32,257 nucleotides of DNA, taken from contig JAEUQV010000017.1 in assembly GCA_016789655.1 (NCBI GenBank), positions 1 to 32,257 on the forward strand, given 5' to 3'. A program made the translations under genes and the position numbers. The stretch's first letter is position 1, and the number at the start of each line of letters is the position of its first letter. Below, one piece after another: positions 1 through 32,257 of the stretch. This DNA comes from Candidatus Saccharimonadota bacterium (lineage in GTDB: Bacteria > Patescibacteriota > Saccharimonadia > Saccharimonadales > UBA4665). The notes beneath the pieces were generated by a model. That model ran no database searches, was not told the DNA's origin, and saw only the letters and a list, made by a program, of their open reading frames with translations.

Positions 1-810
1 AACTCTGGGCAACAAAGCTCGAGCGGCCAGTATAACACCACACAAAATTACAGCCAGAATACACAAAATGGTAGTAGCTCGTCTTCCGGCACTTCCGGTA
101 ATAGTTCCAGCTCCTCGACCGGAGTAACTACGGCAAGTTCGACAACCAACGCACAATCGAATGACCAAGCCAACCGTATGTATACCATGCGAGCCACGCT
201 GCGCTCCGACATGCAGGAACATGCCGCCTTCACCGTACCTGCGCTACAGGCTGAGCTCGAGCAAACTGCCAACCGTGAAGAACTTATGGCCGTCGTCGAC
301 CAAAACAGCCAAGCAGTTGCCCGCGACATAACCTCCATGATGTATATGAATAACCAAACCCAGCAGAGTAATGCTACTCAGATGAACACGCAGAGCCCTT
401 CGACTGCCACTCAGCAAAACACGTCGCAAGATACCCAAGGCTACAATGACTTCCTGAACCTGTGGCGATCGCACATTAACTACTATCGTGACTACGTACA
501 TGCCACCCGTGCCAATGACGCTACCGCCAAAAATGCAGCCAAACAAAAACTAGCCGGTTTTACGGACAAAGCCAGCACGTGGCTTGCAGGCCACAACTCG
601 GGCTACGACAAAGCCGAGGTACAGCAGGCCCTCACTACCCATGGTAACCAGGTAGTAGCTATCGTCGATGCCATGGCAGCCAAAGATTACACCGCTGCCT
701 ACAACACCGCCCACCAAGCCTACCAGCACATGGGCATGGTCGCCGACTATCTGTCGGGTGGCATGAATATGAACAAAACGTCGTCAACCGCTATGACACA
801 CAGTAGCTAA
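1..810 (+). CDS. Secreted-type helical protein, 5' end outside the window
   Basis: The frame is open from base 1 to the stop at 810 (269 codons seen), so the gene is truncated on the left and its start is not visible. The first ~59 residues are a low-complexity Ser/Thr/Asn/Gln linker. After it comes an alpha-helical region with two related halves, around LRSDMQEHAAF...VDQNSQAVARDI and FLNLWRSHINYYRDY...HGNQVVAIVDAMAAKDY...HQAYQHMGMVADYL. The LWR.HI..Y.DY and YxHM..xADxL pattern resembles a helical domain found in extracellular proteins of Firmicutes and Actinobacteria that are often labelled copper-amine-oxidase-like; that comparison is from memory. No catalytic motif is visible. The linker suggests an extracytoplasmic location, but no signal peptide is inside the window. 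Host gene, outside the integrated elements. Confidence 0.75.
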   Translation, partial: NSGQQSSSGQYNTTQNYSQNTQNGSSSSSGTSGNSSSSSTGVTTASSTTNAQSNDQANRMYTMRATLRSDMQEHAAFTVPALQAELEQTANREELMAVVDQNSQAVARDITSMMYMNNQTQQSNATQMNTQSPSTATQQNTSQDTQGYNDFLNLWRSHINYYRDYVHATRANDATAKNAAKQKLAGFTDKASTWLAGHNSGYDKAEVQQALTTHGNQVVAIVDAMAAKDYTAAYNTAHQAYQHMGMVADYLSGGMNMNKTSSTAMTHSS

Positions 811-827
811 TCAGTTTTTTACCGAAT

Positions 828-878
828 AAATAAGCAAGCGAGGCCTTCGCCCCACCATCGAGGGCTTTCTTGCTATTT
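828..878. terminator. Imperfect stem-loop, possible terminator
   Basis: AAATAAGCAAG at 828-838 can pair with CTTGCTATTT at 869-878 with one bulged base, closing over a GC-rich interior. It lies just after the stop at 810. The T run is poor, so this is only a possible terminator. Confidence 0.4.
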
Positions 879-914
879 CGTAGATTTGGCTGTAGCACAA
901 GGTATACTTACAAT

Positions 915-1424
915 ATGAAGTTATTATTGCGGCGCAAACGCTATGGGTACCTGTTTGGCTACGGGTCAGACACCGAGGGTGATATACTCAAAGCCCTCAC
1001 TCACCGCCACCCGAAGTGCCTGGGTGATGCCGTACTGTCTGGCTACGAACTGCGCGTACAATTCCTCGATGAGGTCACCGACACTCGGGTACATGATATT
1101 TTGCTCAAAAACTGGAGTGAAACCTTCCGAAGTTACGTGATAATCCCAGCTGAACATAGCAGCGTGCATGGCAAACTTTTTAAGGTACGTATAGATGACC
1201 GACACTTGCTCGACACCTGGGAGCTGGTAGCACTGGGCTGGTACCAAAAAATCTTCGTCGAGGTCAGCCTGCTCAAGAACAACCGCCGTTTCACCGCCGA
1301 AACGCAAGCCTTGGCACCCGGTCAAACCGCTCGCGGCACCGTCCCCGACACCGAAGCCGCCCACCCCTGGCTCCAACCCAAATCCCAATTCATCCTGAAT
1401 GCCACCCGCATGCCCCGAAAATAA
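915..1424 (+). CDS. Gamma-glutamylcyclotransferase-like (AIG2/GGCT fold) protein
   Basis: 169 residues from the ATG at 915. YLFGYGS at residues 12-18 is the family's substrate-binding loop motif; SGYEL follows at 42-46; VHGKLFKV at 84-91 and LLDTWELVALGWY around 98-110 match the core that carries the catalytic glutamate, here probably E103. The family removes gamma-glutamyl groups as 5-oxoproline from glutamyl amines, peptides or glutathione-like substrates; the substrate here cannot be read. An earlier in-frame TTG start at 870 is unlikely because a -10-like TATACT at 903-908 ends only 6 bases before the ATG, which fits a leaderless message. The last ~35 residues are Pro/Ala-rich and probably disordered. 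The gene converges on the old 3' flank of tRNA-Glu and belongs to the host backbone. Confidence 0.7.
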   Translation: MKLLLRRKRYGYLFGYGSDTEGDILKALTHRHPKCLGDAVLSGYELRVQFLDEVTDTRVHDILLKNWSETFRSYVIIPAEHSSVHGKLFKVRIDDRHLLDTWELVALGWYQKIFVEVSLLKNNRRFTAETQALAPGQTARGTVPDTEAAHPWLQPKSQFILNATRMPRK

Positions 1425-1465
1425 CATGTGTTCGCTCGCATGAGGAGTTCAACACTCTAGGGAAC

Positions 1466-1503
1466 ATAGAAAAACACCCACGCAAAGGTGGGTGTTTTTC
1501 TAT
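1466..1503. terminator. Strong bidirectional terminator, ancestral 3' flank of tRNA-Glu
   Basis: A perfect 16-bp inverted repeat (1466-1481 with 1488-1503, loop of 6) with A and T runs on its outer sides works on both strands. Its last three bases, TAT, are also the first bases of the left attachment copy. Joining 1503 to the tRNA at 24224 places this hairpin directly after the tRNA's CCA, so it was probably the tRNA terminator before integration. Confidence 0.85.
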
Positions 1504-1521
1504 GGTGACCCCAAGGAGAGT
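1501..1521. other. Left attachment-site copy
   Basis: These 21 bases equal 24222-24242, the antisense of the tRNA-Glu 3' end plus three flanking bases. Identity stops after 1521, where element DNA begins. Confidence 0.85.
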
Positions 1522-1643
1522 ACTTTGTATAATTACCTCCGTTTCTCGGAGCTAGCTCCTGCGATACTCAGTAATTATCGAGCCCCCTCTTGGGCTCGCT
1601 GCGCTCGCTCGCAAGAGTAGTTCGACTCAGCCTGGAGTGAGCC
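1522..1643. other. Structured left end of element 1
   Basis: No gene is visible. The stretch holds stacked inverted repeats: ATAATTAC (1529-1536) with GTAATTAT (1571-1578), enclosing the 12-bp palindrome GGAGCTAGCTCC and a competing CTCCG/CGGAG pair, then CGAGCCC/GGGCTCG. Position next to the crossover suggests recombinase arm sites, but a structural role is only inferred. Confidence 0.5.
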
Positions 1644-1680
1644 AAGAAAAAAGACCACCAGAATGGTGATCTTTTTTCTT
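1644..1680. terminator. Bidirectional terminator after the MBL operon
   Basis: 17-base arms (1644-1660 and 1664-1680) pair with a single mismatch around a GAA loop, and T6 runs lie on both strands. It ends the leftward operon 3379-1790. Confidence 0.85.
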
Positions 1681-1789
1681 GGTGAACGTGGTTGAATCGA
1701 ATTGGAACGATATCCTTATGGAGTTCAGGCGACTCTATCACCTTATGAGGGGATTATCTCTGGCATAATCCATCGCTGCAGGAATAGAA

Positions 1790-2272
1790 CTACTTGTGCT
1801 GATTAACTCGAGCAGCGATGTACTTTGTCTGCTTTCTGTACGACAGACTAAACAGTATTACTCCCATTCCTGCGATTGCTAACGGCAGCCACTCTTGTTC
1901 AAGTACTTCTGGCCAGAGCCAACAAAAGATATATACAAGTGCATAAACTAAGAACATGGCAACCAGGGTTCTGTATGTATTGTTCTCCTGAGAGAGTATG
2001 TCAATTTTTGAGTCTAGTTTAACGGCCTTCAGGTACTGTTTATAGGGAGCGTACTTAACGATACGCAGTTTCTTATAGAGTGGCTCAATAACCAAAGAAC
2101 CCATTCGGCTAACAACAAGCCCCATAAAGTAGTAGATGAAAACTGCCACCAAGATATTGTCGTTAAGCAAGTTAAGTGGGGTAGTTTTGGTGATTAGAAA
2201 AGCTAATACAGTTCCACTGAGCAGGAAGTTAAATAGCTGATATTCACTAATCTTTTTTAGTAAATCTTCCAT
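1790..2272 (-). CDS. Small multi-pass membrane protein coupled to the MBL-fold protein
   Basis: 160 residues and no family that I can name. About four hydrophobic segments are visible: residues ~12-28 (FNFLLSGTVLAFLI), ~38-60 (NILVAVFIYYFMGLVVS), ~104-120 (LVAMFLVYALVYIFCWLW) and ~128-146 (LPLAIAGMGVILFSL). A charged stretch (~66-100) lies between the second and third, and the tail is basic. The ATG at 2272 follows the MBL stop directly in the arrangement TAAATG, with GGAG upstream, so the two are probably translated in a coupled fashion and work together. A small membrane protein paired with a soluble enzyme in a mobile element recalls effector/sensor pairs of defence modules, but no catalytic or pore motif is evident. 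Followed by the terminator at 1644-1680. Confidence 0.7.
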   Translation of the reverse strand: MEDLLKKISEYQLFNFLLSGTVLAFLITKTTPLNLLNDNILVAVFIYYFMGLVVSRMGSLVIEPLYKKLRIVKYAPYKQYLKAVKLDSKIDILSQENNTYRTLVAMFLVYALVYIFCWLWPEVLEQEWLPLAIAGMGVILFSLSYRKQTKYIAARVNQHK

Positions 2273-3379
2273 TTAATCTCCTTCCACCTCGCTAAACAAG
2301 GGCAATGGATACACCGTTCCACTAAATCCATCCAGCTCATGCCCGTGCTTTATACTGCCATTTCCAGTTTGAAATACGGGGTAGCCTCTTCGTCTAAACG
2401 CATTAGTTACAGATTTCTTTGGGTGGCCATCCTTTGTACAGTTTGCAGCAGCCGAAACATACGCCGTACCCCGTTTAGTATCTTCTTGTGGGGTTTTAGT
2501 ACCCAAAAACTTATCAAGAACATCTGGGCCGACATTCTGTCTACTGCCATGGTGCGGAACCTGAACGAAGCCCAGTTCGCCTGACCGATGGCCAAGTGCA
2601 ACAAAATTGTCATGAGCAAGATTGAGAGCTTCTTGCCCTGCATCACCCGTAAATAGCAGCTTCTTACCTGATACAAGCTCCAGAAGCATAATGGTACTTG
2701 AATTATTACTTGGGCTTGTTGAGCCAGAGTTCGTCAGGGTTTCTATGTGATGACTTTCTATCGCATTCATCACAGCATCTTTGGCCTTGCCAAACAACTC
2801 GGATAAGCTAGTTAGTGTAGATGCTGTTTGTAGTCTTTGACTCTTTTCAGCCGACTTATCAAGTATTAGAGGTAACAGTGCTTCGTAGAAATCGACTGAA
2901 GGCGACAGTACTGTTAAAGTGCCATATGGGGTAATGAACTGCTTGCCTGCGAACGGCTCTTCGATTGGTACATTATTCGCCTCTGCTGCTAGCTGCAAAT
3001 CATTTGAGGCGTTAAGGGAGTTTTTCAACCAGTTTGTTGCCGTCATAGAACGAAATTCATCTTGGCGATTGGTTAAATATTCATCTGAATGATTCCAAGG
3101 AAGGTGCATCCAAAGTTGCTTGACTGTTAAGTTCTCAACCACTCCTGTTAGGCCACCGATATGGTCTTGGTCTGGATGAGTGGATATCACAAGGTCAATC
3201 CATTTTGCCCCAAAGTTGTCCTGAACCAAGTCCCTGACTTTCTGCCAGTCATCTTTATACCCACCATCAATAATGACGATGCGTTGAGTACCAATATCCT
3301 CACCGTCCCATAAACGTATAGCTATGGCATCTCCGCAACTGCTGTCTCCTATGGGTAGAAATACGATGTTATGTTTCAC
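2273..3379 (-). CDS. ComEC-type metallo-beta-lactamase-fold hydrolase, stand-alone
   Basis: 368 residues, GTG start at 3379 with AAAGGA upstream. The zinc-site motifs of the fold are present in order: IIDGG (36-40), THPDQDHIGG with H68, D70, D72 and H73, FTGDAG with D246, and VPHHGSR with H276-H277. This spacing and the HHGS motif match the soluble domain of the competence protein ComEC rather than antibiotic-degrading lactamases. The competence domain and its membrane channel are absent and there is no signal peptide, so the protein is cytoplasmic. ComEC-type domains are thought to cleave nucleic acids or other phosphodiesters; the substrate here is unknown. A ~90-residue insert (about 125-215) separates the second and third motifs. 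A TATAAT/TATACT tract and TTGATA lie upstream at 3390-3420. The coupled membrane protein downstream suggests a two-gene functional unit. Confidence 0.8.
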   Translation of the reverse strand: MKHNIVFLPIGDSSCGDAIAIRLWDGEDIGTQRIVIIDGGYKDDWQKVRDLVQDNFGAKWIDLVISTHPDQDHIGGLTGVVENLTVKQLWMHLPWNHSDEYLTNRQDEFRSMTATNWLKNSLNASNDLQLAAEANNVPIEEPFAGKQFITPYGTLTVLSPSVDFYEALLPLILDKSAEKSQRLQTASTLTSLSELFGKAKDAVMNAIESHHIETLTNSGSTSPSNNSSTIMLLELVSGKKLLFTGDAGQEALNLAHDNFVALGHRSGELGFVQVPHHGSRQNVGPDVLDKFLGTKTPQEDTKRGTAYVSAAANCTKDGHPKKSVTNAFRRRGYPVFQTGNGSIKHGHELDGFSGTVYPLPLFSEVEGD

Positions 3380-3585
3380 GCTAAGTCCTTTAGTATATTA
3401 TACCATTTTTACTATCAATAACGTGGGGTGGTATAGGGATGGCCAAGCCTAGCGGTCAAAGTCCTGTTTATGAGCTACTACTTTATACCGTAAGCATAAC
3501 AATAAGCAAAAACGAAAAATCCATACTTTTACCTCTGTAAATCGGGCGATTACTAGTAGTTTTTGGTTATGACTAACTATACGTA

Positions 3586-4080
3586 TTAGTAGCTTGTAGG
3601 AATGACCTTGCAAACCTCATCAAGAAGCTCATCAGGACTCATATTGAGGTTTTGGTTTAAGTCCTTAAACTCCATTGTTATCATCACATACACCATAGTC
3701 TGAAAGTTATTCGGGTGTTCAAGTTTTTCTGCAACCTTAGTCGTGTATGCAGTTAGTCGTAATAGCTCGTCTGGCTTCTTGAATCCAGCCCTTGCGGATA
3801 CGGTCATGAGTCGCAGTTCTTCCTTACTCGCATTGGGATTCTGACGCTTGTTTACGTCATACATTTTCTTCTGCATTTTGGCTACTGAAACAGGACTACC
3901 AGCCTTCTTGAATAGCCCACCAATAAACTTGAATATAGCAACAACCCAAAAGAACAGACCGAACCATACAAGGATGCCTGCAAACATTGAGGGCAGTATA
4001 TGGAACACGCTAGGCAGCATTAGAGCTAGTCCAATTAGGAACAGTTGATAAGGCTTAATACTTTTTCTTTGCTTCGACAT
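3586..4080 (-). CDS. Two-helix membrane protein with cytoplasmic domain
   Basis: 164 residues, family not recognised. A basic N-terminus (MSKQRKSIKP) leads into a helical hairpin at about residues 11-30 and 34-55 with a short turn between them, so both termini probably face the cytoplasm. The rest, residues ~60-164, is charged and helical. AAAGGAG lies 6-7 bases before the ATG. What sets the gene apart is its leader (4081-4238), which can form either a terminator hairpin next to the ribosome-binding site or alternative long-range pairings, so expression is probably conditional. The gene sits alone between the MBL pair and the NDT-like gene, both also read leftward, inside element 1. It may be a membrane effector, but no motif demonstrates that. 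Confidence 0.7.
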   Translation of the reverse strand: MSKQRKSIKPYQLFLIGLALMLPSVFHILPSMFAGILVWFGLFFWVVAIFKFIGGLFKKAGSPVSVAKMQKKMYDVNKRQNPNASKEELRLMTVSARAGFKKPDELLRLTAYTTKVAEKLEHPNNFQTMVYVMITMEFKDLNQNLNMSPDELLDEVCKVIPTSY

Positions 4081-4238
4081 GTTTACTCCTTTTTAAAACA
4101 AAAATGACACCACGTTTGGTGTCTAAACCAGCAATAGAGTATTTAGCCCTAGTTGCTTCACGTGGTGCCATTTTCAAGGCTAAATACCACGCAAATACTT
4201 GCGGGACTCTATAACTGGTTTAGACAATACTTATTGTA
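4081..4238 (-). promoter_or_regulatory. Riboswitch/attenuator-like leader with a conditional terminator
   Basis: Read leftward, a TACAAT -10 (4233-4238) would start RNA near 4226. The RNA can form: a long stem from 4215-4226 with 4120-4131 (12 bp, perfect) continued by 4206-4212 with 4134-4140; a hairpin at 4190-4203; and a 10-bp stem from 4178-4187 with 4139-4148, giving a three-way junction. The loop segment 4160-4174 is complementary (one mismatch) to 4101-4115, outside the junction, forming a pseudoknot. A terminator hairpin GACACCA/TGGTGTC (4117-4123 with 4106-4112) followed by T5GT4 directly precedes the RBS. Both alternative pairings use bases of the terminator, so they exclude it. No known riboswitch class is recognised. 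The ~200 bases beyond (4239-4435) hold nothing else that I can support. Confidence 0.6.
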
Positions 4239-4435
4239 CAACAGAACCTGCCCAAAATGTGCCGTTTTACGATTTCTCACCCCTGAGCCAAAACGCAAAA
4301 CACACGTCCTAAATCAAAAGTTGATGTTATACCCATCTCGCATATTAAAGCCTGTGTTTTTGCCGTTTTTTACAGTAAGTTCGTCAAATATTTTGCGTTC
4401 TAAATTGTAAGATGAGTATAAGTACGTTTGATAAA

Positions 4436-4480
4436 TAAAAACGCAAGATTTGAATCAGCCACAGGGGCGTTTCTTGCGAT
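4436..4480 (-). terminator. Terminator of the NDT-like gene
   Basis: CGCAAGA/TCTTGCG arms (4472-4478 with 4442-4448) followed on the minus strand by T5, shortly after the stop at 4501. Confidence 0.7.
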
Positions 4481-4500
4481 GTTGGGGTATTCTAGCGAGG

Positions 4501-4956
4501 CTACAGAAGGTCTTTCAGTTTTTCGACATCACCCTTTAGAAAGACAGGCTCAAGTCCTAGTATCTCGTCTATGAGCGGTGAGTCAGTAGGGACATCATTC
4601 AAGATATATACTGGCTTATTCAAGAAGAATGCCGTTGACATCTCCATTAAGACATTTGGTCCAATGTAGTTTTGCTTGCCATGCTTTTCATAGTTAGTAA
4701 CTAAAACTGCATCACATCGGGCAATCTCATTAAAATGCTCTCGAATCAGGAGTGCCTTCCCGTGGTATCCAACAGGGCTACTAGACCAGTCTATGATTGC
4801 TTCGTCATTCTCTCTACCTTCTTGTTTCATTTTCTGGGCAGTTTTGGGCAGAACCACGTCAATGTTCAATGCCTCTAGTTCATAGCTCAATTCAATAACT
4901 GTTTTATAGAAACTGGCACTAGAACATACTGCTAGCTTTGGTTTTTTCTCATCCAT
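4501..4956 (-). CDS. Nucleoside 2-deoxyribosyltransferase-like protein
   Basis: 151 residues. After LAVCSSASF at 8-16 (first strand and phosphate-binding-type loop), the chain follows the NDT/TIR-like Rossmann pattern: CDAVLVTNYEK (81-91), NYIGPNVLMEMSTAF (96-110) and NKPVYILND (113-121). The glutamate in NVLMEMS, E105, sits where nucleoside 2-deoxyribosyltransferases have their catalytic glutamate. This fold hydrolyses or transfers N-glycosidic bonds; related domains act on nucleosides, nucleotides or NAD. The exact substrate cannot be read, and the usual nucleoside-binding Asp pair is not obvious. The gene has its own terminator and faces away from the recombinase operon across a shared promoter region with repeated operator-like sites. 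In an element with other defence-like cargo, a nucleotide-depleting role is possible but is inference. Confidence 0.6.
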   Translation of the reverse strand: MDEKKPKLAVCSSASFYKTVIELSYELEALNIDVVLPKTAQKMKQEGRENDEAIIDWSSSPVGYHGKALLIREHFNEIARCDAVLVTNYEKHGKQNYIGPNVLMEMSTAFFLNKPVYILNDVPTDSPLIDEILGLEPVFLKGDVEKLKDLL

Positions 4957-4968
4957 AGATTAACTATA

Positions 4969-5026
4969 ACAAAACAATCCTATTGGCTAAATACTATAAA
5001 TAATTTGACAAAACAATACTATTGTT
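4969..5026. promoter_or_regulatory. Two operator-like repeats in the divergent promoter region
   Basis: A 17-base unit occurs twice in the same direction, 4969-4985 and 5008-5024, with one difference, 39 bases start to start. The right unit contains the perfect odd palindrome AACAATACTATTGTT (5012-5026), sitting between the -35 and -10 of the rightward promoter. The left one is a degenerate version near the start of the NDT-like gene. This fits a repressor that controls both directions; no candidate regulator gene is seen in element 1. Confidence 0.55.
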
Positions 5027-5033
5027 GTCTATA
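5005..5033 (+). promoter_or_regulatory. Promoter P1 toward the recombinase
   Basis: TTGACA at 5005-5010, 17-base spacer, TCTATA at 5028-5033. The palindrome at 5012-5026 occupies the spacer. Confidence 0.5.
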
Positions 5034-5077
5034 GCACAACAGATTTTTATCAGAGGTTGTAGGTGTTAGCAAAGGTA

Positions 5078-5106
5078 TTGACTTTTCGCTTATGGTTTGA
5101 TATAAT
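5078..5106 (+). promoter_or_regulatory. Promoter P2 of the recombinase operon
   Basis: TTGACT at 5078-5083, 17-base spacer, perfect TATAAT at 5101-5106. It is the best match to a housekeeping promoter in element 1 and gives a leader of roughly 260 bases. Confidence 0.75.
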
Positions 5107-5350
5107 ACCAAACAGTTAATGACGTAGTACATACGTTAAATCTCTTAGCTAAATCATACACAGAGCCGACACGGCGTGGCGTTTAGTTAGTTATTTGATA
5201 GTCCTAAGTCACTACTCTTGTTGGAAGCAATAAAGAGATAGCATCAGAGTTTCGCCTTCGTGAAAATATGCCCATTCTCCTACGTTGTCCTGCTAATAAC
5301 TAGCAACGATAACAGGCTGATTAGTACGCCCTCGAACGGGTGTTTTTTAT
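5107..5350 (+). ncRNA. Long leader ending in an intrinsic terminator
   Basis: No reading frame of note between P2 and the terminator hairpin ACGCCC/GGGTGT (5326-5331 with 5338-5343) that runs into T6. The hairpin sits 25 bases before the first gene of the operon, so most transcripts may end here: either a ~240-nt small RNA or an attenuated leader. No known family is recognised. Confidence 0.5.
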
Positions 5351-5374
5351 ATCTGCCAAAGAAAAAGGGTTAAT

Positions 5375-5596
5375 ATGCCACGACAAAGAACATGGAGCGG
5401 TCAAACGCTCACAATATCAGATAAGCCTATCATCACTACAGGAGAAGCTCGCAAGATACTAGGTAAAGAGTACGAAGAGCTTTCAGATGAACACCTAATG
5501 GGAGTAATAGTCTCTCTTTCTAAGATAGCTAGCTACTTTTTAGATAAGATTAGTGTTCCAGAAAACTATAAGGTATGTGGTAAAATGGGAGTATGA
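5375..5596 (+). CDS. Small protein overlapping the recombinase start
   Basis: 73 residues, family not recognised. The N-terminal part is basic, followed by a predicted helix rich in Leu/Ile/Val (ELSDEHLMGVIVSLSKIASYFLDKI, split here as residues ~36-61). A weak AAGGG precedes the ATG. Its TGA overlaps the recombinase ATG in the arrangement ATGA, so the two are co-translated. A different small protein (22403-22561) holds the same position before the third recombinase, which makes a recombinase accessory role such as directionality factor plausible. There is no sequence evidence beyond position and size. Confidence 0.6.
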   Translation: MPRQRTWSGQTLTISDKPIITTGEARKILGKEYEELSDEHLMGVIVSLSKIASYFLDKISVPENYKVCGKMGV

Positions 5597-7272
5597 ATGT
5601 GATGGACAAAAAAGAGCCTATCAAAGTTTACGGTTATAAGCGTGTCTCTACAGAAGAGCAAGTTGATGGAATGTCTTTACAGACTCAGGAACTCGCAATT
5701 CAAGCCTATGCAGAGCAACATAATCTTGAGGTGGTACACATCTTTCATGATGACGGTATCTCTGCAAAAACAGCCAAGCGACCTCAACTGCAAGAAATGC
5801 TCGCAAAACTCACAGCTAAAGATAATGAGGTGCATGGCGTAGTAGTTTACAACCTCAGTCGTATCTCTCGTGATTTAGAGTCATACAGTCGTGATATAGG
5901 CTATCATCTATCGGCAAAGGGCGTTCGTCTGTACTCTACAGTTGAAAACATTGACGATACACCAGAGGGTCGTTTGATGCGTAATATTGCACTCTCTATC
6001 CACCAGTATGATAACGATACAAAAAGTCGAACAGTTAAAGACAACATGAAGCAAGTTGCTCTTGAGGGTTGGTGGCAAGGCAATATCCCCTACGGATATA
6101 GCCGTCTTAAAGTACCGATTGGTGTTAAAGATAAAGACGGTAAAACTAAGGAGCGTCTCACTCTCGAACCTGATAGCAATAACGACTTAAGCGACAAGAT
6201 GCGTATGATGCTAGAGCGGTTCAGTGAGGGTGATTTGAAACAGTCTGAGCTTACTGATTATGCTGAGAGTATCGGCTTATACAGCCCGAAGGGTGAACGT
6301 TTTGCACCTCAGTCAATGAATAACATTCTAAGAAATATTACCTATGCGGGCTTTGTGTGTAATAAGATGACAGACTTTGAACCTGTAAAGGCTAAACACG
6401 TAGGTCTTATCTCGCTTGAGACATATTTACGTAATCAGGCTGTTCTTGATGGTCGTAAGCCTGATGAGGCGATGCCTCGCTTTACTGCTAGCTACCCTCT
6501 CAAGCACTCTCTGTTATGTATTAACTGTCATAAACCCTTAACGGGTAGTGCACCTACTGGAGGTTCTGGTAAGAGCTCACCTCGCTATCACTGCACAAGA
6601 TGTACAGGCACTGGTTCAAAGGGTCTTGATAGAACGAATGAGCTATTTGAAGCATTCTTAAACGATGTTACGCCTACAGATAAGACGATTAAGCTCTTTG
6701 ATGTCATTGTACGCCGTATCGCCAAAGACAAACTCTCAAACGTGAATAAGGCTATCAGCGATGTTAGAGACGATATGACCAAGATAGATACTGATATGCA
6801 GAAAGCACTTCAGTCTATGCTCGATGGCGATATCAGTAAGCAAGAGAAAGAAGACTATCAATCGTCATTACGTATTAAGCGACTCAACCTAGAGGACGAA
6901 CTCAATAAGCTACGAGACATACAGAGCCTCAATGAGTCTACTATTACCTATGTTTGTAACTTTATGGATGCTCCTGCTCGTATGTGGCAAGATGCAGACG
7001 CAGAGACAAAAGTCATCTTCCAACAGATGGTTACGGAGAACGGTATTGTATTCGACCTCAAGAACGAAAAGTTTGGAACGGACGGTTTGAGTATGTTTTA
7101 CAGATTGAAAGACAACAAAAAAGACCCATCAAAGGCTGATGAGTCCCTTATGGTGACCCAGGTTGACCAGTCGTGGAACAACATTGTTGAGGGGATTGTA
7201 CGGATAGACGAAGCCGTGGAAGAGCACGGTACCGTCAACCAAACTGATATAATCGGAGGCAGCAATGGCTAG
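5593..7272 (+). CDS. Large serine recombinase of element 1, tail fused across its att site
   Basis: 559 residues. Resolvase-type catalytic domain (~10-150) with GYKRVSTEEQ (nucleophile S19) and conserved arginines in SRISRDL; recombinase domain (~160-300) with IPYGYS; a zinc ribbon with C309/C312 and C334/C337; a coiled coil (~375-450). Large serine integrases bind attP and attB as dimers and exchange strands through a phosphoserine link. A second ATG at 5602 has better-placed GGGAG and may be the real start. The codons for SLMVT (518-522) span the core TATGGTGACCC. The 37 residues after it (QVDQSWNN...) look unlike a family tail and are read from the left end of element 2, ending 8 bases into the next gene. 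Confidence 0.9.
   Translation: MNVMDKKEPIKVYGYKRVSTEEQVDGMSLQTQELAIQAYAEQHNLEVVHIFHDDGISAKTAKRPQLQEMLAKLTAKDNEVHGVVVYNLSRISRDLESYSRDIGYHLSAKGVRLYSTVENIDDTPEGRLMRNIALSIHQYDNDTKSRTVKDNMKQVALEGWWQGNIPYGYSRLKVPIGVKDKDGKTKERLTLEPDSNNDLSDKMRMMLERFSEGDLKQSELTDYAESIGLYSPKGERFAPQSMNNILRNITYAGFVCNKMTDFEPVKAKHVGLISLETYLRNQAVLDGRKPDEAMPRFTASYPLKHSLLCINCHKPLTGSAPTGGSGKSSPRYHCTRCTGTGSKGLDRTNELFEAFLNDVTPTDKTIKLFDVIVRRIAKDKLSNVNKAISDVRDDMTKIDTDMQKALQSMLDGDISKQEKEDYQSSLRIKRLNLEDELNKLRDIQSLNESTITYVCNFMDAPARMWQDADAETKVIFQQMVTENGIVFDLKNEKFGTDGLSMFYRLKDNKKDPSKADESLMVTQVDQSWNNIVEGIVRIDEAVEEHGTVNQTDIIGGSNG
7148..7159. other. Internal attachment-core copy between elements 1 and 2
   Basis: TTATGGTGACCC equals the sequence at 24221-24232 (11 bases also at 1501). 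Upstream sequence is recombinase; downstream diverges completely from the tRNA and from 1512-1521. It is best read as the junction of two tandem insertions. Confidence 0.6.
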
Positions 7273-7888
7273 ATACTACCGCAGGCAAAGATACAGAAAG
7301 TCAGACGACGGCATTGGTGGCCTCGCAGGGCTAATGGCCATTGGTTTCATTGCATACGCTTACAGTGGCGGCAAGAGCTTTATTGCCCAGCACCCATACA
7401 TCCCTGCCGTGCTTATTGCATGTGGAGCAGCTATCATCCTGATCGTTATAGCTGTCACGGTTCGTCGAGCACTGCGCCGCAAGCACCTATACGATGCTAT
7501 CACTATGTCGTCCGTCGATACCATGAGCGGCCTGGAGTTTGAACGTTTCCTGGCAGATTTACTCAAAAAACGGGGCTGTACAGATATTCGACTGACCGAA
7601 AAGTATGACTTGGGCGTCGACATCATCGCGAAAAAGGATGGCGTCACATGGGGAATCCAGGCTAAGCGCTACAATAGCCCAGCCAAGGCCGATGCAGTGC
7701 GACAAGCCTATACTGGGCTCAACCGGTACAAATGCGACCGTGCCATGGTCATCACCAACAACACGTTTTCCAGGCAAGCCCGGATGCTGGCCAGCGACAA
7801 CAACGTCGTGCTCGTTGATCGAAACTCACTGTCTGCGTGGATATATGACACAAACCAGAAGAAATCCAACAGGGGTGCTATACTATGA
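7265..7888 (+). CDS. Membrane-anchored Mrr-type restriction endonuclease
   Basis: 207 residues. Two hydrophobic segments (about 17-33 and 46-66) are followed by a basic stretch and an Mrr_cat-type nuclease domain: MSGLEFERFLADLL (87-100), GVDIIAKKDGVTWGIQAKR with D119, Q132 and K134, then AMVITNNTFSRQARMLA near 160-176. This is the PD-(D/E)XK variant with D...QxK used by Mrr-like enzymes that cut modified or foreign DNA. GGAGG lies 6 bases upstream and the ATG overlaps the recombinase stop by 8 bases. In the circular form of element 2 the gene would directly follow the recombinase at 22546. It leads a pair with the small gene at 7885. Membrane anchoring suggests action on incoming DNA at the cell edge, but that is inference. 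Confidence 0.85.
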   Translation: MARYYRRQRYRKSDDGIGGLAGLMAIGFIAYAYSGGKSFIAQHPYIPAVLIACGAAIILIVIAVTVRRALRRKHLYDAITMSSVDTMSGLEFERFLADLLKKRGCTDIRLTEKYDLGVDIIAKKDGVTWGIQAKRYNSPAKADAVRQAYTGLNRYKCDRAMVITNNTFSRQARMLASDNNVVLVDRNSLSAWIYDTNQKKSNRGAIL

Positions 7889-8097
7889 GCATGTCAGGAT
7901 ATACACCAACTGAAGAAGATATCGCCGTAATGGTGCGGGAACTCAAAAAGACCGACCCAGCCAACGCCAACCCCGAATACGCACGACAAATGCTCATCCG
8001 CATGAAACTCATGTACCGCGAACTCGGCCGCATCGATGAAGAGCTCCTCCACAAGGAGATGGTATCGTTTAAAGCTGAACCTGCAGACGAGAGCTAG
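7885..8097 (+). CDS. Small acidic-helical protein following the Mrr gene
   Basis: 70 residues, family not recognised. Mostly helical and charged: EEDIAVMVRELKK, then EYARQMLIRMKLMYRELG and EELLHKEMVSF. The ATG overlaps the Mrr stop (ATGA), so it is coupled to it and is probably a partner or an inhibitor of the nuclease. No membrane segment or metal-binding motif. Converges with the operon at 8106-8955 with only 8 bases between stops. Confidence 0.65.
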   Translation: MSMSGYTPTEEDIAVMVRELKKTDPANANPEYARQMLIRMKLMYRELGRIDEELLHKEMVSFKAEPADES

Positions 8098-8105
8098 AAG
8101 TCATT

Positions 8106-8393
8106 CTAAAGTTTAATATTTATATGTTTATTGCCGCCAAAGGCCTTCTTAAGCTCATTCATAGCATAATCCCCGACCATTTTGTCGGCCACCTCTTTAT
8201 TGGCTTGATACAAAAACTCGACAGGCTTACCGCTGTAACCACACGCCTCGCAAACAGTGTTGTTTGCCTGCTGTGTATCGTCGTTACTGGTTATGTGCGC
8301 CAGAAACTCCGCGTGACACTTAGGACATTTCAACCGGTGATTGCCGTCTGAGTCTGGAGTTGAGGTAATTTGGCCTACTGTAACGTCACTCAT
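8106..8393 (-). CDS. Zinc-ribbon protein
   Basis: 95 residues from the ATG at 8393. It carries CPKC (C23, C26) and CEAC (C48, C51), a four-cysteine zinc ribbon, followed by a charged helical tail (NKEVADKMVGDYAMNELKKAF). A longer start at 8408 is possible, but the ATG at 8393 overlaps the upstream stop as TAATG with GGAGAA in front, which favours coupling to the GIY-YIG-like gene. Its role could be nucleic-acid or protein binding; nothing more can be read. Last gene of the leftward three-gene operon 8955-8106. Confidence 0.7.
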   Translation of the reverse strand: MSDVTVGQITSTPDSDGNHRLKCPKCHAEFLAHITSNDDTQQANNTVCEACGYSGKPVEFLYQANKEVADKMVGDYAMNELKKAFGGNKHINIKL

Positions 8394-8716
8394 TATCGTT
8401 CTCCGCACACTGGGTTAAATAAGCTGCGAAGATGCTGTTCGATGGACATACGCGTAGACTCATCACAATAATAGCTCGATACGTGTAGCTGTCCGCCGCT
8501 ATTGTTAGCCATCCATTGATTTTGGCGATCGTGATTTTTCACTCTAGTATGGATATCGCTAGACTCGCCAATATCTAGCACTCTATGAGCACCGTTCTCT
8601 ACAACACTAATCAGGTAGACCCCTGAGCGCTGCAAAAGGCTGTCCACGTGAGTGAATGGTCCGTTAAACACGTAAAGTGGCGCTGATGTAGCTGGGTGAT
8701 TGACATTCAATCCCAT
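8393..8716 (-). CDS. GIY-YIG-like nuclease-fold protein
   Basis: 107 residues. SGVYLISV (31-38) stands for the GIY strand and VLDIGES (46-52) for the YIG strand, followed by DIHTRVKNH (54-62) with the arginine R58 and His found in the active site, and EQHLRSLFNPVCGE near the end, where many GIY-YIG proteins have a glutamate helix and an NP motif. Such domains cut DNA in homing, repair or restriction enzymes. The first tyrosine is changed to D (DIG), so activity is uncertain. AAGGGG precedes the ATG by 6 bases; the upstream stop is 2 bases away. Middle gene of the operon, with DUF2188 upstream and a zinc ribbon downstream. Confidence 0.6.
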   Translation of the reverse strand: MGLNVNHPATSAPLYVFNGPFTHVDSLLQRSGVYLISVVENGAHRVLDIGESSDIHTRVKNHDRQNQWMANNSGGQLHVSSYYCDESTRMSIEQHLRSLFNPVCGER

Positions 8717-8718
8717 GG

Positions 8719-8955
8719 TTAACCCCTTGGTGGAAACGGATCGTTACCGTAGCTGTTATGTCCGCTGATTTTACCGTCCATATTATGGATGATGTGTTCG
8801 GCCTGTTGATTGATGGCCGTCTTGCGACCGGCCGCCTGAGCTTCGGCTTTTGTGTCAAAAACTTTCTGGGGACGTGATGCCCCCGGCTTAATATTCGCCC
8901 ATCCACCCGGACGATGTACGGTGTGTACCTGATTTGGTTTGTTAGTAATAGCCAT
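8719..8955 (-). CDS. DUF2188 family protein
   Basis: 78 residues from the ATG at 8955, chosen because AAAGGAGGG lies 8 bases upstream; the longer frame to 9003 would place this RBS inside the gene. It has the family pattern: HTVHRPGGWANIKPGASR, FDTKAEAQAAGRKTA, and the ending HNMDGKISGHNSYGNDPFPP. DUF2188 proteins are small, widespread in bacteria and phages, and of unknown function. First gene of the leftward operon with the GIY-YIG-like and zinc-ribbon genes. Confidence 0.85.
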   Translation of the reverse strand: MAITNKPNQVHTVHRPGGWANIKPGASRPQKVFDTKAEAQAAGRKTAINQQAEHIIHNMDGKISGHNSYGNDPFPPRG

Positions 8956-9094
8956 GAGTTTACCCTCCTTTGGCATGTTAGTTAAATTTTGTATTTTTCG
9001 CACCTTCCACTCCGGCGCGTTGAATACTAGTTACATAGTACGCTGCAGGATGTGGTAGGTCAAGAGAATAAATCAAGTAAATCAAGCATTGCCG

Positions 9095-9123
9095 TTGACA
9101 AGAGTTACGTACTATCATAAAAT
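9095..9123 (+). promoter_or_regulatory. Promoter of the S24 repressor gene
   Basis: TTGACA at 9095-9100, 17-base spacer, TAAAAT at 9118-9123. Transcription would begin at about 9130, that is at the ATG at 9131. AGTTACGTACT inside the spacer is a small palindrome that could be an operator. Confidence 0.7.
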
Positions 9124-9130
9124 CAAGTCA

Positions 9131-9784
9131 ATGCACGAAATACAACAGAAGTTAGTGATGCTTTCTGCCGATAAGGATATAACGTCAATGAAGCTAGCTG
9201 AGCTTGCTCGCTTGGTTGAGATTCCAAGTCTCCAAAAAGTGAAACATCATCGCGAGCAAGTTATCAAAAAAGGCTTAGTAAAAGTTCCGACTAACGCAAA
9301 GACTATTACCGAGCTGAAGAACTACCTCACCAACGGTATGAGTATAGTCTCCATACCAATACTGGGCTCCGCAAATGCTGGCCCAGCTATGATATATGCC
9401 GATGGTGAAGTGACAGGCTACCTTAAGGTCTCATCAAGCCTATTACCGACAAACTATAGATCGGCCGATCTTTTCGCACTAAGAGTAGTGGGCGACTCGA
9501 TGAATCGCTCAAATATAAGTGGACAAAGTGCCGAGAATGGCGACTATATAATTGCCGATGCCAAGCAACCTTTTACACCCCAGACAGGGGATTATATCGT
9601 GTCACTTATTGACGGTAAGGCAAACATAAAGAAGTTTGTTAGCGACCCAAAGAACAAGCAAATTGGGCTCCTATCAGAGTCTACTGGTGATTTCCCGCCA
9701 ATCATCATTGGTGAAAACGATGGCACCGACTACTTAGCACAGGCTAAGATATTGCGTGTCATCAAAACCCCATCATTAGCCTAA
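9131..9784 (+). CDS. LexA/CI-like S24-peptidase repressor
   Basis: 217 residues. A winged-helix N-terminus (KLAELARLVEIPSLQKVKHHREQVIKKGLV, residues 21-50, given here in parts) binds DNA; the S24 domain follows with the self-cleavage Ala-Gly at 83-84 (SANAGPA), nucleophile S123 in VVGDSMNRS and lysine K167 in GKANIKKF. On DNA damage, RecA filaments would trigger cleavage between A83 and G84 and lift repression. The ATG at 9131 is preferred over 9089 because the promoter lies between them; the message would be leaderless. In element 2 it likely controls excision or transfer genes rather than a global SOS response. Operators are not identified with certainty. Confidence 0.85.
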   Translation: MHEIQQKLVMLSADKDITSMKLAELARLVEIPSLQKVKHHREQVIKKGLVKVPTNAKTITELKNYLTNGMSIVSIPILGSANAGPAMIYADGEVTGYLKVSSSLLPTNYRSADLFALRVVGDSMNRSNISGQSAENGDYIIADAKQPFTPQTGDYIVSLIDGKANIKKFVSDPKNKQIGLLSESTGDFPPIIIGENDGTDYLAQAKILRVIKTPSLA

Positions 9785-9865
9785 GCAACTCAATCAAGCA
9801 GTTCTTGGCGCTACGCTCACGTAACCAGCCTGCCGCTAATATGAAGTCAGCAAGCGATAGAGAAG

Positions 9866-10081
9866 CTAAAACCCGACGATGTCGATGGCGGTGACCTTTA
9901 GGGCTTTGGCGAGTTTGTGGATGGTTTTGAGTGAGGGCATGCTATCGCCGCGCTCGACTTTGGCGTAGTAGTTGGGGTTTAGCCCGGCCAATTCAGCAAC
10001 CTCGCGCTGGGTGTAGCGCTGCTCTTTGCGGATTTTCGCTAGGTTCTCGGAAATCTTGTCTTGTAGTTCGGTTTCACTCAC
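9866..10081 (-). CDS. XRE-family helix-turn-helix regulator
   Basis: 71 residues from the GTG at 10081. Nearly the whole protein is a Cro/CI-type HTH: LAKIRKEQRYTQREVAELAGLNPNYYAKVERG, then SLKTIHKLAKALKV and a short DIVGF end. A TATTAT -10 box ends 6 bases before the GTG, which suggests leaderless expression and rules against the longer TTG start at 10102. It lies just downstream of the second recombinase, in the same direction, and is a likely regulator of that module or of the nearby S24 gene. The region 9785-9865 between the two regulators is non-coding. Confidence 0.85.
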   Translation of the reverse strand: MSETELQDKISENLAKIRKEQRYTQREVAELAGLNPNYYAKVERGDSMPSLKTIHKLAKALKVTAIDIVGF

Positions 10082-10105
10082 GAGACCATAATACCACAGC
10101 AAACG

Positions 10106-11428
10106 CTACTGCGTCTTGAGGTCGAAGCGCACGTGTCCGTTTTCCAAGCACATCGCAAATAGCTCATGAATTATGGTACGTTTGCCGATTTTTGACTCAC
10201 CCATATATAATCCACGGATTGAAGTTGACTTGTCTGCTGCTGGCCGATTGTCATCGACAGACTCTAGTTTGATTAATCTCGCCCGTAATATAGTCAGCTC
10301 ATCGTGCAGTTCGGCAACTTTGTCTGTGTATTTTTGACCCCCTATCACACCTGCCAACTTGTCCTCGTACAAATTATCCTCTATCCGTTCCAGCCGCTTG
10401 ATTTGTTGCCGAATGGCTTTCATGACAGACTCTCGGTGCTGGCCTATATACGACTGCCGCATAGATTCAAGCAGTCCAGTGAGTCTGTGTAGCAGCCTAC
10501 CGCCCGCCCGGCTATTATCAATCTCGTCAAGGCACATGAGCAAATAGTCTTCTAGCCTATCTTCACGTAGAAACTGACGCCCCTTGAACAGTGGGTTGTG
10601 CTCTTTTTTGCGTTCGTGGTATCCATCTTTCAGTTTATCCTGAACAGCCATAAACAGCTTGCGCGATAGCAGCGGCTCATGAGCACCAGGATATCTTTTG
10701 CCATCAAATTGAATTTTCCCGATATAAAAAGGGTTACGTAGCACCTTATGTACGGCCGACTTAACGAGTGGTCGTCCTTTGCTGCTGAGCAATCCGCTTT
10801 TGGCGACCTCGGCCGTCACGGTACTGATATTTTGACCGGCTTGTAGGTACATTTTGAATGCATGCTCGACCAGGAAGGCTCGCTTTTCGTCTATGACGTG
10901 TACCTTCTTTCCGTTTTCTACGGTAGTTGTGTAGCCGTACGGGGACGGCGCAGGCATCCACCCCTGAGCCAGCTTTTCTTGCCAGCCCTTCATAGCTTCC
11001 TCGCGCAGATTATCGGTGTATTTCTTGGCAAACGCCACATATATCCCCCACATCAGCTTTTCATCAGATCGTGAATACTTATGTATAACCAGACTCTCTT
11101 TTACCATGTGCAGCCTACGATGCTCATCGCTTTCAAGCCAATCGTCCACAACTACAGCATCACGCAAGTTGCGCGTCAAACGGTCGGTCTTTTCGACAAC
11201 CAGGTTAACGATTTTTTGATGCTTGACATACCTCAGCATCTCACGGAACACTTTGCGCTGCTCGTTCTTTGATGCTGTTTCGGATATGCGAAACTTCTTC
11301 ACTACTCGAAGTTTTTGGTCGGCACAATATTTATCCATCAGCTTTTGCTGAGAGTTGAGCGAATAGCCATCCTCTTGCGATTTACTGGACACGCGTGCCA
11401 GAGTTACTGTTTTAGTATTTGTTGCCAT
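10106..11428 (-). CDS. Serine recombinase without zinc ribbon
   Basis: 440 residues from the ATG at 11428, which has AAAAGGAGGG 5 bases upstream. Catalytic domain (~8-155) with LARVSSKSQEDGYSLNSQ (S14) and VEKTDRLTRNL; recombinase domain (~165-285) with SPYGY and LRNPFYIGKIQFDG; a coiled-coil region (~325-400). Where the family normally has a Cys4 zinc ribbon (after HNPLFKGR, ~290) there are no CxxC pairs, and the chain jumps to LEDYLLMCLDEIDN. Either an internal deletion or a natural short form. Its C-terminus lacks the SLMVT motif, so it probably does not use the tRNA-Glu site. It is divergent from the TraD-like gene and may be the remnant of another insertion or an internal resolvase. Confidence 0.85.
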   Translation of the reverse strand: MATNTKTVTLARVSSKSQEDGYSLNSQQKLMDKYCADQKLRVVKKFRISETASKNEQRKVFREMLRYVKHQKIVNLVVEKTDRLTRNLRDAVVVDDWLESDEHRRLHMVKESLVIHKYSRSDEKLMWGIYVAFAKKYTDNLREEAMKGWQEKLAQGWMPAPSPYGYTTTVENGKKVHVIDEKRAFLVEHAFKMYLQAGQNISTVTAEVAKSGLLSSKGRPLVKSAVHKVLRNPFYIGKIQFDGKRYPGAHEPLLSRKLFMAVQDKLKDGYHERKKEHNPLFKGRQFLREDRLEDYLLMCLDEIDNSRAGGRLLHRLTGLLESMRQSYIGQHRESVMKAIRQQIKRLERIEDNLYEDKLAGVIGGQKYTDKVAELHDELTILRARLIKLESVDDNRPAADKSTSIRGLYMGESKIGKRTIIHELFAMCLENGHVRFDLKTQ

Positions 11429-11486
11429 ATATCCCTCCTTTTGGTTAGATAGCACCTATAATTATGGCTTTTAGCGGGTAACTTCT

Positions 11487-11514
11487 TTGAAGCTGTGGAT
11501 AACTCGGCTATTAT
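11487..11514 (+). promoter_or_regulatory. Promoter of the TraD-like gene
   Basis: TTGAAG at 11487-11492, 16-base spacer, TATTAT at 11509-11514; leader of about 25 bases with GGAG before the ATG. Confidence 0.5.
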
Positions 11515-11544
11515 AGGTAGAGGAAATCAACAATCTGGAGACAC

Positions 11545-13914
11545 ATGGACGCAATATCATCACTATTTGTTAGCATTTTCGGCGACTCCCCAACCACGAT
11601 TGTTATTAACGGTGCTCTACTAGCGGTCATAGCATACTGGTGCTGGCGGCTAGTTATCTCACCACTCATCGCCATCGCTCATAACGTTCGAGCCTATTTT
11701 GCGGACACTCACCTGCAAGCTCTTGAACTCATCCCGCCTAAACGCTCAGAAATTGATCCGCAAAGCACTAGCGATCTTTTTGCCGTCATGAGCCAGCGTC
11801 TTGGCAAGTACGACACAATATCGTTCGAGATTGTCGGCAACAAATATGCTGGGATTCGCTACCGTGTTGTTGCTCCTGCATATACCATTGCCAGTATCCA
11901 AAAATACTTCGCCGCATATCTGCCCGAACTAAGGTTCAAGCATCACGAAACGCTTGATGACACAGACGAATTCGACGTCTACTGTATAGCTCAGTCACGA
12001 CATTTTGCATTTCCGCTCATACCGCACGACGAGCTGCAAAAATCCGACCCGATTTCATTTCTGCACGGGGCGATGACGCGCCTTTCAGATGACGAAGAAG
12101 TCGCCATGCAACTTGTCGTCCGCCGCTATACATCACGCAAGGCCTCGCGCATTTATAACCGTTTGATCGGCAAGGGTCAGGTTCTGCTCGACAATAAACC
12201 ACGATACTACCTTATCGCCTATAGCTGGCTATGGGTTCCGTCATTATTAATCGGACTACTAGCGCATGCGTGGCAATTCGGTGCAGCCACCGCAATCGTA
12301 CTATGGGTAGCGAGTCTATCTGCCGAAAAGCAAGAGAGGCAAATCACCCACCTAGAACAAAACCTCTACGCCACAATCGCTGCAAAGCTAGAGAAGCCGC
12401 TGCTCCAGACCGACATACGCTTTGGTGTACGCTCGATGACACGCACTGGCGGGCTAGTAAATGAGTTCGTTTCTTCACTCGAACCGCTCAATACAACCAA
12501 TTTTCAGTATTTGATTCTCAAACGCCAGCGATTCGGCACCCGGCAGACAGACTATCTGCGTCGGCTATTCACCCGCCGTGTCGGCTCGATACTGCCATTC
12601 AATTCATCTGTGCTCAATACTAGTGAGCTTGCTATGCTGTTTCATTTCCCGCATGGGCTGATTAAAACCGAGGGCGTCACTCGCTCGCATAGCCGCACAC
12701 TGCCTGCACCGCTCAGCCTCCATAGCGATACGGATTTTGACATTGTCATAGGAGCAAATAAACACCACGGCAGCGAAACACCGATTGGCCTGACTTCATC
12801 CGAGCGTGAACGACACATGTTCATTGTAGGTGGCACGGGCAGCGGCAAGACCACTATGCTCAAGTATCAGCTGGTGCAGGATATACGCGGCGGCAAAGGC
12901 GTAGCGATTATCGACCCACACGGTGATCTGGCAGAGGAGCTGCTGGAGCACATGCCCAAAGAGCGCGAGAAAGACCTGATATACCTCAACCCAGACGACC
13001 TGGATCATCCAATCGGCGTAAACCTGCTAGAGCTGCCCGAAGGACTAGAGGGCAACAATCTGCTACGCGAAAAAGACCGCGTCACTGAATCGGTCGTATC
13101 GGTTATGCGCAAAGTGTTTTCCGAAGATGATAGTGGCGGTCACCGTATAGAGTACGTGCTACGAAATACTGTACAGACGGCACTCACGCTAGAGAGACCA
13201 ACGCTATTTACCATCTTTCGCCTGCTCAACGATGGCAAGTTTGCCAAGGATGCTATCAAAAATTTGCAGGACGAAGACCTCAAGGCCTTCTGGAGAAACG
13301 AGCTAGGCAAAGCTGGTAGTATGCAAAAGGTCAAAATGGCCGCAGGTATCACTGCCAAGATTGGGCGATTCCTATTCTCGGCCAGTGCCCGAGCCATGCT
13401 AGAGCAAGAAAAGTCTGCCATAGATTTTGATGAGATACTGGACGGCAAAATACTCATCTGCAACTTTTCCAAGGGCCGCCTGGGCGAAGACACCTCTATG
13501 CTGTTCGGCATAACCATCCTCGCCAAGCTACAGCTAGCAGCGCTCAAGCGCGCGGAGAAAAAGCGAACTGACCGCAAGCCGTTCTACCTCTACGTCGACG
13601 AGTTCCAAAACTTCGCCACCATGAGCTTCACGCAAATGCTCAGCGAAGCTCGTAAATATCAGGTATTCTTGACTATGGCCGAGCAAAGCACCCAGCAGCA
13701 AGACGATCAAAAACTGGTAAACATCATCCTGGCCAACGTCGGCACCGTCGTAGCCTTCCGCACCGGCAGTCCCAAAGACGAAGAACTAATCCTGCCCCTG
13801 TTTGAACCATATATAGAGAAGGGCGAAATAGCCAACCTCCCAACCTACAACTTCTACTGCCGGATTATGGGCGTGGAAGCCCAAGAGCCCATCAGTGGTG
13901 AAACTATAGTCTAA
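11545..13914 (+). CDS. TraD/VirD4-like conjugative coupling ATPase
   Basis: 789 residues. A hydrophobic helix at ~17-40, a soluble ~170-residue part, and a second hydrophobic pair near 222-255 precede a RecA/HerA-type motor: Walker A GGTGSGKTT (429-437), DPHGDLAEELL after it, Walker B YLYVDEFQNF with D685-E686, a sensor-like region MAEQSTQQQ, and RTGSP near the end. Membrane-anchored hexameric ATPases of this kind pump DNA in conjugation, or act in type IV secretion. CPR genomes often carry such a gene without a full secretion system. No relaxase or VirB channel is seen in this element, so it may use host machinery or serve another DNA-translocation role. Its 3' end overlaps the convergent TIGR04141 gene by 4 bases. 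Confidence 0.85.
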   Translation: MDAISSLFVSIFGDSPTTIVINGALLAVIAYWCWRLVISPLIAIAHNVRAYFADTHLQALELIPPKRSEIDPQSTSDLFAVMSQRLGKYDTISFEIVGNKYAGIRYRVVAPAYTIASIQKYFAAYLPELRFKHHETLDDTDEFDVYCIAQSRHFAFPLIPHDELQKSDPISFLHGAMTRLSDDEEVAMQLVVRRYTSRKASRIYNRLIGKGQVLLDNKPRYYLIAYSWLWVPSLLIGLLAHAWQFGAATAIVLWVASLSAEKQERQITHLEQNLYATIAAKLEKPLLQTDIRFGVRSMTRTGGLVNEFVSSLEPLNTTNFQYLILKRQRFGTRQTDYLRRLFTRRVGSILPFNSSVLNTSELAMLFHFPHGLIKTEGVTRSHSRTLPAPLSLHSDTDFDIVIGANKHHGSETPIGLTSSERERHMFIVGGTGSGKTTMLKYQLVQDIRGGKGVAIIDPHGDLAEELLEHMPKEREKDLIYLNPDDLDHPIGVNLLELPEGLEGNNLLREKDRVTESVVSVMRKVFSEDDSGGHRIEYVLRNTVQTALTLERPTLFTIFRLLNDGKFAKDAIKNLQDEDLKAFWRNELGKAGSMQKVKMAAGITAKIGRFLFSASARAMLEQEKSAIDFDEILDGKILICNFSKGRLGEDTSMLFGITILAKLQLAALKRAEKKRTDRKPFYLYVDEFQNFATMSFTQMLSEARKYQVFLTMAEQSTQQQDDQKLVNIILANVGTVVAFRTGSPKDEELILPLFEPYIEKGEIANLPTYNFYCRIMGVEAQEPISGETIV

Positions 13915-15545
13915 GAATCTGTTTTGGTTATATTTTCAATTCCCGCCAACTCGACTTTGTAGCCGAACCCGTCGAGCATCCTTCTTGCGTTCCTGGCATT
14001 AATTTTGCTGAAGAACGGGATATCAAACCGGTCTTTTTTACTTGTGATAATCGCATACACAATCCGCTGACCATCTGGCTTGTACTCTGCGCTGGGGTCG
14101 GTTATCTTGAGTGAACTGGAAAGCTTGTTGTTCACGAGCTTTCGAAATTCAGGGTCGTTTTTCATTAGTTCGCCTGAGACCGCTCCCTGTGAAAATAAGT
14201 GGCTCAACGTACTTGAGCCGGAGTAATGCTTAACATGAAAAATCGTCTTATCGCTAGAATACACATCGCAAAACTCGATCTTACTGTAGCCGCCGCCGTA
14301 GGAGATGTTGTCTGCATCGAAACACACGCCCGATAGCTCATCTTTGAGCTTTTGGTTGTAGCCGTTCTCGTTATTATGAAGCGCTTTGTCATAAGGTGGC
14401 AGTTTCGCTGCATAGCGCGGAATGGCTTGATACTCTTTATTAACCCGTTCCACAAAATCTTTATTAATTTTATACCACCGTCCATTTGTAATCATGTGCG
14501 TGTCGCCGTCTGCATCAACTTCAGCATATATACAGTCAAAGCAGCGCCATGTGTGCAACACGTCGTCTGTCTCGTTAGATATTGCGAGTACTTTAGCTGA
14601 TTTAAGCCTCTCTAGAGAAAGCTTCTCCTTTCCGATAAAATCAACGATTCTAGTAAGACTTATATCCTCGTACGGTGTATCTTGGTCAATATTGTACCGA
14701 CCATAGGCAAATCCAGAGATTTCAGACCACTCTATGTGCTCCGGAGTTGCTGCCCATATTTTTTGGCCGCTTCCATCGATAAGCTGCCTCACGAGCTCTG
14801 TGTTTAGCCGCTCCCTCGTCTGGGCGTCGTCTATCTCGGCTATCTGATCAATCCATTCGAAATCGGTTTTATAATCTCCGCTTTCATATCTTTCGATGCA
14901 CTGTTCCAGGATTTTCCTGACGTTAACTATGTCTATCTTGGACGAAATGTAGAGAGCATCCTTACCACTAACACTTCTACCCAGTGCAGCGTACGCAATT
15001 TTTGTTTTACCTGTGATTGCCCGCACCAAGTCCTGTTCGATATTGAGACCGAAGCTTTCTTTGTCCCCATCCTGGCTTATTTGCTCCTTACTGTGCTTGG
15101 GAACAGATTCGAGGGACGTCTTGTCGATACTTCTGATATTTTCTGGGTCGAGTACACTTAACGCAGTTTTGATCCCAAACCTCTGTTCAATAGCACCCGG
15201 ATTGAGCATATGCTTTCCGTAGCCAAAACATATCGCAAAATTCCGCTTTTTGACGCCCTCGACGACTAGAACCGCACGAGCCGATGCTGTAAAAATCGGG
15301 ATATTATCTACCGAAGAGCTATCACTTCCAAAAAAGTTTGATAACCACTTCGGCTTATTCGAGTGCGAAGGTGTTACGTATAGCTTGCCCCTAACTCCTA
15401 AATCTATCGGGCTTAGCGATTCCGAGAAAAGCTGATGCGGCACATCGATATCTGTCTTGATTAAGTATATGCTCAACTTGTTAGTTGGTATTTTCCTTGC
15501 AGGCAACTCCTGCTTTTCTCGTACTGGCTCGGGGTCTTGTACCAT
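13911..15545 (-). CDS. TIGR04141 / DUF6119 family protein
   Basis: 544 residues. The clearest family block is FHVKHYSGSSTLSHLFSQG followed by AVSGELMKNDPEFRKLV in the last quarter, preceded by CFDADNISYGGGYSKIEFCDV. TIGR04141 proteins are described only as sporadically distributed and commonly lie beside restriction or other defence genes; their activity is unknown to me. Also visible: ICFGYGKHMLNP (~106-117), typical of the N-terminal part. A minus-strand TATAAT at 15586-15591 could give an independent promoter. It is the last gene of the leftward run after the type IIG enzyme and the methyltransferase, which suggests a third component of that system or a separate defence gene. Confidence 0.75.
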   Translation of the reverse strand: MVQDPEPVREKQELPARKIPTNKLSIYLIKTDIDVPHQLFSESLSPIDLGVRGKLYVTPSHSNKPKWLSNFFGSDSSSVDNIPIFTASARAVLVVEGVKKRNFAICFGYGKHMLNPGAIEQRFGIKTALSVLDPENIRSIDKTSLESVPKHSKEQISQDGDKESFGLNIEQDLVRAITGKTKIAYAALGRSVSGKDALYISSKIDIVNVRKILEQCIERYESGDYKTDFEWIDQIAEIDDAQTRERLNTELVRQLIDGSGQKIWAATPEHIEWSEISGFAYGRYNIDQDTPYEDISLTRIVDFIGKEKLSLERLKSAKVLAISNETDDVLHTWRCFDCIYAEVDADGDTHMITNGRWYKINKDFVERVNKEYQAIPRYAAKLPPYDKALHNNENGYNQKLKDELSGVCFDADNISYGGGYSKIEFCDVYSSDKTIFHVKHYSGSSTLSHLFSQGAVSGELMKNDPEFRKLVNNKLSSSLKITDPSAEYKPDGQRIVYAIITSKKDRFDIPFFSKINARNARRMLDGFGYKVELAGIENITKTDS

Positions 15546-15741
15546 AATCCGAAAATCTCTCTTGCTAATGACGCTGTATAGTTACATTATACATCTAAAA
15601 AACATCCCCTATTCACCCTTCGTCATAGGCAAGCTCATACACCCGCGTCATGCTGTTTGATGGGCTGGCAATCTTGACGCCGTTAGAATCGGTATATTTT
15701 AGATAAATTTTTTGGAACGTGACGTATGCGCACTCCGGTTG

Positions 15742-17349
15742 TTAATCCCGGTATAGCCGTCGCCTTTGCAACTTAAGCCATATTCTATTGAACATCTTGA
15801 TCTCTTTCTCGGTAAAGCCTAGGTTTTCTCCCAAAATTTTCTTATCTGTATAGGAGAGCAGTTTTTCCATCTCGATTTTCGACCTCAGTGAATCTTCAAT
15901 GTACGGTAGTAGCTCAGAGTTATTTGAATTGTAGGGCAACAAAATATCTTCTACCTCGCTTGGCATTAACTCCAAGACACCGCCACCGTGACTTCGCCCC
16001 GATATCTCGCTAAAAGCTAAAGACAGAGAGTTGTAATAGCTCGCTGTCAAAGCTTGGGGGTTCACACCGATCTTAGGGGTAACGCGATGCATCGTATCCG
16101 TCGTATATGCACCCGCCTCATTAATGACCAGCTTAGGATAAAGATTATTCCGACGTATAAATAGCGCTTCTGACTTTCTTAGGGAGGGTATCGTCTGCCA
16201 TTCAGCTCGGATACTAGTCTTGTAACCTTCATTAATTTTCGACTCCTCTCCAAGCCGGATGTACGATAACGCACCTTCGTGTTTCCGTTCGTATAATTCC
16301 TCTTTGGCAGGGAAGTCTAAGATGTAAGCTCGTGCCTGCTTATCAATGTTATCTTTCCAGTCACGCATTCTAAAGACAGGGCTCGGAACCTGAACACTGC
16401 GCCCAACCAGTGGTTTAGCAAAGTCCTCAAGATTATACTTTTCTACAATTGAGTGTGGAACCGTGAAGAAACTATTTGAGCCTGTAGTTATGCCCACTTC
16501 CACGCCTGCGTAATTTCCAAGCCTAGAGACAACTCCGCGCTCCTTTACTCTCTCGATAAGATCAATTTCGTCTTGATCAAGGAAGTAGAACGTCCACTTA
16601 TTAGTCTTAAAATCGATCCTCTTTTTTGGCGTATTCAGCTCCTTTATGTCAAGACTAATGAGATCACTAGCGTCATGCAACTCTAGATGTTCGATACTAT
16701 GGTCACTGGTCCCATCTTTTTCACAAAATAATAATACAACCTCTTGTTGGATATGCGGGAAAACCAATTTTTCAAAAGAGATAATATTAATTTTATTGTA
16801 ATAGTGTGAAAGAAATTCTCTTAGCTGCTTAGCATAGGAAACTTGCAATATCTCAGCGGGCAACACGAAAGCGATTCGCCCATTCGGAGCAAGCATCATA
16901 CTCGATCCTACCACGAACGAGACCCAGGCATTTGTTAGCTTGCTGTACTTTAAGCCTGCTTCATTGAATATGACTGATGCTGTATGCTTCTGTAGGTTAT
17001 TAAAAAACTGATATCTAATATATGGGGGGTTTCCGATGATAACATCGAATTTTTTCTTTTTTGAATAGAAAGCGTAGAAATCTTCACAGATCACCTGCGT
17101 TTTAGCAGGCTTTATTTTGGCCGCCTTCTTAGCCTCGATTTCATCCAGCTCAAGCCCTAGCATAGACTTATATTTAAAATTTCCTTTTTTGAGGGCATCA
17201 AGAAACACGCCATCACCACAGCTTGGCTCGAAGATAGCTGCGTCTTCCTTGTCACTCAGGGCCCACTTAAGCATAAAGTCAGCTATATTCTCGGGCGTGT
17301 AGAATCCACCCCGCAATTTCTCGTTTGATACCTCACTAATTAGACGCAT
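15742..17349 (-). CDS. N6-adenine DNA methyltransferase, Eco57I-like
   Basis: 535 residues. SAM-binding and catalytic motifs in gamma-class order: GGFYTP (14-19), FEPSCGDGVFL (40-50), and NPPY (107-110) in DVIIGNPPYIRY. The C-terminal half (~230-480) is the target-recognition region, ending in a helical bundle. The ATG overlaps the upstream type IIG gene by 14 bases, so the two are one transcript. There is no nuclease domain; it probably methylates either the second strand of the same asymmetric site or a different site. No strong RBS is visible, consistent with coupled translation. Gap 15546-15741 downstream holds no gene. Confidence 0.85.
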   Translation of the reverse strand: MRLISEVSNEKLRGGFYTPENIADFMLKWALSDKEDAAIFEPSCGDGVFLDALKKGNFKYKSMLGLELDEIEAKKAAKIKPAKTQVICEDFYAFYSKKKKFDVIIGNPPYIRYQFFNNLQKHTASVIFNEAGLKYSKLTNAWVSFVVGSSMMLAPNGRIAFVLPAEILQVSYAKQLREFLSHYYNKINIISFEKLVFPHIQQEVVLLFCEKDGTSDHSIEHLELHDASDLISLDIKELNTPKKRIDFKTNKWTFYFLDQDEIDLIERVKERGVVSRLGNYAGVEVGITTGSNSFFTVPHSIVEKYNLEDFAKPLVGRSVQVPSPVFRMRDWKDNIDKQARAYILDFPAKEELYERKHEGALSYIRLGEESKINEGYKTSIRAEWQTIPSLRKSEALFIRRNNLYPKLVINEAGAYTTDTMHRVTPKIGVNPQALTASYYNSLSLAFSEISGRSHGGGVLELMPSEVEDILLPYNSNNSELLPYIEDSLRSKIEMEKLLSYTDKKILGENLGFTEKEIKMFNRIWLKLQRRRLYRD

Positions 17350-20317
17350 GTGCTTTTTTGATTGATGGTATTAATTTGCCGTCCTCGCCCAAGCCATACA
17401 AGCTGTCTATCAGCTTATCAAGTTCTGTCTTGATGCGATAAAACTCTCTTTCCGCTAGTGCTAACTCTCGAGGATTGGTCGCATATCTGTCTACTGCAGA
17501 TTGTTGCTGTATTAGTTTTTGTTGCGTGTTTGCGATAGAGTCATGGATCAGTTTTTGTTCTTCCAGGTCAAAGTTGACTACCTTGATTGGGAGTCTTTTT
17601 AGCACCTTTGTTCCGCGAGCGATATAGCCACCCCTAAACACTTCACCGATTAAAGAAGCGTACCACTCCGTGTATTTTGAGCTAAGTATTGCTTGAAGGT
17701 AGTACGCAGAGTATTGAGATTCTTCTGGCAATGTAATCATACAGTATCCAGCAGTGCCACCGGAGGATATCAGAGTATGGCTAGTGTCGATCGCGTATTT
17801 ATCGCCCTGAGACATAACCCCAACAACAATCTTTTGATCGACATCACACTTCTCTAGGCTCTGGTGGCGTCCATAGCTATACCACTCATCGGGCGTTTCC
17901 GGAGTAGGTTTAATGTCTCGTCTGGGGTCGCTCAGTATCGACTTATAACTATTTAGAAAGTAAAACGCATGAGGATAGTTTCTTTCCAAATCGTATAGCC
18001 CGACAAGGGAAAGTCTGTCGCTATCCTTAACATACGGATACACGACAAAAGAATTTGGCTTCAGCATTCTGTAGCTGCTAAGAGTGCCGTCTCCAGAAGC
18101 TGTCCTGAAATACGGCCGCGTTAATTCTTTTTCGATTTTCCAGTCCCTAGAGCCGTAGGAGAAGTAGACATAATTCTCGTCTTCACGATCAGCACTGTGT
18201 ATATACACACTATTCGCACTGGTCTGTATACCGTTATATATGCCATCTTGCCCAACTAGATCTTCCAGTGTCTGGGTATTCTGCAGCAACTTATGCCTAG
18301 CACTACGCAAGCTATCCGGAATCATTACCCATACATCGTTATCAAGTTCGCTCAATGAAATCGTCGAGAGGTTGGCTGTTTTCTGCTTAAGAGTCAGCGC
18401 ATTCCATGCGGGAAGACTGGATACCTCTTGGTATGTAAACGTCTCCCTTTTTTGCTTCTGTAGTATAAGGATACAGGTATACGTAGTTTTATCCTTAAAC
18501 ACCTGATTGGCACCAAAAGATATAACCTCCTCAAGCGCACAGTTTTCCGACAAGTATTCACGGAGTTTTTGTCCTGCACCAACCTTCATAAACTTACTCG
18601 GAACTATATATCCAAGGTGCCCGCCGTCCGCCAGGAGCTCAAAACCCTGCTCAATAAACAAGAAGTACTTATCGAATTGCTTATAGGACGTCTTGTACTT
18701 CCTTTTGTAGATAGGCAGCTCTTGAGGGGTGAATCGCTTCATGTCCTCTGTTGACATATAGGGAGGGTTGCCGACTATAACATTGAATTTGTGGGCTGAA
18801 TTTTGTAATGGATTAATAGGGCCTCTTTCCTCGTCTGATACGTCATCACTACCAACTAGGCTGTTTCCAAACTGAATGTTATTACTAAGGGTTGGTAGTG
18901 CTGGGGTTGCAATACTGGCGTTATCCTCGTCCTCAAGTAGTTTAAGCAAGAGCCCAAATTTACACGCTTCAACGGCCCCGTAATCCTTATCTACGCCATA
19001 TATACACTGTTCAAGCACTTGTCTCTTTAGAGAATAAGGGAGCCTATAATTTGCAATGCTGATTTGCGTAAGCGTTTCGGGTTCATTCGCAAGATACCAG
19101 TCGATTAGATAATCATTGATCATCTGAAAAGCCTCTAAGAGAAAAGCACCCGAGCCACATGCTATATCTGCCAAGCGTACCATCAATACCTCATCGGCAC
19201 TTTTTGAGTCTAGCTGTTTGGCTAGAGAGGAGCCGAGTATGTCTCTAATGATGGGAGTGGGCGTTGTTACGATATCCCGGTCTACATGTTCCGGTTTCTT
19301 ATCAAGAGATAACACTCCGCTAGAAATGGTAAGCTCTTCTCCTAGATATACTTCGTAAATTCGCCCTAATATGTCCGATGATATGACACTGAATGAATAG
19401 GATGTGTGCGGGAAGTATAGCTCCCTGATAATACTCCAGAACGAAGACGCATTATTCTTGATAACCTGCTCATTCATTTTGTGGTTGAATAAACCCGAGT
19501 TATATTTTCTATCGGCTTGCTGAAACTTAACTATTAACTTGTTAAAGTCTCCCTCAGTTGCCAGTTTGAGCAAAGACTTGTATTTCTCAAGTTCTCGATC
19601 TTCGCAGACTCTCAGGAAGATGATGCTGTTTAGATAGCTTTGTACGAGATCATTCAGTTCGCGTTGAGAAATTGAAGTGTTATGAGACAATATCTGCTCT
19701 CCGAGCACGACTCGCCATTGGTTTATTTGCGACAAGAATAGATCGTCAATACTAAATCGCTGCAGCTGAACTTCAATTGCAGACCACGTTTTATCAAATT
19801 CTCCCGAATAAACGCTTTCTTTACCCAGGAGGTCTCGTATCTCATCGAACTTTTCGGAATACTCAGTATAGTGATACAGCTTTACTCTGGAGTTAGCACT
19901 ACTGTCATCTGCACTCACTATGCGAGAACAGTCGTATATTGCTAAATATTCAAAGTTAGAGAGTACTGATATTTTCATTTTTGCCGTAAAGCCATACCGT
20001 CGTATCTGTGCGGCGGGTTCAGGATCAATACTGATGTTTACACTCGGCTTCTTGGCCTCCAGGAAGAACTTCCTTTCGGAAAAAAGCCGAAAGGCATAGT
20101 CAGGTTTTTTAGTCGCAGCACCAGCGCTTGCCTTGAGAGGTGTTTCGACCACCACTTCGCGCTCCGCCGTGGCTTTAGCCTGTTTGTTCTGCATATCCCA
20201 ACCAAGCAGCCCAAATAAGGGGTCTAGAAAATCGGCTCTAAGCTGCGCTTCATTATATGCATCAGTAATGTAGTACGCTCTATCGTTCTGGTATTTACTA
20301 ACTAAATCGTCAATCAT
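17336..20317 (-). CDS. Type IIG restriction enzyme-methyltransferase
   Basis: 993 residues in one chain. N-terminal nuclease of PD-(D/E)XK type: KKPDYAF with D73 and FFLEAKKP with E87 and K89. Central N6-adenine methyltransferase: DIACGSGAFLLEAF (384-397) and NPPY (517-520) in VIVGNPPYMS. The C-terminal part (~640-930) is the target-recognition domain and ends in a coiled coil (EEQKLIHDSIANTQQKLIQQ). Such enzymes cut at a fixed distance from an asymmetric site unless it is methylated. A minus-strand TATACT at 20326-20331 ends 8 bases before the ATG, so the message is nearly leaderless; a second promoter is possible in the hairpin at 20397-20519. First gene of the methylase cassette. All catalytic residues are present, so it looks functional. 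Confidence 0.9.
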   Translation of the reverse strand: MIDDLVSKYQNDRAYYITDAYNEAQLRADFLDPLFGLLGWDMQNKQAKATAEREVVVETPLKASAGAATKKPDYAFRLFSERKFFLEAKKPSVNISIDPEPAAQIRRYGFTAKMKISVLSNFEYLAIYDCSRIVSADDSSANSRVKLYHYTEYSEKFDEIRDLLGKESVYSGEFDKTWSAIEVQLQRFSIDDLFLSQINQWRVVLGEQILSHNTSISQRELNDLVQSYLNSIIFLRVCEDRELEKYKSLLKLATEGDFNKLIVKFQQADRKYNSGLFNHKMNEQVIKNNASSFWSIIRELYFPHTSYSFSVISSDILGRIYEVYLGEELTISSGVLSLDKKPEHVDRDIVTTPTPIIRDILGSSLAKQLDSKSADEVLMVRLADIACGSGAFLLEAFQMINDYLIDWYLANEPETLTQISIANYRLPYSLKRQVLEQCIYGVDKDYGAVEACKFGLLLKLLEDEDNASIATPALPTLSNNIQFGNSLVGSDDVSDEERGPINPLQNSAHKFNVIVGNPPYMSTEDMKRFTPQELPIYKRKYKTSYKQFDKYFLFIEQGFELLADGGHLGYIVPSKFMKVGAGQKLREYLSENCALEEVISFGANQVFKDKTTYTCILILQKQKRETFTYQEVSSLPAWNALTLKQKTANLSTISLSELDNDVWVMIPDSLRSARHKLLQNTQTLEDLVGQDGIYNGIQTSANSVYIHSADREDENYVYFSYGSRDWKIEKELTRPYFRTASGDGTLSSYRMLKPNSFVVYPYVKDSDRLSLVGLYDLERNYPHAFYFLNSYKSILSDPRRDIKPTPETPDEWYSYGRHQSLEKCDVDQKIVVGVMSQGDKYAIDTSHTLISSGGTAGYCMITLPEESQYSAYYLQAILSSKYTEWYASLIGEVFRGGYIARGTKVLKRLPIKVVNFDLEEQKLIHDSIANTQQKLIQQQSAVDRYATNPRELALAEREFYRIKTELDKLIDSLYGLGEDGKLIPSIKKAHASN

Positions 20318-20396
20318 CTATACCAAGTATAACTTCTTACGCTCTTTTTAAGAACCTAAACCATCCAATTCTAGTTGTTGTCACTTTGAAGAGTTG

Positions 20397-20519
20397 GACC
20401 TTCCCACTGCCTATTCAGTATAAGGGGGAAATTGGCCGACTCAAGGTCGGTCAGACGTGGGGTGCTCCACCTTGACTCGTCCAATTTACCCCTTGCCCCG
20501 GACGCGCAGCGGGAAGGTC
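20397..20519. ncRNA. Long two-part hairpin, candidate RNA or operator
   Basis: Outer stem 20397-20409 with 20507-20519 (12 of 13 pairs) and inner stem 20422-20447 with 20469-20494 (26 positions, three mismatches), loop of 21. No reading frame. The shape, two stems with an asymmetric internal loop, recalls structured small RNAs, but no known family matches. On the minus strand TTGAGT (20439-20444) and TATACT (20417-20422), 16 apart, lie within one arm and could be a promoter for the restriction operon, so the palindrome may instead act on DNA. Confidence 0.5.
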
Positions 20520-20558
20520 GATTCCGTTCAGGAATAAGAATTAAAAAGGAGGTATATT

Positions 20559-20873
20559 ATGCAGACAGAAAATGCAGTTGAGATTGCAAGGGTTAATGAT
20601 GAGTTTCGTAGAAGCGGACAAGGGATTGTGGTTACACGTGGTGTGCAGATACTTGAAGATTTGGTTGGGCTGATCGATGAAGTGCGTAGGTTCAATGAGT
20701 TTACCGAGGACAACGATCCGTATGGAGAACACGACTTCGGTACGGTGTATTGGCTGGGCGAAAAGGTGTTTTGGAAGATTGATTGCTATGACAAGACACT
20801 CAAGCACGGTGAAGACCCGCTTTCGTCGAAATGTCGGCGAGTCTTGACCGTTATGCTTGCGAGTGAATATTAG
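20559..20873 (+). CDS. DUF3768 family protein
   Basis: 104 residues, preceded by AAAAAGGAGG. Family features: IARVNDEFRRSGQGIVVTRGV (split: ARVNDEFR at 10-17, VVTRGV at 24-29), DNDPYGEHDFGTV (52-64), FWKIDCYD (71-78) and RRVLTVMLASEY at the end. DUF3768 is common on plasmids and integrative elements; its function is unknown. It stands alone between the hairpin at 20397 and a clear terminator at 20896. Confidence 0.9.
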   Translation: MQTENAVEIARVNDEFRRSGQGIVVTRGVQILEDLVGLIDEVRRFNEFTEDNDPYGEHDFGTVYWLGEKVFWKIDCYDKTLKHGEDPLSSKCRRVLTVMLASEY

Positions 20874-20895
20874 TTCACTGGCAGTTTTCATTATA

Positions 20896-20928
20896 GCCCG
20901 GAAGTCAGTAGATGGCTTCCGGGTTTTT
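20896..20928 (+). terminator. Intrinsic terminator after the DUF3768 gene
   Basis: CCCGGAAG (20897-20904) and CTTCCGGG (20916-20923) close a hairpin followed by T5. Confidence 0.85.
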
Positions 20929-20958
20929 GGTATTAGCTAATTTTGAAGGAGATAAGTG

Positions 20959-21216
20959 ATGAGTGAGACAACAGGATACAACGGATGGACGAATTATGAG
21001 ACGTGGTTGGTGGCGCTGTGGCTAAATAACGATAGGCTGACATACGAAGCGCTTGAGGCGATAAAAGCAGAAAGCGGAAGCGTGCGTGGTAAGGCAGAGC
21101 AGCTCGAAGAGCTCGTGCAAGAACTGTATGAGTTTGAGCCGGTAAGCCTGATTGCCGACTTCGTAAACGCGGCGCTTGGTCGGGTTAACTGGGTGGAGAT
21201 TGTGACGGCTGAGTAG
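20959..21216 (+). CDS. DUF7249-like small protein
   Basis: 85 residues from the ATG at 20959, with AAGGAG 7 bases upstream (a GTG three bases earlier is less likely). The block YNGWTNYETWLVALWLNND near the N-terminus is the recognisable feature of a small family common in phages and plasmids; the rest is helical and acidic. Function unknown. It belongs to the accessory-gene block of element 2. Confidence 0.8.
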   Translation: MSETTGYNGWTNYETWLVALWLNNDRLTYEALEAIKAESGSVRGKAEQLEELVQELYEFEPVSLIADFVNAALGRVNWVEIVTAE

Positions 21217-21258
21217 TTTCAGAACGTCCTGAGCAAGACGATAAAAGGCTCAGTACGC

Positions 21259-21468
21259 CTAGCCTTTGGCGGTACGATGCTCTGCATCAAGCATACGCCA
21301 GAAAATGTCTCGCACATCTTGCGCTTCTTGTGAGGTGTCCGTACAGAGGTTGTCCATTATGGCAGCATATTTTGGGTCTTCATCCTGATCGGGCATTTCT
21401 CTCACCAGGCGGACAACTTTACTGAAACGTCGTAGTTCATCATCCATGTTTTTTGCATCTGCGGTCAT
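21259..21468 (-). CDS. Small acidic hypothetical protein
   Basis: 69 residues, family not recognised. Charged and helical throughout (DDELRRFSKVVRLVREM, then YAAIMDNLC and QDVRDIFWRMLDAEH). GGGAG lies about 12 bases before the ATG; an internal ATG at codon 8 is possible. It follows the replication-relaxation-like gene in the same direction with a 41-base gap and may share its transcript. Confidence 0.6.
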   Translation of the reverse strand: MTADAKNMDDELRRFSKVVRLVREMPDQDEDPKYAAIMDNLCTDTSQEAQDVRDIFWRMLDAEHRTAKG

Positions 21469-21509
21469 GTCACTACTCTACTCCCTAGGGACTGGATGTC
21501 AACAATTGT

Positions 21510-22232
21510 TCATATGCGCTTAATCTGCGCCACACTTGTGACAACGTGGAATGAAAAATCATCCTCATCTAAATACGCATCCTCCATACGTTCCGCGGCG
21601 TATTTGCGCAGTGCCGTGCGTTCGGCGGCAGAGCTTGCGCGCACCATGTAGACATCCGGGTATTCATCCCACTCCCAGTCACCATCATCGTAGTTTTGAA
21701 TATATTTGCGGATGCGTTTTTTGGCGATGAATAGGTGCTGACCGTCCGTAAGCTCGACAAAGAACTTCTTGCAAGATGTTGGTCGCACCCGCAAGCCAGG
21801 TAGCGGTCGGATTATACCCTCCTCGCCACCCATCTCTAGTGCAGTCATAATCTGTGCGGAATCGCCGTATATACCGTGTAGCACATTGTAGGCGCCGTGT
21901 ATGGCTACTTGCTGGTCCACGAAGGCTGCGGATCGGTTGGCGTCTTTGCTGCGTGCTTTCCAGGCAGAGTCTGGTAGCTGACTACCTACTTCATTACGTA
22001 AGTAGTCTATAGCCTGAGATGTCAAAAAGTATCGTGCCGATTTGTTCTGCAATCGATAGCTTTTTTCATGTAGTTTTCCAATATATCCAGCCTTGTGTAG
22101 TATCTCTAGTGCGCTATAGGCAGAGTTGGCTGTAATGTTTCTGGTACTAGCAAGATTATCTGTAGTGGCATAGCGGAAGCGAAGGATGAGTTCGAGGATG
22201 TTAAGTTGTTTGTCGTTTAGTTGTCTAGCCAT
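21510..22232 (-). CDS. Replication-relaxation-like winged-helix protein
   Basis: 240 residues. The N-terminal ~95 residues form a winged helix (LNDKQLNILELILRFRYATTDNLA split: residues 5-28; AYSALEILHKAGYIGKL around 38-54; RYFLTSQAIDYL around 67-78). Mid-protein PLPGLRVRPTSCKKFFVELTD corresponds to the conserved region of the Replic_Relax family, often written as a PD/F-type block. Proteins of this type are linked to plasmid replication or transfer initiation in Gram-positive elements. TATACGTAGTATA just upstream (22240s) is a palindrome overlapping a possible -10 and may be its own operator. Its presence hints that element 2 can exist or replicate as a circle. Confidence 0.65.
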   Translation of the reverse strand: MARQLNDKQLNILELILRFRYATTDNLASTRNITANSAYSALEILHKAGYIGKLHEKSYRLQNKSARYFLTSQAIDYLRNEVGSQLPDSAWKARSKDANRSAAFVDQQVAIHGAYNVLHGIYGDSAQIMTALEMGGEEGIIRPLPGLRVRPTSCKKFFVELTDGQHLFIAKKRIRKYIQNYDDGDWEWDEYPDVYMVRASSAAERTALRKYAAERMEDAYLDEDDFSFHVVTSVAQIKRI

Positions 22233-22300
22233 ACGTTATACGTAGTATAAAAGAGGGAACCTAAAATAGCTAGTATTACAGAGGTGGTAGTCCAAAAAAG

Positions 22301-22320
22301 TTCTAATTTCGTAATTAGAA
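22301..22320. promoter_or_regulatory. Operator-like palindrome before the third recombinase
   Basis: TTCTAATT and AATTAGAA are perfect 8-base arms around TCGT, in the non-coding gap between the divergent replication-relaxation-like gene and the recombinase operon, 22 bases before the -35 box. Confidence 0.5.
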
Positions 22321-22341
22321 AATAATACAACAGCATAAGCA

Positions 22342-22371
22342 TTGAAACTATCCCTATTAGTGTACTATAAT
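22342..22371 (+). promoter_or_regulatory. Promoter of the third recombinase operon
   Basis: TTGAAA at 22342-22347, 18-base spacer, TATAAT at 22366-22371. Start of transcription near 22378, 25 bases before the small gene at 22403. Confidence 0.7.
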
Positions 22372-22402
22372 TATCCCTATAAGGTAACATAGCGAGAGTA
22401 AA

Positions 22403-22561
22403 ATGAACAAGCCGATAGGATCAAAAAACAACTTAGCGCCCCTACCCGCCATCATACAGGCGGATGAAAACGAGCGCCTGGAATACCTAGCGGCATTGCT
22501 CCTTGAGATCGTTGACGAAGAGTTAAGAGAAAGTGGGGTAGATGCATGCAATCTGAGTTAG
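22403..22561 (+). CDS. 52-residue protein overlapping the recombinase start
   Basis: ATG at 22403 to TAG at 22559-22561. The C-terminal half is a strongly acidic amphipathic helix (NERLEYLAALLLEIVDEEL). It is in another frame than the recombinase and overlaps its first 16 bases. The promoter at 22342 reads through both. Family not recognised. It occupies the same place as the 73-residue protein before the first recombinase, which supports a shared accessory role, such as control of integration direction, although the two sequences are not clearly alike. Confidence 0.65.
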   Translation: MNKPIGSKNNLAPLPAIIQADENERLEYLAALLLEIVDEELRESGVDACNLS

Positions 22562-24264
22562 TCGGCAAAAACGCGGTAGCCGCTATACGCGTATCAACGA
22601 CCAAGCAAGGTACGGATGGCGACTCGCCCGAGGCGCAAAAAGAGCAGATAGAGCGTTTTGCGGCCAACAAGGGCATCGTGATCAAAAAGTTCTTTGTGTT
22701 CATGGAGTCGGCCAGCAAAGAACAGCAACCGATGCAGGAGGCGGTCGATTATTGTACCGACGCCGTGAATGACGTTGATCTGTTTATCATAAAGTCAATC
22801 GACCGCTTTACACGCGGCGGCAGCTTGAGCTACGATATGCTGAAATCACAGCTAGAGGCCAGCCGCGTGCAGCTCGTCGACATTTACGGCGTCATCAGCG
22901 CCCAGCAGGTCAATACGCTCGACCACTTGGGTTTCGAGTACAAATGGAGCATATACAGCCCCAGCAAGAAATCTGAAATACTAGAAGCGGAGCGATCCAA
23001 AGACGAGCTGCGCGACATCATGAGCCGTATGATTGGTGCTGAAATCCGCTACACGCAAAACGGTTACTGGATGCGCCAGCCACCCTACGGCTTCGTGAGT
23101 GAAAAAGTCGACACCAACCAAGGCAAGCGCACCATACTACGCCCCCGCGAAGAGGAGGCAAAATATGTACGCATGATATTCGACTTGCGTGCCGACGGAT
23201 TGCTTACCGACCAGGAGATCGTAGAGAAACTCAATGATCTGGGTTATCAGACACGCGTCAGCTACATACGCAATACCGAAGACCTGACGCAAGTTATTTC
23301 CAAGCGCGGCGGCCGCCCACTCACCGTCAAACGCCTGCACAAGATCGTCACCAACACGATCTACGCAGGTATCAACGTGGAGAAATGGACAAACTATAGC
23401 CCCACGAAATGTGCTTTTGACGGGCTCATCAGCATCGACCTGTTTAACCGAGCAAACCGGGGCAAGAAATACATTGCCTACAATGAGGCCGACGGTGAGT
23501 ACGAGATACAACGCCAGCTACCCAAAAAGCATGTGGTAGACAAAACAATCCGCAATGCCGACTTCCCCTACAAAAAGTTCATCCTCTGCCCGGAGTGCAA
23601 GCATGCTCTGCTTGGCAGCGCGAGCCGAGGTAAATCAGGAAAGCTCTACCCGGCATATCACTGTAGCCACCACGGCCACTATTTCCGTATACCAAAAGAT
23701 AAGATGGACGAGAAAATCGTACAGTTCATCGGCCGTATAAAGATACATGACGACAAACTCGACCTGCTGCTCGATACTATCAGGAAAGAATACGAGCGCA
23801 GGCAGGCGCTGTCGGGCGACGACCGAAAAGCCCTACAGAAGCAGATTGACGCGCTTGAGGGTCAAGCTTCGGTTGCGCTCGACAAGATTATGATGGTGTC
23901 CAACCCAACTACCATCGCCTATCTGGAGGGCGAGATCGACAAAATTAAGCAAAATATCAAGAAGCTGCAAAAGGAGCAGCGGCAAATGGCAGACAAAAAA
24001 CCGCTCGATATCGACCGCATCTTAGCTCGGGTGCGCTACTTCGTGGAAAACCTCGATCTACTACTGTTAAGGCAGCGCGATCCGCACAAAAAAGCCCAAC
24101 TTTTTGGAGTACTTTTTGACCAGCTCCCAACCTATGCAGATTTAGATTGTGGAACACAAAGAACACCCCTTTTTACAGGGGTGAACTCCGTTTTTCGGCT
24201 ACTAACCGAAGAAAAATCTCTTATGGTGACCCCAAGGAGAGTCGAACTCCTCTTGCCGGGATGA
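22546..24264 (+). CDS. Large serine recombinase whose 3' end lies in tRNA-Glu
   Basis: 572 residues. Catalytic domain (~8-160) with AAIRVSTTKQ (S17) and IKSIDRFTRGG; recombinase domain (~175-320) with RQPPYGF and IVTNTIYAGINVEKW; a zinc ribbon with CPECKHALLG and a CSHH second half (C, C, C, H-type); a coiled coil (~415-485). It is the likely integrase of element 2. The frame runs 41 bases into the antisense of tRNA-Glu: the last 13 residues (MVTPRRVELLLPG) are encoded by the attachment core and the tRNA. When excised, the tail after MVT would instead be the 37 residues now attached to the first recombinase. A hairpin CACCCC/GGGGTG at 24164-24183 could give the tRNA a replacement terminator on the minus strand. 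Confidence 0.92.
   Translation: MQSELVGKNAVAAIRVSTTKQGTDGDSPEAQKEQIERFAANKGIVIKKFFVFMESASKEQQPMQEAVDYCTDAVNDVDLFIIKSIDRFTRGGSLSYDMLKSQLEASRVQLVDIYGVISAQQVNTLDHLGFEYKWSIYSPSKKSEILEAERSKDELRDIMSRMIGAEIRYTQNGYWMRQPPYGFVSEKVDTNQGKRTILRPREEEAKYVRMIFDLRADGLLTDQEIVEKLNDLGYQTRVSYIRNTEDLTQVISKRGGRPLTVKRLHKIVTNTIYAGINVEKWTNYSPTKCAFDGLISIDLFNRANRGKKYIAYNEADGEYEIQRQLPKKHVVDKTIRNADFPYKKFILCPECKHALLGSASRGKSGKLYPAYHCSHHGHYFRIPKDKMDEKIVQFIGRIKIHDDKLDLLLDTIRKEYERRQALSGDDRKALQKQIDALEGQASVALDKIMMVSNPTTIAYLEGEIDKIKQNIKKLQKEQRQMADKKPLDIDRILARVRYFVENLDLLLLRQRDPHKKAQLFGVLFDQLPTYADLDCGTQRTPLFTGVNSVFRLLTEEKSLMVTPRRVELLLPG
24222..24242. other. Right attachment-site copy inside tRNA-Glu
   Basis: Same 21 bases as 1501-1521. 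From 24224 on they are the CCA end, acceptor 3' strand and part of the T-arm of tRNA-Glu, so integration leaves the tRNA complete. Confidence 0.85.
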
Positions 24265-24298
24265 AAACCCGATGTCCTAACCGATAGACGATGGGGCC
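24224..24298 (-). tRNA. tRNA-Glu (UUC)
   Basis: 75 bases on the minus strand, CCA encoded. Acceptor GGCCCCA pairs with TGGGGTC; D-arm ATCGTCTATCGGTTAGGAC; anticodon stem TCGGG/CCCGG around loop TTTTCAT with anticodon TTC at its centre; T-arm GAGGAGTTCGACTCTCC. A73 and CCA follow. It is the integration target of the elements to its left; its original terminator now lies at 1466-1503. Confidence 0.97.
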
Positions 24299-24444
24299 GA
24301 GTCGCTGCGCTCCAATTAACATTTAGCATTTTTCATTTTCCAATTGGATGAGCTGCAATATTGTAGCATAACAGAGAGGAAATGCCAAGACGTGATTACA
24401 AAAGGGCATAAAATTTACATTATCTTTACCGTTACTAGCACTGC

Positions 24445-24473
24445 GAAAATCCCGCCAAATGGCGGGATTTTTC
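24445..24473. terminator. Intrinsic terminator right of the tRNA
   Basis: GAAAATCCCGCC and GGCGGGATTTTTC form a 12-bp hairpin with AAAT loop, usable on both strands. The leftward surface-protein transcript 26452-24668 may end here. Confidence 0.8.
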
Positions 24474-24571
24474 ACATAAGTCGAGAGAGCGGTCAGTCAG
24501 TACTACCCTTTATAACGTATTGCGGGCAGTATAGCACAAGTTTGACCAAAAAGCTAGTCTTTGTCCACAGA

Positions 24572-24650
24572 TAATCTGCCATGCAGATTAATGGGATAAG
24601 GGTTAGTAATTTGGCAGCCAATTATTTCCAGGCCGCAAAGTTACTAACCC
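24572..24650. repeat. Two hairpins downstream of the PKD surface gene
   Basis: TAATCTGC/GCAGATTA (24572-24590, loop CAT) and a 20-base stem 24600-24619 with 24631-24650 starting GGGTTAGTAA. No T run follows on the minus strand. Could stabilise the 3' end of the surface-protein mRNA. Nothing else is seen in 24299-24667 besides these and the terminator. Confidence 0.55.
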
Positions 24651-24667
24651 ATTTTCCTCGAGAGCCC

Positions 24668-26452
24668 CTAATATTGCTGACGTCGACGGAGTGTCAGGCG
24701 GTTGCGAGCGCTCGCAAGCGGCGTGGCTGCTAGCGGTGCATCAGACTCAAGCGGTTCCCCGAGAGGAAGAGGCGATATGCCAAAATCCGCCGCTAGGTAA
24801 GCAGCTTTATGTCGTTTAAACAACAAATGTCTGTACCACAGGAACCCCGCTACTAGCACGGCAGCAGATATTGCAACCACGTTGCCAGCACCAGTATTCG
24901 GAAGTGTGGTGCTAGCAGGTGCGACACAGTGCACCGTATCGCTAGCAGGATAATTGGCATCGTATTGGCACGGGTTACAGCGTAAATCACCCACTGGCAC
25001 ACCAGGTTTACATTCTGGAGTTGGCGGTGTCGTGGGGGTGACTAGCGCAGCACATGCCGGAGCGGCTTGCGTTTGTCCGTTTATGCTGAAATGTAGTGTG
25101 GCTCTCGTACTATAGTTTCCTGCTTGAGCGTATGTATGATCTATAGAAACCGTTTTGCCATCTGTAGACTTTATGCCCGTAGCGGTCTTTCCATCGCCGA
25201 AGTCAAAGTCGGCGTCTATGAAGCTGGCGCCATTGCCGTAATCCATCGTAGCAACATAGCGGTAGCTATACTTATTTCGATCTAGGATAGCGCCCCCCAG
25301 CTGCACACACTTACCGTATGGGTTCACGACTGTTTGGGTGTGCTGGCAGGTTTTACGCACCGAAGTACCATTTTCTGTAAAATGTAGTGTCGCTACCACC
25401 ACATAATCACTCCCTTTCGTGTACGTATGGCGCGCAGACACCATTTGGCCATCGGCAGATTTTACGCCTGTTTGCTTGGTGCCGTCACCAAAATCAAAGT
25501 CTGCCCCTACGAAGTTTGCACCATTGCCATATTTCATTTTGGCGGTATAGTTCCAAGTGTACTTATCGGCTTGATTTACAACTGCGGCATTGAGCTGCAC
25601 GCAATCAGCGTAAGCCTGCAACACCTCAATTGCTGTTTGGCAGGTCTTAACCACCGTAACACCACCTGGAGCCGATGCATGAACTGTGACTTTGGCAGTC
25701 CATTTACCCGGCTTGGTGTACGTGTGTGATACGACTTGTGTAGCGCTAGTAGTCGTGACCGTAGGTGTACCGTCACCAAAATCGTAGACAAACTTCGTCA
25801 GTTTAGCATTGCCGGTGGCACTTGCCGTGGTTGTAAAGTTGTACGTATCTGCCTTGCCCGATACCGGTGCTTTGTTGAGCATGGTACAGTCAGCATCTGA
25901 CTTCGTAAACGTACCTGTGACTGGGTTGCCACAAGAACGAAGTACAACAAATTTAGGCGTACCAGAGTTGTCGAACAGCACACGGCCTTCTAGCCCGTCG
26001 CTGTTAAAGGTACGGGATGTCGTATTGCCATACAGCGTTGTACTGCCAACTTGCTTAGTTTGCATGCCAGTGCCACTGTGCAAGGCTTGGTTACGACCCC
26101 AACTTACCGCGCCAGTACCTACTACAACACCATCGACTTTTATCGAACCATCTTTGTAGACGTATGCGGTGCGGGCTTTTTGCGTAAAATTGCCATACTC
26201 TGTGCTTGGCAATCCATACGCCGCATAAATCGATTGTAAATCTTGATGACCATTGCCACTGTCGTTCTTCTGGGCTTTCTCTATGAAGTTGACTGTTCCT
26301 CCAAACCCACAGTACATAACGGCGTTGCTGTCACAATCGGCACTTGTCGCGTAGGCTACACTGCCAACACCGGTCAAACCAACCAATGAAAAAAATAATC
26401 CTGCCAGAAATATTGCCTGGTTTTTTGTAATCCTGTGCAAGAGTGCGCGCAT
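24668..26452 (-). CDS. Secreted PKD-repeat surface protein with LPxTG-type anchor
   Basis: 594 residues. Signal peptide at 1-36 (FLAGLFFSLVGLTGVGSVAYA). A ~150-residue N-terminal region, then three PKD-like beta domains, each with a DFGDGT/K core and a HTY/DHTY edge (~200-275, 290-375, 385-465), each preceded or followed by a single conserved cysteine that may pair. The sortase motif LPNTGAG at 517-523 is followed by one helix (~524-543) and an unusually long ~50-residue polar tail instead of a few basic residues. Such proteins sit on the surface of Saccharibacteria and may mediate contact with the host bacterium. AAGGAAGGGA lies upstream of the ATG. The 5' leader (26453-26640) holds alternative hairpins. 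Confidence 0.85.
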   Translation of the reverse strand: MRALLHRITKNQAIFLAGLFFSLVGLTGVGSVAYATSADCDSNAVMYCGFGGTVNFIEKAQKNDSGNGHQDLQSIYAAYGLPSTEYGNFTQKARTAYVYKDGSIKVDGVVVGTGAVSWGRNQALHSGTGMQTKQVGSTTLYGNTTSRTFNSDGLEGRVLFDNSGTPKFVVLRSCGNPVTGTFTKSDADCTMLNKAPVSGKADTYNFTTTASATGNAKLTKFVYDFGDGTPTVTTTSATQVVSHTYTKPGKWTAKVTVHASAPGGVTVVKTCQTAIEVLQAYADCVQLNAAVVNQADKYTWNYTAKMKYGNGANFVGADFDFGDGTKQTGVKSADGQMVSARHTYTKGSDYVVVATLHFTENGTSVRKTCQHTQTVVNPYGKCVQLGGAILDRNKYSYRYVATMDYGNGASFIDADFDFGDGKTATGIKSTDGKTVSIDHTYAQAGNYSTRATLHFSINGQTQAAPACAALVTPTTPPTPECKPGVPVGDLRCNPCQYDANYPASDTVHCVAPASTTLPNTGAGNVVAISAAVLVAGFLWYRHLLFKRHKAAYLAADFGISPLPLGEPLESDAPLAATPLASARNRLTLRRRQQY

Positions 26453-26576
26453 GTTATGTTATCCCTTCCTTTTGCTTAGAAACATTTTCCCACATTACCC
26501 TGACCGTTGCAATTGGGATATACACGGAATGAGGAGCTAGCACTGCCCCTGACGTAACCTCCGTCATTTTCGAGAC

Positions 26577-26629
26577 ATCGGAAATCCAGACAAATAATCA
26601 TTTTCTGGATCTCCGATCGGGTCGGAGAT
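26577..26629 (-). promoter_or_regulatory. Mutually exclusive hairpins in the leader of the PKD surface gene
   Basis: 26577-26590 pairs with 26604-26617 (13 of 14), but 26609-26616 also pairs perfectly with 26622-26629 (ATCTCCGA/TCGGAGAT). Both use the same bases, so only one can form. Located ~125 bases before the ATG at 26452. No known regulatory class recognised. Confidence 0.45.
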
Positions 26630-26705
26630 AACAACAGAGGCTACTATATGCGCTCCAAAAGCCTGCAACAATTTTCAGTGTCATCTTTGTTAGGAAAAGG
26701 ACGTG

Positions 26706-26750
26706 AAAAAGCCCCGCGTATTATGTGTGCGGGGCTTAAATGGTTTTTTA
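26706..26750. terminator. Terminator after the second surface gene
   Basis: AAGCCCCGC (26709-26717) and GCGGGGCTT (26729-26737) form a hairpin with T5 on the minus strand. Between it and the stop at 26922 are two more hairpins: CCTGGC-GAAA-GCCAGG (26834-26849) and a perfect 14-bp stem 26868-26881 with 26887-26900. Confidence 0.8.
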
Positions 26751-26921
26751 TGTTATAGGTGAGCGGTCAGTCTTGACTTTCACTTGTAGCGTTCTCACTT
26801 GGCGCCTTGACTACGTAATGAGCCGGAGGCGAACCTGGCGAAAGCCAGGCTTTTGGTAAGATGGGGAGGTCACTTACCGAATTTAGTTCGGTAAGTGACC
26901 GGGGAAGACAAAATCTTTCCC

Positions 26922-28796
26922 TTAACCGTTTACACGGTGGCCAAGTACCAAGCGATATGCTAGGGCACTCAGTACGCTTACTAGGCCGAAGAGGCCGATC
27001 ACGCTACCAGCACCAGTGTCAGGCAATGCCTTAGCAGGAGTAGTTGGCGCAGGAGTTACCGGTGTTGCCGGGCTCGTGTAAGTAACAGACTTTACGCAAT
27101 TGGCTGTGTCAGGTGCGTACTTGTCAGTACCATCGACATTGAAGAGCAATTTGACATTCACGCTGTAGGTACCATCTTTGGCGTACGTGTAGTCGGCGCT
27201 GGTCTTGTCGGTGACAAGAGGAGTGCTGTTGTCGCCCCAGTTGTAGGTAACCATCTTGAGCTTAGCACCATCTTTACCGGTATAGTCGACCTTGGCGGTG
27301 ACTTTGCGGTTCGTGCCAGCGGTAAGGGTCAAAAGATCACAAGTGTAGGTTGGGGTTGGCTTAGCAGCCTTCACCGTAACTTGCTTGCTACAGTTGCCTC
27401 CTTCGGCGTATTTATCGGTGCCATTCACGCTCATGAGAACCTTGGCGGTCACATTGTATGTGCCATCGGCAGCATACTGGTGGCTAGCCTTGGTGTCGGT
27501 ACCGGTCGTATCGGCGGTGTTGTCACCCCAAGTGAAGGTAGTGCTCTTGTAGGTAGCACCGTCTTTGGCGGTGTACTTTACAGTAACTTCTGCTTTGCGG
27601 CTATCGCTCACGGTCACGTCCAAACCATCACAGCTGTAGCTAGGTGTTGGGTTGGTGGTGCAGTTGTTACCAGGGACGTTTACACTTGCATCATCCCAGA
27701 TTGCACCAAAGCCCTGTGGGGTTGCAAATGCTTTGTTTACGAGTTTCTGGGTCGTACATACATCTTTACCAGGGGTATCGATAGTCGTGTCATACAAGAC
27801 ATACGCTATACCGGCAGCATCGGCGTTGTAGTTACCGATATTTACGTTCACCGTTCGGCCATTTTCCTGAACGGCACTGGCTGGGTAGACATAGCCACTT
27901 GGGTAGTTACCGTTGATGAGCTTGACGCTACCAGGAACAACCGTCATACCGGCAGGCACTTGGTCAACTAAGCTTACTGAGGTAAGCGGAGTTTGGCCAG
28001 TGTTCTTGAAGGTCAGCATCCACTGGGTGGTATCGCCAGCCTTAACGTCTTTCGTTTCTGTCCAATCGGCTGAAGTTTGACCCTTCATACGAACCTGCTT
28101 GTTCAGACTGTAGTCGGGCATCTTGACCTTGACTTGCAGGGTAACATAGACCATTTCCTTGAAACAGCCCTTTACTTTACCGTCAAGCGCGTTGGTGCCA
28201 ACGGCGGCACCGGTAGTAACAACACTGTCACTTAGTGGCGTATTGAGATAATTACCAGTCAATTTAGCACTACCAGGCACATATTCGAGACCGAACATCG
28301 CACCGTTGGCAGAACCGAAATCGATAGTATCATAGACTTCTTTTGGCTGTGCGTTGTCAGCTGAGACATACGCAGTTGCCTGTTGCGTCTTAGCAACAGT
28401 CGTTGGCAAAGCTACACGAACTTTCGTGTTAGTGGCAACACCTGGGTTACCAGTCTTGTCATTCAATGAAGCATCGGCACCGTTGTGTACGTACACAATG
28501 AGTGTCATAGTGTCACCGTTGCGGACATCGGCCATTGGGTCGCCGTAGGCTGTGCCGCCGTTATCGTATTTACCGCTAAAGAACTGTCGTTCGTCGCTTA
28601 TTCCTGGCACGCCAGTGAATGAGTTGAACGTTACATGGTCGAATCCAGCTACACCATCGGTGTAGGCTTTGGTTTCTCGACCGGGGCCGAAACTTGCTTT
28701 GGTCATGTTAGGTATGACTGCAATTGCAGTTAGCGCCATCACAACACCTAAGCCAAGAAGCGTAACCCGCTTAGAAAAGCGCATAGAAAGTTTCAT
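26922..28796 (-). CDS. Large secreted DUF11/PKD surface protein with LPxTG-type anchor
   Basis: 624 residues, AAAAGGAGG 6 bases before the ATG. Signal peptide 1-34 (VTLLGLGVVMALTAIAVIPNM region). A first beta domain (~40-225) with an N-terminal GAxASLNDKTGNPG block; a DUF11-like domain (~230-350) with WMLTFKNTGQTPLTSVSLVD and VPAGMTVVPGSVKL; two PKD-like repeats (~395-475, ~485-570) with TWGDNT/NWGDNS and the HQYAADGTY/YTYAKDGTY edge, each with paired cysteines. LPDTGAG at 591-597, one helix and a short basic end follow, the normal anchor layout. It is probably a cell-surface stalk or adhesin. Strong promoter at 28942-28970 with a ~140-base leader. Confidence 0.88.
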   Translation of the reverse strand: MKLSMRFSKRVTLLGLGVVMALTAIAVIPNMTKASFGPGRETKAYTDGVAGFDHVTFNSFTGVPGISDERQFFSGKYDNGGTAYGDPMADVRNGDTMTLIVYVHNGADASLNDKTGNPGVATNTKVRVALPTTVAKTQQATAYVSADNAQPKEVYDTIDFGSANGAMFGLEYVPGSAKLTGNYLNTPLSDSVVTTGAAVGTNALDGKVKGCFKEMVYVTLQVKVKMPDYSLNKQVRMKGQTSADWTETKDVKAGDTTQWMLTFKNTGQTPLTSVSLVDQVPAGMTVVPGSVKLINGNYPSGYVYPASAVQENGRTVNVNIGNYNADAAGIAYVLYDTTIDTPGKDVCTTQKLVNKAFATPQGFGAIWDDASVNVPGNNCTTNPTPSYSCDGLDVTVSDSRKAEVTVKYTAKDGATYKSTTFTWGDNTADTTGTDTKASHQYAADGTYNVTAKVLMSVNGTDKYAEGGNCSKQVTVKAAKPTPTYTCDLLTLTAGTNRKVTAKVDYTGKDGAKLKMVTYNWGDNSTPLVTDKTSADYTYAKDGTYSVNVKLLFNVDGTDKYAPDTANCVKSVTYTSPATPVTPAPTTPAKALPDTGAGSVIGLFGLVSVLSALAYRLVLGHRVNG

Positions 28797-28941
28797 AGCT
28801 TCCTCCTTTTAAAATTATCTAACCTCATTAATTTCAAACTCATAAAATACTAAAGACTGTCTCACCTAAATTGTTAAATAACAATTACGTCGGTACGGTA
28901 GCTCTCGCAAGCAAATACCACTACACACCTCGTTAAGTCAA

Positions 28942-28970
28942 ACTTTAGCATAAACGTACTTTATTGTCAA
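28942..28970 (-). promoter_or_regulatory. Strong promoter of the DUF11/PKD surface gene
   Basis: On the minus strand TTGACA (28965-28970), 17-base spacer, TAAAGT (28942-28947). In the leader, AATTGTTA-AA-TAACAATT at 28869-28886 forms an 18-base palindrome. Confidence 0.75.
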
Positions 28971-29662
28971 TTATTATTGCCTGGTAAGCATTAGGGGTTT
29001 GCTCCTCTAAACTCATTCCATCTATTGAAGGAAGGCTCGCCTTCCTTCGGGTGCCGCTATCGCTTCGCTCAGCGACAGCCCGCACCTACCCACTCGCTAT
29101 TCGCTCGTGCCCTCGCTGTGCTCGGGTTTAGCTAGATTGCGGGTCGGGTGGGATGCAGTAAAACTTAGCCCTTTGCTCTCAACCCTATGCCCTTCCTAGT
29201 TGTTAACGTGCGTCAAGCCGGATCATTACAGGACACCAAGCACGCTACGCGTGCAGAGTTATGAGATATGAGTTAAGAGTTATGAGTAATCTCATTCTTA
29301 TCTCTTATCTCTAACCGCTTAACTCTAATATATTTAGGGAGTGTAGAGTAAGGGGCGGTCGAAAGACAAAAAGAGAGTTGTTTAGAGCATGCCGAAGCAC
29401 ACAATACATCTCATCTTCAGTCAATCGACCGCACCCTTACTCACAAGCTTACGCTCGTCACCTCACATGCTTCCCACTCGGGGAGCGGCCGCAACCCCGA
29501 GGGGGAGGGAACCTTTGTGAGTGTACACACCTTTTGCTAGTATCTTGCGCCAAGGAAGTAGAACTTCCTGGACCAACCGTTACCCGATCGTGCGCTCTAT
29601 AGTGAGCTAATCGGACACTGTCACCTCGAAAGGCGTCAGCACGGTCATTTATAGGCAACGAC
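28971..29662. other. Gene-free intergenic stretch with many hairpins
   Basis: No convincing gene. Seen: GAAGGAAGGC-TC-GCCTTCCTTC (29027-29048); a run of CGCT/GCTCG-type short palindromes (29060-29130); several near-copies of GAGTTATGAG (29260-29300); a long imperfect stem 29346-29362 with 29425-29442; CTCGGGG/CCCCGAG near 29480-29500; and AGGAAGT/ACTTCCT near 29555-29570. Possibly untranslated RNA, REP-like repeats or a junction of unrelated DNA. Confidence 0.5.
29346..29442. repeat. 17-bp imperfect inverted repeat with 62-base loop
   Basis: GAGTAAGGGGCGGTCGA (29346-29362) pairs with 29425-29442 with a single extra base. The loop is AT-richer. Could be the stem of a small RNA. Confidence 0.5.
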
Positions 29663-30706
29663 CTACGGCATTGGAGGCGCCGAAGTCGGAGCCACTGTTA
29701 CCGGAGGTGCCGGAGCTGTGGTAGACGTCGGCGGAGCCGTCGTCGTACTCGTAGCGCCGGGGCCAGCTGAACCCTTGCCGGGTTCTGTGGTAGTGCTCGA
29801 CGTGGCGGCTGCCGTCGTCGAGGTTGTTGCTGCAGCGCGAGGTGCGGGTCCCGTTGTGACCGGAACCTGCGGAGGCTTGGGAGCTTCGCTCTGCTGCTTG
29901 CCAGTCGACGTGGTGGTCGTCGGCGGGGTGGTGGTGCTCGGCGGAGTCGTCGTCGGCGGTTTCGTCGTCGGCGGCTTCGTTGTGGTGCTCGGCGTCGGCT
30001 GTGGAGCCGTCGTCGTTGTGGTGCTGGTCTTGCTCGGCGTCGGCTTGGGAGCCGTCGTCTTGGCTGGCGTCGTCGAGCGCGAGCCCGGCGTTGCCTTGTG
30101 GTGGGACGGGATCAGCGCCGCCTTCGGAGGCGTGACCTTCTTCGGTGCGCGCGTGCGGTTGAGGCACACGTATTTCGCGACGGGGTTGCCGTCCTTGTCG
30201 TACCAGAGGAGCTCATCCTTCGGGAAGGTCTGGTTGACCCACCAGATGATGTGCCCATCCTTGGTGCTGTAGTACGAGTTCTGCACCGTCGTGGCCTTGG
30301 TAGCGGCCGCGAGGTGGAGCTTGCTCCTGTAGTATCCAGGGAGCTCCTTGGCCGTCACGCCAAAAGAACTTGCCAGTGCGCGAACGCACGGCTTGCTCTC
30401 GTTTTTTGCCACCCAGTCGATCTCGCGATTAGCGAGAACGGTCAGCTCCGAAGAGCTGTAGGGTGGGACAAAGTCTTCCTTGCCAGGCTTCTCCTTGCGG
30501 AGAGCCGTCAGAAAATCTGGCGCGCATCGCCCAGGACCGGGGTCCTCGAGCTTTACGATCTGCGCCTTCTCTGTTGTTGCAGTGCTCTCAGTGGAGTTAC
30601 CACTGAGCCTCGTGGCTACGAACAGCCCGAGGAACCCAAAAACGAGCAGCGATACGAGGCCAATGACCAGGCCGCGTGCGCGTGCTCGCCGAGTCTCGTT
30701 ACTCAC
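29663..30706 (-). CDS. Single-pass membrane protein with Thr/Pro-rich tail
   Basis: 347 residues from the GTG at 30706, chosen because AAGGAG lies 8 bases upstream; the longer frame to 30877 would overlap the upstream gene. A short basic N-terminus (RRARARG) precedes one helix at ~13-32 (LVIGLVSLLVFGFLGLFVA), so the bulk is outside the membrane. A compact domain (~50-190) contains PGPGRCAPDFL, SKPCVRALASSFGV, GHIIWWVNQTFPKDELLWYDKDG and KYVCLNR, with three or four cysteines. The last ~140 residues are almost all Thr, Pro, Ser and Ala with repeats of the KPPTT type, typical of a cell-wall-spanning stalk. Family not recognised. Base composition is much more GC-rich than the neighbours, shared only with the next gene. 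Confidence 0.75.
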   Translation of the reverse strand: MSNETRRARARGLVIGLVSLLVFGFLGLFVATRLSGNSTESTATTEKAQIVKLEDPGPGRCAPDFLTALRKEKPGKEDFVPPYSSSELTVLANREIDWVAKNESKPCVRALASSFGVTAKELPGYYRSKLHLAAATKATTVQNSYYSTKDGHIIWWVNQTFPKDELLWYDKDGNPVAKYVCLNRTRAPKKVTPPKAALIPSHHKATPGSRSTTPAKTTAPKPTPSKTSTTTTTAPQPTPSTTTKPPTTKPPTTTPPSTTTPPTTTTSTGKQQSEAPKPPQVPVTTGPAPRAAATTSTTAAATSSTTTEPGKGSAGPGATSTTTAPPTSTTAPAPPVTVAPTSAPPMP

Positions 30707-30771
30707 GAAACTCACTCCTTCCCGTGCTTGTAGAGCCTGCTGGCGGTCGCCGGCAGGGTAAAGTCTCCGTG

Positions 30772-31404
30772 CTACACAGTCACGAATTTCTTGACTGCGT
30801 AGTTGCCCAACGCTCCTCCGAGGAGGATGATGGTGAGTTGGAATGCACCCACCACCACAGTGTGCCACGGACCCCATGCGACCGGCACTAGCTGGCCGAG
30901 AAGGCCGTTGAGCCCGCTCGCCACAGCGAGTCCGATCAAGAGTCCGACGATCCAGCCTCCAAGGCTAAACCACTTGTCGTTGTTCTTGACCGCCGGCTGG
31001 ATCGCGGTCGGGGGGAACTCGTCGACCTGGGGGGCCGACGAGACGGACGCAGTCGCGGCGGGTGCCGAGACCGTGGTGCCCTGCGGCGGGGTCGGCTCGT
31101 CGTCTGTCTCATCATCGTCCACTGGGGCGAAGAGCGACAGGCCGAGTCGAGCTGCCTCCTGACGGAGCTGCTCCTCGTCGGAGTTGACCATCGCAACGAC
31201 TGCCCTTGCGGCAGTGAGTGCTGCACCGCGTCGCGCGGGGAGCACTTCGTCGATGGTCTGCTGGATGACCCTGCCACGAGCGTCGACTGACGCAGCGAGC
31301 TGGGACATCGCCCGTTCGGCAGCTGTGCTGGTGAGCACGACGTGCTGCGGGGTGCCGAGAGCTGGGGTGTTGGCGGGCGTAGTACCCGTCGTCTGTGCGG
31401 ACAT
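30772..31404 (-). CDS. GC-rich membrane protein with two C-terminal helices
   Basis: 210 residues, AAGGAAGGAA upstream of the ATG. The N-terminal ~75 residues are helical (TSTAAERAMSQLAASVDARG, then RGAALTAARAVVAMVNSDEEQ); a Pro/Thr/Asp-rich linker follows (~95-140); the hydrophobic segments at ~150-172 (GGWIVGLLIGLAVASGLNGLL) and ~180-200 (VVVGAFQLTIILLGGALG) end in a short basic tail. Family not recognised. It precedes the Thr/Pro-rich gene by 65 bases in the same direction; similar base composition and membrane location suggest an operon. The codons are strongly GC-ending, unlike the surface genes to the left. Confidence 0.75.
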   Translation of the reverse strand: MSAQTTGTTPANTPALGTPQHVVLTSTAAERAMSQLAASVDARGRVIQQTIDEVLPARRGAALTAARAVVAMVNSDEEQLRQEAARLGLSLFAPVDDDETDDEPTPPQGTTVSAPAATASVSSAPQVDEFPPTAIQPAVKNNDKWFSLGGWIVGLLIGLAVASGLNGLLGQLVPVAWGPWHTVVVGAFQLTIILLGGALGNYAVKKFVTV

Positions 31405-31416
31405 GATGATTCCTTC

Positions 31417-31437
31417 CTTTCCCTTGTAGGGGAAAGA
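31417..31437 (-). promoter_or_regulatory. Hairpin next to the ribosome-binding site
   Basis: CTTTCCC and GGGGAAAG lie on both sides of a short loop just upstream of the GGAAGG before the ATG at 31404; folding would partly occupy the translation start region. Confidence 0.35.
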
Positions 31438-31527
31438 GAGCTGGGTTGCGATTTTTCGTTCGCTAACCAGGCTGTGGGCGGTATGCCCTTCGACGCGATG
31501 AGCGGTCGAATCTTTCCCTTGGATGGG

Positions 31528-31580
31528 TCAGAACAGCACCCTACACATGAGCCAAGCTCACGCACAAAGTGCTGTTCTGA
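31528..31580. repeat. 12-bp perfect inverted repeat enclosing a small hairpin
   Basis: TCAGAACAGCAC (31528-31539) with GTGCTGTTCTGA (31569-31580), and inside TGAGC-CAA-GCTCA (31548-31560). It lies in the leader region of the GC-rich pair. Could be an operator or an RNA element. Confidence 0.6.
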
Positions 31581-31689
31581 ACAGAATTGAATCATCACCA
31601 ACATATCTAAACCAAAAACCAAAAAACCACTTACCACCTTTTGTTTCCATGTGTCTGTTTTATTTACCTAACAAAGGTGTGTACGTACT

Positions 31690-31841
31690 CGTCTGTTCCC
31701 TCTCCTGAAAGAATCGGGCCGCTCAACCTGGGCTGTAAACAGCTTACGGGTTAGCACGGGGACGGTAGCGTAGCCGTAGACCTCTCCCACCACCACACCT
31801 TGGCTGCGGGCATACGGCAGGGCAATCTAGCAGCCTTTTTT
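31690..31841 (+). ncRNA. Candidate small RNA ending in a terminator
   Basis: No reading frame. The region contains short hairpins (GCTG-TAAA-CAGC, ACGG/CCGT) and ends in GGCTGC (31802-31807) paired with GCAGCC (31830-31835) followed by T6 on the plus strand. No promoter is convincing and none of tmRNA, RNase P, SRP or 6S signatures was found, so this is speculative. Confidence 0.35.
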
Positions 31842-31842
31842 C

Positions 31843-31870
31843 CAAATAGGTAGCTATGGCTACCTATTTG
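31843..31870. repeat. Perfect 12-bp stem-loop
   Basis: CAAATAGGTAGC and GCTACCTATTTG around TATG. T6 precedes and A7 follows on the plus strand, so the stem could extend imperfectly. Part of the hairpin cluster; also enclosed by AGACCTCTCCCA (31778-31789) with its exact complement at 31926-31937. Confidence 0.65.
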
Positions 31871-31960
31871 TCAAAAAAACCGCCAGCTTACTCCTGCTGT
31901 ATTCCCTCGCTTAAAGGCGGGGTAATGGGAGAGGTCTGTTCTGCGCCAGGAGCCACGGAC

Positions 31961-32010
31961 CTGCGCTAGGTCTAACCTAGAGCAATTGCTCTAGGTTAGA
32001 CCTAGCGCAG
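31961..32010. repeat. Perfect 50-bp palindrome
   Basis: The two 25-base halves are exact reverse complements with no spacer (centre AGCAATTGCT). Each half also contains its own small inverted repeat: CTAGGT/ACCTAG at 31966-31980 and again at 31991-32005, giving four evenly arranged copies of the hexamer. Nothing coding overlaps it. Confidence 0.9.
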
Positions 32011-32257
32011 ATCGACGCTGCTCAACCAGAGCAGAGCGCTGAAGAGAAGTAGGCGGTAGATAGTATTTGGTAGGTAGGAAAGGAATGCTAGCGCATCCCT
32101 AGTAGAGATAACATGCACACAGAAAGCCAGTTTTCCAGCTTTGTAGCTAGCCCTTCTTGGCTAGTAGCACCGCAAAACTTCGCAGTATATTCACATATAC
32201 TTTGTCGCTTTGCGTTACTCCTATCTCAAGAATCATCTTGCTACAAAACCATAAAAC
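32011..32257. other. Gene-free right end of the window
   Basis: No gene seen. Two more hairpins: CTAGCC-CTTCTT-GGCTAG (32147-32164) and a two-part stem CGCAAA/TTTGCG (32171-32214) enclosing AGTATAT/ATATACT (32184-32201). Confidence 0.5.

Follow-up and report, generated by a model that had tools for sequence, protein, structure and literature searches.

The leader of a gene for a 164-amino-acid protein in the window, by which we mean the whole 32,257-nucleotide stretch of DNA analysed, is a copy of a previously undescribed RNA family that is new to Rfam. It lies on the minus strand from 4225 to about 4100, between a promoter (4238) and the start codon (4080), and is likely to be a cis-acting transcription attenuator, in which an internal pseudoknot (PKa) plus a terminator would form the OFF state and a pseudoknot between loop and tail (AT) the ON state. 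Sequence comparison has established that the helices P1 and P3, the terminator and AT are conserved and covary, that their strands overlap, and where the promoter lies; PKa and P2 are supported statistically. In agreement with the sequence-only reading, which had called the leader an RNA of unknown class, the window matched only tRNA among the 4227 models of Rfam release 15 at gathering score, and four member loci gave no match at E ≤ 1. The family was not found either in the open-access papers searched on riboswitches, structured RNA and integrative elements of Patescibacteria.

Competing helices and their covariation

The 158-nt leader folds with an energy of −52.1 kcal/mol, as compared with −32.3 ± 4.0 kcal/mol for shuffled sequences (z = −5.0; 0/200 shuffles as good). 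All three stems of the three-way junction that had been predicted, P1, P2 and P3, were located on the minus strand at the claimed site. The arms of the outer stem P1 (about 4226–4206 and 4140–4120; 21 nt) are 90% complementary, and those of P3 (4187–4178 and 4148–4139) are complementary at 10/10 positions. The predicted 15-base pseudoknot, AT, pairs 4174–4160 with 4115–4101 at 14/15 positions, and its sole mismatch turned out to be a G.U wobble that is kept across the family. A terminator hairpin with a T-run is found where it had been placed, ahead of the ribosome-binding site, and the proposed mutual exclusion holds, as the 3′ arm of the terminator is common to both structures; AT has covariation of its own. 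The two features that mark an attenuator, an intrinsic terminator ahead of the coding region and a mutually exclusive alternative helix, are therefore both present. The parts of the leader, all on the minus strand, are listed below in the order of transcription.

4233–4238, minus: −10 box TACAAT, from the sequence, 13 to 8 nt upstream of the first P1 base
4206–4225, minus: P1 5′ strand, GUCUAAACCAG..AUAGAGU, covariation in alignment A8; predicted transcription start at 4225
4190–4203, minus: P2 hairpin CGCAA-GUAU-UUGCG, its 3′ strand overlapping the PKa 5′ strand
4187–4192, minus: PKa 5′ strand GCGUGG, by permutation test of complementarity
about 4178–4187, minus: P3 5′ strand, UAUUUAGCC, 99.5% paired with double changes in 7/7 pairs
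4160–4174, minus: AT 5′ strand, AAAAUGGCACCACGU, which is the P3 loop; complementarity and covariation
4160–4165, minus: PKa 3′ strand CCACGU, the 3′ part of the AT 5′ strand
about 4139–4148, minus: P3 3′ strand, GGCUAAAUA, covariation
4121–4140, minus: P1 3′ strand, covariation in A8; its last three bases, GAC, open the terminator
4106–4123, minus: terminator hairpin GACACC-AAACGU-GGUGUC, then A and UUUUU at 4105–4100; covariation, 99.7% paired
4101–4115, minus: AT 3′ strand, ACGUGGUGUCAUUUU, the terminator 3′ arm plus U-tract; complementarity and covariation
4086–4090, minus: ribosome-binding site AGGAG, from the sequence
3586–4080, minus: first gene behind the leader, 164-aa protein with N-terminal hydrophobic helices

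Covariation was assessed in A8, an alignment of 66 members based on a covariance model. Paired cells amounted to 98% in P1, 99.5% in P3 and 99.7% in the terminator, the latter with double changes in 6/6 pairs; the pairs of these three helices are part of the model, so their counts lean on the alignment. AT is absent from the model, and was paired in 82–90% of cells per helix. Double-sided changes occurred in most pairs of the tested helices. For P1, P3 and AT jointly, 94.5% of cells were paired, with double changes in 24/29 pairs and 307 doubly changed cells versus 76 expected from shuffles, and none of 500 shuffles reached these values; for the terminator and P3 jointly, 99.6% were paired. 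When the partner was slid by one to three columns as a control, pairing fell to 42–49%. The most telling position is the AT column pair 97–245 just outside the terminator (G-C 36, C-G 19, U-A 4, A-U 1), because the terminator alone would not need that pair. The covariance check that the sequence-only reading had proposed thus found all main stems kept in homologous leaders.

The link between terminator and AT was seen member by member as well. In 63/66 members the terminator hairpin could be delimited by script, and every one of these carries both the terminator and the AT partner. Complementarity of the loop to its own tail scored 29.2 in the training set, compared with 17.8 ± 0.65 for tails of other members, and 17 further members kept apart from that set, most of them from other CPR classes, gave the same result (30.4 versus 20.5 ± 1.5 when permuted).

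The spacing of promoter elements gives good support to the predicted transcription start at the first P1 base. A hexamer matching TATAAT at five or more of six positions, with its first base 11–13 nt upstream of the first P1 base (GUC), is present in 62/64 members versus 5.5% of control positions, and 41/64 have the extended TGn motif. No −35 consensus is conserved among the 64 members examined.

Such a strong −10 box at P1, together with the terminator, would yield a discrete structured RNA of ~125 nt, and this RNA might itself be the product, a small RNA or type III antitoxin-like molecule, with the gene behind it expressed by leak. Leaders of type III toxin-antitoxin systems have the same order of structured RNA (the ToxI pseudoknot), terminator and gene (the toxin). 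However, the leader here is a single ~125-nt domain without tandem repeats, its pseudoknot consumes the terminator itself, the downstream proteins are unrelated, and covariation in AT would be useless if the RNA ended at the terminator. No endoribonuclease of the ToxN, CptN or TenpN families appears among the Pfam families and the 25 PADLOC families listed for 62 first genes. We therefore consider it improbable that the terminated RNA is the product, and return to the attenuator.

Two proposed states of the probable attenuator and what may tip them

PKa had been overlooked by the first reading. It joins 4192–4187 with 4165–4160, that is, GCGUGG directly 5′ of P3 pairs with CCACGU in the P3 loop, which makes an H-type pseudoknot. 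Its complementarity scored 15.8 versus 11.4 ± 0.33 in 200 permutations, and it is weak in a minority of members. A P2-like hairpin scoring at least 11 was found in 73% of members versus 19% of shuffles, and is missing in some (L080, L083, L091 and L103). P2 overlaps the PKa 5′ strand, and PKa competes with AT for CCACG in the P3 loop; P2, PKa, AT and the terminator therefore make up a chain of alternatives.

In the mechanism we propose, RNA polymerase would start at the base of P1 (4225), and P2, PKa and P3 would fold first, at which point the P3 loop strand GGCACCACGU has two possible partners. In what we infer to be the OFF state, GGCACCACGU would pair backwards with GCGUGG to form PKa, H-type with P3, leaving the tail free to fold into the terminator, and transcription would stop after ~125 nt. 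In the ON state it would pair forwards with the terminator 3′ arm and U-tract to form AT, so that termination does not occur; AT would also keep P1 closed and AGGAG free. Some signal, either a small molecule or a protein, may tip the balance between PKa and AT. Inspection by eye also revealed, after the terminator in L117, L118, L075, L064, L067 and L104, a second hairpin able to hide the ribosome-binding site, such as CCUCCCCAUUA / UAAUGGAGG in L117, which could possibly be a second lock on translation.

This scheme is akin to the trp-leader attenuators, where hairpins 1:2, 2:3 and 3:4 compete, in having a chain of overlapping strands in which each pairing frees or blocks the next, and, ahead of the first gene, a decision between terminator and antiterminator. 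In contrast to them, the window leader showed no leader peptide when inspected; the antiterminator joins loop and tail in a pseudoknot and takes up the U-tract, and PKa, in the role of anti-antiterminator, is likewise a pseudoknot.

Readings in which a ligand, a protein or no signal at all governs the balance are sub-versions of the same attenuator, and the pattern of conserved bases bears on all of them. Positions conserved at 90% or more are GUCU, the U that opens P3, AA ahead of the loop core, G-GCA-C in the loop, UAGACA-C, G-UGUC and the U-tract. Strongly conserved bases thus fall almost without exception in strands of the competing helices (P1, AT, the terminator and the start of P3), and therefore no metabolite pocket stands out. 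Conservation is moderate in the A-rich loop that follows PKa, where one position is 88% A.

If the leader were a metabolite riboswitch, the junction of P1, P2, PKa and P3 would be the aptamer, and a small molecule would stabilize PKa (OFF) or AT (ON). H-type pseudoknots occur in the preQ1 classes and SAM-II, and terminator-coupled pseudoknots in the ZTP and fluoride riboswitches; the leader resembles these in that a compact pseudoknot within a 5′ leader is in competition with an expression platform. The pseudoknot beside a junction, the A-rich third loop with its 88% A, the mutually exclusive terminator and antiterminator, and a wide distribution at one to four copies per genome all agree with such a role. 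Unlike these riboswitches, however, the leader has neither a similar Rfam entry nor the block of near-invariant unpaired bases typical of known aptamers, and the genes downstream share no common pathway. We regard a metabolite riboswitch as possible, though on the unlikely side.

A host- or element-encoded RNA-binding protein that stabilizes one of the pseudoknots would be consistent with a shape that is kept while the sequence drifts, with conservation in helices and not in loops, and with a small conserved ORF that often lies beside the recombinase described below. But no candidate RNA-binding protein was identified, and a factor encoded by the element may not serve all copies, as 35/77 sites lack a large serine recombinase within 5 kb; a protein-responsive attenuator thus seems rather unlikely.

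The leader might also act without any signal, its constant low read-through governing the dosage of acquired genes and insulating them. Rough energies, which ignore loop costs and P1, are −22.0 ± 1.6 kcal/mol for AT, −8.9 for PKa and −9.4 for the terminator, and on this rough basis AT is near balance with PKa plus terminator. The G.U wobble of AT is present in 57/64 members (A8 columns 99 and 243), where the competing terminator has A-U in 61/64 (columns 211 and 243), as though AT had been adjusted to pair less strongly at this one spot. The narrow spread of AT stability, the conserved wobble, the diverse cargo and the absence of a visible pocket would fit a fixed attenuator. Against it, a weak terminator would suffice for a fixed leak, and the conservation of both PKa and AT across classes seems excessive, so that we find this sub-version doubtful as well. 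As for a trans-acting RNA, the copies within genome G316 differ in loop and terminator sequences (L085 versus L086, L090 and L112), which argues against one shared by all.

Distribution of the family and the genes behind it

When 99 relatives were searched at the DNA level, the leader turned up ahead of different genes in two further genomes of the order (81% and 80% identity), and a consensus query run on 393 genomes from the order picked out 22. Covariance model R1, built from four members, detected it in 87 of the 393, with one to four sites in each; the genome from which the window comes has a second one (G000:C83). None of six same-genus genomes carried it in the R1 search, and the distribution is therefore patchy. 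A second model, R2, built from 66 members, was positive in 30 of 380 genomes sampled across the phylum, of which eleven belong to other classes. The family occurs in other Patescibacteria classes, the named records being Saccharibacteria and 'Nomurabacteria' MAGs. Sequences diverge strongly across members while the architecture of extended −10, P1, P3, terminator beside the ribosome-binding site, and AT is constant. No family match came from collections of phages and plasmids or from two viral-contig patterns.

An Oscillospiraceae-labelled MAG also carries copies, one of them on a contig that, read by eye, includes a gatC-like frame, and 2/197 genomes of that order match; rare spread beyond the phylum is possible, with binning errors as the alternative. 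At about 1930–1950 of L157, from the Oscillospiraceae-labelled genome, a methyltransferase-like motif reads ADPP-TGA-DI, with TGA where W is expected, which would be either a pseudogene or recoding.

The 164-aa window protein has no Pfam match. Its gene is 87% identical in genome G100, behind a homologous leader; no homolog other than itself was found in 60 relatives, so that the leader is accompanied by different genes from place to place. In 50 of the 53 cases with a gene called, the first gene has the same strand as the leader. Hydrophobic segments are present in 70% of first genes versus 22% of the remaining frames of these regions (p = 1e-11), and by this measure most first genes encode membrane or secreted proteins. 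Families among them are DUF4352, DUF5067, Fib_succ_major, OmpA, NHL repeats, the bacterial PH domain and DUF805, and further type III methyltransferase and NucS-like nucleases. The suggestion that the gene is possibly toxic was not borne out: the window gene matches no family, first genes are mostly surface or membrane proteins with some nucleases and methylases, and toxicity of the controlled genes is not indicated.

Genes for IS1595-like transposases lie near the leader in L080, L083, L088, L091 (downstream) and L077. In L080, L083 and L091 the transposase gene follows that of a ~56-aa membrane protein (..KGHSIIKHILLCFVG..SPNHYW), which is also found in L064 and L103, near a serine recombinase.

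Association with serine-recombinase elements

A large serine recombinase lies within 5 kb of 42/77 sites, versus 2.4 expected. At sites without one, no tyrosine integrase was found close by. In the window the neighbouring features are as follows.

1501–1521, plus: att-like direct repeat TATGGTGACCCCAAGGAGAGT, which recurs unchanged as the tRNA-Glu 3′ end (24222–24242)
1790–2272, minus: membrane protein, further cargo on the leader strand; operon membership putative
2273–3379, minus: metallo-beta-lactamase-fold protein, further cargo on the leader strand; operon membership putative
5375–5596, plus: small ORF (~73 aa, ..TGEARKILGKEYEELSDEHL..), divergent, directly ahead of the serine recombinase
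5593–7272, plus: large serine recombinase of the same mobile element as the leader, divergent; homologs beside the leader in G100, G385 and G069

The small ORF stands directly ahead of the serine recombinase in several elements, and might serve as a directionality or regulatory factor. Six related loci have a compact unit of ~2.7 kb, made up of leader, cargo, small ORF and recombinase, that stops at a tRNA-Gly gene. G100 has the cargo gene and recombinase of the window flanked by direct repeats 5868 bp apart, one of which is the tRNA-Glu 3′ end. The window repeat at 1501–1521 is probably the left end of an integrated element. Between it and tRNA-Glu (24224) there are three large serine recombinases (5593–7272, 10106–11455 and one near 23149), and because they lie between tRNA-Glu-type repeats, 1501–24298 is suggested to hold several integrative elements stacked at one tRNA gene. 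The recombinase frame 5593–7272 continues past an att-like core, ATGGTGACCC, at 7150, the point where the G100 homolog meets the tRNA gene.

Tight linkage to recombinases, and P1 arms that form an inverted repeat in DNA, might lead one to take the leader for a DNA-level element of the serine recombinase, either its attachment site or a palindrome that it binds. We hold this to be very improbable, since compensatory changes between loop and tail and a strand-specific T-run ahead of the ribosome-binding site need RNA. The leader was also rejected as an attachment site in its own right: att repeats are located elsewhere, one forming the 3′ end of a tRNA gene and the other being its duplicate (L154: 6450 and 12318; window: 1501–1521 and 24222), at least ~2 kb from the leader.

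The leader as an attenuator probably gates the expression of cargo in serine-recombinase mobile elements, many copies heading such cargo. Its probable job would be to keep accessory cargo genes, mostly for surface or membrane proteins, off until a cellular cue, and many of these genes ride on tRNA-targeting serine-recombinase elements. We tentatively suggest, as a reading short of probable, that it belongs to a new signal-responsive RNA switch class which these elements have spread among Patescibacteria, and through which unrelated cargo (surface proteins, nucleases, methylases) answers one common cue, possibly host contact or infection.

Patescibacteria are ultra-small, mostly uncultured bacteria that live on other bacteria, and to our knowledge little is known of their gene regulation. 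An RNA family of such size, undescribed in Rfam and with a clear two-state design, offers a regulatory switch that is directly testable, and it marks accessory surface genes and compact integrative elements that are candidates for roles in host interaction and defence.

Follow-up and report, generated by a model that had tools for sequence, protein, structure and literature searches.

REPINs (REP-BIMEs) with their RAYT transposases are the closest described counterparts of the element analysed here. According to the available sections of two papers (PMC3116915, PMC8266576), the resemblance includes palindromic units of 20-25 nt, inverted doublets acting as the unit, compensatory changes in the arms, species-specific sequences and Y1 (HUH) RAYT genes at conserved loci. 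TIRtrons with their TIRYT transposases are similar in that a Y1 transposase lies between self-complementary repeats, dimers of which are dispersed as well, and in that intragenic REPs occur in repair and pseudouridine-synthase genes (PMC3733652, sections available to us). Already known from that source are intragenic REPs, Y1 genes bounded in this way and, in Xanthomonas recB, a single example of distinct REPs occupying nearly the same position. Another parallel is offered by the Rickettsia palindromic elements (RPE), short palindromes that lie in frame inside unrelated genes. In-frame palindromic inserts of this kind are not known to us to have an assigned mobiliser. For CGTC repeats, including RPE-4 and RPE-6, no associated transposase is reported in the sections of PMC3733652 at hand.

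The window, that is the whole stretch of DNA analysed here, is one entire contig (C3, 32,257 nt) of a 118-contig, 1.35-Mb, 93%-complete genome of a member of the Saccharibacteria (G000), an assignment based on its best RNase HII relatives in named genomes, the majority of which carry this label. Its 50-bp palindrome probably represents a REPIN-like non-autonomous element mobilised by a RAYT, with intragenic copies resembling those of the Rickettsia elements; its mobility we infer from the repeats. The palindrome and its parts are located as follows:

31405-32257, no strand: non-coding stretch containing the palindrome, between the minus-strand open reading frame at 30772-31404 and the contig end
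31961-32010, no strand: perfect 50-bp palindrome, the window copy of dispersed family A
31962-31984, no strand: left 23-nt hairpin unit TGCGCTAGGTCTAACCTAGAGCA, from the unit scan (L012:3963-3985; L012 starts at contig base 28000)
31985-31986, no strand: AT spacer of 2 nt between the two units
31987-32009, no strand: right 23-nt unit, the reverse complement of the left unit, so that the variable heads face inward

The arms at 31961-31985 (CTGCGCTAGGTCTAACCTAGAGCAA) and 31986-32010 are exact reverse complements of 25 nt each with a spacer of 0, as the first-pass annotation had read them, and extend to 31958-31985 and 31986-32013 if one mismatch is allowed. Its statement that such halves are rare by chance held as well: in 20 mononucleotide shuffles of the window, zero-spacer arms reached at most 11 nt, which excludes a chance origin of the 25-nt arms. 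In the palindrome a 23-nt hairpin unit, TGC[GT]CTAGGT-CTA-ACCTAG[AC]GCA, occurs twice in inverted orientation, and the proposed anatomy, with CTAGGT/ACCTAG pairs that permit either one large hairpin or two small ones, is correct. Four copies of these hexamers are present, at 31966, 31975, 31991 and 32000; they had been called evenly placed, but their spacings are 9, 16 and 9. None of the six reading frames is open through the palindrome. The palindrome also matched the microRNA family RF03255 with 36 bits (gathering score 60), which we attribute to chance similarity with a perfect hairpin.

The bare CTAGGT hexamer is not enriched across the window (12 observed against 13.8 expected). A genome search with 91 nt around the palindrome detected copies on nine contigs of G000, and a unit scan of 12 fetched stretches of this genome yielded 19 units at 10 loci (C3, C26, C56, C58 with two loci, C62, C76, C88, C108 and C116), to which we refer as family A. 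Nine of these loci carry inverted pairs with spacers of 2-28 nt, six of them perfect and three with a single mismatch; the C108 locus, near a contig end, has a single unit. Oriented alike, the units read TGC[TCT/GCT/GCC/GAC]AGGTTAGACCTAGCGCA, a few with single changes, and their core AGGTTAGACCT conforms to the motif RGG-N5-CCY. The variable heads (TCT, GCT, GCC, GAC) match between both units of each pair, so that the two arms co-vary from copy to copy, and the doublet therefore behaves as the unit. Heads point outward in eight pairs and inward only in the pair of the window. The pattern CTAGGTNNNACCTAG has 8 forward matches in G000 and none in 59 relatives, and exact patterns of the family-A consensus found no match in genome_contigs and viral_contigs, collections from which records close to G000 may be excluded. 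Weak pattern matches at two mismatches (46 forward against 24 in the reversed control) were by themselves not counted as family A. Two candidate copies were dropped: C35:4719-4734, as C35 holds no hairpin unit, and C84:2180-2194, where only 15 bases match.

Half of the family-A loci lie within protein-coding genes. Five pairs are inserted in long open frames of G000 without breaking them, in host genes that are unrelated to one another:

C26: family-A pair in frame in a gene for a DDAH-like protein
C56: family-A pair in frame in a gene that we read as an FNR-like enzyme, with no Pfam match
C58: family-A pair in frame in a gene for a group-1 glycosyltransferase
C88: family-A pair in frame in a gene for an RluA/RluD-family pseudouridine synthase
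C116: family-A pair in frame in the gene for RNase HII

The C62 locus, the second C58 locus and the C76 locus were left out of this count because of short frames or an element near the start. The inserts add short peptides, e.g. CARLDLAQ..CARSNLAQ, to core enzymes of a reduced genome. At a further locus, C108, the unit lies in the leader of a cobalamin riboswitch, truncated where the contig ends (29.8 bits against a gathering score of 31.5, E 4.5e-6); the corresponding riboswitch of the congener G001 scores 36.2 bits, and in both species the unit sits in a peripheral stem. With five of ten loci in frame in genes and one in a riboswitch, family A is not predominantly extragenic. It also differs from REPINs in its low copy number, in its saccharibacterial host and in lacking a GTAG tag at the foot of the hairpin; no GTAG adjoins any of the 19 units and their flanks share no common tetranucleotide. 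In-frame insertion into unrelated genes, which also applies to a sister family (family B, in UvrC and a TrmA-like gene), recalls the Rickettsia elements. The sequences are unrelated to these, however, the unpaired CGTC tag is absent from family A, and families of the same design flank RAYT genes here.

Genes with a Y1_Tnp domain are present in 17 of 41 genomes (G000 and relatives), and G000 has five of them above the Pfam cut-off. In the 93%-complete assembly none of these five has family A at its flanks, and the cognate RAYT may lie in an assembly gap or may have been lost. Sister families do flank such genes. The Y1_Tnp gene on C44 lies between inverted pairs of family B (TGCGTCAAGGACGGACCCTGACGCA), that on C21 is bounded by family C, and family D flanks a RAYT of G001 (C122) on both sides. 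The C44 and C122 genes thus show the TIRtron arrangement, a Y1 gene between self-complementary repeats with dispersed dimers elsewhere, which does not apply to family A. Overall, family A shares with REPINs a palindromic unit in the range of 20-40 nt, present in multiple dispersed copies and arranged in inverted doublets with short spacers, whereas a RAYT flanked by the same repeat is found for families B, C and D only. We therefore call family A REPIN-like rather than a REPIN.

The RAYT-type proteins contain an NH-hydrophobic-H motif and a Y...RYIHLNP stretch. They match the NCBIfam model of REP-associated tyrosine transposases only distantly (37-40 bits, cut-off 80), the sole match of two NCBIfam models tested, and a sequence search with the G001 RAYT yielded no solved structure. 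Among 32 loci around Y1_Tnp genes (L038-L069), 21 passed a test for a long RAYT-type open reading frame, and 14 of these 21 loci of this order have an RGG-N5-CCY hairpin within 250 nt (13 of 22 in an earlier version of the count). Such hairpins numbered 21 in 11,447 nt of flank and 0 in 51,783 nt elsewhere at these loci, for a core that was defined after some of the loci counted had been inspected. One RAYT locus, beside a gene that we take to encode an ATPase-like protein, is syntenic in all seven species of the genus. A second, next to genes that we read as ruvA and ruvC, is shared by G000 (C44) and G004, with family B in both, and a third, beside a presumably murD-like gene, is shared by G000 and G001. 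At two of the three loci compared, the palindromes beside syntenic RAYTs differ between species. In a tree, the RAYTs of G000-C21 and G001-C122 group with a gene of G046 (support 99/96); nearly identical TGTGAAAGGAT hairpins accompany the latter two genes, and family C is found at G000-C21.

Family B occurs at 13 further loci in G000, one of them weak (C112). The context of ten of these was examined: UvrC contains a pair in frame, a TrmA-like methyltransferase gene one unit, and a deaminase-like open reading frame a pair near its start. CGTC is present in family B, but within the stem. As a side observation, family-B copies occur within or beside genes for DNA repair and RNA modification on C61 (L093), C63 (L082) and C44 (L039) of G000, with UvrC, a TrmA-like enzyme and ruvA/ruvC-like neighbours. 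This echoes the host bias described in the available sections of PMC3733652.

Four of the ten family-A sites (RNase HII, RluD, the riboswitch and the FNR-like gene) carry an element of family D or E in congeners, and neighbouring genes confirm that the shared-site loci are orthologous. The RNase HII site holds a family-A pair in G000, a single family-D unit TGTGAAAGGATTATCCTATCACA in G001 and a family-E pair, TGGTGAAAGGTTAGACCTCACACCA and its inverse, in G002, all three in the loop ahead of the R/GAD motif; no insert was found in RNase HII of G004 and G006. The loop has 29 residues in G001, G004 and G006 and 22-28 in the other parsed loci. As its length in G001 equals that in G004 and G006, the family-D unit may have replaced older loop sequence instead of lengthening the loop. 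In RluD, family A (G000) and a family-D pair (G001) start at the same codon, two after WLR, and G003, G004 and G006 have no insert. The riboswitch of G001 carries family D at the position of family A in G000, and in the FNR-like gene the right boundary of family E is at most 1 nt from that of family A, with the left boundary a few codons off. Families D and E came to light in the RNase HII and RluD orthologues, so that sharing at these two sites does not count as independent evidence, and were located elsewhere by a genus-wide pattern search. Without these two sites, two of six D/E loci outside RAYT loci coincide with family-A sites (the riboswitch on C166 and the FNR-like gene on C17); C92, C10, C11 and C13:61093 do not. 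Compared with the single Xanthomonas case in the available sections of PMC3733652, sharing here extends to four orthologous sites, including a riboswitch, with up to three species and three families.

Among 80 RNase HII loci kept from named genomes, JAGORO010000001.1 (Saccharibacteria) shares its exact loop sequence with G002, and in a scan of 38 RNase HII loci (10 unparsed) the best loop hairpin contains the RGG-N5-CCY core only in G000, G001, G002 and JAGORO010000001.1. The AlphaFold model of the latter RNase HII with its family-E insert has a mean pLDDT of 89.7, and both segments below 50 (121-127 and 129-136) fall within the element-encoded residues 112-141. Two side observations concern further inserts. 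RNase HII of another Saccharibacteria genome (L144) has a different 11-bp loop hairpin without the core, possibly a further family. RluD of G005 (L112) has about 20-30 extra residues at the palindrome site of G000 and G001 with no obvious hairpin by eye, which may be a decayed element. Among the congeners, whose compared proteins are 56-81% identical, no empty site was close enough to fix exact ends or reveal a target duplication.

How could such elements spread? The inverted pair would be copied as single-stranded hairpin DNA by a RAYT-type Y1 (HUH) transposase, and fresh copies would settle around the genome. Copies within genes would persist only if the frame is kept and the loop is tolerant, and those within RNA only as a peripheral stem. 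The window copy, which is intergenic and has its units joined head to head, resembles the abutted ends of a circularised pair; its heads-inward arrangement could be the junction formed when an ordinary heads-outward pair with TCT heads circularised. Single-stranded circular intermediates are used by IS200/IS605 elements (PMC6006769, abstract), and Bertels and Rainey described REPIN excision events in reads (PMC3116915, sections available). The shared sites point to in-place turnover or to insertion hot spots. Since sites are shared with family D, the RAYT lineage at the murD-like locus seems to have once served family A, although its G000 copy now has family-C flanks. We tentatively extend this to a scenario that we consider possible but rather less than even in probability: the sites would be older than their sequences, palindromes being replaced in place as the hairpin preferred by the RAYT drifts, and the window copy would have arisen when a circularised pair inserted again by way of its spacer. 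The orthologous sites (RNase HII, RluD, FNR-like enzyme and cobalamin riboswitch) would then keep an element while its sequence turns species-specific.

Other explanations of the palindrome have to be weighed against a RAYT-mobilised, REPIN-like element. The first-pass annotation had proposed a replication origin, a resolution site or a dense operator. A large perfect palindrome could indeed extrude a cruciform, and the predicted RNA fold of a 391-nt region around it is very stable (z -8.5). Yet a replication origin or dif site would be expected as a single or a few copies at a defined chromosomal place, whereas the 23-nt unit is dispersed over 10 loci, five in protein-coding genes and one in a riboswitch; this disfavours any single-site function, fits a mobile repeat and makes such roles extremely improbable. 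Hardly more probable is a fold-back assembly artefact, which could be suspected from the position 247 nt from the contig end and from the unique inward orientation of the heads. The outer flanks of the palindrome differ, however, and eight further inverted pairs exist at independent loci, which renders an artefact unlikely.

Somewhat more weight, though still little, is due to two further readings. The hairpins could be immobile and selected for a regulatory or RNA-processing function, which would conserve the sites; four sites are common to several species although their sequences differ, and the riboswitch unit is in a peripheral stem in both species. Against this improbable reading stand the unrelated host genes, the families that differ by species, the RluD genes of G003, G004 and G006 that lack an insert, and the presence of the same families beside transposase genes. 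We regard it as about equally improbable that family A is a MITE-like element of an unrelated (e.g. DDE) transposase and that the adjoining Y1 genes are coincidental. The short inverted pair, the missing tag and the failure to find a RAYT flanked by family A would suit such an element, but families B, C and D of the same design flank RAYTs on both sides, and RGG-N5-CCY hairpins cluster at RAYT loci.

As far as our literature searches show, the system in Saccharibacteria, the riboswitch as host and the occupation of several orthologous sites by species-specific families are new. Among the literature matches listed for REPIN, RAYT and Rickettsia palindrome topics, in a scope that left out most subscription journals, none reported such elements in Saccharibacteria, and the main text of PMC3733652, in the sections available, does not mention TM7 or Saccharibacteria. 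In two genomes a single family both supplies in-frame inserts and borders a RAYT (G001 with family D, G000 with family B), which opens the question of the mobiliser to direct testing. Sites that are shared but differ in sequence provide a natural experiment on how REPIN populations are renewed, whether through insertion and loss or through replacement in place.

Two other features of the window were noted in passing. Shortly before the palindrome, at 31778-31937, lies an imperfect inverted repeat of about 160 nt with the ends AGACCTCTCCCA and TGGGAGAGGTCT and a conserved AGCTTACTCCTG stretch. It has three related copies (window 31778-31937; G000 C108:10313-10471; C110:3145-3199) and could be MITE-like or a structured RNA. 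The region 5593-24298 has island-like content:

5593-7272, 10106-11455 and 22546-24264: three large serine recombinases
24224-24298: tRNA-Glu, overlapped by the serine recombinase at 22546-24264

The same region also encodes an Mrr-type endonuclease, two Eco57I-type methylases, a TrwB/TraG-like ATPase and a DUF6119 protein.
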